Of a stretch of DNA of 51,717 nt, positions 1-51,717 are shown one piece after another. The notes under the pieces were generated by a model. That model did not search any database, was not told the DNA's origin, and saw only the letters and a program-made list of their open reading frames with translations. The first letter of the stretch is position 1. Every line of letters starts with the position of its first letter. The stretch is from NCBI GenBank assembly GCA_002773615.1, contig PFAP01000035.1, positions 6,782 to 58,498 on the forward strand, given 5' to 3'. Both the position numbers and the translations under genes were made by a program. This DNA is from Candidatus Falkowbacteria bacterium CG10_big_fil_rev_8_21_14_0_10_39_11 (GTDB lineage Bacteria; Patescibacteriota; Patescibacteriia; UBA11705).

Positions 1-2
1 TG

Positions 3-281
3 ACGTGGGAATTTTGCGGCGAAGTGATAGATTACGACTCTACGGATAATGCGGAAACAAAACTATTGAAACTTTTGGTACATAATACAATAAAAGTTGG
101 AGATACAATCGAGTTGGTCGTGCCGAGACAAACAAATACGTCAATAACAATTGATAAGTTGTATGATCATGACATGAAAGAAATAACAGACGCTCATGGT
201 GGACAAGACACCATTGTATTCACGCCAAGTGATTTGATATTACCAGAGAAAACTTTACTCAGACGGAAAATTGAGAAATAA
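3..281 (+). CDS. Peptidase U32 family protein, C-terminal end (partial)
   Basis: The reading frame is already open at the left edge (TWEFCGEVIDYD...), so this is the 3' end of a longer gene cut by the window; the GTG at 24 is internal. The visible ~90 residues match the small beta-barrel that closes U32 proteins: a KVGDTIELVVPR strand, a D-x-D turn (YDHDMKEI), and a final LLRRK. U32 proteins include collagenase-like peptidases and the TrhP/YegQ-type tRNA hydroxylation factors; the catalytic half is outside the window, so the subfamily cannot be decided. It ends 84 bases before ruvA on the same strand. Moderately sure of the family, unsure of the role. Confidence 0.68.
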   Translation, partial: TWEFCGEVIDYDSTDNAETKLLKLLVHNTIKVGDTIELVVPRQTNTSITIDKLYDHDMKEITDAHGGQDTIVFTPSDLILPEKTLLRRKIEK

Positions 282-365
282 GCGACTTTGAGGTACAATA
301 TAAAAGTAAATATAGCAAGTAATGCGAACTATACTATCGTCTAACTAGCTTAATTCGCAGCGTCT

Positions 366-947
366 ATGATCGCATATATAAAGGGAACAATTATTGATAA
401 GGGAGAAACTTACTTTGTGGTGAAAACTGAACAAATCGGTTATAAGATTTTCCCAACTAAAAAAATATTGCTCGAAAACAATATTCATAATGAAGTTGAG
501 TTGCGTATTTATCATCATATAACAGAAAATGCTCAGTCACTGTATGGCTTTACAACAATTGACGAACTCAATTTGTTCGAAAAATTGATTTCCGTTTCCG
601 GCATTGGGCCGAAAACTGCTATTGGAGCCTTTGGTGTCGCTGAAGCCTCGGATATTCGGTCTGCGATCATAAATGGCGACTCATCAATACTCAAGCAAGT
701 GTCAGGGATTGGAACCAAAACGGCTGAACGAGTGGTGCTTGAATTAAAAAATAAACTGTCCGGATTGGTCGGGTTTGACACCAAGACATCGACGGAACTC
801 ATGAGTGTCTCTGATTCACTTGAAGCTTTAACCTCACTGGGATACTCAGAACAAGAAGCCCGCCAAGCGTTGCAAAAAGTGCCCGCTCACATTATGACAG
901 CAGAAGAAAAAGTTAAAATCGCATTACAGTTTTTACAAAAAAATTAA
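366..947 (+). CDS. ruvA: Holliday junction branch migration protein RuvA
   Basis: 193 aa, the normal RuvA length. The N-terminal OB-fold begins MIAYIKGTIIDKG and carries the YGF turn. The middle has the two helix-hairpin-helix motifs that grip junction DNA: VSGIGPKTAIGAFG (about residues 77-90) and VSGIGTKTAERVVLELK (about 112-128). The last ~45 residues (SLGYSEQEARQAL) are domain III, which contacts the RuvB motor. RuvA tetramers hold Holliday junctions while RuvB drives branch migration. The ATG at 366 gives the canonical N-terminus. No ruvB or ruvC lies beside it here. It is followed after 3 bases by the FemX-like gene, so the two are probably co-transcribed. Confidence 0.97.
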   Translation: MIAYIKGTIIDKGETYFVVKTEQIGYKIFPTKKILLENNIHNEVELRIYHHITENAQSLYGFTTIDELNLFEKLISVSGIGPKTAIGAFGVAEASDIRSAIINGDSSILKQVSGIGTKTAERVVLELKNKLSGLVGFDTKTSTELMSVSDSLEALTSLGYSEQEARQALQKVPAHIMTAEEKVKIALQFLQKN

Positions 948-950
948 ACC

Positions 951-1973
951 ATGAAAATCAAACACGTACAATTCGCAGAAAAAGAAACATGGAATACTTT
1001 TGTGGCTGATTCAGCTATGGGATCTTTTTTACAGACCTATGACTGGGGTGAACTACAAGAAAAACTGGGATATAAAGTCTGGCGATTGGTTGTAACTGAG
1101 AGAAGTGAATGGCTGGCGGTAATTTCTTTTTATAAAATTAAGCTAAAATTGGGGCAGAGTATGTTATATGCGCCAAAGGGACCGGTTTTAATCACAAATA
1201 AAAAATCACAAATAAATAAAAAAGAAGTTTTTGAGTTGTTGACACACGAAATTAATAAAGTTGCGAAACAAGAGAAAGTTTTGAGTTTTGAACTTGATCC
1301 GGAGACAAATGACCCCGCCTGGGTGCAAATATTAGAAGAAAATGATTTTCTAAAAACAAAGATGGATGCCCAACCGAGGCATACATTAATTTTGGATTTA
1401 ACAAAAACAGAAGCAGAAATCATTGCCAACATGCACAGCAAAACCAGATATAACATTCGTCTTGCCGGTAAAAAGGGAGTAACAGTGACAATTGATAATG
1501 ACCGATTCAAGGATTTTTGGGATCTATTGAAAAAGACTGAAGCCCGACAAAATATAAACATGCAGCAAGAATCTTATTTCAAGCATCTGCTGCAACTACC
1601 ATTGGTAAAGTTATATCTGGCGGAAAAAGACGGCAAGGTGATTGCCGCCAACATAATGATTTTTTGCAATAAAACCGCCATATACCTCTTTGGTTCATCA
1701 GATTATGAATATAGAAATATCATGGCTCCCCACCTGCTCCAATGGCAAGCAATCAAGGATGCCAGAGATTCTAATTTTGCCCATTATGATTTTTGGGGAG
1801 CAGCACCAAAAGACGCCAATGGACGAGAACAAAATTGGGGCGGGTTTACCAGATTTAAAATGGGTTTTTCACCTGATGCGGATATTACCGAGTACATTGG
1901 AACATTTGAAAAAATATACAAACCTGGACAATTGGGAGTTTACCGTATCTTGCAAAACATCAAATCGCATTAA
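951..1973 (+). CDS. FemAB/FemX-like peptidoglycan aminoacyltransferase
   Basis: 340 aa, typical of single FemX-type enzymes, which add amino acids from aminoacyl-tRNA to the lipid II stem peptide in the cytoplasm. The N-terminus has the family opening (W..FV.....GSFLQTYDWGELQEKLGY.VWR) and a YAPKGPVL strand. The C-terminal half has the second acetyltransferase-like fold: TRYNIRLAGKKGV, then YLFGSSDYEYRNIMAPHLLQWQAIKDA and YDFWGAAP. The coiled-coil arm of FemA is not obvious, which suits the FemX type. The start lies 3 bases after ruvA. A promoter for the next gene follows at once, so this is probably the end of the operon. It fits an organism with a cross-linked wall. Confidence 0.88.
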   Translation: MKIKHVQFAEKETWNTFVADSAMGSFLQTYDWGELQEKLGYKVWRLVVTERSEWLAVISFYKIKLKLGQSMLYAPKGPVLITNKKSQINKKEVFELLTHEINKVAKQEKVLSFELDPETNDPAWVQILEENDFLKTKMDAQPRHTLILDLTKTEAEIIANMHSKTRYNIRLAGKKGVTVTIDNDRFKDFWDLLKKTEARQNINMQQESYFKHLLQLPLVKLYLAEKDGKVIAANIMIFCNKTAIYLFGSSDYEYRNIMAPHLLQWQAIKDARDSNFAHYDFWGAAPKDANGREQNWGGFTRFKMGFSPDADITEYIGTFEKIYKPGQLGVYRILQNIKSH

Positions 1974-1980
1974 TTTATCC

Positions 1981-2009
1981 TTGACAATGACACTTAATTA
2001 AAGTACTTT
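1981..2009 (+). promoter_or_regulatory. Sigma70-type promoter for the small membrane protein pair
   Basis: TTGACA at 1981-1986, a 17-base spacer and TACTTT at 2004-2009. The start of translation at 2039 follows about 24 bases after the expected transcript start, with a strong GAGGAGG ribosome site. Confidence 0.72.
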
Positions 2010-2038
2010 AGAATGAAACCACAACTGAGGAGGATGGG

Positions 2039-2308
2039 ATGTTAAAAAAATTGACTCATAGCTGGATGTTGCAGTGGAATAAATATATCTCATTCAAAAT
2101 CTTGAATATAACCTGTCTGATCACGATGATTTTGGGCCTAGCTCCGATTCTGCCCGAAGAATGGAGAATACTGCTAAGCTTGATTTTTATTGGTTTTTTA
2201 GCCATTAACTTTTTGTGTGTTGCGACGCATCCATCAATCTATAATGTAATGAATTCCGATAACGATGAAAAGGATAAAATCCATCCCAGAGATGAGGAGG
2301 GAAAATGA
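2039..2308 (+). CDS. Small two-helix membrane protein, unknown function
   Basis: 89 aa. Two hydrophobic segments are visible (about residues 22-37 and 43-62), followed by a charged tail (NSDNDEKDKIHPRDEEGK). The N-terminus MLKKLTHSWMLQWNKYISFKILNI resembles that of the next reading frame, so the two are probably paralogues. The start is supported by GAGGAGG upstream and a consensus promoter. The stop TGA overlaps the ATG of the next frame (ATGA at 2305-2308), a layout typical of translational coupling. I do not recognise a family. Confidence 0.7.
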   Translation: MLKKLTHSWMLQWNKYISFKILNITCLITMILGLAPILPEEWRILLSLIFIGFLAINFLCVATHPSIYNVMNSDNDEKDKIHPRDEEGK

Positions 2309-2511
2309 TTACAAAATTACTTATTGCCTGAAAACATGAGTGGAGTTATGGCTACTTATTCAAACTGATTAATATTCTAGTTTTGCTGTGTATCCTGTTT
2401 CTAATCCTGCCGGTATTTAGTACGGTGATAAAGATTGTCATTGGTGCCATGGGATTAATGGCGGTTGTGACTGTATTAGTCGGTGTGTTTCATACAGCTA
2501 AACGATTGTAA
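2305..2511 (+). pseudogene. Second small membrane protein, interrupted by an in-frame TGA
   Basis: From the ATG that overlaps the previous stop, the frame reads MITKLLIA, then TGA at 2329-2331, then KHEWSYGYLFKLINILVLLCILFLIL... to TAA at 2509-2511, 69 codons in all. Beyond the TGA the frame encodes two clean hydrophobic helices and a basic end (HTAKRL). Aligned with the upstream protein, the TGA falls exactly on a tryptophan (HSW-MLQW against IA-stop-KHEW), so one TGG to TGA change explains it. It could be a recent pseudogene, a sequencing error or a read-through codon. A terminator follows directly. Confidence 0.6.
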
Positions 2512-2513
2512 CT

Positions 2514-2536
2514 CCCGTAAAATTACGGGATTTTTT
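2514..2536 (+). terminator. Intrinsic terminator after the membrane protein pair
   Basis: Stem CCCGTAA / TTACGGG (2514-2520 with 2523-2529), followed by six T at 2531-2536. It separates this operon from the guide-array transcript. Confidence 0.85.
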
Positions 2537-2620
2537 GTATTGTAAATTTACAACGGCTATTAATTTTTTAATGCATAACTTGTCATATTTTGAGGCTCTC
2601 TAAGTATGCCAAGCCAGCTA

Positions 2621-2649
2621 TTGACAAAAATAAGGGAAAATGTTAATTT
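2621..2649 (+). promoter_or_regulatory. Promoter of the TIGR array
   Basis: TTGACA at 2621-2626, exactly 17 bases, TAATTT at 2644-2649. The predicted transcript start (about 2656) lies just before the first hairpin unit, whose stem begins at 2664 (or 2658 counting a weaker A/T extension). It would transcribe the left array and then the tas gene. Confidence 0.78.
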
Positions 2650-2663
2650 TATTCATTGAAAAC

Positions 2664-4005
2664 ACCTGGGGACTATGTGCTGGCTGTCAACTTGACGAAA
2701 TACGGCGTGTCCCCAGGTTTTTTTCAAAAATAACTGGCCGATCCGGACTCTGTGAGAACTCACAATCAACAGACTGTCTGGTTTTGATCTGTATGCAGGG
2801 ACGACCGAGCGTCTGTTTTTGAACCAAAGTATTGCTATTCCTGCAATTTACGGCTAAAATGGTTGGACGATAACAGGCATGTTGTTAGCAACAATCCTTG
2901 CTCTGTCCCACCAATTCAATGAACATGAGCAGATGTTTAGATGTCTGTTCACTTGAACAGCGGTTGTTGTGTCCTATCAATCTAAAATCTCTGGGACGAA
3001 TCAAGGTTTGTCATTGACAAGGTCCAGCCTGTCTCTGGGTTTGATTTAAAATGACTGAACGCTCGCTTCCCTGTGCTATCGCACGATTGACCCCGAGTTC
3101 GGTCATGTTTGAAAATTTTGGCTAGACTGCCAGTGGAGTGTTTGATAACGATGGTCCCACTGTCTAGCTATCAAACAAAAAGAGGACGAACCACTCGTAG
3201 TGGAAACACGATATTCGACGTGTCCTCACTGTTCTTTTCAACGCTGACGTAAACATAGATGTAGCAAATACGTATGCTACCGTGTCGGCAAATAATTATG
3301 GCAAGGACGGACGAGCTCAGGAGTATTTAAACGCCTGGGTTTGTGTCTGTTCTTGCCGCTTTTCTCTTGGGGTTAACTGCAACTACGTAAATTTGACAGT
3401 AAAACCTAGAAGAAAGGTGAGGAAGACTATGGGAGCCATGTGAGAACACACGATCCCCCCTCTGTTTTCCTCACCATAATTTATGAGTAGACGTGTTTTG
3501 GTGTGTCTATATAGACGATACAACCCATGTCTGCTCCCCTTTTAATGTCGTGCGCGACTGTAAATTCTGGAGGACGAGATCAGGACTGTTTACTAACCAA
3601 TGGAACAGTGTCCTCCAAACCCCTTAGCCGGAACTAACGCGGTCTTGTCCCGAGGGACGCATAGTGAGGTGTTCCGGTTTTCTGTATAGTTTGAAAATGA
3701 AGGGACCACACCATCTCTGTTTTCGAACGAAGGGAGGTCTGTTCCTTCAAACTGAATCAAAGACGAATGGGACGATGTGTGAAAACACGTATTTCCCATT
3801 GTCCACCCCTGTTCTTTGAATTAAATTATCAGGACCATAATCAACGTGTCACTTTGACGCAGTGGAACTTGTCCTGAAATCTATCATGGAGACTACGTAG
3901 TGCTTGTTGTAAAAACCAAGAAGCGCCTGTTTCCAAAACTTTGGCAAGAGTGAACGGTGTTCAGACTGTTCCCAAGAAACGAACGAATTCTTGTTTTCTC
4001 TTGCC
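2664..4005 (+). repeat. TIGR array, left part: 20 guide units (pre-tigRNA)
   Basis: Twenty hairpin units at 56-83-base spacing (one 116-base gap). Each is: 5' stem ending GAC/AAC; 2 nt; spacer A (9 nt); apical hairpin TGTN..N'ACG (or ACC/ACA); spacer B (9 nt); 2 nt usually ending in T; complementary stem starting GTC/GTT. Core positions and spacers A/B: 2674-2708 TGTGCTGGC/AAATACGGC; 2740-2775 TCCGGACTC/ATCAACAGA; 2803-2836 CCGAGCGTC/AAAGTATTG; 2869-2904 TAACAGGCA/ATCCTTGCT; 2935-2970 TTAGATGTC/GCGGTTGTT (weak stem); 2998-3030 ATCAAGGTT/AGGTCCAGC; 3061-3096 TCGCTTCCC/ATTGACCCC; 3128-3161 CCAGTGGAG/ATGGTCCCA; 3188-3221 ACCACTCGT/ATATTCGAC; 3249-3283 AAACATAGA/TATGCTACC; 3313-3344 GCTCAGGAG/CCTGGGTTT; 3428-3463 TGGGAGCCA/ATCCCCCCT; 3493-3528 GTTTTGGTG/ATACAACCC; 3576-3609 GATCAGGAC/AATGGAACA; 3635-3670 ACGCGGTCT/CATAGTGAG; 3707-3740 CACCATCTC/AAGGGAGGT; 3765-3800 ATGGGACGA/TATTTCCCA; 3836-3870 TAATCAACG/CAGTGGAAC; 3894-3928 CGTAGTGCT/AAGAAGCGC; 3956-3992 TGTTCAGAC/AACGAATTC. 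The 32-37 nt cores match the roughly 36-nt tigRNAs known for the family. Stretches 3358-3412 and 3537-3567 look like decayed units. No protein-coding signal is seen. Confidence 0.9.
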
Positions 4006-4119
4006 GCTTTTCTCTTGCGACTCAAATCGAGCAGATGGCTAGGAAATGGGAGGCAGAAGAAAGGTGGACCTTAACAATTTAACTTCCCTGTCCAGTAACG
4101 GACGCCTGACATACAAACT

Positions 4120-4136
4120 GTTCTCACGTAGAGAAC
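4120..4136 (+). promoter_or_regulatory. Hairpin directly before the tas ribosome site
   Basis: GTTCTC / GAGAAC (4120-4125 with 4131-4136) with loop ACGTA, ending one base before the AAGGAGG ribosome site of the tas gene. It resembles the apical loop of an array unit (TGTTCTC...GAGAACA). It could mark the end of the array, be a processing site, or affect translation of the protein. Confidence 0.5.
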
Positions 4137-4148
4137 AAAGGAGGAATC

Positions 4149-5693
4149 ATGGTCAGACACATTGGTATTCGACATCGGGTCAAGCAGACACGTGAAGGTG
4201 AAGCCAAGCCGACTCAGGTATGTGTTCTGGTTGGTGATAACGTAACATCTTATGATCTGGCGACTGAGACTGACGAACTGGACTGGGTGCTCGGCCAATT
4301 CCCTACTTCTTGGCGACTGGCCACTCAAGCTGACGAGACGGACCTGGTGATTCAGAAGCTCCAGGAAAAGCGGCCGCATCATATTCGCCGCAAGAAGGTG
4401 CGCAAGAATCAAGACCCTGAGGCTCTGAATGCTGACGGTTTTGTTGTCGTGGAAGAAAATGATCTTTATTTCCTGCTGGAAATCCCGGCTGAGACTGATG
4501 GTCTTGGCCGCGGTGATGTGGTGGCGATGGCACTGGGTGGCTCTGGCGACCGACTGGCTTTTGCTTTGTCGAAGCAGGCTGAATCCTTTGCCAATGGCAC
4601 CAAGATCATGCGCATCAAGCCCATGGATCTCAAATTCCAGCGGGAAGATCGACTGCAGCGTGACAAGAATGATGATGCTCAGACTCTGGCTGAGTTGGTG
4701 CGTGATTATGCTACCCTCTTTTTCAAGACAACTCGCAAGGATCGTGACTTGATTCGCCTGGTTGAGGCCTGGCGGAACCGAGTTGAAGCCATGAAGGCCA
4801 GAATCGGATCTGAACAGCGGCTGCGATCACACATGATCGGCAAGATTTTCTGTTCGGAAGAAGGCCAGTATCCTGAAGGCGAGATTGAACTGCTGTATGA
4901 AAAAGAAAGAAGCAATGACCGAGTAATCCAGGCTCTGGCTGAAGAGCAGAAGGCTCGTGAGAAAGAAGTGTCAACGCTGCTACGCTCACTGGATGTTTAC
5001 AATGAACTTTTTGTACCAATCAAGGGTATGGGGCCGATGATTGCAGCTCGAATCATTGTGGCCGTCGGTGACGTCAGACGTTTCCCCACCGCACCGAAGC
5101 TCAAGGCGTTTCTCGGAGCACATGTCAAGCGCGGTGGTGAGAATGGTGATCCGTCGCCGAGACTGCAGTTCCCGCGGCGGAGAACCGGAGAGACTGCGAA
5201 CTGGCATCCGGATGGTCGTCAGGCGCTCTATCTACTGGCAGACCAGTTCAACCGAAACCCTGATTCTGAATGGGGTCAGAAGCTCCGCGAATATAAGGTC
5301 AAGGTTCGAGCCAAGCATGGTAATGGCGAACCAGTGATGGTCCGCTCCGGTCTGGTCGATGCATATCGCGCTGCTGAACAGCTGTTCCTGGAAATGTATT
5401 ACCTTGATGATGTCATTATGGGTCACCGAGAAATCACGAACCTAAAGGACTATGAAGCTTGGGTCAAAGACCTAATGCATCAGTGTTTGGCTCTTGATTA
5501 TGAAAAGTTTGATGAAAATGATATGGGTACTTTGGAAGAAAAGCTCAAAGCTCTCACGCCAAAGGATGAAGGCAAGATGATCTCTATCTATTCCAACGGT
5601 CACATTCATCGCATGGCTTCATGGAAAACGGTCACCAAGTTTGTAGAATGGCTGTGGCGTGAGTGGACTCGCCTGGAAGAACGTAATCGGTAA
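4149..5693 (+). CDS. tas: Tas-like protein (IS110/Nop-type RNA-guided effector) of the TIGR system
   Basis: 514 aa. Residues 285-326 (LFVPIKGMGPMIAARIIVAVGDVRRFPTAPKLKAFLGAHV) are the helical Gx-GP...F...K(L)-AFLG motif shared by the IS110 C-terminal domain and the Nop domain that binds kink-turn guide RNAs. Residues 97-190 resemble the IS110 RuvC-like part: VVAMALGGSG, then GTKIMRIKPMDLK, then the acidic segment RDKNDDAQTLAELV (D172, D175, D176). The glutamate expected in IS110 near VVAM(E) is not there, so nuclease activity is uncertain. Residues 195-285 form a charged helical linker; residues 1-90 and 420-514 are unrecognised. GC is visibly higher than in neighbouring genes. AAAGGAGG lies 4 bases before the ATG. 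It sits between two arrays of paired 9-nt spacers, the decisive context. The alternative, a mobile IS110 element, lacks any boundary or bridge-RNA-like single copy. Confidence 0.82.
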   Translation: MVRHIGIRHRVKQTREGEAKPTQVCVLVGDNVTSYDLATETDELDWVLGQFPTSWRLATQADETDLVIQKLQEKRPHHIRRKKVRKNQDPEALNADGFVVVEENDLYFLLEIPAETDGLGRGDVVAMALGGSGDRLAFALSKQAESFANGTKIMRIKPMDLKFQREDRLQRDKNDDAQTLAELVRDYATLFFKTTRKDRDLIRLVEAWRNRVEAMKARIGSEQRLRSHMIGKIFCSEEGQYPEGEIELLYEKERSNDRVIQALAEEQKAREKEVSTLLRSLDVYNELFVPIKGMGPMIAARIIVAVGDVRRFPTAPKLKAFLGAHVKRGGENGDPSPRLQFPRRRTGETANWHPDGRQALYLLADQFNRNPDSEWGQKLREYKVKVRAKHGNGEPVMVRSGLVDAYRAAEQLFLEMYYLDDVIMGHREITNLKDYEAWVKDLMHQCLALDYEKFDENDMGTLEEKLKALTPKDEGKMISIYSNGHIHRMASWKTVTKFVEWLWREWTRLEERNR

Positions 5694-5708
5694 TTTGCCA
5701 TCGTCTCT

Positions 5709-6203
5709 GCAACGATTGTTATTATGTGTTTAAAAACCTATTAACTGTCTCAAAATTATCCATTACATAATCAGCAGATAAACGAGAACAAACCTCTGGA
5801 TATTCACTCGAACGAGAAAGCTGTTGTTCTCGTACCACTTCGATAAACAGTAAATCGGGAACGTTCTGGCTCCTGTTATATAATGAATTGTTGCATGTTC
5901 CCGATTTACTCTCAGAAAACTAAAAACGACCGGGCTCTTGCACTGTGACGAATAAGCGAATGTTTCCGCAATCTCGTGGGACTACGGAACCCCTGTTTCA
6001 AGACGATGCATCGCATGTCCCGACTTTGGAATATACGATCAGGACAAAGCACGACATGTTTGAAAACGACCTTTGCCTTGTTCTGAACTGTTGATTGCGG
6101 AGCGTCAATGTTCTGTCCCCGATGGACGCAGGGAGAAGTGCTCCAAATACATTAGAGACTATGAAGTAGATGTCGTCACAAACGACTAGAACGATCATGT
6201 CTC
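5709..6203 (+). repeat. TIGR array, right part: 7 guide units plus 1 degenerate
   Basis: The same unit design as upstream of the tas gene, same strand, starting 16 bases after its stop codon. Core positions and spacers A/B: 5714-5746 TTGTTATTA/ACCTATTAA (degenerate, stem mostly lost); 5790-5825 ACCTCTGGA/AGAAAGCTG (8-bp perfect stem ACGAGAAC/GTTCTCGT); 5863-5896 TCTGGCTCC/AATTGTTGC (14-bp perfect stem, the longest); 5928-5961 CCGGGCTCT/AATAAGCGA (weak stem); 5983-6016 CGGAACCCC/ATGCATCGC; 6046-6079 AGCACGACA/ACCTTTGCC; 6104-6139 CAATGTTC/CAGGGAGAA (stem GAGC/GCTC, spacer A 8 nt); 6160-6198 TGAAGTAGA/AGAACGATC (long 17-nt loop). Apical hairpins again read TGTN...N'ACG. It is closed by a strong terminator. 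Confidence 0.87.
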
Positions 6204-6210
6204 ACCTAAA

Positions 6211-6233
6211 CGAAGTAATAACTTCGTTTTTTT
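6211..6233 (+). terminator. Intrinsic terminator of the TIGR-Tas transcript
   Basis: Stem CGAAGT / ACTTCG (6211-6216 with 6221-6226), loop AATA, then seven T at 6227-6233. It lies 8 bases after the last guide unit. Confidence 0.92.
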
Positions 6234-6240
6234 GTTTACC

Positions 6241-6269
6241 TTGACATAACTAGTAAAATACTATAAAAT
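6241..6269 (+). promoter_or_regulatory. Sigma70-type promoter for the 71-aa membrane protein
   Basis: TTGACA at 6241-6246, 17-base spacer, TAAAAT at 6264-6269. It begins right after the TIGR terminator. Confidence 0.75.
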
Positions 6270-6321
6270 ACATAGTCCGATCTTTTCCTTCCAGCAATTA
6301 CCACCACTGCAGGAGTGCAAC

Positions 6322-6537
6322 ATGAAAACATTGAGTCGATTTCTGCGAAGACTGCGAAGAGGTCTGGGAAGCGGACTTTGGGGTAAGGTCATCCGTAAAT
6401 ACCCGATTCACTTTTCGGTGACGATTGCGCTGATGGTTGCGAACTTCTGGCTGCCGCTCTTGGTAATTCCTAGTGTGCTTTCAGCGGTATTGCTGGTTCT
6501 TCGTATGGTTGCCGATCAAGTAAGACCTAACTGGTAA
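6322..6537 (+). CDS. Small basic membrane protein, unknown function
   Basis: 71 aa. An arginine-rich amphipathic N-terminus (MKTLSRFLRRLRRGLGSGLWGK) precedes a long hydrophobic stretch, residues about 33-60, that could form one or two helices, then a short hydrophilic end. The start is supported by GCAGGAG nine bases upstream, its own promoter and its own terminator, so it is an independent single-gene unit. No family is recognised. Its position next to the TIGR locus may be chance. Confidence 0.62.
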   Translation: MKTLSRFLRRLRRGLGSGLWGKVIRKYPIHFSVTIALMVANFWLPLLVIPSVLSAVLLVLRMVADQVRPNW

Positions 6538-6550
6538 AATCTAATCTGTA

Positions 6551-6577
6551 AATAGCATAAACATGTGCTATTTTTTG
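6551..6577 (+). terminator. Intrinsic terminator
   Basis: Stem AATAGCA / TGCTATT (6551-6557 with 6566-6572) running into a T tract. It ends the 71-aa membrane protein transcript. Confidence 0.75.
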
Positions 6578-6604
6578 ATACTTCAAATATGGAATAAGTA
6601 ATTG

Positions 6605-6613
6605 TGGTATAAT
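6605..6613 (+). promoter_or_regulatory. Extended -10 promoter of the LTA-synthase-like gene
   Basis: TGGTATAAT, an extended -10 box with no good -35. It overlaps the nominal TTG start at 6602, which therefore cannot be the translation start. The transcript would begin near 6620, leaving a leader of about 18 bases. Confidence 0.6.
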
Positions 6614-6637
6614 ATATTTGTAAACAAAAATTTTCCA

Positions 6638-8578
6638 ATGATAAAAACAAAAATAAAAAATTACACATTATTTTCTCTTTTTTTGATAGTGCTGAATACT
6701 ATTTATTTTTATATTTATTTTTTATTACTCGATAGCAGCGTAACGTTACTATCGATTTTGTTTTTATTGTTTGGAGTTCTCAGCTACACTTTATTTATTC
6801 ATTTTTTCCGAGGATTGGTGTGGGAAATTATCAATTATCTTCTTATTGGTCTTTACTTTTTATTTACATTGGTGAACTTTGCCTATTTTAAGATTTTTGA
6901 TACATTCACTTCATTAAAAGGAACCGGAGTTGAACAGATAAACACATCTTTGCTGTCTCTTTTGAGTGATTATTTCTTTTTAGTGCCCATTTCATTATAC
7001 TTATTTTCCTTAATCACTTTTGTTGCAATCGTTTTTACTATAAAAAAATACGATACAAAAAGAGAAGCGGCGAAAGGAGAGGTTTTATTTCAAAATACAA
7101 CTATTTTATACAAGAATAAACGTAATTGGGCGGTACTGGCTCTAATCGTTGTCGCTTTTGTCGGTGTAAATCTGTTAGCTTTTTGGTGGACCAACTATAC
7201 GGCACAAAGACCCAAAGATTCATGGTGGAATGTCAGTGAACAAACCATTGATCTAGGTATTTGGGGACATGTATACAACACACTACTGGCAAAAAATCTG
7301 AATAATAAAACTCCACTTATAAATACAAATTTTCTCGAAAAATCGGAATATATAGAGGCAAATAACTTAGCAAAAACGAAATTACTTTATCAAGAAATAA
7401 AAAAACTTAGTCAAACATCGTCAACTCAAGAATTACCTAAGCTCACGGATAAACCCAACGTGATCGTAATTCAGCTAGAATCAATCGGACAGTTTGCACT
7501 GGACAATGAACCCTCTGTAATGCCATTTCTCAAGTCTTTAATGGAGACACATCCAACTGTAAAAAATTTTTACGCCAATAGTTGCGAAACCATAAATGCG
7601 GAGTTTTCAACCTTGTGCAGTTTTTGGCCTGATTCATACGAACCAATTCCATATTCTCATTTAGATAAAGACTATTATTGTCTACCTCAGGTTTTACAAG
7701 AAAGATATGGATATGAAACGTATTTTTTCCATGCCAATGAACCGGAATTCTGGCGCCGAGATGTTTTGGCACCAAAATGGGGTTTTAATAATATTTTTCA
7801 AACACCACCGATCAAGAAAAAAGCTTATGATGGCGTAGTTCTAGACAAAATGCTGACACTAACACAGGCCGAAGATAAGCCATATTTTGCATATGTGGTT
7901 ACCTTTAACAGCCATTCACCTCACAATCAAGAATTAATTGACTATCATAAACAAACAAACGGCTTTACAATCACACCATTTCAAGGATCAATTAACGATA
8001 ATTTTGATTCAATTGAAATAGACGAAGAAACCCTACGAAATTATTTTGGTTTCTTGAAATCAACCGATGACATGCTAAAAGATTTCTTTGCCAAAGCGGA
8101 AAAGCTCGGGGTGTTGGATAATACAATTATTCTACTACACAACGATCATCGATACTATAATTTTACTGATGGCACACTGGAAGATTTTTATCTTTACAAT
8201 CGCCTGCCTATGACCATGATCTTTCCAGGTGACAACAACGTTAATTTCCCAAATGTAGCCAGTCACATTGATTTGGCGCCAACACTACTGCAAATGGTTG
8301 AGCAGGAAAATTATAATCAGCCAGACAACTTTATCGGAACCAGTCTGTTTGATGAAAATTTCAAACCGCAGGCAGTTAACAAATGTCTAAGCAACGTATA
8401 TTTCGTTGATGAGAAATCAATTATTCAAGGCAATGCGAAAACCGAACAATATACTTTTTCTTTGACGCCGGATAATTTTCAGGATGAACAAAAACAGTAC
8501 TGGCAAGGATTTTTCAATGAGTTGATAAAAGTCAGTGACGATACTTTATTTGGCAATGAAATAAAAAAAACTGAATAA
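6638..8578 (+). CDS. LtaS-like membrane sulfatase-fold phosphoglycerol transferase
   Basis: 646 aa from the ATG at 6638; upstream codons overlap the promoter. Five hydrophobic helices fill roughly the first 190 residues, then an extracellular alkaline-phosphatase-type domain. Motifs: NVIVIQLES (metal-binding Glu), CETINAEFSTL with the threonine at the nucleophile position of LtaS (GKTSDAEF), YFFHAN..FWRRD, and IILLHNDHR (Asp-His metal ligands). These enzymes polymerise or transfer glycerol-phosphate, or modify other envelope polymers, on the outer membrane face. The key residues look intact. The substrate cannot be told from sequence. It is a single gene between a terminator and transposase remains. 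Confidence 0.85.
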   Translation: MIKTKIKNYTLFSLFLIVLNTIYFYIYFLLLDSSVTLLSILFLLFGVLSYTLFIHFFRGLVWEIINYLLIGLYFLFTLVNFAYFKIFDTFTSLKGTGVEQINTSLLSLLSDYFFLVPISLYLFSLITFVAIVFTIKKYDTKREAAKGEVLFQNTTILYKNKRNWAVLALIVVAFVGVNLLAFWWTNYTAQRPKDSWWNVSEQTIDLGIWGHVYNTLLAKNLNNKTPLINTNFLEKSEYIEANNLAKTKLLYQEIKKLSQTSSTQELPKLTDKPNVIVIQLESIGQFALDNEPSVMPFLKSLMETHPTVKNFYANSCETINAEFSTLCSFWPDSYEPIPYSHLDKDYYCLPQVLQERYGYETYFFHANEPEFWRRDVLAPKWGFNNIFQTPPIKKKAYDGVVLDKMLTLTQAEDKPYFAYVVTFNSHSPHNQELIDYHKQTNGFTITPFQGSINDNFDSIEIDEETLRNYFGFLKSTDDMLKDFFAKAEKLGVLDNTIILLHNDHRYYNFTDGTLEDFYLYNRLPMTMIFPGDNNVNFPNVASHIDLAPTLLQMVEQENYNQPDNFIGTSLFDENFKPQAVNKCLSNVYFVDEKSIIQGNAKTEQYTFSLTPDNFQDEQKQYWQGFFNELIKVSDDTLFGNEIKKTE

Positions 8579-8686
8579 ACAAATTTTGGTACTAAAACTG
8601 GCAAAAATACTTTTATAAATTCAATCTTGTGCAAAAAGGATAACATTTTACTGAGTGTTGTCTTTTTTTTCTCTTATAATTAAGAC

Positions 8687-9210
8687 ATGAAAAACATCAA
8701 GAAAAATAATGAGTTACCATACTTTGTGACCATTGATGTTTTCTACAAATATCCGTTGTTCAATAACACAAAATTTGCTGAGATACTATTGGATAACACA
8801 ATTTACGATCAAAAAAGTTGCGATTCGATCTTTTGTCTTGGGCAATCATGCCAACACATGTGCACATGATAATAAAAACTAGCAATGACAAAAATAATAT
8901 CTCAAAAATTATCCAGTTGATTAAATATTGAACGGCCAGAGATATCAAGCAGACAGGCGAATCTCCCAACCCAACCCGACTGCCAGGCAGTCGGTTGGGT
9001 GGGAGAAGTTATAACGTTTCGACATATAGACGACATGCAAACTCAATTTGGCAGCAGAGTTTTTATAGAAGAATTTTTAATGATGAGTATAATCTTGAGC
9101 GTGCTCTCAACTATGTCATCAACAACCACACTAAACACAATCTCCCAGATAACTTTGGCCAGATCCCACAAACTTATTTTGATCAAAAACTAATTTATAA
9201 ACTGTTATGA
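8687..9210 (+). pseudogene. Decayed REP-associated tyrosine (Y1) transposase
   Basis: The parts of a RAYT/IS200-like transposase lie in two frames. First MKNIKKNNELPYFVTIDVFYKYPLFNN (8687 onward), then after a one-base slip in the A-run at 8811-8816, LRFDLLSWAIMPTHVHMIIKT, which carries the HUH motif (HVH). That frame runs to 9210 through NISKIIQLIKY, a TGA at 8929-8931, a palindromic insert, and SIWQQSFYRRIFNDEYNLERALNYVINNH..HNLP, the typical family C-terminus with the catalytic tyrosine region. The frameshift and stop make it inactive. It ends across the start of comEC (9207), so it is probably an old insertion just before the competence genes. Confidence 0.82.
8963..9005. repeat. Long GC-rich palindrome inside the transposase remnant
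   Basis: CTCCCA..CCCAACCCGACTGCC pairs with GGCAGTCGGTTGGG..TGGGAG over about 20 base pairs with almost no loop. Its core CTGCC/GGCAG is shared with the palindrome at 47971-48026. REP-like elements are the natural substrates of RAYT transposases, so a REP-like element lying within the transposase gene is plausible. Confidence 0.6.
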
Positions 9211-10676
9211 ATAAGTCCAGCAAAATTTTCTTCTTTTGGCTCTTTTTCTTGGCTGGTATATTTATTAGCAATTATTTTTTAATTAATTCCCACTTTATAT
9301 ATGTACTGTGTGTTTTTGTTCCAATTGCCCTGCTGATTATTCGACAAAAAATGATGGCCGTACTCCTATTCGCTTTAATCATTGGTATCTGGCGCCTGCA
9401 AATCGACATCCCCACCATAAATACAGGCCATATTGCATACTATATTGATCAAAAAATAACTTTTGAAGCCATAATATCAGAAGTTGACACTCGAAGTGAT
9501 CATGTAAAATTGACAGCTGAGACAGAATTCATAATTATAAATAAGCAAATCAGTAATGTGCGCGGAAAAATATTGATAAAAAATAGTTTGTATCCCAAAT
9601 ACAACTATGGTGACAAAATTCAGGTAGAATGCAAAATCGTAAAGCCCGAACCAATTGAAAATTTTCGTTATGATCGATATTTAGCACGTTACAATATTTA
9701 TGCGACCTGTTATCAACCGAGAATTCAAGTAATCGCAACCAATCAAGGTAATTATGTTCTGGCGGCAATATTAAATTTTAAAAAAAAGATCGAGAATATT
9801 ATTAACAAAACTATCCCTGAGCCACAGGCGGCTTTTTTATCCGGAATCTTGCTTGGGACAAGAACGGGAATCCCTCAAAATCTGCTAGACAAATTCAATA
9901 CTACTGGGATCACTCATATAATTGCCATTTCCGGCTATAATATAACAATAATTGCCACGATTCTGATGAATTTAACCTTGGCTTTGTACATACCAAGGAA
10001 AAAAGCTTTTTGGCTGATATTAATTACCATAATCGCATTCACAATTCTAGCGGGAATGAGCGCCGCCGTAGTGCGAGCCAGTATTATGGGTATGTTAGTG
10101 TTGTATGTAAAATATTTGGGACGAAAATCTTCTACGACTAACATTCTAATTTACAGCGCCACGCTAATGTGTCTCATCAATCCAAAAATTCTGCGAGATG
10201 ACGCTGGCTTTCAATTGTCATTCATGGCGACTATTGGTCTCATATATTTTGAGCCAATTGTCAGTAAATATTTTCAGTGGGTAACTCCAAAATTTGGGAT
10301 CCAAGAAAATTTTGTCTGCACCATATCAGCCATAATTTTAACTACTCCATTGATTCTCTATCAATTTGGGCGGCTGTCAATCGTGGCCCCGATTGTCAAC
10401 TTGTTGATTTTGTCGATAATTCCCCCAATTATGCTAGTAGGATTTATTCAAGTAATCTTTGGAGCCATTTCAATCTCCCTGGGACAAGCAATCGGACACA
10501 TCTCCTGGCTAATGATGGAATATATTATTCAAATTGTGAATGTTTTTTCATCTTGGATATGGGCTTCAATCAATATTCATTTCAATGTTTATTTAATGCT
10601 CAGTAGTTATCTGCTCATTTTTTATTTAATAAAAAAGAAAAAATATGTACAAACACAAGAGAATCTTATTCATTAG
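9207..10676 (+). CDS. comEC: ComEC/Rec2 competence channel, membrane part
   Basis: 489 aa. An N-terminal pair of helices, an OB-like extracellular domain (ITFEAIISEVDTRSDHVKL...RGKILIK), then the competence domain: PEPQAAFLSGILLGTRTGIP, FNTTGITHIIAISGYNITII, AAVVRASIMGML and DDAGFQLSFMATIGLIY, with about ten membrane helices. ComEC passes single-stranded DNA into the cytoplasm during natural transformation. The usual C-terminal metallo-beta-lactamase domain is missing from this chain and is encoded by the next, overlapping gene (32-base overlap). The ATG at 9207 overlaps the end of the transposase remnant. With the pilus operon in the same window, it suggests a DNA-uptake capability. Confidence 0.92.
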   Translation: MNKSSKIFFFWLFFLAGIFISNYFLINSHFIYVLCVFVPIALLIIRQKMMAVLLFALIIGIWRLQIDIPTINTGHIAYYIDQKITFEAIISEVDTRSDHVKLTAETEFIIINKQISNVRGKILIKNSLYPKYNYGDKIQVECKIVKPEPIENFRYDRYLARYNIYATCYQPRIQVIATNQGNYVLAAILNFKKKIENIINKTIPEPQAAFLSGILLGTRTGIPQNLLDKFNTTGITHIIAISGYNITIIATILMNLTLALYIPRKKAFWLILITIIAFTILAGMSAAVVRASIMGMLVLYVKYLGRKSSTTNILIYSATLMCLINPKILRDDAGFQLSFMATIGLIYFEPIVSKYFQWVTPKFGIQENFVCTISAIILTTPLILYQFGRLSIVAPIVNLLILSIIPPIMLVGFIQVIFGAISISLGQAIGHISWLMMEYIIQIVNVFSSWIWASINIHFNVYLMLSSYLLIFYLIKKKKYVQTQENLIH

Positions 10677-11544
10677 CTTATTCATAATTTCGGTATCAAT
10701 TTCATACTGGTATTTTCATAATCAAATTTTTTTTCTGCTACAAAATATCAGTCCGACAGTCGAAGGTGAAAAGTTATTGTCAGTATCGTTTCTAGATGTG
10801 GGCCAAGGAGATTCCATATATATTAAAACTCCGGATCAAACAGACATATTAATAGACGGCGGACCAGATAATAAAGTTCTAAGTGAACTTGGCGAAACCA
10901 TGGACTTTTGGGACCATCAAATCGACATTATGATTCTCACCCATCCTCACGCTGATCATATTGTGGGTTTAATTGAAGTCCTAAAACGCTATGAAGTTCA
11001 ATCGGTTTACTATACTGGCGTGATTTATCCAAGCCGAGAGTATGTAATTTGGCTTAGTTTAATTGAAGAACAAGACATCCCATTGTTTGTGGTAACCAAG
11101 GAGTTTGAATTGAGACTGGCTGACAAGACCGAACTGGATTTCTTGTATCCAAATAGAGACATTACTCATGAAAGATTTGAAGAAGTTAATAACTCATCTA
11201 TTGTGACTAAATTAATTTACGATCAGACTTCATTTTTATTTACCGGAGATGCAGAAAAAGAAGTGGAAGCAGAACTGATTGAACGTGATATTAATTTACA
11301 AGCAACTGTTCTGAAATTAGGACATCATGGGAGTAATTCATCCAGCAGCGAAGCTTTTTTACAAGCTGTCAATCCAAAGTTGGCAATAATCCAAGTTGGA
11401 ACGAACAATAGCTTTGGTCATCCGCATTTAATTACATTAAAAAGATTAGAACGAATTGGAATGCCAATATTGAGAAATGATTTTGAGGGAACAATTAAAC
11501 TCGAAAGCGATGGAATCAATATTTATAGAAATTATTCTAATTAA
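10645..11544 (+). CDS. ComEC-type metallo-beta-lactamase domain protein (split ComEC C-terminus)
   Basis: 299 aa. One N-terminal hydrophobic segment (residues ~5-25) and then a lactamase fold: VSFLDVGQGDSIYIKTPDQTDILIDGGPD, the metal motif THPHADHIVGL, TGDAEKEVE, and LGHHGSNSSSS. This is the domain that normally ends ComEC and is proposed to degrade the non-transported DNA strand. Being membrane-anchored on its own, it probably sits outside next to the channel encoded by the overlapping upstream gene. All metal ligands appear present. Split ComEC occurs in several CPR genomes. Confidence 0.9.
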   Translation: MYKHKRILFISLFIISVSISYWYFHNQIFFLLQNISPTVEGEKLLSVSFLDVGQGDSIYIKTPDQTDILIDGGPDNKVLSELGETMDFWDHQIDIMILTHPHADHIVGLIEVLKRYEVQSVYYTGVIYPSREYVIWLSLIEEQDIPLFVVTKEFELRLADKTELDFLYPNRDITHERFEEVNNSSIVTKLIYDQTSFLFTGDAEKEVEAELIERDINLQATVLKLGHHGSNSSSSEAFLQAVNPKLAIIQVGTNNSFGHPHLITLKRLERIGMPILRNDFEGTIKLESDGINIYRNYSN

Positions 11545-11585
11545 CTTAATTAATCTAATTACTCTAAATAATAACCAATAAACAA

Positions 11586-11966
11586 ATGTCAAACAAAGAA
11601 AAAAATAATAGTCGTAAATATGACTTGGAGGAAAGAACTGCATCTTTTGGAGAGCAAATCATTAAACTTGCAAAAATTATACCTTATAATCCTGTTACTC
11701 AGAGACTAATTCCTCAACTTGTTGCGGCTGGAACTAGTATAGGAGCAAACTATTGCGAGGCAGATGATGCTGTCTCACCAAAATACTTCAGAAATAAAAT
11801 TGGGTTTTGTAAAAAGGAAAGCAGAGAAACAAAACATTTTTTACGAATGCTAAAAATTGCCACCCCAAGACTAAACGAAGAAATTAATATTTTATTGCAG
11901 GAAGCAAGAGAATTAAATTTGATTTTCAATTCTATTTTTATTAAAGTAAACAGAAAGTTGGAATAA
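11586..11966 (+). CDS. Four-helix-bundle protein (S23/rRNA-intervening-sequence type)
   Basis: 126 aa. Family hallmarks: YDLEERTASFGEQIIKLAKIIP..P.TQRLIPQLVAAGTSIGANYCEADDAVSPKYFRNKIGFCKKESRETKHFLRML. These small helical proteins (related to Avd of diversity-generating retroelements) were first found inside 23S rRNA insertions; their function is unknown. Here it is a free-standing gene 41 bases after the lactamase gene. No rRNA and no retroelement template repeat are seen nearby. A second, broken member lies at 34881-35252. Confidence 0.85.
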   Translation: MSNKEKNNSRKYDLEERTASFGEQIIKLAKIIPYNPVTQRLIPQLVAAGTSIGANYCEADDAVSPKYFRNKIGFCKKESRETKHFLRMLKIATPRLNEEINILLQEARELNLIFNSIFIKVNRKLE

Positions 11967-12059
11967 TTGGCATTACTTTAGGTAAATTAGTGTAATTAGA
12001 ATAATTAGATCAATTTATTTTTTATCTTGAAAAATAAAAAAAATGGTTTGTTAACCATT

Positions 12060-13259
12060 TTACGAAGAAAATTCCTTGCTCAACATGCTGGCACACTGAT
12101 TGTAAATCATCACTACACCGGCGATCAATAAGCCAGACCAGAATCCAACGCTGACAATGCCAACGATTAGAATAAATGTCGTCGCCAGACCGGTCCAGAA
12201 CCGCTTCATGGCGCCAGAAACTGAGGGACTTTTACCTAGCAAGCTCAAAAGTAAAGTAATGACAATACCTCTCATCAGCAAGCCATCAATAAACAAAGCG
12301 AGAATGCCATTGGAAGCAATAATAATAACCACAATAGAAGGTACTCCAATAATAATGGCCTCGAACATTTTAACATTGTCAAGTTTCGTGTCATCAGTAC
12401 CGGCATCATACATCAGAAGATTGAAGATTAGAGAAAGAATTGATCCCATACTCAGGAAAACACAGATGTAATCAACAACCTTCCAATCGGCAAGTGAAGC
12501 AGAGTCATAAACCCCATTGAACCAAGGCACAATATCAAAGACTGACTTAGCACTCAAAATACTAGCTAGGAAGATGGTCACACCAATGATTATAAAATCA
12601 ATGATCGCCTCTTTCAAACGATACACATTGACCTTGGTGGCAGCAAAAAGGATGGTGTTGTAAGCCAAGTGAGCTACAATAGAAGCGACCAATCCGTGCT
12701 TCACAAAGATATACGAAAAGAAGACACCGACAATAAACTGGGGCAATACCATATAGATTTTTCGCTTATCTTTTCTATCTTTGAAATTCAACAGATGGAT
12801 CAAACTCCACAAACTATTTCCGATAATCAAGAAGGTGTAAAAGCCAACTGTACCACTGGCTGGGAACATCTCGGGAAGAACCCCAAGAAACAGCCATCGA
12901 GCCACAACCTCTTCCAAGGCAATCAGAATGACAAAATTTTGGAAGTGATAATCTGCATCTTGATGCAAAGCAAAAATATCATCCAGAGCATGCCCACCAA
13001 CATTTACTCTCAAGATATACTTGAACAACAAAAAGATGGTCATTGAAATGATAAAGGTAACACTGGCAATCAATAGAAGAGCTGGTAAAGAACTGAGAAA
13101 CCCTTGATCACTGCGCGAAATTTCTGCAACCCCTCCGGTAACAAATACGCCAAATTCATTGAAAATACTGATATAAGGTGAGAAAAACAAACCAATACCC
13201 AGCATAACCAAAAAAGTCGTGTACTTTGACCAAATTCGTTGCTTTTTGAGTAGCTCCAT
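12060..13259 (-). CDS. CPBP-family intramembrane metalloprotease
   Basis: 399 aa from the ATG at 13259, chosen because AGGAGG precedes it by seven bases; the longer frame would begin with the ribosome site itself. About ten membrane helices. Catalytic motifs of the CAAX protease and bacteriocin-processing (Abi) family: EEVVARW (Glu-Glu...Arg), SLIHLLNF (His) and HLAYNTILF (His...Asn). These proteins cleave within the membrane or act in bacteriocin immunity; the substrate is unknown. The ~170-residue C-terminal part is an additional helical region not needed for the core. It stands alone, opposite in direction to its neighbours. Confidence 0.85.
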   Translation of the reverse strand: MELLKKQRIWSKYTTFLVMLGIGLFFSPYISIFNEFGVFVTGGVAEISRSDQGFLSSLPALLLIASVTFIISMTIFLLFKYILRVNVGGHALDDIFALHQDADYHFQNFVILIALEEVVARWLFLGVLPEMFPASGTVGFYTFLIIGNSLWSLIHLLNFKDRKDKRKIYMVLPQFIVGVFFSYIFVKHGLVASIVAHLAYNTILFAATKVNVYRLKEAIIDFIIIGVTIFLASILSAKSVFDIVPWFNGVYDSASLADWKVVDYICVFLSMGSILSLIFNLLMYDAGTDDTKLDNVKMFEAIIIGVPSIVVIIIASNGILALFIDGLLMRGIVITLLLSLLGKSPSVSGAMKRFWTGLATTFILIVGIVSVGFWSGLLIAGVVMIYNQCASMLSKEFSS

Positions 13260-13388
13260 TCGTGTCCTCCTGTTTTGGGTCTTGAACACTACTTTTTAAC
13301 ATAATGAGTTAATTTTGTCAATAGCATGGTTTACAAGCGCTTAATTCTTCGCTATAATAAAAGCGTTTTAACCATAATTTTAAATTTT

Positions 13389-13961
13389 ATGAAAGAAAAA
13401 TCTCTAGTTCTCATCAAACCAGATGGTGTACAAAGAGCTTTGGTGGGAGAAATTATTGGCCGATTTGAGCGCTGCGGACTAAAAATCATTGGTTTGAAGG
13501 TGGTCAAGGCAACTCAGGAAATTGCCGGTGAACATTATGCCAATGATGAAAAATGGCTTTTGAGTGTCGGTGAAAAAGCGATTGAAGCCGCAAAAAAACG
13601 AGGTGATGAAGTGACTGAAACCGCCATGGAAATCGGACAACGCGTTCGTAATCAACTGATGGAATACATTGCCATGTCTCCGGTCATTGCGATATGTATT
13701 GAAGGACATAATGCAGTAGCCAAAATCAGAAAATTGGTTGGTGGTACAAATCCACAAGATGCTGAACCAGGTACTATTCGCGGAGATTATTCAATCGACT
13801 CATTCAAAATGGCTGATCAATCAGGCCGGCCAATTCAAAACCTAATTCATGCATCCGGAGAAGTGGCAGAAGCGGAACGAGAAATTAAGATCTGGTTCAA
13901 AGATGAAGAATTGTTTGACTGGGAACGAGCGGATGAAGCTCTTATTTATCGAACGGTTTAA
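13389..13961 (+). CDS. ndk: Nucleoside diphosphate kinase
   Basis: 190 aa from the ATG at 13389 (MKEKSLVLIKPDGVQRALVGEIIGRFE), which matches the family start; the longer frame adds an unrelated leader. Signature features: the KPDGVQR loop, GGTNPQDAEPGTIRGDYSID, and the NLIHASGEVAEAEREI segment containing the phospho-accepting His. An extra stretch of about 40 residues follows HYAND (EKWLLSVGEKAIEAAKKRGDEV...), making it longer than the usual ~140 aa, a variant seen in some archaea and CPR. It balances nucleoside triphosphate pools. It ends in its own terminator. Confidence 0.95.
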   Translation: MKEKSLVLIKPDGVQRALVGEIIGRFERCGLKIIGLKVVKATQEIAGEHYANDEKWLLSVGEKAIEAAKKRGDEVTETAMEIGQRVRNQLMEYIAMSPVIAICIEGHNAVAKIRKLVGGTNPQDAEPGTIRGDYSIDSFKMADQSGRPIQNLIHASGEVAEAEREIKIWFKDEELFDWERADEALIYRTV

Positions 13962-13973
13962 GATAAAAAAAAG

Positions 13974-13994
13974 CCTCCATTCTGGAGGTTTTTT
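13974..13994 (+). terminator. Intrinsic terminator after ndk
   Basis: CCTCCA / TGGAGG (13974-13979 with 13983-13988) followed by six T. Confidence 0.9.
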
Positions 13995-14080
13995 ATTTGC
14001 AAACATCAAGGAAATAGAGTAATATATGGTCAATGTGTCATTTAACAATTTTCAAAACATTCTCCAGAAAGGAGCTCGGA

Positions 14081-15067
14081 ATGGACATTGAATATGGAGT
14101 AATGGTCAACCCCAAAGCGGGCAAGGGTTACAAACAGTTGGCACCGTTACATAAACTGTCCAGAAGTAGACTTTATGAAGACATTATGTCGTTTAACATG
14201 ACAAATCATGTTGATGAAATCAAACCAACAATTTTGAAACTGATCAATGAATATGGTGTAAAATTTATTTTTGTTTTCGGTGGAGATGGAACAGCTCAAA
14301 AAATCGTCAACATTGTCATCTATGAGTTCTTGCGTGGAAGAATCAAATACATCCCAAAGATCATATTGCTGGGTGGTGGTACACAAAAAGCAATTTTCCA
14401 ATGGCTGGGCTGGCGGAAAGAAAAGCCGGAAGATATTTTTCAACGGGTAGTGCAATCGCCATTTGAGCAGTTGCCGCTGCGTAAATTGAGACCCTTGCAA
14501 ATCACCTTTACCAATGCTGATAAAAATCGAGAAGAAACTCACTATGGCTTTATTTTTATCATGGGAGCGATCAATCGAGTAATTGAATTGTATGACTCAG
14601 AAGGAAAATCATTTCTTAATGGTTTAAAACATGTTGGCCTGGGTGCGATTGCAAGCTTGATCAAAGTTCCCAGAAAACACGCAAAATTGATTCATCAATT
14701 CAAGGCTAAAATGTCAGCCAACAATTTGCTATTGCCTCAGAACAATCCACTCAGTGTGGTTTGCAGTGTAACGGAAAGTCTCCTCTTTGGAATTGAACCA
14801 TTTGTGGGCCGAGCGGAAAGCAACCAGTTTTATGCGCTGTGTTATTCGATTCCACCTTGGGCTCTGTCTCCGCTAATTCCAGTAACCGTCCGCGGTAGCT
14901 ATGTGCCTCCAGGAGATTTGTTCCTAAATAGACCGGTATTCACCTTTGAATTGACACCTGAAGATGAAAGAACATTTTTTATTGATGGAGAATTTTATAA
15001 TGCTGAACCCGGTTCGCCAATCTCAATAAAATTGGGACCGGAGATTGAAATGGTCTCCTACTTTTAA
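14081..15067 (+). CDS. Diacylglycerol/lipid kinase family protein
   Basis: 328 aa from the ATG at 14081, placed after AAAGGAG. N-terminal DAGK catalytic domain: YGVMVNPKAGKG, FIFVFGGDGTAQKIVN (the GGDGT nucleotide-binding signature) and ILLGGGTQKAIF, where other members have GTGN. The C-terminal beta-sandwich shows VRGSYVPPGDLFLNRPVF..FELTPEDERTFFIDGEFYN. Related enzymes phosphorylate diacylglycerol, sphingosine or other lipids on the cytoplasmic side; the substrate is not predictable. GGTQ in place of GTGN is unusual. Single gene with its own terminator. Confidence 0.82.
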   Translation: MDIEYGVMVNPKAGKGYKQLAPLHKLSRSRLYEDIMSFNMTNHVDEIKPTILKLINEYGVKFIFVFGGDGTAQKIVNIVIYEFLRGRIKYIPKIILLGGGTQKAIFQWLGWRKEKPEDIFQRVVQSPFEQLPLRKLRPLQITFTNADKNREETHYGFIFIMGAINRVIELYDSEGKSFLNGLKHVGLGAIASLIKVPRKHAKLIHQFKAKMSANNLLLPQNNPLSVVCSVTESLLFGIEPFVGRAESNQFYALCYSIPPWALSPLIPVTVRGSYVPPGDLFLNRPVFTFELTPEDERTFFIDGEFYNAEPGSPISIKLGPEIEMVSYF

Positions 15068-15090
15068 CCTCTTAACACAGAGGTTTTTTT
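15068..15090 (+). terminator. Intrinsic terminator after the lipid kinase gene
   Basis: CCTCT / AGAGG (15068-15072 with 15079-15083), seven T. Confidence 0.85.
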
Positions 15091-15141
15091 GACTTGAAAA
15101 ACTTATAAATATGAGGTAGAATATAAAAAGATTTCTGGCTG

Positions 15142-15169
15142 TTGCGTAATTGATAGCGCGTGTGCCTGG
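15142..15169 (+). pseudogene. Partial tRNA-Pro duplicate
   Basis: Aligned with the intact tRNA-Pro just downstream, from the D-arm to the anticodon stem, 23 of 28 positions agree, and four of the five differences are C-to-T or G-to-A transitions. Acceptor and T-arms are missing, so it is a remnant. Confidence 0.55.
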
Positions 15170-15187
15170 TCCCGAACTTAAATATAC

Positions 15188-15263
15188 CGGAGTATAGCGC
15201 AGTTGGTAGCGCGTGCGCCTGGGGGGCGTGAGGTCGTCGGTTCAAGTCCGGCTACTCCGACCA
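15188..15263 (+). tRNA. tRNA-Pro (GGG), CCA encoded
   Basis: Acceptor CGGAGTA / TACTCCG, D-arm GCGC...GCGC, anticodon stem TGCGC / GCGTG with loop CTGGGGG giving anticodon GGG at 15221-15223, T-arm with GGTTCAAGTCC, discriminator A, and CCA at 15261-15263. Confidence 0.95.
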
Positions 15264-15297
15264 TTTTATTTAATTTTTACTGCGGGGTAAAGGGGCG

Positions 15298-15372
15298 TTC
15301 TTGCCATGTAACATATGCTACATGGCGGTCGCTGGTTCTCCGCCGAAGGACGGACTCGTCCTCTGGCAAGAA
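15298..15372. ncRNA. Cloverleaf-like four-way junction element between two tRNAs
   Basis: A closing stem TTCTTGCC / GGCAAGAA (15298-15305 with 15365-15372) encloses three hairpins: ATGTA/TACAT with an 8-nt loop, GGCGG/CCGCC with an 11-nt loop, and GGAC/GTCC with a 6-nt loop. At 75 nt this has tRNA size and topology, but no GTTC-type T-loop or 7-nt anticodon loop. On the minus strand the arm order (4-bp, 5-bp, 5-bp) is even more tRNA-like. It may be a degenerate tRNA, a processing signal or a small structured RNA. Confidence 0.5.
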
Positions 15373-15395
15373 GTCCAGTCAGCCCAAGACTATTA

Positions 15396-15482
15396 GCCGA
15401 AGTGGCGAAACTGGTAGACGCGCATGGTTCAGGGCCATGTGGGGGCAACCCCGTGGAGGTTCAAGTCCTCTCTTCGGCACCA
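15396..15482 (+). tRNA. tRNA-Leu (CAG), CCA encoded
   Basis: Class II tRNA. Acceptor GCCGAAG / CTTCGGC, anticodon stem CATGG / CCATG with loop TTCAGGG (anticodon CAG at 15430-15432), long variable arm GGGGGCAACCCC, T-arm GGTTCAAGTCC, CCA at 15480-15482. Confidence 0.95.
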
Positions 15483-15587
15483 GCCTTCGCTCGATTGCAT
15501 CGAGCTACGGCTGGCGCAGCCATTACAAGTTGTAATACTTTATGCGCTTAACTTAAAGCTTTCTTGAAGATTATTGTTAACAATATT

Positions 15588-16178
15588 ATGAAAACAGAGT
15601 TTGAAGCCACATTTATTGATATCAACACAAATGACATTCGTCACCGACTGCAAGAAATCGGGGCTGAATTGGTTCGACCGGAAACTTTGATGCGTAGAGT
15701 AAATTTTTTTCCACCTCAAGACGATACTTCCGGATGGATGAGAATCAGAGATGAGGGAGATAAAATCACTTTGAGCTATAAACGGTATTTGGGTTGGGAA
15801 AAAAAAACCAAGGACACAATCAATAACCAACAAGAAATTTTTTTGATCATCAATGATTTCGATGAAGGAATTAAACTTTTGGAATCAATGGGAGCTAAAA
15901 AGAAATCTTATCAAGAGACAAAACGTGAAAGTTGGAGACTGGGTGATGTGGAGCTGGAAATTGATACCTGGCCAGGCTTGGATCCTTACTTGGAAATTGA
16001 AGCCAAGGATGAAGCAACGGTTAAAACCATAACAAAACGACTTGATTTGGATTATTCTAAAGCAATCTTTGGTCCGGTTGGTCTAATCTATGAAAAAAAG
16101 CTGGGGATTCCACATCGAATAATAAACAATGACACACCGGAAATTACATTTGATAATCCGCCACAACCATACAAATAA
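15588..16178 (+). CDS. CYTH domain (class IV adenylate cyclase-like) protein
   Basis: 196 aa from the ATG at 15588 (MKTEFEATFIDINTNDIRHRL), preferred because CYTH proteins begin with an ExExK-like strand; here it is E-F-E-A-T, so the usual lysine is a threonine. Other tunnel motifs are present: WMRIRDEGDKITLSYKR, KRESWRLGDVELEIDTWPGLDPYLEIEA. CYTH enzymes hydrolyse triphosphates or thiamine triphosphate, or act as type IV adenylate cyclases; the LDPYLEIEA segment resembles the CyaB side of the family. Function is inferred only at superfamily level. It is convergent with the pilus operon. Confidence 0.85.
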   Translation: MKTEFEATFIDINTNDIRHRLQEIGAELVRPETLMRRVNFFPPQDDTSGWMRIRDEGDKITLSYKRYLGWEKKTKDTINNQQEIFLIINDFDEGIKLLESMGAKKKSYQETKRESWRLGDVELEIDTWPGLDPYLEIEAKDEATVKTITKRLDLDYSKAIFGPVGLIYEKKLGIPHRIINNDTPEITFDNPPQPYK

Positions 16179-16196
16179 TTTTGAGATAAAAAAAGT

Positions 16197-16219
16197 CCAT
16201 TAATATTCTAATGGCTTTT
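16197..16219. terminator. Likely terminator between CYTH gene and pilus operon
   Basis: CCATTA / TAATGG stem (16197-16202 with 16209-16214) flanked by an A-run on the left and CTTTTA on the right. Weak T tract, so confidence is moderate. Confidence 0.5.
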
Positions 16220-16306
16220 ATATTTTATAAAGAAACTACTGAGAGTCAAGACTGTCAAGACCGTTGTCAATAAATAAACTCCTTCACTGGGCTATTTTAG
16301 TAGAAA

Positions 16307-16744
16307 TTAACGAGTAACACTAATTGTCGCACTCTCTTCAGCGTCGGGAGCGGAAACGGTTATGCGACCATTGACTGACTTGGAGATCTCATAACAAACT
16401 CCATTGGCATTACAAGTACCACTTGGGTCTGTTGGTATGGCGGTGATAAATTCTTCACTCGCAGTCAAGACTGATAAATCAATTAATCCAGTACAGGTAC
16501 CACCGGTCATACAAATCTCTGTGGCCGACGTGGTAATACTGGCTGGAACAGTACCATTATTATCCAGAGCATATTGATATGACGCATTGAGAATAGTATT
16601 GATATCAACCCAGCGCTGGCTGTTTCTGGTTTCAGCTAATTGTTTTGCAGGATTAAGCGCGAGAATCACAATGCTAGCCAAAATAGCAATAATGGCCACT
16701 ACTAACAATACTTCCAATAAAGTAAATCCTTTTTGTTTTTGCAT
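16307..16744 (-). CDS. Type IV pilin-like protein (copy 2)
   Basis: 145 aa. A short basic leader (MQKQKG) is followed by the prepilin signal FTLLEVLLVVAIIAILASIVILALNPAKQLAETRNSQR, with Glu at +5, cut by prepilin peptidase after Gly6. The globular part carries two Cys pairs (EICMTGGTCTG, GTCNANGVCYE), likely disulfides, and ends ISVTR. It is a close paralogue of the gene upstream (first ~60 residues nearly identical). Last gene of the minus-strand pilus operon. It is probably a major pilin subunit or an alternative one. Confidence 0.92.
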   Translation of the reverse strand: MQKQKGFTLLEVLLVVAIIAILASIVILALNPAKQLAETRNSQRWVDINTILNASYQYALDNNGTVPASITTSATEICMTGGTCTGLIDLSVLTASEEFITAIPTDPSGTCNANGVCYEISKSVNGRITVSAPDAEESATISVTR

Positions 16745-16768
16745 AAGTGATTAAATATTTATAATTTA

Positions 16769-17224
16769 CTATCGTGTTACCTCAATAGTTTCACTCAATT
16801 CAGCATCAGGGGCACACACGGTAATTCGATTATTGTTTGATTTTATAACATGATAACCAGCACCACTGGCAGTCGCTCCCGTTGGGTCCTGAGGAATTGC
16901 AGTTAAATAAAGTTCGCTATTGGTAAGGACGGACAGATCAACCAACCCAGTGCATCCAGATCCGGTGTTACAAATTTCATAGGTAATAGCTCCTTCACAG
17001 TCACCAGCATTAGGAATGCTGGCTGGGATCTCGCCATTATTGTCGATGGAATATTGATAAACACCATTCAAAATAGTGTTGACATCAACCCAACGCTGAC
17101 TATTATTTGTATCAGCTAATTGTTTTGCAGGATTAAGGGCAAGGATCACAATACCAGCCAAAATAGCAATAATGGCCACTACAAGTAAAACTTCCAACAA
17201 GGTAAATCCTTTTTGTTTAAACAT
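16769..17224 (-). CDS. Type IV pilin-like protein (copy 1)
   Basis: 151 aa. Leader MFKQKG and signal FTLLEVLLVVAIIAILAGIVILALNPAKQLADTNNSQRWVDVNTILNGVYQY, nearly the same as copy 2, from which it diverges after about residue 60. Cysteines at CEGAITYEIC and GSGCTG, and an IEVTR end. The tandem pair points to recent duplication with divergence of the exposed face. Separated from copy 2 by 24 bases, so both are in one transcript. Confidence 0.92.
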   Translation of the reverse strand: MFKQKGFTLLEVLLVVAIIAILAGIVILALNPAKQLADTNNSQRWVDVNTILNGVYQYSIDNNGEIPASIPNAGDCEGAITYEICNTGSGCTGLVDLSVLTNSELYLTAIPQDPTGATASGAGYHVIKSNNNRITVCAPDAELSETIEVTR

Positions 17225-17303
17225 AATTCACATTTTATTCTTCAGATATATTATAACACATTTTTATCTATAACACATCAACCAACTGAGTAAATTTGAA
17301 ATA

Positions 17304-17747
17304 TTAATTCGTGACCTCTTGCCAGTCTGAAACTGTAATCGGATCAACATCAGTCAGTAGCACCTGAACATCGCGAACTAGTGTATTAACTGTACCAGTT
17401 GAATCTATCTGTCTAGCCGTTCCTCCGGTATTGGTGACCGTATAAGAACAAGAATCAGAAGAAAAATTAATGGCGGCGGTTCCGGTATAGGTGCTGTTTT
17501 TGCGAACTCGCTCAAGTGCCTCCTCGGCACAGGTATCGGCATACGCCTTGGCTTGAACTGATTGACTTATAATAATTGAATTTTTTGTCATTGAAATACC
17601 GCGTAATAAAACAGAAACGGCAATCGCCGCCCCGGCCATACCGACAATCAAAACCGTGATCAAGGCGACATATCCTTGCTGTAAACGACGAGAATTCCGG
17701 CAACTAACGAAGACTGGCAGCGGTAGTAAATGTTTTTTGATATTCAT
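17304..17747 (-). CDS. PilX-like minor pilin / pilus assembly protein
   Basis: 147 aa. A basic N-terminus then QQGYVALITVLIVGMAGAAIAVSVLLRGISMTKNS, the hydrophobic helix of the PilX class, which lacks the FTLLE motif. The C-terminal part is short and Ser/Thr rich with a DTCAEEALERVR segment and DSCSY. Its start overlaps the end of the PilW-like gene by 44 bases, so the two are translationally linked. Assigned mainly from operon context and the N-terminal helix. Confidence 0.72.
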   Translation of the reverse strand: MNIKKHLLPLPVFVSCRNSRRLQQGYVALITVLIVGMAGAAIAVSVLLRGISMTKNSIIISQSVQAKAYADTCAEEALERVRKNSTYTGTAAINFSSDSCSYTVTNTGGTARQIDSTGTVNTLVRDVQVLLTDVDPITVSDWQEVTN

Positions 17748-18213
17748 ATTCTTGTGTACCTTCTGGATTGACGTGAGTCAAAGTAAACTCAACGAGAATC
17801 AACCCTGGTGTATTATCACGGGAATAATTATAAAATGTAAGACCAGAAACTTCTACAACTGATGAATTGAGATCAATGGCTGAACCAGCGCCAAACTGAA
17901 CCTGGAGAGTTGTACCACTCAAACTAAAGGTGGTGGGATCATTCCCAGCATCAACCACGTCCAAGATTAAACTTGATCCGCTGGTGCCAATCGTTGGAGA
18001 AGTGATCGCCTGAGAATTTCTAATCCCTTGAGAAATATACTCAATCGCTGCAGTTCCTTGCCCTTCAACCTCTCCAATCACTTGATTTTTAGCCCGAAGC
18101 TGCATAAAGGTAAATAATAAGGTAGCAACGGCACCCATAATAACCGAAAGAATGCCAATATATAATATCAGTTCAATCAAAGTAAAGCCTGAATTGTGAT
18201 TGTTTTTTTTCAT
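17704..18213 (-). CDS. PilW/PulJ-like prepilin
   Basis: 169 aa. MKKNNHNSG-FTLIELILYIGILSVIMGAVATLLFTFMQ is a class III prepilin signal with the conserved Glu. The region after it (EGQGTAAIEYISQGIRNSQAI..) is typical of PilW/GspJ-type minor pseudopilins, which form the priming tip of pili. It begins 3 bases after the stop of the giant minor pilin gene, in the same operon. Confidence 0.85.
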   Translation of the reverse strand: MKKNNHNSGFTLIELILYIGILSVIMGAVATLLFTFMQLRAKNQVIGEVEGQGTAAIEYISQGIRNSQAITSPTIGTSGSSLILDVVDAGNDPTTFSLSGTTLQVQFGAGSAIDLNSSVVEVSGLTFYNYSRDNTPGLILVEFTLTHVNPEGTQEYEYQKTFTTAASLR

Positions 18214-18216
18214 AAT

Positions 18217-21200
18217 TTAATTGTAATTAACCCGAATTTCCTCCAATAACGGAGTATCACCGGCATCGCTCGATAATTCAACCCGATATTGTACCCACTG
18301 ATTACCATTTAGATCAATTGGAACCAACGAGCCATTTGGATCAGTAAAATATGTTCCTGAACCGGTAGCACCAAACCAATCGGTCCAGGTTCCTGGACTG
18401 CCGACGTTATCGGGTGCAGACCTAAGCTGGACTTTGATATCACAATTGGGATCACAGCTGGCAACATTTTCATCCCATTCAATAACTTGTACTGACATCC
18501 CCCCGCCCATATCATAGGCCGACGAAATTAGATAGCCAAATGGTTCAAAAATAGTAACAGCAAATCTAAAGCCGCCAATATCTAGGTTGTCATCACCGGA
18601 AGACCAGCTCGTACCACTATCAGTACTGGCTGTATAATAGGCGGAATTGCCGCCAAAGTTGACACCGTTTAAGACTGCAGTGTTGTCATGATAAATAGAT
18701 TTGACCAAATAATGTTTTTGAGAAACAGAACCAGGAGATGACAAGAAGACTCGGTATGAATTACCAGAAACCAGAGTAATAGGATTGACAAAGGTGTAAG
18801 TCTGCCATCCATATGATTGACTACTGATGTCAGCATCCGTGCCAATGATCCCGGTGGCTAATGAAGTAGCATTGGTGACATCATACAAAGTAACATGAAG
18901 GCTATCTGCCGGTCCCTCATTATTCTTTGAGACAAAAAAACCAACATTGGACACAATCTGACTATCAGCACCAATCGTAATTTCTTCGCCATAAAAAGCG
19001 GTGCCATAAATCTGGCGTTCTGTCAGTCCATGATACGGGTTGCCCTCATGTGTTGTATCAATAAAATCCAAAACATAGATTGGCTGCCAACCTTCTGGGG
19101 TCCAAGTCGTACCGCTATCAGCGGAAGTTAAAATGTTTTGGTCTAAATTGTCAGCATTATCAAATGGCTCAAGAAAATTGTCCGGCTGGGATACTCTCAA
19201 CTCGATTGAGTTGGCGGCATTAATTGTTCCAACTTGATATAGAATCACTAAATGATATGTTGTTCCGGCGGTCAAGCTGGCATTTTCATTCAATGAAATT
19301 GTCTGCCAACCGGTAGTTGTCGCTTGATAATAGCCATAAGCCGAGTTGGTAGAACCAAGCCATGCGCCTGATGGTTCTCCGGCATTGTCACTTTGCAATC
19401 CATATTGGTATGTGGGGCTGATTCCTTTTTCTTGCTCCAAATAAACACGTAGAGCATTTACGCTATTTGTGTTTTGAGCCGTAAAACGAAAATCGATCCA
19501 ATCGCTGCTACTGCTGAGCACGCCGGCTCCGATGGTATTTTCAATAACAAAGCGATTGCCATAATAATTCAATGATTGAAGATTATATGAAACAGATACA
19601 GAATCCAGTTTGATAAATTGACTGCCATTACTAACCAAAAAAGCTTTAAACATCAACTTTTGATTGGTGGCAGAAAATTGATCGATATAAAAATTGACAT
19701 CAACAGCCGTATTATAATCAGTTGCACCAACTACCGCTGACCAAATAGCCCCATCCCAATAATACCAGGTTGTGCCATCATCATCAGACAACTGATAATA
19801 AATTTCACCGCCATTTTTGATGGCCACTTCAGAAAAACCGCTCCAACTGTCAATGATAAATAATGATAATGATGTTGAATTATTAATTGTTGGAGAATCA
19901 CTGGCGTAGCTGCCAACAAACCATTGAAGATCAACATTGTCAAAACCAATTTGGAATGGTCCGGTCGCTGTTGGCGGAGTTTCCAACCAAAAAGCAATCT
20001 TCAAATAATATGTCCCGGCAGTAGTCACGGCTGAGGCAGCGTCTATTGTACTAGCGCCCGTCCAGGCCTCCTCTGCAGTGACGGAAATTGAACTGCCAAC
20101 CTGTGTCGTCGGGGTGCCAGAAGCCGTATCAATATAAATTCGGATTTGAGCCACGTTTGGAGTGCCGTTGAAATCTAAAACTTTGTAATCAAAATCAAGA
20201 CTAACATTTGGATTGGGATCGGTGGTGGTAAAGGGTTGTTCCCAATAACCTCCAACCTGATCATTGCTGCCGGCAATAAAAGCAATATCTCCAAAACTGG
20301 TTGGATTACCATTTGAGGTTTGCCTTGTTCCAGTCGGAGTGACTTCACCAGGGTTAACATCCCAGGTATTAAAAGACCAAACCGGTGTTGGTGGAGTAAA
20401 TCCGACATTTACATTATCGAGCTGAACCAATTGGGTGCCGTCACTGGACAAAAAGGCTTTGAAGGATATTTGGTTATTTAAAATAGAAAAAGTACTGATA
20501 TTTGTATCCACGACCGAAGCAATATTGTAATCAGTAGCACCAACTACAGCGGCCCAGGCTGAGCCATTCCAAAACTGCCAAGTAGCACCATTGTCATCTG
20601 ATAGTTGATAATATATCTCTCCACCATTTTTGGTGGCAGTCTCGGTAAAGCTATTCCAGCTTTGAACATCTTCGATTGAATGTGACACCGTCGGATAAAT
20701 TGACGAATTATCGGTAGGATAACTACCTGAAACTAACTTTTCCCAAGTAACCTTAGCGTTGTCATATCCAGAAATTATTGGGCCGGTGTTGGCATTGGGA
20801 GAATCATTCCAAACCGCCAGTTTGAAATAATAAGTTCCTGAGGTCGAAGCAATGGAAGAACAATCTATGCTTTGAATTCCTGACCAGCTGGTGGTGCCGG
20901 CACGAGTCCCTGAAGCCCAAACCTGAGTCCCAATAGTCGGCGCTCCAGCGGCTGAATCAAGAAAAACATAAAGTTGATAATCGTCCATACCGCTCGGAGC
21001 TGTCCACTGAACGACACTCCAGTCAAACTTACAGGTAACGGTGGCTCCATTTTCAGTAATACTTATTGGTTGCTGCCAAAAACCACCAACCGTGTCATTT
21101 CTAGAGTTGGAAGGAACGTTTATATTTACATAACCGGCCGGATCACCTCCAGTTGATTGCCAGGTACCGGTTGGAGTAACCTCACCGCCACCGTTGTCCC

Positions 21201-22140
21201 AAGTACCGAAAGTCCAACCACTGGAATTAGAAATAAACTCAGAGTTGGTCGTGGATCCGGACACTGTGGTTGTACCAGAATGTAATTCGGCTGAGCCACC
21301 GGTTATTTCAATCTTTGTATTGTCATAAGTATAATTTCCAGGTGTTGTAAAAGTCCAATCAAAGCTGGTGGCGGTCGTATATTCAAAGCCATCATCCAAA
21401 GTTTGTCCAGAATTCCCTCCACCGCCGTTTATGAGCTCGGTATAACCGCCGGTAACCTCGATTTTTGTATTGTCGTAAGTATAATTGGTCGAAGTATCAA
21501 AAGGCCAGGTATAAGCTGACTCCCCGTCGCTGTCCTGTCCAAGAGAAATTTGGTCTGCAATCGTATCATTGATACTGTCACTACTATCATACATAGTAGT
21601 ATCTACCCATTGGGTCTGGCCCGAGCCGCCAATCCAGTCGGTTTGCGTCCAATTGGTGGAACCCCAATTGGTGAAATACTTTGTTTTGACAATATCAATA
21701 TTTACCCCTGGCCATTTGTCATAACTGACCGTAACGGTAGCTTGTTTGCTGTGAACATCTGAGTGATCACCAGGACAAGTGGCCAAATTATCAGAACTAT
21801 CGCGACAAATATCTGAAAATGTCAGATATCGAGTATAGACATCTACCACATCTGACGTTCCTTCACCAAGGAATTCATACTGACCGGCAGTCAGCTGCAA
21901 ACCGGTTTGGGTAAATTCGATTTCATTCCAAGCATCATCACGAATATTACGAAGTATTTCAAATGTTTCTTCGGCTACAAGATCGGCTCGGTAACGATTA
22001 CCGGCAAGCTGAACACTTTTTTGAGCGTCGATAAAAGCAGTCGAAAATGTGGCAACAAAAAGAGACAATACTGCCCCAGCCAGTAATGCCTCAATAATAG
22101 TAAAACCTTGCTTCTTAGTAGGAAACAAGACCGATTTCAT
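18217..22140 (-). CDS. Giant minor pilin with adhesin-like ectodomain
   Basis: 1307 aa from the ATG at 22140 (MKSVLFPTKKQGFTIIEALLAGAVLSLFVATFSTAF), the only start that places the prepilin signal at the N-terminus; the open frame continues another 102 codons upstream inside the previous gene. After the pilin helix the protein is Ser/Thr/Asn/Gly-rich and repetitive. At least two ~250-residue modules share W.F.TWD...GEVTPTGT.Q...G.P, GG(F/Y)W(E/Q)QP, SGTYY.K.A.W, ENGGEIYYQLSDD.G.TW..W.G..W.AVVGATDYN. The C-terminus (SCDPNCDIKVQLRSAPDN...VQYRVELSS) looks like a beta-sandwich binding module. It is probably a tip adhesin for host or surface contact. Confidence 0.85.
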   Translation of the reverse strand: MKSVLFPTKKQGFTIIEALLAGAVLSLFVATFSTAFIDAQKSVQLAGNRYRADLVAEETFEILRNIRDDAWNEIEFTQTGLQLTAGQYEFLGEGTSDVVDVYTRYLTFSDICRDSSDNLATCPGDHSDVHSKQATVTVSYDKWPGVNIDIVKTKYFTNWGSTNWTQTDWIGGSGQTQWVDTTMYDSSDSINDTIADQISLGQDSDGESAYTWPFDTSTNYTYDNTKIEVTGGYTELINGGGGNSGQTLDDGFEYTTATSFDWTFTTPGNYTYDNTKIEITGGSAELHSGTTTVSGSTTNSEFISNSSGWTFGTWDNGGGEVTPTGTWQSTGGDPAGYVNINVPSNSRNDTVGGFWQQPISITENGATVTCKFDWSVVQWTAPSGMDDYQLYVFLDSAAGAPTIGTQVWASGTRAGTTSWSGIQSIDCSSIASTSGTYYFKLAVWNDSPNANTGPIISGYDNAKVTWEKLVSGSYPTDNSSIYPTVSHSIEDVQSWNSFTETATKNGGEIYYQLSDDNGATWQFWNGSAWAAVVGATDYNIASVVDTNISTFSILNNQISFKAFLSSDGTQLVQLDNVNVGFTPPTPVWSFNTWDVNPGEVTPTGTRQTSNGNPTSFGDIAFIAGSNDQVGGYWEQPFTTTDPNPNVSLDFDYKVLDFNGTPNVAQIRIYIDTASGTPTTQVGSSISVTAEEAWTGASTIDAASAVTTAGTYYLKIAFWLETPPTATGPFQIGFDNVDLQWFVGSYASDSPTINNSTSLSLFIIDSWSGFSEVAIKNGGEIYYQLSDDDGTTWYYWDGAIWSAVVGATDYNTAVDVNFYIDQFSATNQKLMFKAFLVSNGSQFIKLDSVSVSYNLQSLNYYGNRFVIENTIGAGVLSSSSDWIDFRFTAQNTNSVNALRVYLEQEKGISPTYQYGLQSDNAGEPSGAWLGSTNSAYGYYQATTTGWQTISLNENASLTAGTTYHLVILYQVGTINAANSIELRVSQPDNFLEPFDNADNLDQNILTSADSGTTWTPEGWQPIYVLDFIDTTHEGNPYHGLTERQIYGTAFYGEEITIGADSQIVSNVGFFVSKNNEGPADSLHVTLYDVTNATSLATGIIGTDADISSQSYGWQTYTFVNPITLVSGNSYRVFLSSPGSVSQKHYLVKSIYHDNTAVLNGVNFGGNSAYYTASTDSGTSWSSGDDNLDIGGFRFAVTIFEPFGYLISSAYDMGGGMSVQVIEWDENVASCDPNCDIKVQLRSAPDNVGSPGTWTDWFGATGSGTYFTDPNGSLVPIDLNGNQWVQYRVELSSDAGDTPLLEEIRVNYN

Positions 22141-22555
22141 TGATTGTGATAGTTTTGCTAACATTGTTTTCCGCTGACGTAAAAGTGGTCGCCCCAGTTG
22201 TCGATGGGATTCCATACAATTGGCTAAATGTAACCTCGGTAATGCCGGTGACATCAATAATCGAACCAAATGTCGTAATCTCATCAAAGGTTGTGTCACG
22301 AGCCGCATAGGTAGTGCCCTGGAATAAAATAATTTGCTGATTTTGAATCGCCACACCCCAAGGGCTGTCTGAAGCTCCGGATCGAGACAAAAGTTGAGCA
22401 CGACGAAGACTGGAAGCAAGATCGCTGGTAACAAGAGCCACATCATTGCTCAAAAAAAATGAAAGATATACCGGTGTAGTAAAAGCGGCCAGTATGGCAA
22501 TCAGTGTAACACTGAGTAGCACTTCAATTAATGTAAATCCCTTGGTATGACTCAT
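22115..22555 (-). CDS. GspH/FimT-like prepilin
   Basis: 146 aa from the ATG at 22555, one base after the pilC stop, giving MSHTKG-FTLIEVLLSVTLIAILAAFTTPVYLSFF, a standard prepilin signal. The next part (DLASSLRRAQLLSRSGASDSPWGVAIQNQQIILFQG) is the GspH pattern of minor pseudopilins. It overlaps the start of the giant minor pilin by 26 bases. Its role is likely in the pilus tip complex with the PilW, PilX and giant pilin products. Confidence 0.85.
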   Translation of the reverse strand: MSHTKGFTLIEVLLSVTLIAILAAFTTPVYLSFFLSNDVALVTSDLASSLRRAQLLSRSGASDSPWGVAIQNQQIILFQGTTYAARDTTFDEITTFGSIIDVTGITEVTFSQLYGIPSTTGATTFTSAENNVSKTITINEIGLVSY

Positions 22556-22556
22556 T

Positions 22557-23723
22557 TTAGACTCGATTAAAATTACCAACCAGCCCATATATGGGTAAAA
22601 TGACAGCTAAAGCGACAAATAAAACCCCCAACCAGACAATAACCAGTAATATTGGTTCAAGAACTACAGCTAAATTTTTAGTAGTATTTTCTGTTCTGGC
22701 TTCAAAATTTTCGCCAATTTTTATAAATGTTTCTGGCAAATTACCAGATCTTTCACTGGAAATTATCATTTGCTGAATTGATGTTGGAATCAATTTTCTG
22801 GATTTTTTAAAATCTAAAAAAACTTGCTGGAATGACTCTCCATCAGTAATCCCCAAGGTTAGTGCACTATACAATTTTCTAAATCGATAATGCGAAGCTG
22901 ACGTTTGAAGTGATGATAACGCCTCGTTTATGGGTAAACTGGCTTCTAGCAATGAACCCATAATATATCCCATGCGAGCTAATTCTAGTTCCTTGATCAA
23001 AGTGCTGACACCTGGAACTTGAAATAAAATCGCTTGGCCAATAATTTTTGTTTTAGGAAAAAAGAAAACAAAATAAATAATCAATATAAACGTAATAATA
23101 ATAGACGGAACAGCGATACTACCATACAAACGAAAAAACTCGCCTATATTCATAAAAACTCGGGTAATGAATGGCAAATCAACCTTGAGTGATTTAAAAA
23201 CGGTCGATAAACGGGGTAAAATAAACCAAGCGACACCAAGTCCAATAATAAAAGTCAGACCTAACACAAAAACAGGATAAAGCATGGCCGAGCGAATTTT
23301 TGACTTGAACATCTTGTCGTTTTGCTCTTGCAAAGCAATGGAATTAAGATTTTGACTCAAAGTACCACTTTCCTCACCCAACCGGAGCAAGGCAATAACA
23401 TAAGCTGGGAAAATGTGAGATTCATTCAAGGCTTTCCAAATGGGCATACCCTCACCGACCTGAATAATCATACGATCGACCAAAGTCTGCATACGTCTGG
23501 TTTTAATCTCCGGACGTAGAGCCCGAAGCACAGTTTCGATATCAATACTGGCGGCCAACAACATTGATAGATTCTCAACAAAATACATCTTATCTTCACC
23601 AATACCAAAATTGAGCAGTGGCCTAACGGCTCGTTCTAAAAATTTTAGAATCTTTAACGACGACTTTGCTTTTTTTTGATTCTTTTTTTTGATTGTGACT
23701 TTTTTACTTTTTGCTTTAGCCAT
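22557..23723 (-). CDS. pilC: Type IV pilus inner-membrane platform protein PilC
   Basis: 388 aa. A very basic N-terminus (KAKSKKVTIKKKNQKKAKSS) precedes two GspF domains: MLLAASIDIETVLRAL..GEGMPIWKAL...ALLRLGEESGTL and MGSLLEASLPINEALSSL..DGESFQQVF...QMIISSERSGNLPE. Three strong membrane helices follow each domain in the usual pattern (GLTFIIGLGVAWFILP, IIITFILIIYFVFFF, ILLVIVWLGVLFVALAVILPIY). PilC couples the cytoplasmic ATPase to pilin extraction from the membrane. It lies 5 bases after pilB. Confidence 0.95.
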   Translation of the reverse strand: MAKAKSKKVTIKKKNQKKAKSSLKILKFLERAVRPLLNFGIGEDKMYFVENLSMLLAASIDIETVLRALRPEIKTRRMQTLVDRMIIQVGEGMPIWKALNESHIFPAYVIALLRLGEESGTLSQNLNSIALQEQNDKMFKSKIRSAMLYPVFVLGLTFIIGLGVAWFILPRLSTVFKSLKVDLPFITRVFMNIGEFFRLYGSIAVPSIIITFILIIYFVFFFPKTKIIGQAILFQVPGVSTLIKELELARMGYIMGSLLEASLPINEALSSLQTSASHYRFRKLYSALTLGITDGESFQQVFLDFKKSRKLIPTSIQQMIISSERSGNLPETFIKIGENFEARTENTTKNLAVVLEPILLVIVWLGVLFVALAVILPIYGLVGNFNRV

Positions 23724-23728
23724 AATAA

Positions 23729-25363
23729 TTATTCTGGCTTGGCAACGCGAAGCACTTCCTCAAGTGTGGTCATCCCCGCCTTGACTTTATCTAACCCATC
23801 ATCAAATAATGGTTTGGAGCCTCCCTGCTTGGCGACGGCCCAAAGTTGCTCTCGAGATGGATTTGTGAGAATTAATTCTTTTAATTCCGGAGTCATTTCA
23901 ATTAATTCAAAGATACCCGTACGACCACGGTATCCAGATTGATTACATGAGATACACCCCTTGCCTTTGTACATAGTATTGGTCGCCTGAAAATATTTTT
24001 CTGCCTCCGGTAATCTTTTCTTTAGGTTTTCCAATGATTCTGGGTAACTAACTCGACAATGTTCACAGAGTCGACGAACCAATCGCTGTGACACAACCAA
24101 TTCCAAGGTGGAAGAAAGTAAAAATGGTTCAACACCCATGTGAAGTAAACGAGGAATAGAAGTGGCGGCATCATTGGCGTGAAAAGTGGATAGCATCAAA
24201 TGTCCGGTAAGAGCGGCGTTGACAGAAATTCCAGCGGTTTCTTTATCACGAATCTCTCCCACCAGAATTATATCCGGATCTTGGCGAACGATTGACCGTA
24301 GACCTTTGGTGAATGTAAGACCGGCTTGTCGATTGACCTGGATCTGATTCACACCGGCAATACGATACTCAACCGGATCCTCAATAGTAGCAATGTTAAC
24401 TTCTGGGGAATTTAAATATTTTAATACGGCATATAAGGTGGTACTCTTACCCGAACCGGTCGGCCCACCAACAATAATCATACCAAACGGTTTCTTGGCG
24501 ACTCGCTCAAGAATTTTTTGTTTTTCACCAGAGAAACCCAAATCGTTTAAAGTAAAGCCTCGGACATATTCAGCCAATAAACGAATCACTACTTTTTCAC
24601 CATCAATAATCGGAACAATAGAAACACGGAGATCAGCTTTGGCCTCATCTGAGATATAACGAAAAGCTCCATCCTGAGCAGAAAAATGTTCGTCCGTCCT
24701 CAGATGAGCCTGAACTTTTATTCGATTCAGGATATTGTCATAAAAATCTTTGTTGATTCGACCAGCCTCGTGAAGAATACCATCAACACGAAAGCGGATC
24801 ACGACTTCTTTTTCCCGAGGTTCAAAGTGAATATCCGATGCCTTATACGCTAGCGCGTCAGCGAAAATTTCCTCAATAATCTCAGGAGCGACTCGTTGTT
24901 CTTTCTCTAGGATTTGAGCAAATCGTGTGGCTAATGACTTGCGATAATGAATAAATAATGGCTCGATATCTTCGAGAAGAGAAAAATTGAGTTCAACGGT
25001 CTGCTTCAAACTGTCCTGCAATATAGATTGCAACTTGGCACTGGGCTGGTCAGTGGCGATAATTAATTTCCCCTTTTCCTGCTTATAGACCACGGCATTA
25101 TAAGTCTCAGCTAATTTTTGCGGGATTAAAAGAATCTTCTCGGGAGAAGGTGTGTTGGTGTTGACATCTGCATATGGAAAATCTAAATACTCGGCAATAG
25201 CCTGGCCTAAAATATCTTTGGTAATAATCCCTTTTGAAATCAGATGATCAGTTAAACTAACTTTTCGGCCTCGTAATTCCACTTCCATCTTCTCAAATGC
25301 TTTGGCAGACAAATATTTTTGGCCAACTAATATTTCTTTAATTTTTTTAGTGGACAATGTCAT
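23729..25363 (-). CDS. pilB: Type IV pilus extension ATPase PilB
   Basis: 544 aa. N-terminal MshEN/N1 region (residues ~1-140), then the GspE ATPase: ASDIHFEPRE, Walker A GGPTGSGKST (299-308), Asp box ATIEDPVEYRI, Walker B DIILVGEIRD (about 364-373), His box STFHAND, and a four-Cys zinc cluster LCEHC...CISC with GYRGRTGIFELIEMT. All catalytic parts look intact. The hexamer powers pilus polymerisation. No pilT retraction gene or pilD peptidase gene is in the window. It is 4 bases after the response-regulator gene. Confidence 0.96.
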   Translation of the reverse strand: MTLSTKKIKEILVGQKYLSAKAFEKMEVELRGRKVSLTDHLISKGIITKDILGQAIAEYLDFPYADVNTNTPSPEKILLIPQKLAETYNAVVYKQEKGKLIIATDQPSAKLQSILQDSLKQTVELNFSLLEDIEPLFIHYRKSLATRFAQILEKEQRVAPEIIEEIFADALAYKASDIHFEPREKEVVIRFRVDGILHEAGRINKDFYDNILNRIKVQAHLRTDEHFSAQDGAFRYISDEAKADLRVSIVPIIDGEKVVIRLLAEYVRGFTLNDLGFSGEKQKILERVAKKPFGMIIVGGPTGSGKSTTLYAVLKYLNSPEVNIATIEDPVEYRIAGVNQIQVNRQAGLTFTKGLRSIVRQDPDIILVGEIRDKETAGISVNAALTGHLMLSTFHANDAATSIPRLLHMGVEPFLLSSTLELVVSQRLVRRLCEHCRVSYPESLENLKKRLPEAEKYFQATNTMYKGKGCISCNQSGYRGRTGIFELIEMTPELKELILTNPSREQLWAVAKQGGSKPLFDDGLDKVKAGMTTLEEVLRVAKPE

Positions 25364-25367
25364 AATA

Positions 25368-25730
25368 TTAACCGATATATGTTTTTATTTTTTCAACAAT
25401 CTGAGCCAAAGTGGTGTCAGATTTAACCAAGTAATCAACGGCGCCCAAATCCTTTGCTCGTTTAAAATCTTCCTCTTGACCAAGATTGGAAGATACAATA
25501 ACATTAGTTTTTATATTTTTGTCTTTTATTTGCTGCAAAACACCAAAGCCATCCAGACCCGGCATCACAAGATCTAGCAACATTAAATCAAACGCTCCAC
25601 TTTCCAGCAGCTCAATTGCCTTGACCCCATCGGCCGCTATTTCGACCTCAAACCCTTCGCTGGTTAATTTTAATTCCAGAGCTTTGGCCATTGGTTTTTC
25701 ATCTTCCACGATTAAAATTTTTTTTGACAT
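25368..25730 (-). CDS. CheY-like response regulator (receiver only)
   Basis: 120 aa, a single receiver domain: KKILIVEDEKPMAKAL with the acidic pair, DLMLLDLVMPGLDG with the phospho-acceptor Asp at about residue 52, VIVSSNL (the switch Ser/Thr) and YLVKSD (conserved Lys). No output domain. As first gene of the pilus operon it is likely to control pilus motor activity by protein contact, as CheY-like proteins do in twitching systems. The partner kinase is not in the window. Confidence 0.9.
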   Translation of the reverse strand: MSKKILIVEDEKPMAKALELKLTSEGFEVEIAADGVKAIELLESGAFDLMLLDLVMPGLDGFGVLQQIKDKNIKTNVIVSSNLGQEEDFKRAKDLGAVDYLVKSDTTLAQIVEKIKTYIG

Positions 25731-25915
25731 ATTTTGTGATTAAATTTCAAATCAATACCAAGTTTTTAATTACTAATTACCTATATTTTACCTTATTTTG
25801 TCAAGTTCACCAAAACATTTGGGGACAAACAGATTAAAATTTTGGTTCACATTATTTAACAATATTACCGTTTTATTGTATAATTAATTCATAAGATTTA
25901 TTAAACAAAGTTTAT

Positions 25916-26344
25916 ATGACGACACAAAAACCTATGACGAAACATTCATTAATCAGAAAGATTTATTTATACGTGGCGACTTTGATTGGCTTGAGCGTTT
26001 TTTTGATCGGCGCTGGGAATCTAATCGACTTGGGACTAAAAACTTATATTTTTACTCAGGCTGAGCAAGAAGATGCTTATTACCTAAAACGACCGATGGT
26101 TGAAGAAAGTCTTTATAGCAAAATCGGAAATGAAGACATTCAAAAACTGGAACTAACTGAATCCGAACAAAAACTGTTGAAACAATCACTTCAGGATTAT
26201 GATCAATGGGTTCAGGATGGGAAAAATCTTGACCCACTAAAATCAACCCATCAGAGACGAGCAGCCAATGGGATTGCTATGGTACTCATTGGACTCCCAA
26301 TGTACTTAGCTCATTTAATGATTATTCGAAAAGAAAAACAATAA
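25916..26344 (+). CDS. Membrane protein, possibly DUF5671-like
   Basis: 142 aa. Two membrane helices: LIRKIYLYVATLIGLSVFLIGAGNLIDLGLKTYIF near the N-terminus and AANGIAMVLIGLPMYLAHLMIIRK near the C-terminus, with a charged, mainly helical segment between them (residues ~45-105). The Y-x-A/S-L-I-G-L pattern of the first helix resembles DUF5671 proteins common in CPR genomes. Function unknown. It has its own upstream TATAAT (about 25878). Confidence 0.65.
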   Translation: MTTQKPMTKHSLIRKIYLYVATLIGLSVFLIGAGNLIDLGLKTYIFTQAEQEDAYYLKRPMVEESLYSKIGNEDIQKLELTESEQKLLKQSLQDYDQWVQDGKNLDPLKSTHQRRAANGIAMVLIGLPMYLAHLMIIRKEKQ

Positions 26345-26402
26345 TATTATTTTACTAATTTATAAAGGTCGAAGTTTTAATAAAAAAGAAACAAAAATAC
26401 AT

Positions 26403-26603
26403 ATGAAAAAAATAAACACACTGGAAATGCTTGCTATGGTTCTGTTGGTCATTGGTGGTCTAAACTGGGGACTGATAGGTCTCTTTCAATACGATTTAGT
26501 GGCAGCCTTGTTTGGAGACATGTCGACACTGTCACGGATCGTATATACGCTAGTCGGTATCAGTGGCTTGTATGGACTGATAATGCTCTTCAAGAAAAAA
26601 TAA
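26403..26603 (+). CDS. DUF378 family small membrane protein
   Basis: 66 aa. The complete DUF378 pattern: LEMLAMVLLVIGGLNWGLIGLFQYDLVAALFGDMSTLSRIVYTLVGISGLYGLIMLFK, two membrane helices with the GGLNWGL turn. Function unknown. Ends in a bidirectional terminator shared with the convergent NIF3 gene. Confidence 0.92.
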   Translation: MKKINTLEMLAMVLLVIGGLNWGLIGLFQYDLVAALFGDMSTLSRIVYTLVGISGLYGLIMLFKKK

Positions 26604-26612
26604 GTTGATTTC

Positions 26613-26639
26613 AAAAACAGCAACTTGATTGCTGTTTTT
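26613..26639. terminator. Bidirectional terminator between DUF378 and NIF3 genes
   Basis: AAAAACAGCAA / TTGCTGTTTTT (26613-26623 with 26629-26639): a U-tract in both directions. Confidence 0.85.
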
Positions 26640-26650
26640 GATTTGGTAAA

Positions 26651-27643
26651 TTATTGAATGTCACAATCGATAACCGATAAAAATTTTTTTAAAATTGATT
26701 GAACTAAACGATTGACTCGAATTAAACCTGAGCAGGATTTCACTTTTATCCCTTGTCGCTCCAATTCGTCCAGGAATAAATTCATTCCAAGTGAATCTGA
26801 TGAGATGTGGCCAGCAATAATAACATTGATGTGATTTTTTTCCGCTTCTTTTTTGTGTTCTTCGCTCATGTGCATACCAATCACAGTGCCAATTCCAGCG
26901 GCAGCCATTTTTTCATACATTTTGGGTGAACCAGAAGTGCCTCCGGTGACTTCGGTGATAGCAATCTTGCCACAGTAGTTTTCTTCTGAGCCAGCAAACA
27001 ATCTTGGACCAAAGCCACGTTTTTGTGCTTCCTGATATTCGGGAATCTTGTTTAATACTTCCATTATTTCACTAACATAGGTAAAGTTTGCGTGCTCAAT
27101 CTCTTTCCGAAGAAAGCTGGCTACCAAATTGTCAGTCGGCGTATGAACATTGATAAAACTCATATTCAAACCTTGAGCAGTATCAACGGTTTTGTAATGA
27201 TTGATCGGATTGATGCCGCGAGCCACCTCATCGATACGAAGTTTCAAGACTCCTTGGGCAATGTTAATCGGTACACCGTATTGAGAAAGAATTTCAGCCT
27301 GAATATCCATAACATCAGATAAATTAGCTAAACTTTTCCCAACCGGATGATGAGCAATAACTAAATCAACGTCACCTTCTTGTTTAGCCAGCATTAATTC
27401 AGCCGTATCAATATCGATGCCGGCTTTGACAGTATTAACTTCACGTCCAGAATCAAAATGGGCTCCAGAATCCCGATATGGATCGGTTAGTTTTTCTTGA
27501 TCAAACTTGGCTTTCTTATCCTCCGGCAATTTGTCGAACTGTTTTTGCAATCGATTTAAATTCTGATAAACCTTGTCTGAACCGCGAAGATCGCTTTTGA
27601 TGCCGAGTTCAGTCGCTAACTCTAAAATTTGCTTTGTATTCAT
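26651..27643 (-). CDS. NIF3-like metal-binding protein
   Basis: 330 aa. AGIDIDTAELMLAKQEGDVDLVIAHHPVGK contains the paired histidines of the NIF3/GTP cyclohydrolase I type 2 dinuclear metal site; the C-terminal half has GKIAITEVTGGTSGS, GTVIGMHMSEEHKKEAEKNHINVIIAGHISSDSLG with the remaining ligands (His, Glu, His). The ~60-residue helical N-terminus (QILELATELGIKSDLRGSDKVYQNLNRLQ) is extra. The cellular role of NIF3 proteins is still unsettled. Single gene. Confidence 0.82.
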   Translation of the reverse strand: MNTKQILELATELGIKSDLRGSDKVYQNLNRLQKQFDKLPEDKKAKFDQEKLTDPYRDSGAHFDSGREVNTVKAGIDIDTAELMLAKQEGDVDLVIAHHPVGKSLANLSDVMDIQAEILSQYGVPINIAQGVLKLRIDEVARGINPINHYKTVDTAQGLNMSFINVHTPTDNLVASFLRKEIEHANFTYVSEIMEVLNKIPEYQEAQKRGFGPRLFAGSEENYCGKIAITEVTGGTSGSPKMYEKMAAAGIGTVIGMHMSEEHKKEAEKNHINVIIAGHISSDSLGMNLFLDELERQGIKVKSCSGLIRVNRLVQSILKKFLSVIDCDIQ

Positions 27644-27714
27644 ATAACTTTAATTAAGACTAATTTTCATATTTTAATACAACTGGTAAATAATGCAAGT
27701 TGATTTTTAATATC

Positions 27715-27742
27715 AAAAAACGACTGATTTCAGTCGCGTAGT
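27715..27742 (-). terminator. Terminator of the 97-aa gene
   Basis: On the minus strand CGACTGA / TCAGTCG followed by six T (27715-27720 on the plus strand read as A). An opposite T-run at 27741-27747 suggests weak two-way function. Confidence 0.75.
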
Positions 27743-27763
27743 TTTTTATCTTTTTTCATTCAA

Positions 27764-28057
27764 TTAATCTTGGGAATTGAATCCGACCCAAAACTCATCA
27801 ACCTCATCTTCCTCAAGTCTCCAACATCTAAATGGAGCAATTCCCGGGACATATTCTATCACATGGTCATTTTCCGGTCTACTGACAACATATATTGGAG
27901 ATATTAGAGCTTGTCTAACTTCTTCTTTAACACCTTTCCCCAATGCCATGGCATTCTGTGCTGTAAAGTCCACAAACATGCTACATCTAGCTTGAAATAA
28001 ACGTTTCCCATGATATTCAATCCGATAGACATAACAAGTCACCCCTGTTCCAGACAT
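27764..28057 (-). CDS. Uncharacterised 97-aa protein
   Basis: 97 aa. AAGGAGG sits four bases before the ATG. The sequence begins MSGTGVTCYVYRIEYHGKRLFQARCSMFVDF and ends with an acidic patch (RLEEDEVDEFWVGFNSQD). No signal peptide or membrane helix. It looks like a small compact alpha/beta protein, but I recognise no family. It is followed by a clean terminator, which supports it being real. Confidence 0.55.
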   Translation of the reverse strand: MSGTGVTCYVYRIEYHGKRLFQARCSMFVDFTAQNAMALGKGVKEEVRQALISPIYVVSRPENDHVIEYVPGIAPFRCWRLEEDEVDEFWVGFNSQD

Positions 28058-28120
28058 CCGGCCTCCTTCTTGATGATAAAAAATACAGCTTGTTTATCGC
28101 TTCTCATTCAGTTGCGTTGA

Positions 28121-28735
28121 TCATCCCCCGTCTTCGTGATCGCCGAGGTCATCGACCGCCTGTTCATCCTCGTCGGTCCAGGTGTTGTCATCGTCATCGT
28201 CATCATCCTGGAACTCGGCGTAATACTCCCGAGTCTCGCGCTGGGACTCTGCGATCTTGGCCAGATGCTCATCGATAATCGGCAGGAGATGTTCGTATCC
28301 AGCATCGATCACGGTCTGACGCCAACCCAAAAGGGGGCTGAAGAATGTCTCCTCGTGATAGTCACCGCTGGAATCACAAAATGTCTGCTGGTAGACGTAA
28401 GTGATTCGGATCGCCGGATGGGCTGGGAAGATACGAATTCCGTCGATATCAGCAAAAGGTTCGAACTGCTGGCCCTGGTACATGTAGAATCTGCCGCCAG
28501 TGCACTCTTCGGGTTTGAGACTGGGAGCGATGTAGCCGATAAGGTTTCTCCAATTGTCCACGTGTTCGCGAAGCAGAGGGAAGCGATTCATCAGCAAGCC
28601 AAGCTTACGATGAAGTTCGATCTTGGCTCGAAGCTCCTTGTTCATAGACTCGGCCTGACGATCTCTGTGCTCCTCCATGCGCTTCATGATGTCCGGATCC
28701 TGAGCGATGTAATCTTTGACTGCCTGGGGATCCAT
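28121..28735 (-). CDS. Uncharacterised acidic-tailed protein, GC-rich gene
   Basis: 204 aa from the ATG at 28735 (MDPQAVKDYIAQDPDIMKRMEEHRDRQAESMNKELRAKIELHRKLG), chosen because GGAGG lies just upstream. The N-terminal half is helical and charged; the middle has FYMYQGQQFEPFADIDGIRIFPAHPAIRITYVYQQTFCDSSGDYHEETFFSPLLGWRQ; the tail is a run of Asp (DDDDDDD) and further acidic residues. Base composition is clearly more GC-rich than its surroundings, as for the tas gene. No family is recognised. Confidence 0.6.
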   Translation of the reverse strand: MDPQAVKDYIAQDPDIMKRMEEHRDRQAESMNKELRAKIELHRKLGLLMNRFPLLREHVDNWRNLIGYIAPSLKPEECTGGRFYMYQGQQFEPFADIDGIRIFPAHPAIRITYVYQQTFCDSSGDYHEETFFSPLLGWRQTVIDAGYEHLLPIIDEHLAKIAESQRETREYYAEFQDDDDDDDNTWTDEDEQAVDDLGDHEDGG

Positions 28736-28867
28736 GGATTCCTCCGATCTGAAGTTAGAAGTGGGTTGGTGGTGAAAGAACGAATATTGCAGTATAACAC
28801 ACTTTTTAATGTTTGTCAAAACAAAAACAAGCCAAATTGGCTTATTTTAGAGTAAGTTTAACTATGT

Positions 28868-29521
28868 TTAGTCCATAATCTGAGCTTGATGTCTCATAAT
28901 ATGAACTTCAAACCAATCAACCAGGCTGGCTACTTTTTCGCGGAAATTCAGTTTTAATTGTCCAGGATAATCATGGAGACTGGCATCAACGCCGACTGAA
29001 TTTAATCCAATAGTATTGCAAACATACAAGGCGCGGTGCAAGTGATATTTCTGAGTAACTAAAACTGCGTTATTTAAATTGAAAACATGCTTGGCTCGGT
29101 AACAGGTGTCATAAGTATTCAAGCCTGAATGATCCAAAATTAAATTTTCTTCTGGTACGCCATTATCTAAAACAAAATTTTTCATGGCCTGCACTTCATT
29201 GTGATTGGGACTGGTGTTGTCACCACTGAGAAGTAATTTTTCAACTTGGCCGGCGTGGAATAAATTGACCGCAGTTTGCAATCGATCCTCTAAAAATAAC
29301 CCGGGAGTGCCACGGGCACGAAGACCGGCGCCGAAGACGACGGCCGTGTCGTATTGGTCTGAAACTTCTGCGGGCTCAACAATTTGAAAAGTATAGCGAG
29401 TTTGAACCCAGCCCACTATAATGGTCAATAATAAAAAACAAATCACAAAGATTGAAATTGTGGCTTGAGTGAAATAAGAAAAAAATCCTTTTTTGACATG
29501 ACCAGTTTCAATAATTTCCAT
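28868..29521 (-). CDS. SanA/YdcF-like DUF218 membrane protein
   Basis: 217 aa. One N-terminal helix (TISIFVICFLLLTIIVGWVQTRY), then the DUF218 domain: YDTAVVFGAGLRARGTPGLFLEDRLQTAVNLFHAGQVEKLLLSGDN, NEVQAMKNFVLDNGVPEENLILDHSGLNTYDTCYRAK and AVLVTQKYHLHRALYVC. This is the SanA branch, linked in enterobacteria to envelope barrier function and vancomycin resistance; biochemical activity is not established. It begins 3 bases after the stop of the fusion gene, in the same operon. Confidence 0.88.
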   Translation of the reverse strand: MEIIETGHVKKGFFSYFTQATISIFVICFLLLTIIVGWVQTRYTFQIVEPAEVSDQYDTAVVFGAGLRARGTPGLFLEDRLQTAVNLFHAGQVEKLLLSGDNTSPNHNEVQAMKNFVLDNGVPEENLILDHSGLNTYDTCYRAKHVFNLNNAVLVTQKYHLHRALYVCNTIGLNSVGVDASLHDYPGQLKLNFREKVASLVDWFEVHIMRHQAQIMD

Positions 29522-29524
29522 AAA

Positions 29525-31870
29525 CTATTCCGTGATGAAAAATTGTTTCAAAACATTGCCAACCTTGGTCAGACTACTGGCCGAACACTGAGATAAACTG
29601 TCCTGAGTAGTATGAAATTGGGGATAGTCCAAATCTATGAGTAGTATAGCAGGAATTCCAGCTTTGATAAACGCATAATGATCGTCGATTATATCGTATT
29701 TACGTTCGGAATTGAAGTTTTGTGGATACAATTCTTCGGCAATAGAAAAAATGTGTTGATTTAATGTTGAAGCTTGTGTTTGAGAAAAACCTTCGCTATA
29801 TATTTGCAAATGTTTATCACAAACCAAATCCAGATTGATCACACCGGCAATGTTTTTGTCAGAATAATAATCATCAAGATGATCAATAAAATATTTTGAG
29901 CCAAGAGGAATCCAATCAGCTCGTTGGCCGTACTGGATCTCTTCACCGTCGAAAAATACTACGTCTAAACCATAACTTTTGTCAGCCAAGGTCTCTTTTA
30001 ATTCGGCAATTAATTCTAATTGCAGAGCGACACCAGAAGCACCATCATTGGCGCCGGGAACCGGCGAGCTTGGGATTGAACGGTCTTGATCAGCGAACTG
30101 TTTGGTGTCAAAATGAGTGATCAACAGAAAGCGATTTTCTTTATCAGGATAAATCTGGCCAATGATGTTTGCTAACTCAACAGACTTTTCTGGTTCAGAA
30201 CTAATGAATGTTTGGGTGATAACATTATCAGTTCGATCGTTCAGCTCACGAGTGATAAATGCTTTTAATTCTTGGTGTCCCGACGAACCAACAAAGCGTG
30301 GCCCAAAACTTAATTGTTTTTTAATTAGAAGCAAAGCCTCTGCACCATTGAATTGATCACGAATGACAAATTTTTTAAATTCAGGTATTAATAGATGCTC
30401 GGTTGAGACATTTTCGTCATATAAAACCTGATATTGATCAAAATCAAACCGATCAATATTGACTAAATGATTTTTATAATATTCCGGCAGTTTATCATCA
30501 TCGAGGATTGAATTGTCCCGAGCGGCCACGATAATAAAATTTTGCAAGGCCGACGAACCTCGGCCTTGAACAGCAAACACTTTAACGGCTGGAAAAACAG
30601 ACTTTAGAGTTTTTATTTGGGACATCAATAAAGAGCGCTCACTGAGTGTCAAGCTACCAATAGAATTAATCATCAAAACCCCATTATCACTGACATGATC
30701 TTTAACCAAAGTAAAAAATTCGCTGGTAACGAGATGGTCCGGAGTAGAAAACAAAGTGTTATAAGCATCGGAAAAAATAAAATCATACCGGGTTTCCGTC
30801 TCAAGCAAGTATCGACGGGCGTCGGTTACATGATTGATCAAGCGATCTGATTCTGGAACGAAAAAAAATTGCTGAGAGATCGGCAGCAGCTTGGGTTCAA
30901 CTTCGACCACATCAACAATGATATCAGGGCTCTCCTCTAAAAGCTTTTTAGGAACAGTGTAGGCACCACCGCCGAGGACTAAGGCTGTCGTCATATCCGG
31001 TACTAAATTTTGGTGCAACTCATAATATTTTGTGTAGTCAAATACCAAGCTTTGGTCATCGAGGAATAAGGCACTGGATGAATTATGATCCAGTTGCAAA
31101 TACCGGGCTGGACGACCTTCTAAAGTTGAATCGAAGACTTTGATCTGTGAATACCAACCATCATCATTGACCAAATACTGACGCCCATCGGCTTTGACTA
31201 CTTGATATGAGAATAATAGCAACAATGTAACGGCAACGACAAAAACCCACCAAAGTTTAGCTCGTATTTTTTTGTCCACGGAGAGAATGGTACCAACCGT
31301 ACCAAGCATAAATAAAACCAAACCAATCACAGCGATAATTGTTTTTTGACTAAACAAAGGAATGAACAGAAAACCTGAACTAAGACTACCAAAAATGCTA
31401 CCCAGAGTTGAAGCAAAGAAAACTAAACCGGAAATCTGGCCAACACCAACTTCTCGATCAGCGCTTAATAGACGAATAGCATACGGCGACAAAGTTCCGA
31501 GTAATAAACTGGGAATTAAAAATAATAATAGAGAAAGAATTAGCGGGCCGGAGATAATTGAAAGCTGATAGCCAATGGTGGGGACCAAATAGACCATCAT
31601 GATGAGTAAAATAAAAATACTGACTCCACTCAGTAAAATTATGCTATAAAAATATTTCTTATCAGGAAATTTGTCAGCCAAACGGCCGCCATAGTAATAA
31701 CCCAAGCTAAGAGCCAATAAAATTGTACTCAAAACACTGGAAACGGTAAAAATTGTGGCGCCAAAATAAGGAGACAGGATACGAACGGCCAAAACTTCGA
31801 CCATCAAAACAGCGGCGCCGGTAATAAAGACGACAAAAAGAAGAATCTTTTGTTTGAGCCAAGTAAACAT
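29525..31870 (-). CDS. Spermidine-synthase-like membrane protein fused to M28 peptidase
   Basis: 781 aa from the ATG at 31870, chosen because a longer frame would include the intergenic hairpin. Residues ~1-220: seven or so membrane helices of the fused-MFS/spermidine synthase type (FITGAAVLMVEVLAVRILSPYFGATIFTVSSVL). Residues ~230-470: Rossmann methyltransferase-like core (ALVLGGGAYTVPKKLLE, VDVVEVEP, FIFSDAYNTLFSTPDHLVTSEFF). Residues ~510-781: zinc peptidase M28 / glutaminyl-cyclase fold with FLLITHFDTK, PGANDGASGVA, VVFFDGEE, INLDLV and FHTTQDSLSQ, so the metal ligands look intact. The peptidase half probably works outside the membrane. Confidence 0.86.
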   Translation of the reverse strand: MFTWLKQKILLFVVFITGAAVLMVEVLAVRILSPYFGATIFTVSSVLSTILLALSLGYYYGGRLADKFPDKKYFYSIILLSGVSIFILLIMMVYLVPTIGYQLSIISGPLILSLLLFLIPSLLLGTLSPYAIRLLSADREVGVGQISGLVFFASTLGSIFGSLSSGFLFIPLFSQKTIIAVIGLVLFMLGTVGTILSVDKKIRAKLWWVFVVAVTLLLLFSYQVVKADGRQYLVNDDGWYSQIKVFDSTLEGRPARYLQLDHNSSSALFLDDQSLVFDYTKYYELHQNLVPDMTTALVLGGGAYTVPKKLLEESPDIIVDVVEVEPKLLPISQQFFFVPESDRLINHVTDARRYLLETETRYDFIFSDAYNTLFSTPDHLVTSEFFTLVKDHVSDNGVLMINSIGSLTLSERSLLMSQIKTLKSVFPAVKVFAVQGRGSSALQNFIIVAARDNSILDDDKLPEYYKNHLVNIDRFDFDQYQVLYDENVSTEHLLIPEFKKFVIRDQFNGAEALLLIKKQLSFGPRFVGSSGHQELKAFITRELNDRTDNVITQTFISSEPEKSVELANIIGQIYPDKENRFLLITHFDTKQFADQDRSIPSSPVPGANDGASGVALQLELIAELKETLADKSYGLDVVFFDGEEIQYGQRADWIPLGSKYFIDHLDDYYSDKNIAGVINLDLVCDKHLQIYSEGFSQTQASTLNQHIFSIAEELYPQNFNSERKYDIIDDHYAFIKAGIPAILLIDLDYPQFHTTQDSLSQCSASSLTKVGNVLKQFFITE

Positions 31871-31882
31871 AGTTAATATCTT

Positions 31883-31918
31883 CCCCGAAAGCGGCATTGA
31901 CCAATGTCGCTTTCGGGG
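31883..31918. promoter_or_regulatory. Strong intergenic hairpin between ileS and the fusion gene
   Basis: CCCCGAAAGCG pairs with CGCTTTCGGGG, and the inner G-CATT / AATG-T continues the helix to 16 pairs with one G-U. The loop is only GACC. No U-tract follows on either strand, so it is not a normal terminator. It lies 14 bases after the ileS stop and 12 before the next start codon. It could be an RNase processing site or an mRNA stabiliser. Confidence 0.65.
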
Positions 31919-31931
31919 GAATAGCATTTAA

Positions 31932-34841
31932 TTACATTTTTTGGATACCAATCCAAACCTTTTGGTCATTGACGTTGATGTCTTTTTGAAATGAATCAAC
32001 AAGTTCAACTTTTTCATTTTTTACTTCATCGGCGACAACTGATTGTTTGAATTCAGTAACTAAATCATCATTTGAGTAAACGGACTGTATTTCATCAGAA
32101 TCAGACTGCCAATACAAAATAATGCGATCGTTAATTGTCAGTCCGGTGTTTTTTCGTAAATTATTGACGTTGCGAACTAACTCACGCAAATGTCCTGCGG
32201 TTTTTAACTCAGAAGACAGCTCTGTCATAAGAGAAACGTTAACATTTGGAGTTTCTTTGGTCAGCCAACCAGAATCTGCGGTTAATTTTCCAACATTTTT
32301 CACTTCTTTGACGTTTAATTCTTCTGCGATGATAGTTTCCAAAGCTGAATCCAGAGCTTTGCCGGTGTATTCAAAAGTTTGCAATGGTTGGCGAACTTTG
32401 AGACCAGCTTCGTCACGAGTTGAAAGTCCAAGCTCGACTAAATCGCGGGCCTTGGTCATGTTGGCGAGTAATGTAACATCAATTTTCTTGTCATCAACCT
32501 CTGGCCAGTCTTGAAGATGGACTGATTCTTTGTTTCCAAGGTTCAACCAGAGATGCTCAGCCATATAGGGCGTAAATGGAGCCATAACCAAGGCCAAATG
32601 ATATAAGACTTGATTTAAAGTATAAACGGCAGCCTTCTTTTCATCATCTGATCCGTGCTTGAATCGATCGCGGCTACGACGAACATACCAGGTTGATAAT
32701 TCGCCGATAAATTCACCAATCGGTTTGACGGCTCGGGGAAAATCATAAACATCCATGCTGGTTGTCACGGTTTTGATCAGTTCATGAGTTTTGGCCATGA
32801 TCCATTTGTCCAGCAAATTGTCAGAGTCAACTGGTTCGACCTTATCGGGACTGAACATGTGATAAAAACTCAAAATATTCAAAGACATGAGGATCACTTT
32901 TTTGTAAACTTCATCAACGCCTTTTTCAGAAAACCGGAAATCTTCGGCTCGCATCACTGGAGAGGTCACTAAATAATAACGCAAGGCATCAGCGCCGTAT
33001 TTGTTAATAATTTCCATTGGATCGGGATAATTTTGTTTGCGTTTGGACATTTTTTGGCCGTCCTCGGCGAGGACAATGCCATTGGCGACTACATTTTTGA
33101 ATGCGGCCTTGTCGAACAGGGCAGTACTCAGTACATGCAAAACATAAAACCAAGCGCGTGTTTGATCGACGCCTTCGGCGATGAAATCAGCCGGAAAATT
33201 GGCGGCCAACTTTTCTGAATTTTCTTCACCCAGATAATGAATCTGCCCATAAGGCATAGAACCACTTTCAAACCAACAGTCAAAGACTTCGGGAATACGT
33301 TTCATGGTTTTGCCACACTTGCAGTCAAGTTCAATCTTGTCGACATGATGTTTGTGGACATCGGTTATTTTTTGACCGGATAATTTTTCCAACTCTGCTT
33401 TTGATCCAATGACAATCTGTTCATCACACTCGTTACACTGCCAAATTGGCATGGGATTGCCCCAAAATCGAGAACGTGAAACTGACCAGTCACGGGCGCC
33501 TTCCAACCACTGGCCGAAACGACCTTCTTTGAGGTGAGCTGGCACCCAATTGATATCTTTGGCCAACTCTAACATGCGCGGTTTGATCTTGGTCACATTG
33601 ATAAACCAGGAATCGGTGGCGTAATTTAATAGAGGTGAATCGCAACGCCAACAATGTGGGTAGCTATGAGTATATTTTTCTTTTGAGAATAATAAATTTT
33701 CGGCAGCTAATCTTTTTAACACTTTCAAATCTGTAGCTGTAGGATCTTCCTTGGGCTTAACTTCTTCACCAGCCCAATCCGTAACATCTTTGGTAAAACG
33801 ACCATCTTGACCAACATGTTGAATCACGGGCAAGCTTTTCTCTTTACCCAAATTCAAATCATCCTCACCAAAACCAGGCGCGATATGAACTACGCCGGTA
33901 CCATCTTCCGTGGAAACAAAATCAGCGGTAACTATTTTGTATAAATTTTCTTTGTTGGGCAAATCTTGATCAAGAAAATAATTGAAAAGCGGTTTGTAAG
34001 TTTTATTTTCTAATTCTGAGCCTTTGAATTCACCAATAACTTTATGTTCCTTATTTTCAAATACTTTTTCTAATAATTCTTTGGCGACAATATAATTGGC
34101 AGCTTCAAACTCAACCTTGACATAATCAACATCAGCGCCGACAGCCAATGCTACATTGCCAGGCAAAGTCCATGGTGTAGTGGTCCACGCAAGAATAAAA
34201 GTTCCGGGTTCATCAGCTAATTCAAACTTGGCGGTCAATGATAAGTCAGTAACGTCAGCATAACCCTGAGAAACTTCAATATTACTCAGTGTGGTTTCAC
34301 AGCGAGGACAGATGTGCATGCTCTTGTGACCAAGGTAAACCAATTCTTTTTCATATAATGATTTGAAAACCCACCAGACAGACTCCATGAAATCCAAATC
34401 CATAGTCTTGTAGTCTTCTTCCATATCTACCCAGCGACCAAATCTTTTTATCGCCTGTTTCCATTCTTTGGCGTATAAACCTACCTTGGATTCACAAGCA
34501 ACATTAAATTTATCAACGCCAAACTCTTCAATATCATGACGACTGTTGAGATTCATTTCTTTTTCAATTAGGTTTTCGATTGGTAAACCATGACAATCCC
34601 AGCCCCAATGACGCTCGACTCGCTTACCTTTCATGGTCCAATAACGAGGAGCGACATCTTTCATCGTACTTGGGACAAAATGACCATAGTGAGGCAAGCC
34701 TGTAGCAAAAGGAGGCCCATCATAAAATACATAGGTATTATTTTTATCCCGATTTTCAACTGATTGTTCAAATGTTTTGTCTTTGTCCCATTTTTTCATC
34801 AAATCTTCTTCGATTTGGGGGAAAGTTTTTTTGGTAGTCAT
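31932..34841 (-). CDS. ileS: Isoleucyl-tRNA synthetase
   Basis: 969 aa. HIGH-type motif HYGH (51-54) in DGPPFATGLPHYGHF, CP1 editing domain with WTTTPWTLPGNVALAVG, GVVHIAPGFGEDD and the WRCDSPLLNYATDSWFI segment, the EGVDQTRAWFYVL region, and KMSKR in GQKMSKRKQNYPDP. An anticodon-binding domain with WYVRRSRDRFK and a C-terminal extension (~860-969) follow. CxxC clusters (CPRCE, CNEC) could bind zinc. The length is at the long end for bacteria, similar to eukaryote-like IleRS types. It appears intact. Confidence 0.97.
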   Translation of the reverse strand: MTTKKTFPQIEEDLMKKWDKDKTFEQSVENRDKNNTYVFYDGPPFATGLPHYGHFVPSTMKDVAPRYWTMKGKRVERHWGWDCHGLPIENLIEKEMNLNSRHDIEEFGVDKFNVACESKVGLYAKEWKQAIKRFGRWVDMEEDYKTMDLDFMESVWWVFKSLYEKELVYLGHKSMHICPRCETTLSNIEVSQGYADVTDLSLTAKFELADEPGTFILAWTTTPWTLPGNVALAVGADVDYVKVEFEAANYIVAKELLEKVFENKEHKVIGEFKGSELENKTYKPLFNYFLDQDLPNKENLYKIVTADFVSTEDGTGVVHIAPGFGEDDLNLGKEKSLPVIQHVGQDGRFTKDVTDWAGEEVKPKEDPTATDLKVLKRLAAENLLFSKEKYTHSYPHCWRCDSPLLNYATDSWFINVTKIKPRMLELAKDINWVPAHLKEGRFGQWLEGARDWSVSRSRFWGNPMPIWQCNECDEQIVIGSKAELEKLSGQKITDVHKHHVDKIELDCKCGKTMKRIPEVFDCWFESGSMPYGQIHYLGEENSEKLAANFPADFIAEGVDQTRAWFYVLHVLSTALFDKAAFKNVVANGIVLAEDGQKMSKRKQNYPDPMEIINKYGADALRYYLVTSPVMRAEDFRFSEKGVDEVYKKVILMSLNILSFYHMFSPDKVEPVDSDNLLDKWIMAKTHELIKTVTTSMDVYDFPRAVKPIGEFIGELSTWYVRRSRDRFKHGSDDEKKAAVYTLNQVLYHLALVMAPFTPYMAEHLWLNLGNKESVHLQDWPEVDDKKIDVTLLANMTKARDLVELGLSTRDEAGLKVRQPLQTFEYTGKALDSALETIIAEELNVKEVKNVGKLTADSGWLTKETPNVNVSLMTELSSELKTAGHLRELVRNVNNLRKNTGLTINDRIILYWQSDSDEIQSVYSNDDLVTEFKQSVVADEVKNEKVELVDSFQKDINVNDQKVWIGIQKM

Positions 34842-34880
34842 ATTGTTTTATAGTTGTCAGTTACCAGGGATCAGTTTTAG

Positions 34881-35252
34881 TTAATAGCGCTTGAAGTCAC
34901 CAACTGCATTAACCAATCCGCTGAGCATTCTTCTTATTTCTTTGGCTTTATTAATTAATTCAATAGATAAGCTTTCATTTTTGTATTTTACATCCCGGGC
35001 TAAATAAACAAAATTCATAACCTCGGAAATTGATGCTCGAGAAAAATAAAAGAATCTTTATTTATCTTTGGGATGATTGCGAGAAAACCCTTCGGAGATA
35101 TTCGCTGTAATGGATATGGCTGCACGACGCAACTGAATGGTCAGCCCAAATGCTTCTGATTTTGGAAATGCATTCGTAACCTCATAGATTTTTACGACAA
35201 ATTGGTGGGCTTTTTTCCATACAAGTAAGTCGGTAAAATCTTCTACTGGCAT
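34881..35252 (-). pseudogene. Four-helix-bundle protein gene with an in-frame stop
   Basis: MPVEDFTDLLVWKKAHQFVVKIYEVTNAFPKSEAFGLTIQLRRAAISITANISEGFSRNHPKDK, then TAA (35058-35060), then in the same frame RFFYFSRASISEVMNFVYLARDVKYKN...IRRMLSGLVNAVGDFKRY and TAA at 34881. Joined, it is a full ~120-aa member of the family of the gene at 11586. The stop sits where members usually have KDKIRFFYIA, so a single small change broke it. Confidence 0.78.
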
Positions 35253-35281
35253 ATTGCTAAAATTTATTACTGATAACGTTC

Positions 35282-35379
35282 CGGCATATACGATGTTTGC
35301 CAGCGGTATAATATGCCCGAAGGGCCACCGCTGGCAAATATGGGCGGAGCGACCAACGGGAGTGTAGCCGTATATGCCG
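35282..35379. repeat. Nested 98-bp palindrome, cassette-end (attC-like) element
   Basis: Outer arms CGGCATATACG / CGTATATGCCG (35282-35292 with 35369-35379), middle arms TTTGCCAGCGGT / ACCGCTGGCAAA (35296-35307 with 35327-35338) and inner GCCC-GAA-GGGC. About 30 unpaired bases sit on one side (35339-35368). It lies directly after the stop codon of the racemase gene. Size, position and foldback shape recall integron attC sites, but the GTTRRRY/RYYYAAC core is not seen. Confidence 0.6.
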
Positions 35380-35380
35380 T

Positions 35381-35429
35381 GTTATGTGCTGTCGGATTTG
35401 TATTTTTTAAAATACATAGGGGAATTTTC
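35381..35429 (+). repeat. Inverted repeat, left arm, flanking the racemase gene
   Basis: About 48 bases whose reverse complement recurs at 36169-36216. Shared blocks: GTTATGTGC, TCGGATTTGTATTT and T-AGGGGAATTTTC. The arm encodes the last residues of the racemase (SPMYFKKYKSDST). Confidence 0.8.
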
Positions 35430-36152
35430 TTCTTGTTCTAAGATTTCATTTCCTATTTTGCCAATGGCGTATTGGACAGTTGCTTCTGCGAGAATTTCAA
35501 CAGTGTCAAAAACTTCGATATCTACGTCTTCCTGTTTGAGTAAAATTGGTAGGTCAGTACAAGCGAGCACAACTGCTTCTGCTCCCTTTGCTTTTAAGTG
35601 TTCAATGATGGTTTTCATTTGTTCTTTGTCGGGGGAGAGTTTATGCCCTGCAAGAATATTCATAATGATTTTTGTCAGAGATTCTTGGTCATCTTGATCT
35701 GGCAAAATCAATTCAATGTTATTTTTCTCAAAATCTTTCTCGAAGCTTTTGTACTTGATAGTAGTTTCTGTGGCGAGAAAACCCACCTTTTTATAACCTT
35801 TTGCTTTAATTTTTTTCGCGGTTGCCCAAAATATACAAATAAAAGGAATAGAAATTGATTTTGCCATTCCAGGATAGAAGTAATGTGCCGTATTGCAGGG
35901 CATAACCATGAAATCTACTCCTATTGAATCGATTTTTTTAGCCCCTTTGATCAGTTGTGCGAGCGTTTCTTCGGGTTTCTCTAGACCTTCAACAACATCA
36001 GGAATAGGCAGGTTATAAATGAAAATCTCTGGATAATCCTGTTCGTATTGTGCACCATATTGTTTTTGACACTGTTTGATCACAGCATGATAGTAGATTG
36101 CTGTTGATTCAGGGCCCATGCCCCCCAATACGCCAATAATTTTTTTCTTAAT
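35382..36152 (-). CDS. Aspartate/glutamate racemase family protein
   Basis: About 256 aa. The family N-terminus KKKIIGVLGGMGPESTAIYYH is coded from 36149; no ATG, GTG or TTG lies before it, so either ATT at 36150-36152 is used or the TTG at 36126-36128 starts a slightly short protein. Catalytic cysteines are in VMPCNTAHYFYPG and VVLACTDLPILL, as in RacX/aspartate racemases (cofactor-independent). It probably makes D-amino acids, possibly for the wall. It sits between inverted repeats with a palindrome at its 3' end, which suggests a mobile cassette. Confidence 0.82.
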   Translation of the reverse strand: MKKKIIGVLGGMGPESTAIYYHAVIKQCQKQYGAQYEQDYPEIFIYNLPIPDVVEGLEKPEETLAQLIKGAKKIDSIGVDFMVMPCNTAHYFYPGMAKSISIPFICIFWATAKKIKAKGYKKVGFLATETTIKYKSFEKDFEKNNIELILPDQDDQESLTKIIMNILAGHKLSPDKEQMKTIIEHLKAKGAEAVVLACTDLPILLKQEDVDIEVFDTVEILAEATVQYAIGKIGNEILEQEENSPMYFKKYKSDST

Positions 36153-36168
36153 AGTGTTATTTTAAAGA

Positions 36169-36216
36169 GAAAATTCCCCTATACCAAATTGAAATACAAA
36201 TCCGATGGCACATAAC
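36169..36216 (-). repeat. Inverted repeat, right arm, flanking the racemase gene
   Basis: Reverse-complement copy of 35381-35429, with strong identity at both ends (GAAAATTCCCCT and AAATACAAATCCGA..GCACATAAC) and divergence in the middle ~10 bases. Confidence 0.8.
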
Positions 36217-36261
36217 TGTAAACTAATCACTCTTACATTATATCAGACTCAACTTAATTTA

Positions 36262-36441
36262 AAACAAAAAGAGCTCAAATGCCAAGAGTCCTTCAAAGAA
36301 GGACGGTACCATCTAGAGCTTTAACTTAATTAACAGCTATTACGGGCTTACCCGACCAGGTCTACTTTTCATATGAATAATATGAAGTTCTTCTGATAGC
36401 TTCCTTGGTGATAGCCAAGGTCAAACGCTATTGTAATTGTT
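36262..36441 (-). ncRNA. Candidate structured small RNA (~180 nt) with promoter and terminator
   Basis: Minus strand. Promoter TTGACT (36471-36476), 17-base spacer, TAATGT (36448-36453), start about 36441. Predicted helices: CCTTGG/CCAAGG; AGCTAT/ATAGCT enclosing TTCATAT/ATATGAA and CGGG-TAAG-CCCG; then GTCCTTC/GAAGGAC inside a longer stem ending GAGCTCTTTTTG, a terminator. A TGGTACCG string recalls a T-box but no specifier arm is clear. No ORF. Class unknown. Confidence 0.6.
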
Positions 36442-36494
36442 GTATAAACATTATCAGTTTAAGTGAAATTAGTCAAGCGGATTCAAATTGTGAT

Positions 36495-37112
36495 TTACCA
36501 AGCGTTTAATATCTGATGTTTAAGATCTGAATAAACTTTTTTATTCCCATCAACATTCAAATGGATACCATCCTCGGCATAATAATTTTGGTAATTTTGT
36601 TTCATCCAAGTCGAAAAAATATCAATGTAATTGACACCTTTCTTTAAACACATCGCTTGAATATAGCTGTTGTATAACTCAATATTATCATTGCGAAAAA
36701 ATAAACCCTGAATGGTTCTGGTTTTTATCTCATCAACTGGCAAAATACTAATAAAATTAATATTGTCAGTGTATTTTTTTAAAGAATCAATAATCTGATT
36801 TAGATTTGAATTAAAGGTTTCCTTGGATGTACAAAAGTTGTCTTTATTACCAATACCTTTGCAATCATTAACTCCGATTAAAATAAAAATATGAACATTA
36901 TCGTCCGTATCATTCAATCTATTGCCGACCTCATCAATAATACGCTTGGACAATTTCCCTGAATCATCGCCAGGAATACCCAAATTAAATACTTGGTAAT
37001 TGTACTTATCAATCAAATCAAATTCTATTTGTAAAATCGAAACCCACGAATGCTTTTTTTCAACGCCCTTACCAAAAACTAAGCTATCACCAATTGCAAT
37101 TAATCTGATCAT
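36495..37112 (-). CDS. SGNH/GDSL-family hydrolase
   Basis: 205 aa from the ATG at 37112 (MIRLIAIGDSLVFGKGVEKKHSWVSIL). Block I GDSLVFG (nucleophile Ser), block II LGIPGDDS, block III GVNDCKG and block V DGIHLN (catalytic Asp/His), all four intact. No signal peptide, so cytoplasmic. Such enzymes hydrolyse esters, thioesters or acetyl groups on sugars. Its neighbour context gives no substrate. The 37113-37331 gap to trpS holds no other clear feature. Confidence 0.9.
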   Translation of the reverse strand: MIRLIAIGDSLVFGKGVEKKHSWVSILQIEFDLIDKYNYQVFNLGIPGDDSGKLSKRIIDEVGNRLNDTDDNVHIFILIGVNDCKGIGNKDNFCTSKETFNSNLNQIIDSLKKYTDNINFISILPVDEIKTRTIQGLFFRNDNIELYNSYIQAMCLKKGVNYIDIFSTWMKQNYQNYYAEDGIHLNVDGNKKVYSDLKHQILNAW

Positions 37113-37331
37113 ACAAATATAAATTAACACAATATCCTAGGGTTGTAAAACAATGATGGAGAGTCCAACGACAAATAACTGAGCAAACGTAATTCAGAGA
37201 CCAAATTCATCTATTTATAAGATAACGGGCATAAACTTGCACTTTTCTTATGATAATGTTAATATTTGTGATTAAATAATAATAGCGTACCATACAATAG
37301 AACAAGCGCCCAAGAGCGCATGGAGGCCAAC

Positions 37332-38345
37332 ATGAACGATCAAAAGCAGAAAGAGGTTGTCTTGTCTGGAATCAGAGCCACAGGCAGCATTCACTTGGGT
37401 AATTATAGTGGTGCTATTCAGCAGTTTGTAAAATTTCAGGATGATCCCGATGTCGACTGTTTCTTTTTTATCGCTAACCTGCATTCGATCACCGAGAAAA
37501 TTGAACCTGATCTGGTGTTGAAAGGCACTCGAGACATTACAAGAGTGTTTCTGGCTGCAGGTTTGGATCCAGAAAAATCGACAATCTATGCTCAATCCAG
37601 TATTCCGGAATTATGTGAACTAAGCTGGCTTTTCAACTGCATGGTTACGGTGCCAACTGTAGCAAATATGCCTCACTTCAAAGAAAAAAAGGATTTGATG
37701 CAGTCTCGCGGGACCAAAGAAACGGCCGGACTACTAACATACCCAATTCTGATGGCGGCAGATATCCTTGGTGTCAATGGAACAATTGTCCCAGTAGGTA
37801 AAGACCAGGAATACCATGTTGAGCTGGCGAGAGACATCGCCCGCTCTTTCAACAGTAAATTCGGTGACTTGTTCACGCTGCCAGCCGCATCAATTGGTGA
37901 TTTTATTCCATCACTGCAAGGCAGTGGGAAAATGGGCAAGAGCAGCGGTGGGCAGACGATTGCGATCAATATTGCCGCTGATGAACTGAAAAAAATCGTT
38001 CTAACTGCCATGACCGATCCGGCGAGAGCACGCCGAACTGATCCCGGAGATCCCAGAAATTGTAACGTGGCCAGCTATCACCATATTTTCAGTAGCACGG
38101 ATGAAGTCACTTGGGCCGAAGCGGGCTGCATGAACGCTTCAATCGGCTGTATTGACTGCAAAAAGGTGGTACTTAAAAACTTGGAAGCTCTGATTGCTCC
38201 TCTACGTGAAAGATATGAAGAGGTGGCAAGAATTCCGGATAAGGAAATTGACGAGATCCTCCATGAAGGTGGAATCAAAGCTCGCAAAATTGTTATGGCG
38301 GTAGTCGGAGAAGCCAAAGAACGAATGGGACTACCATTCTTTTAA
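37332..38345 (+). CDS. trpS: Tryptophanyl-tRNA synthetase
   Basis: 337 aa from the ATG at 37332 (MNDQKQKEVVLSGIRATGSIHLGNYSGAI); the ATG at 37320 lies on the ribosome site GGAGG and is rejected. HIGH-type motif SIHLGN, signature KMGKSSGG near residue 205 (KMSKS), AADILGVNGTIVPVGKDQEYHVELARDIA. A CIDCKK segment at about 275 may bind metal. It catalyses charging of tRNA-Trp. A small hairpin GCGC-CCAAGA-GCGC precedes the ribosome site. Ends in a terminator. Confidence 0.96.
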   Translation: MNDQKQKEVVLSGIRATGSIHLGNYSGAIQQFVKFQDDPDVDCFFFIANLHSITEKIEPDLVLKGTRDITRVFLAAGLDPEKSTIYAQSSIPELCELSWLFNCMVTVPTVANMPHFKEKKDLMQSRGTKETAGLLTYPILMAADILGVNGTIVPVGKDQEYHVELARDIARSFNSKFGDLFTLPAASIGDFIPSLQGSGKMGKSSGGQTIAINIAADELKKIVLTAMTDPARARRTDPGDPRNCNVASYHHIFSSTDEVTWAEAGCMNASIGCIDCKKVVLKNLEALIAPLRERYEEVARIPDKEIDEILHEGGIKARKIVMAVVGEAKERMGLPFF

Positions 38346-38371
38346 ACAGATATAATATATCTGTTTTTTTA
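38345..38371 (+). terminator. Intrinsic terminator after trpS
   Basis: ACAGATAT / ATATCTGT followed by seven T. A very similar stem ends the gene at 41663. Confidence 0.88.
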
Positions 38372-38377
38372 TTAAAC

Positions 38378-38707
38378 AAAAAAGAGGCCGAGACCTCTTC
38401 TTTTCCTCTGCCTGAGGACTCCTCCCAAAACTCACAAGTGCTTGTAAACTTTGGGAGAAACACGAAGCTTGGCTTCGTGTTAACAATTTTGGGGATTTCG
38501 GGACGCAACTCCCGCACCTGATAGGTGACTCCGGGAACGCCTTTTGGGCTTCAGATTCATCCAGCATCAGCCAAACACTTTCAGAATCTTCAGATTTGTC
38601 TACTTTGCGGCTGGCTAGGCTGCATTTTTGTCAAACCAAACCCTGCCGCTTGGCAGTTTGAAGAAAACCCCCTCTAAACATTACAAATCTTTATAATACT
38701 CAGAGGG
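38378..38707 (-). ncRNA. Candidate structured RNA (~330 nt), minus strand
   Basis: A gene-free stretch packed with stems. On the minus strand, in order: CCCTCT/AGAGGG; AAACTGCC-AAGC-GGCAGGGTTT; CACCT-ATC-AGGTG inside CCCG...CGGG; ACACGAAGCC-AAGCTTCGTGT; CTCCCAAA...TTTGGGAG enclosing ACAAG-CA-CTTGT; GAGGA/TCCTC; and a final GAGG-TCTCGG-CCTC with six T (terminator, 38378-38397). A TATTAT-type -10 overlaps the first stem, so the 5' end is uncertain. I could not match it to RNase P RNA, tmRNA, SRP or 6S RNA. Confidence 0.5.
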
Positions 38708-38735
38708 AGTGCGAACGAATTTGTTCGCATAGGAA

Positions 38736-39077
38736 TTAGCGGACGTAGTAGAATGAGAATCGGAAGGTGGCGGCCGCGATTTCAGCTTCGCTGTATTCGT
38801 GGCGATCGGTGAGGCGAGGCAAACCGCGGACGCCCATGACGATCAGGGAATCGCCTGAGCGAAGTTCAACACGGGGCGGATTGGCGGGGATAGCTACATC
38901 GAGGCCAAAGCGAGAACGCATGGCAGCGATGGTCGCCTGGTGCGAGGGATTAAGGCAGGGAGTGACGCCATGAGTTACATGCCTCCGAACATCTTCGATG
39001 GTAAGCTCATGACGATCAATCGTGCACTCTCCAACAAACATAGAATCGGCGAGAGCAAATCCGAAGTACGTAGTCAT
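38736..39077 (-). CDS. DUF1874 (STIV B116 / AcrIII-1-like) protein, possible ring nuclease
   Basis: 113 aa, GC-rich, preceded by GAGGAGG and a perfect TTGACA-17-TATAAT promoter. The pattern fits DUF1874: MTTYFGFALADSMFVGECTIDRHELT at the N-terminus, LNPSHQATIAAMRSRFG with a histidine where AcrIII-1 and STIV B116 have IGHDST, VELRSGDSLIVMGVRGLPRL, and a final FSFYYV strand. Viral members degrade cyclic tetra-adenylate to block type III CRISPR signalling; bacterial members (Crn2) do the same in the host. Whether this one keeps activity is unknown; no type III CRISPR locus is in the window. Confidence 0.6.
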   Translation of the reverse strand: MTTYFGFALADSMFVGECTIDRHELTIEDVRRHVTHGVTPCLNPSHQATIAAMRSRFGLDVAIPANPPRVELRSGDSLIVMGVRGLPRLTDRHEYSEAEIAAATFRFSFYYVR

Positions 39078-39151
39078 CTGACCTCCTCAATTTGGCTGTT
39101 GTCAATCAACTCCCCAGAAATAAAGTCACGTTATTTTTAATCCTACACTCC

Positions 39152-39180
39152 ATTATAGCACGATAAAAATATTCTGTCAA
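39152..39180 (-). promoter_or_regulatory. Consensus promoter of the DUF1874 gene
   Basis: On the minus strand TTGACA (39175-39180), 17 bases, TATAAT (39152-39157): a perfect sigma70 consensus, implying strong expression. Confidence 0.85.
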
Positions 39181-39201
39181 TAGCCCTTGACCAACACTCG
39201 C

Positions 39202-39241
39202 AAAAATACCTAATTCTACATTATTATTACAGGTATTTTTT
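39202..39241. terminator. Two-way terminator-like hairpin
   Basis: AAAAATACCT / AGGTATTTTT (39202-39211 with 39231-39240) with a 19-base loop. It lies between the divergent DUF1874 and zinc-protein promoters. The rest of the 39078-39391 gap holds only those promoters. Confidence 0.55.
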
Positions 39242-39311
39242 GTCAACAAACAAGAGATTCGCTGCTGTTTTTTTCAGTTCTTTAATAAATCAATCAACCT
39301 AAGAGCCTTCA

Positions 39312-39340
39312 TTGACAAATTGCTGTGATTATGATACTAT
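39312..39340 (+). promoter_or_regulatory. Promoter of the paired zinc-cluster genes
   Basis: TTGACA (39312-39317), 17 bases, TACTAT (39335-39340). Confidence 0.8.
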
Positions 39341-39391
39341 TTTTAGTCTAGAACATCAGCAAATAAACCGCTATAATAATGGAGGATGACC

Positions 39392-40630
39392 ATGACCTAT
39401 GGAGCTGAGCTCATGACAATAGAAAGTAGACCTTTGACAATTATCGATCAACCACCCACTATTTCAATTCTAGTCAAATTCCGAGAAATTTTTCGAGCTG
39501 AGTGGTGTATTCAAAGAAAAGTTTTTTATTTTGAATACAAGTGGAAAAGAACTAGACTGTGGCAAATCATTGATCAAAAAGGCACCAAAAAGCTAATTAC
39601 AGCTTATATTGGTGAACCCAACATTGATGTACTGCGAATTCTAATTGCCAGTGCGAATACTTACTTTCTGCTAACCGGTGTCAGATGGGAGCTATATGAT
39701 AGTTCCAAACTCGATCATTTGATTGAAATGGGACGTTTTGATTTGACTGACTTTATGCCGAGTGGCGGAGTCATTGAATTGGAATCATTGATTAAAAAAT
39801 ATGACATAGCTGTTCGGACAGAACCAGAAGCTTGGGACTTTGATGCCTTGTACCTAACACACCTCTGTCCCTTTTGCGCCAAGCCATATCAAACTGATAT
39901 TTTGTTCTTCAATCCAACATTCATATCTTGTGAGCATTGTGGTTATAATTTTTCGCAACAAACAAAGCCTGAATTCCAGAAGCGAAAAAGCCGGAACATT
40001 CTTGAAATTATAAAAAAACTACTTTCATTGCTGAGCCAAGATAAAAATGATTGCCTGCCAATCTCAAACAATCAGAATCCCATCATTCTATACTTTATGA
40101 ATGGAATGGCCACGGCAGTGATCTCTTGGTTAACACTGCACATCTTTTGCGGTGACCCAATTATTTATTCTATTAGCAGTTATGATTTTTCTCTTGAGGA
40201 AGTTGTCAGTTGTCTACAGCAGAGCGTTTTTCATCAATTTCACTCAAAAACATTCAGACAATTTTTTATTGATTTCTATCTGGGATATTGTCAATATCAT
40301 ATTAATAAAATTGAGAATGATGATTTTGACCTGCCAACAACCAGCAAACAAACTCGTGATGAATACAAGGCTTGGGTGTTGAAAAATTGGCATGAAACTA
40401 AGGATGACTTCATGGCTGAGGTTGAGACTCTAGCTGATCTTGAATCATGGCTACTGATGAGAAAGCAAGAATACATTAACCTCGATAGTAAAGAACGCAA
40501 TGAAAAAGTGACACGAATTAGAAAAGCTGTCTCAGGATTTACATTTTACATTGAGTCAATGGTAGACTTTCTACATGATAGAATGACACACAAACTAACG
40601 GAGGAAGACTATGAGCCTAGTCCAAGTTAG
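39392..40630 (+). CDS. Uncharacterised zinc-cluster protein A
   Basis: 412 aa from the ATG at 39392 (six bases after GGAGG; the ATG at 39386 touches it). Core region: GVRWELYDSSKLDHLIEMGRFDLTDF, EAWDFDALYLTHLCPFCAKPYQTDILFFNPTFISCEHCGYNF, giving a four-Cys (CPFC..CEHC) zinc site. A hydrophilic, helical C-terminal half of ~200 residues follows. The next gene encodes a shorter relative with the same core. AT-rich codon use. I do not know the family; the twin zinc proteins share a promoter and overlap by 20 bases, so they may work together. Confidence 0.68.
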   Translation: MTYGAELMTIESRPLTIIDQPPTISILVKFREIFRAEWCIQRKVFYFEYKWKRTRLWQIIDQKGTKKLITAYIGEPNIDVLRILIASANTYFLLTGVRWELYDSSKLDHLIEMGRFDLTDFMPSGGVIELESLIKKYDIAVRTEPEAWDFDALYLTHLCPFCAKPYQTDILFFNPTFISCEHCGYNFSQQTKPEFQKRKSRNILEIIKKLLSLLSQDKNDCLPISNNQNPIILYFMNGMATAVISWLTLHIFCGDPIIYSISSYDFSLEEVVSCLQQSVFHQFHSKTFRQFFIDFYLGYCQYHINKIENDDFDLPTTSKQTRDEYKAWVLKNWHETKDDFMAEVETLADLESWLLMRKQEYINLDSKERNEKVTRIRKAVSGFTFYIESMVDFLHDRMTHKLTEEDYEPSPS

Positions 40631-41663
40631 GCAAGCTCTGCCGGCTATTCCCGTGGCCCTGCCATCTATTCATGGCGAGAATATTGACCTGCAAGCCCTA
40701 CAATTGAGCGGCAAGCCATACGAGACGGCCGAAGCTATTATTATCCGATACCGAAATATGTTTTCACCTGAAAAGTGCCGCTGGTTCAGACGTTATTACA
40801 TCAAGCCCCACCGTGGGTCTTTTGCTCAAAATCGTTATTCGGTCCGCTATGTTTGGAACATGAATAATGCCAAGGCAGATCGAACTATCGGTGTTATTGT
40901 TGGAGAGGATGTGGCGGCGGCTCAGATTCTGATTGGAAATGAATCAGCTGGCCGAAGCATGACTGGAATCCGGTGGGAACTCTGCGAAGATCGTGACGGT
41001 GAAGAGCCAATTGCCATTGGCCGTTTTGATCCGTGGAGTCTACTTCAGGATATCTCAGCGGCAGACCTTCAGAGACTAAAGGATACCAAAGACCTAGTTC
41101 CAGATGTAACTCATTGGGATTTTGACAGTATGCTATTAAACCAAAATTGCCAGAGCTGTCATCGACCAGTGACCATCAACTACCTGGTCTACAACATTGA
41201 TTCGGTTCGCTGTGCTCATTGCGGCACCAGACCTTTCATGTCTCGAAGTCTAGAACAGTACTGGAGAGCTAGACTTCAGGCAGTAAATACTTCCGATGGT
41301 CATACTTACCATCCAGAAGAAATCCTGGCTCATTCGATTGCCTGGATGGCCGGAGTGGGAAGTAAGCCATCTGAACTCATGTGTAATTCGCTGCCAGCCG
41401 GACTGAAGTCGGCTGATCAAGTACTCCAAAATCTTCTCAAAGCCTCGAAGGTTTCCAATCTGGATACACCAAGAACGACCTCTCCGGGCCTGACGTTAAG
41501 TGCTGTCAGCAAGCTGCAGAAGCTGTCTGGCGGAATGATCATCGAAAAATCAGTTCGAAGTGCAGCCAGTGCGCTCCAACAGCAGATTGCCAGCGGCCAG
41601 CCCTTCACCAAGGTACATACGGCCATGGCTGAAATGCTGCGAGCGGTGAGTGAAGCAATTTGA
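40611..41663 (+). CDS. Uncharacterised zinc-cluster protein B
   Basis: 350 aa. The same core as protein A: YRNMFSPEKCRWFRRYYI, GVIVGEDVAAAQILIGNESAGRSMTGIRWELCEDRDGEEPIAIGRFDPWS, THWDFDSMLLNQNCQSCHRPVTINYLVYNIDSVRCAHCGTRPF, with a CxxC...CxxC zinc cluster. The C-terminal ~130 residues are helical and Ala/Ser-rich. The start at 40611 has GGAGG seven bases upstream inside gene A. Codon use is much more GC-rich than gene A although the proteins are related. Function unknown. Confidence 0.7.
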   Translation: MSLVQVRQALPAIPVALPSIHGENIDLQALQLSGKPYETAEAIIIRYRNMFSPEKCRWFRRYYIKPHRGSFAQNRYSVRYVWNMNNAKADRTIGVIVGEDVAAAQILIGNESAGRSMTGIRWELCEDRDGEEPIAIGRFDPWSLLQDISAADLQRLKDTKDLVPDVTHWDFDSMLLNQNCQSCHRPVTINYLVYNIDSVRCAHCGTRPFMSRSLEQYWRARLQAVNTSDGHTYHPEEILAHSIAWMAGVGSKPSELMCNSLPAGLKSADQVLQNLLKASKVSNLDTPRTTSPGLTLSAVSKLQKLSGGMIIEKSVRSAASALQQQIASGQPFTKVHTAMAEMLRAVSEAI

Positions 41664-41672
41664 TTAAATGAA

Positions 41673-41698
41673 ACAGATATGAACATATCTGTTTTTTT
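41673..41698 (+). terminator. Intrinsic terminator after zinc-cluster protein B
   Basis: ACAGATATG / CATATCTGT followed by seven T. Confidence 0.88.
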
Positions 41699-41732
41699 GT
41701 AACAAAAAGAATACGAATTAATCGTATTCTTT

Positions 41733-41809
41733 TGGTGGACCCGGCAGGAATCGAACCTGTGACCTCCTCGGTGCAAGCGAGGCGCTCTAGCCAACTGAGC
41801 TACGGGCCC
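41733..41809 (-). tRNA. tRNA-Ala (UGC), CCA encoded
   Basis: Minus strand. Acceptor GGGCCCG / CGGGTCC (one G-U), D-arm GCTC..GAGC, anticodon stem CCTCG / CGAGG with loop CTTGCAC (anticodon TGC), T-arm CAGGTTCGATTCCTG, encoded CCA at 41733-41735. Confidence 0.96.
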
Positions 41810-41936
41810 ATAAAACTATCAAGGATAAAAAAAGAAGCTGCTAATATGATATATCATTATTAATAATTTGTCAATAATGATTATTGTGCATTATCGTAAC
41901 GGTAAACGGGCTCCAATCATATTGCTAACCCAATAT

Positions 41937-43817
41937 TTACAAGCTACGAACGTGCTTTAAATCATCTTTAGTCATTTTAAAAAGACCATCATTTCCAAGC
42001 CGCCGGGCCAATAAATCATAGTGAAAATCGGGGTCAAGCAGTTGATGATAATCACTCTCAGGAACACTTTCAGCCGCCTGTCGAACATTCTTAAATATTT
42101 TTTTTATTTCATTTCTTGTAACCACATCAATACTGACCTCTTCCAACAAGGCGGTAGCGATCATGGACAATGATAAAAAATGCTCCATTATTTGTTTATA
42201 CCATTTTTGAACCTTTGATATTGAATATTGGAGACTTTCTTGATGACTATCAAAATCCTGACTATCCATTGAGCCCAATTCCATTTGTTTTATTTCGCGT
42301 CTTAATCGTTGCTGCCATTCAAGCTCTTTATCAATCGATGAGAAATAAAGCTCTTTTACTTTGGGTGCAACTTCCTGTAAACCAGAAATAAAACCCTCAA
42401 AATAAGTAATATCCGCCTGGACTTCAAAAGTAGATTGTCCATCGATCGATAATCGATGCCTAGCCATAAGTTTCGTAGCTTGATTGAGCACGTAAAGTCT
42501 GCCGTCACCTGACATTTTGCTGGATGTCATAACCATATACAAACTAGCAATATCTTTGCCATACTGATATGCGTCAACTGCATGTTTTTCCGGCATGTCA
42601 AGATTAAACGGAGCGTCATTAAAAATAGCCTCTTGAGCTTCTTTCTTTTTATCATCATCAACAGCAAAACTTTTGTCCAATATATTATCAATATTGACCT
42701 CACCGTGAACCAGAATTCGTTCGTTTACCAACTCAGCTCTGAATATTTTACCCGCAGATGTCTGGATATAAATCGGCAATTGCATTTGATTAATTTTCTT
42801 GACCATTGACGGCAGATGTCGATGATCAATAATTTCATTGGGACTGGCATTTGACACAGAAAAAATAAGGCCACCAATCTCTGGCTTTTTGATGGTGATT
42901 TCATTATGAGAGCTGGTTTTGTGATGTATAGCTTGATCTAAATCATCCTCTAATTCAGCCACATTATTCGACTCCTGTACTTGGGAACTTTCCCGCGTCA
43001 TGCCACGAACGCTAGTCCCGGCATCAGACCTGGATATTTCACTGACTTGCCCTCCTTTTAATATTAACCCAACACCATCTGCAATAAACCAAGAATCTTT
43101 TTTTTCTCCCTCAGGCAAGTTCAAACGAAAAGATGTGGTTGAAAGTTCAGGAGATAACCCGGTAATTATATCTATTTTTTTTTCAAATCCAATCCCCTCT
43201 CCCTTGTTGATCAAAACTGAAGTCTGAGAACTTGGATCCAAGTCGACAGAAAAAGAATGTATTAACAAACAATTGTGCCTACGGCAAATACCAGAGACTT
43301 CCCGAGCGGCTTGTAAGGCCTGAAACTCAACCAACTTTTTGTATGCCTCTCGCCCTCGTCCGCGAAAATCAGTTATTTGCTCTTTGAGATGATCAATTTC
43401 ACGCTCATCTTTTGCCTGTATTTCCAATAAAACCATTACTTCATGAGCTGCTGCAAAGGATTCTTGATATTCAGAAATCAAAACCTCCATCTTGTGGATT
43501 CGATTCTGGATTTCATTGATTTTCAACCAATTTAAAGTACGACTAAAAATATTACGACTTCGCTTGATCAGTTCCGAACTTACAGTATCATATTCATCAA
43601 TTAATTTTTCATACTTTGCAGTTCTTTCGGTTAAATGCTCTTTTAACTCAAAAATATCCGCCGCGACCGAGTCCTGTCGCGACTTTATTTTTTCAATAGC
43701 CTGCTGAACCCTGGCCGAAAGCTCGATAACCTCTGACTGAAACTCAGCTTCAATAAATTCCTTTTCTGTGGGCTCAAGACTATCATCAACAATATTTATT
43801 TGTTCAAAATTGGGCAT
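41937..43817 (-). CDS. Large coiled-coil protein, unknown function
   Basis: 626 aa. Residues ~25-185 are almost continuous coiled coil (EVIELSARVQQAIEKIKSRQDSVAADIFELKEHLTERTAKYEKLIDEYD...). Two similar beta-rich blocks follow, WFIADGVGLILKGGQVSEISRSDAG and EIGGLIFSVSNASPNEIIDHRHLPSMVKKINQMQLPIYIQTSAGKIFRAEL, then a helical C-terminal region. No signal peptide or membrane helix. It ends one base before the start side of its upstream neighbour's stop, so the two form an operon. I recognise no family; possibly a CPR-restricted cytoskeletal or scaffold protein. Confidence 0.65.
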   Translation of the reverse strand: MPNFEQINIVDDSLEPTEKEFIEAEFQSEVIELSARVQQAIEKIKSRQDSVAADIFELKEHLTERTAKYEKLIDEYDTVSSELIKRSRNIFSRTLNWLKINEIQNRIHKMEVLISEYQESFAAAHEVMVLLEIQAKDEREIDHLKEQITDFRGRGREAYKKLVEFQALQAAREVSGICRRHNCLLIHSFSVDLDPSSQTSVLINKGEGIGFEKKIDIITGLSPELSTTSFRLNLPEGEKKDSWFIADGVGLILKGGQVSEISRSDAGTSVRGMTRESSQVQESNNVAELEDDLDQAIHHKTSSHNEITIKKPEIGGLIFSVSNASPNEIIDHRHLPSMVKKINQMQLPIYIQTSAGKIFRAELVNERILVHGEVNIDNILDKSFAVDDDKKKEAQEAIFNDAPFNLDMPEKHAVDAYQYGKDIASLYMVMTSSKMSGDGRLYVLNQATKLMARHRLSIDGQSTFEVQADITYFEGFISGLQEVAPKVKELYFSSIDKELEWQQRLRREIKQMELGSMDSQDFDSHQESLQYSISKVQKWYKQIMEHFLSLSMIATALLEEVSIDVVTRNEIKKIFKNVRQAAESVPESDYHQLLDPDFHYDLLARRLGNDGLFKMTKDDLKHVRSL

Positions 43818-43818
43818 A

Positions 43819-45480
43819 CTATTTTAACACAACATCAACTTTAATATTTTCTTTTTGTTCATTTTCTTGACTAACGCTAACCTCTTGTTTGACTGATGTA
43901 AACCCTTCTTTATCAACTTGAAGCAAATATTCTCCTTGAACCGCTGGGAAAAAGTAGCGGCCAAAACTATCAGTAACATAATATGACACCAGTTTATTCT
44001 TAGTTTTCTCAAATAAAGCTACTCGGACATTTCTGATTGGTTTTTTATCTGCTGATAAAACTCGTCCAAATTCAGGAGCTTCGACTTTATGACGAAGTCG
44101 ATAAAAAATTATTAAAAATACAAGATTCAGAACTGCAAAAGCAATCAACCACCACGTTTGAACCAGGAATAATGATCCAACAGAATAAAGCGGAGCAAAC
44201 CAGGCCATTGATAATGAAATCTTGTCGCGTCGTTTGAGCCAATTCCATTTGAGAGCAGATATTTTTTTGACGGACGGATCAAGTGGAATGTTCTCATTGA
44301 CTACGTCGCCTGACTGATTGATTTTAATCTTTTCACCGTGATAATTTTTATTTTGTTCAACTTTCAGATCAGATGGGAAAGTATATGCATCTCGTTTGGC
44401 TGTGACCAGATAATCGCCCTGCTCTGGTAAAAATAGATACCGCCCATGTTTACCGGTGACAAAAGTGGATTTTAATTTACTTGATTTCACATCTTGCAAA
44501 CGTAATACACACAAATCCAGCGGCTGACCGGAAAAAGCATCATAAACCAAACCGCCATCAACATCTTTCTTCCGCTTGAAAAGATAAGCGATTTGAAAAA
44601 TTAAAAATTGAAGATAAACTAACGTCTGAACACCGCCAGCTGCGAGTGGAATATTCAACAAGGCAATCCCTGCCACAACTGGAGTGGTTTTGTCCAAAAC
44701 ACATTGCTCCAAATACGCTTCCTGTTTTGGTGTGGTTTGTAAAATCAAATCGGGGAAATTGGATAGGCTGTCAACACCCAAACTGTCCTCAGCACAATCA
44801 ACCACAATAGCTGTTTTTTTATATGTATTGCTGATACTTTTAAGATTGAACTGATCAAAACAACCAGCAATCGCATTTTCCGCTTCAGCCGATGGAATAT
44901 TAAGGTCATAGTTATTGGAGACTTGCTCAAAACAGGCTACCAAATCTGGCTGAGCTTCGCTCGGGACAAGATTATAATCAGAATAAGTGGTTTCCAAAGA
45001 ATTTTTTAAGACCGGCAGGTCCCAAATTGAGTCCAATTGCTGACTGTCATAGCACTGATTCATTTTATTTTGGAATTGCTCCAAAACATTACCTTGCCCA
45101 CAAGCATTGCTTTTATTAGTATAGTCATTGGAATCAATTTGTCCTGAGATGAACTGATCCTCCAAGCTTTTGTAGCAGGCCCAGACTTGTTCATTATACC
45201 AGAGGCTGGCTTCTGTCTGACAATCAGCAACATTGGAAAGTGCTTCTGGTAAGTCGTAATTCCAGTTTGTTGGCATCAAAGATTCAGCATCGTTGTCAAT
45301 ATAACACTGCCGAATTTCTATAATATACTGATTATAATTAATTCCACCCTCCACATAATGCAAATCTACGTTATCAAGACAAATTTGAACCTTACTAGGT
45401 AAATCAGCTGCCTGAAGGTGAAAAACTGGAATTAAAATACTTAATATTGCAAGGAATAATACTTTTTTCATAAATTTCAT
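43819..45480 (-). CDS. Secreted/membrane protein with carboxypeptidase-regulatory-like domains
   Basis: 553 aa. Signal peptide MKFMKKVLFLAILSILIPVFHLQAADL. Residues ~30-265 contain repeated helical units with spaced cysteines (QICLDNVDLHYVEGGINYNQYIIEIRQCY, ADCQTEAS..VWACYKSL, NACGQG, MNQCYDS, VACFEQ, AGCFDQ, VDCAED), probably disulfide-paired outside the cell. A membrane segment near 270-295 precedes a CarboxypepD_reg-like domain (GGLVYDAFSGQPLDLCVLRL..GRYLFLPEQGDYLVTAKRDAYTF), two more helices (~415-460) and a second such domain (GRVLSADKKPIRNVRVAL..GRYFFPAVQGEYLLQVDKEGF). Function unknown; likely envelope-associated. Confidence 0.72.
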   Translation of the reverse strand: MKFMKKVLFLAILSILIPVFHLQAADLPSKVQICLDNVDLHYVEGGINYNQYIIEIRQCYIDNDAESLMPTNWNYDLPEALSNVADCQTEASLWYNEQVWACYKSLEDQFISGQIDSNDYTNKSNACGQGNVLEQFQNKMNQCYDSQQLDSIWDLPVLKNSLETTYSDYNLVPSEAQPDLVACFEQVSNNYDLNIPSAEAENAIAGCFDQFNLKSISNTYKKTAIVVDCAEDSLGVDSLSNFPDLILQTTPKQEAYLEQCVLDKTTPVVAGIALLNIPLAAGGVQTLVYLQFLIFQIAYLFKRKKDVDGGLVYDAFSGQPLDLCVLRLQDVKSSKLKSTFVTGKHGRYLFLPEQGDYLVTAKRDAYTFPSDLKVEQNKNYHGEKIKINQSGDVVNENIPLDPSVKKISALKWNWLKRRDKISLSMAWFAPLYSVGSLFLVQTWWLIAFAVLNLVFLIIFYRLRHKVEAPEFGRVLSADKKPIRNVRVALFEKTKNKLVSYYVTDSFGRYFFPAVQGEYLLQVDKEGFTSVKQEVSVSQENEQKENIKVDVVLK

Positions 45481-45584
45481 TTAATTCTCTCTCATTATAC
45501 AATAATTTGAGAGATAACTGAACAATTGACAAAGTACAATTTGTATAATAAGATAATCACATTCCATCACTAGGGAGAATATCA

Positions 45585-45857
45585 ATGACCAAAGATTCGC
45601 TACTTAAAACATTGAATCTTTATGAGCATGTTTTAAAATCTGCTGAAGTCAAGATTCAAGAAGCTAGTTTCAGGAAACACTACAAGACTGACAAGCAATC
45701 CACACTGGAACATTGTCATTCAATGATCAATCAAATTCGAACTTTTGTTGCCAATGATAACATGGATAAGGCTTGGCGGTGGCTGGGATTTCTTCAGGGA
45801 TGCTTTTGGACATTGGGGTTGTTTTCTTTGAATGAACTGCGCGAACACAATAGCTAA
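45585..45857 (+). CDS. Uncharacterised 90-aa protein
   Basis: 90 aa: MTKDSLLKTLNLYEHVLKSAEVKIQEASFRKHYKTDKQSTLEHCHSMINQIRTFVANDNMDKAWRWLGFLQGCFWTLGLFSLNELREHNS. Helical, soluble, with an aromatic-rich end that could pack against a partner. AGGGAG lies upstream and a terminator follows. It resembles the small helical proteins often encoded by phages and plasmids, but I recognise no family. Confidence 0.6.
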   Translation: MTKDSLLKTLNLYEHVLKSAEVKIQEASFRKHYKTDKQSTLEHCHSMINQIRTFVANDNMDKAWRWLGFLQGCFWTLGLFSLNELREHNS

Positions 45858-45863
45858 ACAAAA

Positions 45864-45890
45864 AAGACTGAAATCTCAGTCTTATTTTTT
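45864..45890 (+). terminator. Intrinsic terminator
   Basis: AAGACTGA / TCAGTCTT (45864-45871 with 45876-45883), T-rich tail. Confidence 0.82.
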
Positions 45891-46130
45891 TTGAAAAATT
45901 TTTCCTAATTCATTCATAGCACTTTCAAGCTGATCAAGATAATCATTCAAAACTGAGTCAGAAATATTATCGTTTATTATTAAATTTAACCGAACTGAAT
46001 ATTTAATTATCATCTTTGTAAATAATAATAGTAATAATAATAACGACATTTTACTCATTCCAGTTTGGCCTTCATTCTCTCTTGATCCTTTAATTTTCAT
46101 CGCTATGTTTTTCGTAAAAAAGTTTTCCAC
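45882..46130 (-). CDS. Possible small membrane protein (weak)
   Basis: Open frame of 82 codons. The likely part begins MSKMSLLLLLLLFTKMIIKYSVRLNLIINDNISDSVLNDYLDQLESAMNELGKIFQKK: one hydrophobic segment made of repeated leucine codons plus an acidic helix. The ribosome site is poor and the end runs into the opposite gene's terminator. It may be a chance frame in AT-rich DNA. Confidence 0.35.
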   Translation of the reverse strand: MENFFTKNIAMKIKGSRENEGQTGMSKMSLLLLLLLFTKMIIKYSVRLNLIINDNISDSVLNDYLDQLESAMNELGKIFQKK

Positions 46131-46294
46131 AACTTTGTAAATTTTTTACAAAAAACTATTGCCAATTACTTAAAAAAGTTTTATAATTTAAATTGAAATA
46201 AACTTCATAAATAAAAAAATAAAAAAAGGTCGAACATTAATAAAAATAAAAAGTTTTTAGTTGCAGTACTGAACTAAAAACTAAAAAAATAAAT

Positions 46295-46546
46295 ATGCCA
46301 GCAAAAAAAAGAACAACAAAGAAGCGTGTTGCCAAGAAGCCAGCAAAAAGAAAAGTGGCCAAGAAAAAAGTAGCACGTAAGCCAGCAAAAAGAAAAGTAG
46401 CTAAAAAGAAACCAGCTGCTAAGAAAAAAGCTGCTAAAAGAAAACCAGCTGCAAAAAGAAAAGTAGCTAAGAAGAAACCGGCAAAGAGAAAACCAGCTGC
46501 AAAAAAGCCAGCTAAGCGCAAGACTGTTCGACGCAAGAAAAAATAG
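46295..46546 (+). CDS. Lysine/alanine-rich histone H1-like protein
   Basis: 83 aa made almost wholly of K, A, P, R and V in PAKRKVAKKK / KPAAKKKAAK repeats. Such proteins resemble the tail of eukaryotic histone H1 and chlamydial Hc2-like proteins; they bind DNA or RNA without sequence preference and may compact the nucleoid. The repeats themselves could expand or contract by slippage. Own terminator. Long opposite-strand open frames here are shadows of the repeat. Confidence 0.82.
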   Translation: MPAKKRTTKKRVAKKPAKRKVAKKKVARKPAKRKVAKKKPAAKKKAAKRKPAAKRKVAKKKPAKRKPAAKKPAKRKTVRRKKK

Positions 46547-46559
46547 TCTGAGATAAAAA

Positions 46560-46586
46560 AACAACCGAGAAATCGGTTGTTTTTTG
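46560..46586. terminator. Bidirectional terminator
   Basis: ACAACCGA-GAAA-TCGGTTGT with A-run before and T-run after; serves the histone-like gene and the convergent endonuclease Q gene. Confidence 0.88.
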
Positions 46587-46590
46587 TTAT

Positions 46591-47880
46591 CTATAAAAAT
46601 AATTCTTTTTGTTTCGGCTTGAAATGATTCAAATCTTCATTGTTAAAAACGGTAACTCGGCCAAACTCGCCGTCATACCCTGGAATAGCATAAATTTTCC
46701 CAGCACGCATTCGCATGATAGCCTCGGCAATCAAGTCATTGCCAATGGTAGCAATTTTTTCTTTATCCAATTCCAATAGGATATTAAATTCATTGCCACC
46801 GACCATGATCATTTCTTCGTAAAGATTCATAACTCTTTTTGATTGTTTGCCGACACCGAGGACTTCGGAAATAATTTCATACAAAGGAATAATACTCTTG
46901 AAAGGAATTTTATTTTCAGGCTTAAAGCCTAACTCACGATCAGCCAAGGCAACGACACGATGATCAACGCCGAGAACTAAGGGCTTTTTGCACACCGGAC
47001 AAATATTTTTATGTTTTAAACTTTCTTCTGGGGAACAGCTAAACTTGCAACTACGGTGGCCGTCATAATGATACTTGCCTTCTTGCGGGTAGAATTCAAT
47101 GGTATATAAAAACTTCTTTGGGTCTTCATCTTTTAGAATTTGTTTTAACTCAGCAAAGGTAAATTCTTGAAAATCAAAAACATTGGCTTCGCGGCCGAGG
47201 TTCAATGGACTATGAGCATCTGAATTGGAAATCAAAGTAATATTATCAAGGGCGGACAAACGCCAATTCATGGCCGGATCTGAACTGAGACCAGTTTCCA
47301 TAGCAAAAATCTCAGGAGCCAGATCTTCAAAGCATTCTTCGACTGAATCATATCCGGATTTGGACCCAAACAAGGCAAACCATGGTGTCCAAACATGAGC
47401 CGGAACTAAAAATGCCTCTGAGTTGACATCGAGTAAAATCTGTAAAATCTCTTTGGAGCTTAGACCGAGAATTGGCCGGCCATCAGAACGAATATTACAG
47501 CCGCGATTTTCTAATTCCTGATTAAACTGATCAACACTGGCAAAATCTGGGAAAAATAATAGGTGATGCTGCCGCCGTGTCTTGTCTTTGTGCTTGTAGA
47601 TGCAGGAAATCTCACCGCAAAGGACAAATTTAATAATCTTGTCACCCTGATCCTCGCCGGCCCTGAGTTTACCGAAGGGTCGAAGGGTCAAAAAACCAGA
47701 GCCATCTTCAACTAATTGCTCTTTCAACTCTTTAACATATTCAGGGTGAGTAATGTCACCGGTGGCGATCAAGTCAATTCCCTTCTTTTTACCCCATTCA
47801 GTCAGCGTCACAACTTCCATCTTGGGTGAAGTGGCGCGAGAGTATTTGGAATGTAGATGTAAATCAGCGATTATTTTCAT
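46591..47880 (-). CDS. Endonuclease Q-like PHP-family nuclease
   Basis: 429 aa. PHP domain: IADLHLHSKYSRATSPKM, ATGDITHPEY, LCGEISCIYKH, HHLLFFP, LVPAHVWTPWFALFGSKSGYDSVEECF, ISNSDAHSPLNLGREANVF. A zinc-ribbon-like part follows: CKFSCSPEESLKHKNICPVCKKPLVLGVDHRV. This is the EndoQ layout, an enzyme that nicks 5' of deaminated or abasic bases in archaea and a few bacteria. An insertion RPFGKLRAG at about residues 67-75 is the translation of a common dispersed repeat lying inside the gene. Active-site residues otherwise look intact. Confidence 0.85.
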   Translation of the reverse strand: MKIIADLHLHSKYSRATSPKMEVVTLTEWGKKKGIDLIATGDITHPEYVKELKEQLVEDGSGFLTLRPFGKLRAGEDQGDKIIKFVLCGEISCIYKHKDKTRRQHHLLFFPDFASVDQFNQELENRGCNIRSDGRPILGLSSKEILQILLDVNSEAFLVPAHVWTPWFALFGSKSGYDSVEECFEDLAPEIFAMETGLSSDPAMNWRLSALDNITLISNSDAHSPLNLGREANVFDFQEFTFAELKQILKDEDPKKFLYTIEFYPQEGKYHYDGHRSCKFSCSPEESLKHKNICPVCKKPLVLGVDHRVVALADRELGFKPENKIPFKSIIPLYEIISEVLGVGKQSKRVMNLYEEMIMVGGNEFNILLELDKEKIATIGNDLIAEAIMRMRAGKIYAIPGYDGEFGRVTVFNNEDLNHFKPKQKELFL

Positions 47881-47970
47881 ATTTCATACGGATTACGGAT
47901 AATACAGATTATACGTATTTGTTTATCAATTTATTGGTTTATTTTATAACAAATCTACGAATTAATGAGT

Positions 47971-48026
47971 CCGTGTCATGCTGAGCCTGCCTACCGGCAG
48001 GCAGGGCTCTCGAAGTATAGACACGG
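47971..48026. repeat. REP-like palindrome
   Basis: CCGTGTC / GACACGG (47971-47977 with 48020-48026) encloses CCTGCC-TACC-GGCAGG and GCTGAGC / GCTCTCG flanks. Shares the CTGCC/GGCAG centre with the palindrome in the transposase remnant at 8963. Confidence 0.7.
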
Positions 48027-48097
48027 GTATTTCTCTTGCTCAGTTTAATAAACAAACTAACACTTGACAATTATAATAAATAAACTACACTAGTAAA

Positions 48098-48313
48098 TGG
48101 CTATAGGGTATCCAATGTTGGCGCCCCAATAAAAGTAGCGTTGATTTATCGACCCACTGCTTACGTGAAGTAATTCTTATAGCTGGGTTCTTGAGAAAAC
48201 TTGATCAAGTATAAGTCTCAATTGGATGTACTATATTAATTTAGATATAGTATAAACCGAAAGAGATACAGAACGACATACCCTCTCCGCACCCTACTAA
48301 AGGGTGTGTTTTA
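48098..48313 (+). ncRNA. Candidate structured small RNA (~215 nt) with promoter and terminator
   Basis: Promoter TTGACA (48064-48069) with TACACT/ACACTA at 48086-48092. The 5' and 3' parts pair (AGGGTAT with ATACCCT; TCCAAT with ATTGGA), enclosing GTTGAT-TT-ATCGAC, TTAC-GTGAA-GTAA, TACTATAT/ATATAGTA. It ends CACCCT / AGGGTG followed by TGTTTT (48290-48310). No ORF. The closed long-helix shape and size are in the 6S RNA range, but I could not identify it. Confidence 0.6.
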
Positions 48314-48316
48314 ATA

Positions 48317-49264
48317 TTATAAACCTAAAATATTTCTAAACAAATTGGTCAACTTGCCAATATCATGACGCACCAATTCGTGTTCGGTGATCAAATCTGT
48401 AGTATGATAAGTACGCTCGTTGTCTGACTGAAGATCAAACTCAACAAACTGAGAGTTTTCCGCGGCGTATTTTTGGAGAATTTCACCTGAGGGTCGGCGG
48501 TTGTTGGCGACGACCATGTTTACCTTGGCGCCAAGATAACTTTCCAAGACTCGAAGAAAGTCGCTGACATTGAAATTATTTGTTTCTCCATTCTTGGTCA
48601 TAATATTAGAAAGATAAACTACTTGAGCCGGAGAGTCGGTTACGGCTTTTTTTAGTTCCGGCAACAGTAAATTGGGAGTAATGCTGGTGTACAAATCTCC
48701 GGGCCCAATAATAATATAGTCAGCATTCATAATCGCCTCGACCGATCGGGGGTAAACTTGCATTTTGGCGTTGTGAGGGACAAGATAAGTCTCCTTGATT
48801 CGTGATTCACGACGACCGCGGACAACGTCTATCTCTGACTCACCGAAAATCCGATCATTATTTTCTAAAATGGCGACGAGAGTGGCTTTGCTGGTAGTAG
48901 AAGGTAAAACCGTACCTTTGACATTCAAAATCTCACTCATTGCTTCCACAGCTTCGGGGAAATTGCCGTGTAAATATTCAGACAAAAAAACCAACAGCAT
49001 ATTGCCGGCATTATGGTCTCTCAATCTTTCGCTATAACGAAAACGAGCTTGTAAAATATTTCTGGCGTCTTTGTATGGTGATAAAGCTAGTAGGCATTTG
49101 AGAACGTCACCAGGAGGCAAAGTTCCAAGTTCATCTCTGAGCCTGCCAGTACTGCCACCACTATCAACCATCGACACGATCGCGGTGAGATCAACGTTTA
49201 ATTCTTTTAATGCGGACAATAATGTAAATTGCCCGGTCCCTCCGCCTATTGTGACGATTTTCAT
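48317..49264 (-). CDS. yvcK: YvcK/CofD-family protein (gluconeogenesis factor type)
   Basis: 315 aa. MKIVTIGGGTGQFTLLSALKELNVDLTAIVSMVDSGGSTGRLRDELGTLPPGDVLKCLLALS carries the nucleotide-sugar binding GGGTG and DSGGSTGRLR motifs; SVEAIMNADYIIIGPGDLYTSITPNLL and VYLSNIMTKNGET follow, all family hallmarks. YvcK binds UDP-GlcNAc and coordinates carbon flux with wall synthesis. It overlaps the upstream nucleotidyltransferase gene by 4 bases (ATGA). Confidence 0.93.
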   Translation of the reverse strand: MKIVTIGGGTGQFTLLSALKELNVDLTAIVSMVDSGGSTGRLRDELGTLPPGDVLKCLLALSPYKDARNILQARFRYSERLRDHNAGNMLLVFLSEYLHGNFPEAVEAMSEILNVKGTVLPSTTSKATLVAILENNDRIFGESEIDVVRGRRESRIKETYLVPHNAKMQVYPRSVEAIMNADYIIIGPGDLYTSITPNLLLPELKKAVTDSPAQVVYLSNIMTKNGETNNFNVSDFLRVLESYLGAKVNMVVANNRRPSGEILQKYAAENSQFVEFDLQSDNERTYHTTDLITEHELVRHDIGKLTNLFRNILGL

Positions 49265-49995
49265 AAGATGCTTTCAATATAATTTAACTGCTCAGGTGTG
49301 TTAGCACCCAGACATTCTTCATTATTAATTTGGATAAAATTGATTTTTTGTTTTTGAGCAAAGGCGTTTTCAATCAAGTCGGTCAGATAATACTCATTTT
49401 GTTCGTTATTGATTTGTAATTGGTCAATTTGACCCCAGAGCCATTCGTTGTTGAAACAATAATAACCGGGATTGACTTCGGTAATTTGAAATTCATCAGT
49501 GGAACAATCTTTGGCTTCTCGGATGGCTTCAATATCACCCGTATCGGAACGGATAACTCGGCCGTAATGAGAAAAAATTTCTCTTTCATCCAGAAAATCA
49601 GATACTTTTGTAGTAGCCATGGTTACAATTGCATCATTACCTTCCTGAAATTCAAACAACTTCAAACAAGTATCGGCTGTAACCAAGGGATGATCGCCAT
49701 ACAAAACAAGGGTATTGCCTTTTTTAGATGACAATAAGACGCTCGCGCAGGCAACAGCGTGTCCGGTGCCGAGCTGGTTTTCTTGTAAACTATAATCAGC
49801 GCGATCATCCAAACACTTCTTTACCCTATCTGCTTTGTAGCCGACAACTACAACTGGCCTTATGTCTATCGATTCAATAACGCCAACAACATGATCTATC
49901 ATAGGCTTCTTGCCAACCGGCAGTAAAACTTTGGGTTCGTCTAAATTCATTCGAGTACCTTTGCCTGCGGCAAGAATAACACAATTTCTATTCAT
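49261..49995 (-). CDS. GlmU-like nucleotidyltransferase (pyrophosphorylase domain only)
   Basis: 244 aa. CVILAAGKGTRMNLDEPKVLLPVGKKPMIDHVV is the nucleotide-binding signature with the catalytic Arg and Lys; QLGTGHAVACA and VLYGDHPLVTADT match GlmU; then HYGRVIRSDTGDIEAIREAKD and ITEVNPGYYCF. The left-handed beta-helix acetyltransferase half of bifunctional GlmU is absent. It probably makes UDP-GlcNAc or a related nucleotide sugar. Translationally coupled to yvcK, whose product binds UDP-GlcNAc, so the pair makes functional sense. Confidence 0.88.
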   Translation of the reverse strand: MNRNCVILAAGKGTRMNLDEPKVLLPVGKKPMIDHVVGVIESIDIRPVVVVGYKADRVKKCLDDRADYSLQENQLGTGHAVACASVLLSSKKGNTLVLYGDHPLVTADTCLKLFEFQEGNDAIVTMATTKVSDFLDEREIFSHYGRVIRSDTGDIEAIREAKDCSTDEFQITEVNPGYYCFNNEWLWGQIDQLQINNEQNEYYLTDLIENAFAQKQKINFIQINNEECLGANTPEQLNYIESIL

Positions 49996-50031
49996 AAGAC
50001 TTAATAATTTTGACTATCAAGACAAATTTAT

Positions 50032-50331
50032 TTATTTCACTTTCATTTCTGGTGACTTTTCTCGAACATGTTCGGTTAGATTATCAACTGGAAAATCTGA
50101 ACTTTCGTTCATTTCTTTGGCTTCAACCAAACTCATTTCAATTGTTGGATCATCCATGTTTATTTCCAAAGCATCCATCCCCCTTACCTCCATTCTTTTT
50201 TGGTGATCTGCCAAAAGTCTCTTTACTCCATCTAGTTTGGGAGTCAATGGGAAAAGAAACGAATCGTTTACTTTATCATGAGCGGCATAATAAATATCAT
50301 TACCGCTTTTGACCTTGATAATTTGAATCAT
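50032..50331 (-). CDS. Uncharacterised 99-aa protein
   Basis: 99 aa: MIQIIKVKSGNDIYYAAHDKVNDSFLFPLTPKLDGVKRLLADHQKRMEVRGMDALEINMDDPTIEMSLVEAKEMNESSDFPVDNLTEHVREKSPEMKVK. Soluble and acidic in its second half. It lies 11 bases after the methyltransferase gene and 36 before the nucleotidyltransferase gene, all minus strand, so probably part of the same transcript. No family recognised. Confidence 0.6.
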   Translation of the reverse strand: MIQIIKVKSGNDIYYAAHDKVNDSFLFPLTPKLDGVKRLLADHQKRMEVRGMDALEINMDDPTIEMSLVEAKEMNESSDFPVDNLTEHVREKSPEMKVK

Positions 50332-50342
50332 ACGTCTGATTA

Positions 50343-50996
50343 TTATTTAATATCGTAAATATAAATTCGATCCCGCCCGGGATGTTTTTCATTAGGAACA
50401 ATAATTTGGTCTGGTTCGTGCCAATCGGGAATTTGAAAAGCATAAGAAATAATTCGGGAGCCCGGTTTTAATTCTTGATCAAATTTCTCTCGTAACCTTT
50501 TTAAGGCTGTATCCAAAAGATAACAAAAGACAACGTCATATTCTGACAAATTAATACGGTGAAAGTTTTTTAAACAAAGCTTGACATGAGATTTTTTTAT
50601 CCGTTTTAAACAACAGCCTTTAAAGTGCGCCCACCAGTTGATTTCATATCCGGTAATATCCTTTATTCCCATTTTTTCAAATACACGAAGAACTCGACCA
50701 TCCCCTGAGCCAAGATCAACTAGCTTGATATTAGGATTGTCAAATTTTATGAACTTCTTTAGATAACGCAATTGATACCCGAAAAGAGGCACATAAGGAA
50801 CTCCCTTGGTGCGAAGTAAAGCAAACAAATTGCTGAATTGAATCATGCCAACAATTATCATTATCACAATACAAATACCCAATAAAAACCAATAAAATAA
50901 AATCATAGTTTTGATCATTAAAATATTAAAACAGAGAGCAAAGAACATGCATCCTGTAACACGTAGCCTTGACGAGCCCAAAAAAGCAAAAAACAT
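50343..50996 (-). CDS. Membrane-anchored class I SAM methyltransferase
   Basis: 217 aa at most; starts at internal ATGs (for example 50918, MIKTMILFYWFLLGICIVIM) are equally possible since no ribosome site is clear. A membrane helix (ILFYWFLLGICIVIMIIVGMIQ) precedes a Rossmann domain: IKLVDLGSGDGRVLRVFEKMG (SAM motif I), DITGYEINWWAHF, YDVVFCYLLDTALKRLREKFDQELKPGSRIISYAF. Resembles small patescibacterial and bacteroidal anchored methyltransferases; substrate unknown. Confidence 0.78.
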   Translation of the reverse strand: MFFAFLGSSRLRVTGCMFFALCFNILMIKTMILFYWFLLGICIVIMIIVGMIQFSNLFALLRTKGVPYVPLFGYQLRYLKKFIKFDNPNIKLVDLGSGDGRVLRVFEKMGIKDITGYEINWWAHFKGCCLKRIKKSHVKLCLKNFHRINLSEYDVVFCYLLDTALKRLREKFDQELKPGSRIISYAFQIPDWHEPDQIIVPNEKHPGRDRIYIYDIK

Positions 50997-51066
50997 AGAG
51001 ACAATCCACTTCAGGCTAACTGTTCCCTGATAACTTTATTCTAATTGTAGCAGATAAATAATAAAA

Positions 51067-51091
51067 CAAAAAACCGCCTTATTTAAGACGG
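51067..51091 (-). terminator. Terminator of the RapZ-C-like gene
   Basis: On the minus strand CCGTCTT / AAGGCGG with an AAAT loop (one mismatch in the stem), then six T. Confidence 0.78.
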
Positions 51092-51094
51092 GAA

Positions 51095-51631
51095 TTAACT
51101 GTTGCATTCAGCTGACCGATGTCCGCGTGGGAACTGGACCATAGGTTTCAAAGTAAATGCATGGTAATAATACCGAAAGTCGACTTCAATATCTGGGTGA
51201 TTAGCAAAGCGCAGCTGCAGTTCTTTGGCCAATCTGGTTTGAACTGCGACAGCCCGATGTCGACCCCAATTGCTACCGATCGCCACATGGACATTTGACC
51301 AGCGTCGACTCCAAAACTTAATTCTACTTTCTAGCTGATCAGCCTCAAACTCAACCAAACGGCTAAGGTTACCATGTTGATCCAAAAACTCCTGAACCTC
51401 AGAATAGCGACCATCCAGGTTGGACAGTTTCACGTCCTGAAATTTACTGAACTTTCTAGTCCGTTGAAGTTTAAACCTAGCATCAATTAATGAATTTGGT
51501 TGGAGGGGAAGCCCTCTGGTGGTTTTGATTGAGCCAACTGAACCCTCATTATAGGCGAAGGCATGCAGATTGACTGTAATTTTACGCTTTTGTGGCGCCC
51601 TATATGTATCGGTTGATGCACACATGGTCAT
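51095..51631 (-). CDS. RapZ C-terminal-domain-like protein
   Basis: 178 aa; GAGG precedes the ATG. After a ~15-residue leader the order of motifs matches the RapZ C-domain: KITVNLHAFAYNEGS, LIDARFKLQ (DxRF), LSNLDGRYSEVQEFLD, and NVHVAIGSNWGRHRAVAVQTRLAKEL, equivalent to the IGCTGGxHRSV loop. The Cys and one Gly of that loop are replaced by Ser and Trp. RapZ in enterobacteria binds glucosamine-6-phosphate and controls glmS RNA decay; here the N-terminal ATPase domain is missing. The proximity to yvcK and a GlmU-like gene fits an amino-sugar role. More GC-rich than its neighbours. Confidence 0.66.
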   Translation of the reverse strand: MTMCASTDTYRAPQKRKITVNLHAFAYNEGSVGSIKTTRGLPLQPNSLIDARFKLQRTRKFSKFQDVKLSNLDGRYSEVQEFLDQHGNLSRLVEFEADQLESRIKFWSRRWSNVHVAIGSNWGRHRAVAVQTRLAKELQLRFANHPDIEVDFRYYYHAFTLKPMVQFPRGHRSAECNS

Positions 51632-51717
51632 GACTGCCTCGCTGTCTGGGGTTTTGGAAAGAACAAATTATGTGAAAGTGTAACAAAATTACCAATATAT
51701 GTCAAGGAGATTTGGTA

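Follow-up and report, generated by a model that had tools for sequence, protein, structure and literature searches.

Apparently copied scaffolds with unlike guide pairs in a stem-loop TIGR array of Candidatus Falkowbacteria and in related loci

Stem-loop TIGR arrays are described in PMC12045711, as is a CPR clade of TasR with an inactive RuvC and stem arrays. The parts of that paper available to us report that the palindromic edges are variable and do not account for changes of guides. Besides this primary paper, one review was found to treat tigRNAs at length, in literature comprising few subscription papers and no bioRxiv preprints; in the passages searched, the review does not touch on how arrays evolve, nor on duplication or recombination. 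Compared to the arrays in the accessible portions of PMC12045711, the loci analyzed here have edges that form families, linkers that fold into hairpins, and guide pairs that are unlike within copied scaffolds. As in CRISPR arrays, the scaffold is constant and the guides vary, but there is no constant direct repeat, the guides are paired 9-mers, Cas1 does not reach the cut-off in 19 of 20 tas genomes, and changes are found inside the array, in copied units, rather than as additions at one end.

We describe a window of 51,717 nt (GCA_002773615.1, contig PFAP01000035.1, positions 6,782 to 58,498), this term denoting the whole stretch of DNA that was analyzed. Judged from its sequence, the locus within it consists of a TasR-like gene and an adjoining stem-loop TIGR array, in a Patescibacteria genome. 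Together with the loci of related genomes, it provides a first handle on guide renewal in arrays unrelated to CRISPR. What has to be explained is that guide pairs change together, completely, and over 9 nt on each side, within a scaffold that was copied as a block.

The tas locus of the window

The locus comprises the following features.

2663..4005, plus strand: upstream stem-loop array of about 16 units, parsed from box C to box D
plus strand, upstream units (box C to box D): 2671-2710, 2746-2777, 2866-2906, 2995-3032, 3125-3163, 3185-3223, 3310-3346, 3425-3465
plus strand, upstream units, continued: 3490-3530, 3573-3611, 3632-3672, 3704-3742, ~3762, 3833-3872, 3891-3930, 3953-3994
~2774-2817, plus strand: extra, ill-defined candidate unit
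4149..5693, plus strand: tas, encoding a TIGR-Tas family protein of 514 aa with a Nop/IS110-like fold, between the two arrays
5777..6230, plus strand: downstream array with clear units at 5787-5827, 5860-5898 and 6043-6081, the rest degenerate

Units were parsed with the grammar NAC-N11-TGT, loop, NAC-N11-TGT, and those at 2746, 3185, 3762 and 3891 were read partly by eye. The window units have edge stems of at least 6 pairs, which is the stem-loop type. Dual-repeat TIGR-Tas systems likewise carry paired 9-nt spacers, and two related loci (L037 and L047) keep loops and edges between copies; in the window, however, edge and loop sequences vary from unit to unit and are not conserved locus-wide. 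By eye, a terminator-like hairpin with a T run follows the downstream array. A search of window positions 1-15000 against Rfam gave no match. The neighbors of the tas locus, RuvA and FemAB, look chromosomal.

The Tas protein scores 122.8 bits against NCBIfam TIGR_Tas_endo (NF052498; cut-off 100), a model matched by 19 of 20 aligned relatives (E <= 0.001). Its sole PDB sequence match is 9mty, the TasR structure according to the available parts of PMC12045711. A structure model made from five sequences (mean pLDDT 71.7) had 13 Foldseek matches at E <= 0.001, all of them IS621, another IS110-type complex, TasR or TasH, the best being 8wt9 (E 4.8e-8), with 9mty at E 2.1e-7. The related fold and a PF02371 score above the cut-off (28.1 vs 21.3) recall IS110/IS621 elements with a bridge RNA, but the window has many guide units as opposed to one bridge RNA, and DEDD_Tnp_IS110 (PF01548) stays below its cut-off (20.3 bits vs 29). 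An IS110 transposon was rejected on the basis of this missing transposase domain and of NCBIfam transpos_IS110 (46.5 vs a cut-off of 140). With regard to the RuvC catalytic residues, whose loss marks the CPR TasR clade together with insertions in the Nop domain, the first strand reads IGIRHRVK; H9 and K12 are invariant and an acidic residue is absent in 20 relatives, a comparison among these sequences rather than with Asp11 of TasR. Matches to Tas at E <= 0.001 are present in 25 of the 285 genomes searched, G000 included, and the closest named relative is L031 of Candidatus Falkowbacteria UBA11705, about 62-64% identical (best segment 62%). No viral relatives were found for the Tas protein or the flank pattern, nor for the locus in phage records.

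A pair of units with a common edge

Two units of the upstream array and the linkers behind them are as follows.

3300..3357, plus strand: unit 1, 13-bp edge stem with arms 3300-3312 and 3345-3357, hairpin z -7.6
plus strand, boxes and spacers of unit 1: box C GAC at 3310-3312, spacers GAGCTCAGGAG and GCCTGGGTTTG, box D TGT ending at 3346
3358..3369, plus strand: flank copy 1, GCTTTTCTCTTG, 5' arm of a linker hairpin
3408..3419, plus strand: 12-mer copy 1, AGAAGAAAGGTG, 3' arm of that hairpin, running into the next unit's edge
3943..4005, plus strand: unit 2, edge stem 3943-3955 with 3993-4005, 12/13 paired, hairpin z -3.0
plus strand, boxes and spacers of unit 2: box C AAC at 3953-3955, spacers GGTGTTCAGAC and GAACGAATTCT, box D TGT ending at 3994
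4006..4017, plus strand: flank copy 2, GCTTTTCTCTTG, 5' arm of a linker hairpin
4055..4066, plus strand: 12-mer copy 2, AGAAGAAAGGTG, 3' arm, in the tas leader, which resembles the leader of L031

The sequence-only reading had claimed that these units share an edge stem and the bases that follow it, whereas their spacers and loops differ. Both observations hold: GGCAAG stands at 3300 and 3943, the last base of CTTGCC lies at 3357 and 4005 with the flank directly behind it, while spacer A (3/10, counted by eye) and spacer B (3/10) match at chance level and the loops are tta and tcccaaga. The common stem is present, albeit longer than the six pairs given in that reading. It extends over 13 bp, with GGCAAGGACGGAC and GTCTGTTCTTGCC pairing at 13/13 in unit 1 and GGCAAGAGTGAAC and GTTTTCTCTTGCC at 12/13 in unit 2, and two stem pairs are altered on both sides between the units (compensatory). 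Identity is 22/25 over the right arm and flank, and 9/13 over the left arm. The longest exact repeat common to both units is 19 nt (TCTTGCCGCTTTTCTCTTG), whereas 300 first-order Markov simulations reached at most 15 nt for the array region and 16 nt for the initial 8 kb of the window. At E <= 1e-4, self-BLAST over these 8 kb gave no repeat, so the pair is a single, old case. The other units of the window array lack this edge and flank.

The common flank is no neutral scar of copying: it forms one arm of a linker hairpin, so within the window alone constraint could keep it. In both copies AGAAGAAAGGTG lies ~50 nt past the flank start, whereas 0 of 3000 simulations had a common 12-mer at such an offset, and GCUUUUCUCUUG pairs with AGAAGAAAGGUG to close the hairpin (z -3.7 and -2.4). 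Between flank and AGAAGAAAGGTG the two copies have no clear similarity, the outer arms being conserved and the interior unlike. The same hairpin is found in three L031 linkers (z -5.6, -4.8 and -2.3), and linker hairpins may be processing signals. Since structure can account for survival of the flank, the window pair by itself is weak proof of copying, and the case for copying here relies on the length of identity. The two units look like old copies in which the scaffold was kept and the guides were not.

Copied blocks and edge-matched units in relatives

We examined 23 non-redundant loci, the window included; L036 (on the contig of L031), L043 (as L033) and L045 (as L034) were left out as coming from the same genomes. 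Most of the named genomes are MAGs, in which assembly of repeats may err; the L048 locus lies on a contig of 971 kb and that of L047 on one of 322 kb. Self-comparison revealed copied stretches in most of the 23 loci. In L035, a block of ~320 nt upstream of tas (3360-3676) is repeated downstream (5526-5839). Outside the three unit interiors, 218 of 224 bases are identical (97%), and a single base differs in the last 125 nt of this count, which include a fourth hairpin with boxes that look degenerate by eye. The six spacers agree at 15 of 60 positions between the copies, which equals chance. Likewise, L050 has unlike 9-mers inside almost identical frames. The tas frame of L035 (3941-5237) is divided into two ORFs of 224 and 201 aa, by frameshift or assembly error.

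The upstream array of L031, the only congener compared, consists of five tandem blocks spaced 236-270 nt from start to start. In each block, a linker joins a type-A unit (edge AAAGGTGGGGAGGAC) to the type-B unit behind it (edge GGGCAAGAGCGGAC), and a second linker follows. The type-B edge is the type of the window; edge and flank are present five times with different spacers each time, and all ten guide pairs of the blocks are unlike. From block to block, the linker between A and B units, arms included, has an identity of 79-95%; one unit end (3471) was set 3 nt too far in this comparison, which lowers the values of block 4. The linkers preceding blocks 4 and 5 are identical at 102 of 107 positions (71/72 over the last 72 nt), and those preceding blocks 1 and 3 match in 126 alignment columns out of 159, a 20-nt indel included. 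The linker types differ, and each is common to only some blocks. An array linker at ~2620-2660 carries a 20-nt insertion of CCTGCC/GGCAGG palindromes that the similar linker preceding block 3 does not have, and the insertion resembles a small repetitive element. Between window and L031, the last unit before tas is alike at 11/13 in the left arm and 23/25 in the right arm and flank, with unlike spacers, and tas DNA identity is 64%. Identical edges with changed spacers, which the sequence-only reading had proposed to look for in sister arrays, are thus present in L031, in L035, and in 13 of the 23 loci.

Unit pairs were regarded as edge-matched if both arms were alike at 10/12 or more, and single-strand counts were used because a both-strand count lists L050 twice. 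There are 100 such pairs in 13 of the 23 loci, of which 56 come from L053, and pairs of the same locus are not independent; the window pair is under this edge threshold and outside the 100. Both guides are unlike in 95 pairs (mean 5.92/20) and kept in 5, with 0-3 changes per 20. The 1491 unlike-edge pairs of the same loci have a mean of 5.77/20, and shuffling of guides within the array found no support, as only one of these pairs reaches 13/20. Values of 12-16 of 20 do not occur among 72 pairs with well-conserved outer flanks. In the both-strand screen (96 unlike, 5 kept) no pair has one guide kept and one replaced, the exception to this all-or-none rule, by eye, being L040 5871/8063, with A replaced and B at 7/9. 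For single spacers with an adjacent identity of at least 21/25 (98 pairs, both strands), 88 are at 6/10 or less, none at 7, and ten at 8 or more. The edges form 22 families holding 73 units and 68 distinct guide pairs, which requires at least 46 changes, given one ancestor per family.

The identity profile of 34 pairs from nine loci is ~1 in the boxes and ~0.25 across 9 nt, whereas the right flank stays at 0.64-1.0 over 24 nt. In the left flank it declines from ~0.9 by the box to ~0.35 at -24, since indels shift the register. Box C and box D bound the changed segment of 9 nt. All 11 loci that have such pairs, of 12 given, show loops that are more alike in replaced than in unmatched units, the unmatched set including chance pattern matches.

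Individual copies illustrate further combinations. On the reverse strand of L053, units 3943 and 4493 have identical edges and at least 20 of 22 guide letters in common, with one base of spacer B changed, and this guide-keeping copy adjoins copies with other guides. L042 has three copies of one unit on the reverse strand (5230, 5607 and 6203), two with all 22 guide letters in common despite unlike loop and edge, and the third with other guides.

Possible routes of guide change

We favor, at a probability of roughly 0.6, the reading that units and blocks are copied and that guides are then exchanged in pairs within the kept scaffold. Unit copying with guide replacement, as put forward by the sequence-only reading, stands as a pattern (L035, L031, and 95 of 100 pairs). 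Each unit is a fixed scaffold: a palindromic edge is followed by box C (RACGA), a first guide of 9 nt, box D (TGT), the loop, box C', a second guide of 9 nt and box D, and linker hairpins join some units. Arrays would grow by copying of units and of unit blocks with their linkers, as the relatives show. In a copied unit, both 9-nt guides would be exchanged together for unrelated ones in one discrete event, a pattern displayed by the relatives and presumably following the copying, while edges, boxes and linkers stay. The window units would be an old case, in which the stem and the linker-hairpin arms survive through pairing and the guides are unrelated.

Our leading guess for the engine, at somewhat less than even odds, is homologous recombination with arrays of other strains. 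The unit interior of ~35 nt would recombine with same-type units, edges and linkers would act as homology arms, and selection would favor new targets, making a dedicated adaptation gene at the locus unnecessary. Recombination would explain why guides change in pairs, why the boundaries are clean, why loops are retained in part and why a writer gene is lacking, though new guides would then have to originate in the population. It is only a guess because no donor unit, strain series or target was found. Changed pairs have no residue of an older common guide. If the interior were simply replaced by that of an unrelated unit, the greater likeness of loops in replaced units would not result. The place to look is in strains with common edges and linkers at the same unit, and the guide pairs of recent blocks are the best candidates for natural targets. 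A less probable alternative is active guide-writing that is not encoded at the locus, in which both 9-nt guides of an existing unit would be overwritten in one event, as far as the box edges, by sequence from outside the array. Adaptation would then rewrite old slots in pairs rather than add new ones.

Adaptation genes were compared between 20 tas genomes and 20 without tas. A signature of reverse transcription, suggested by the sequence-only reading, was not found, as reverse transcriptase genes are present in 12/20 and 9/20, respectively. The 8 tas genomes without a match include those of L037, L039, L047, L050 and L051, all with the guide-change pattern. Cas1 is above the cut-off in one tas genome of 20 (G001) and at zero in the window's own genome (84.8% complete), and a CRISPR-Cas identity was rejected on these counts. 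The cas1 of the congener G001, the genome of L031, is at C1:302704-303465, far away on another contig than the tas locus. Neither reverse transcriptase nor Cas1 is required for guide change in general. Adaptation by a neighbor gene was also rejected, since no recurrent neighbor besides tas was found in the fetched stretches (ORFs of at least 80 aa, blastp 1e-5). The other large groups of neighbor ORFs are frames antisense to tas.

Four other explanations were weighed against copying followed by exchange. Birth of units with new guides, as in CRISPR, where a new unit forms from an old edge and receives two guides at birth without later replacement, is improbable. While it accounts equally well for the paired, clean guide differences and agrees with the tandem blocks of L031, three units and a fourth hairpin of L035 stand in the same order on either side of tas, with their linkers and edges kept. 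Three births in the same order are unlikely, and a block copy followed by change is simpler. Moreover, five pairs retained their guides after copying, and Cas1 is nearly absent from tas genomes.

For the window pair, it is rather improbable that constraint alone is at work, with edge and flank as functional motifs of units that need not be copies. Pairing of the flank with AGAAGAAAGGTG in both window copies and in L031 fits such constraint, as does conservation at 23/25 between species with tas DNA of 64% identity. However, 19 identical nt and 9/13 arm identity exceed the needs of pairing, other units of the array manage without this edge and flank, and L035, L031 and the other loci are left unexplained.

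Sequences in multiple copies often homogenize, and edges recur as families within each array. Units might therefore have been born separately, their edges and linkers homogenized by gene conversion and their guides kept by selection. We consider this concerted evolution quite improbable, as conversion tracts would repeatedly have to end at the 9-nt spacers on both sides, the linker types of L031 are each confined to some blocks, and no unlike-edge pair with common guides was found in these loci. Gradual hypermutation, in which mutation or selection would alter spacers letter by letter at a much higher rate than the sequence around them, for instance through a reverse-transcriptase diversifier, fits spacers as the fast-changing part and the reverse transcriptases of 12/20 tas genomes, but is refuted as stated by the lack of intermediates in 100 pairs, the 0-3 changes per 20 in guide-keeping pairs, and the pattern in five genomes without a reverse transcriptase match, with matches also in 9/20 genomes lacking tas.

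Targeting of rRNA or self is unsupported. Window and L031 spacers against the 23S of the window's own genome, and L031 spacers against 23S pieces of G001, gave no consistent enrichment, the highest z (2.8) being that of L031 spacers against the 23S of the other species in the same sense. No target was found for 106 spacers in the 16S of their own genomes (a 16S gene was not found in G000 or G001), for the window pair of units, sought as A + rc(B) in the own genome at a tolerance of 3 mismatches, or for two L031 units searched exactly in viral contigs. The 11-mer GACCGAGCGTC, followed by TGT, is a spacer in both the window (2803-2813) and L031 (3585-3595), in units with different edges and partner spacers. 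By a rough estimate the chance of such a match is ~1e-3, and the 11-mer may mark a target common to the window species and L031. Elsewhere in the window, two ORFs at 9207-11544 resemble, by eye, the membrane part and the metallo-beta-lactamase part of ComEC; their interest lies in natural transformation, on which the recombination model could draw.
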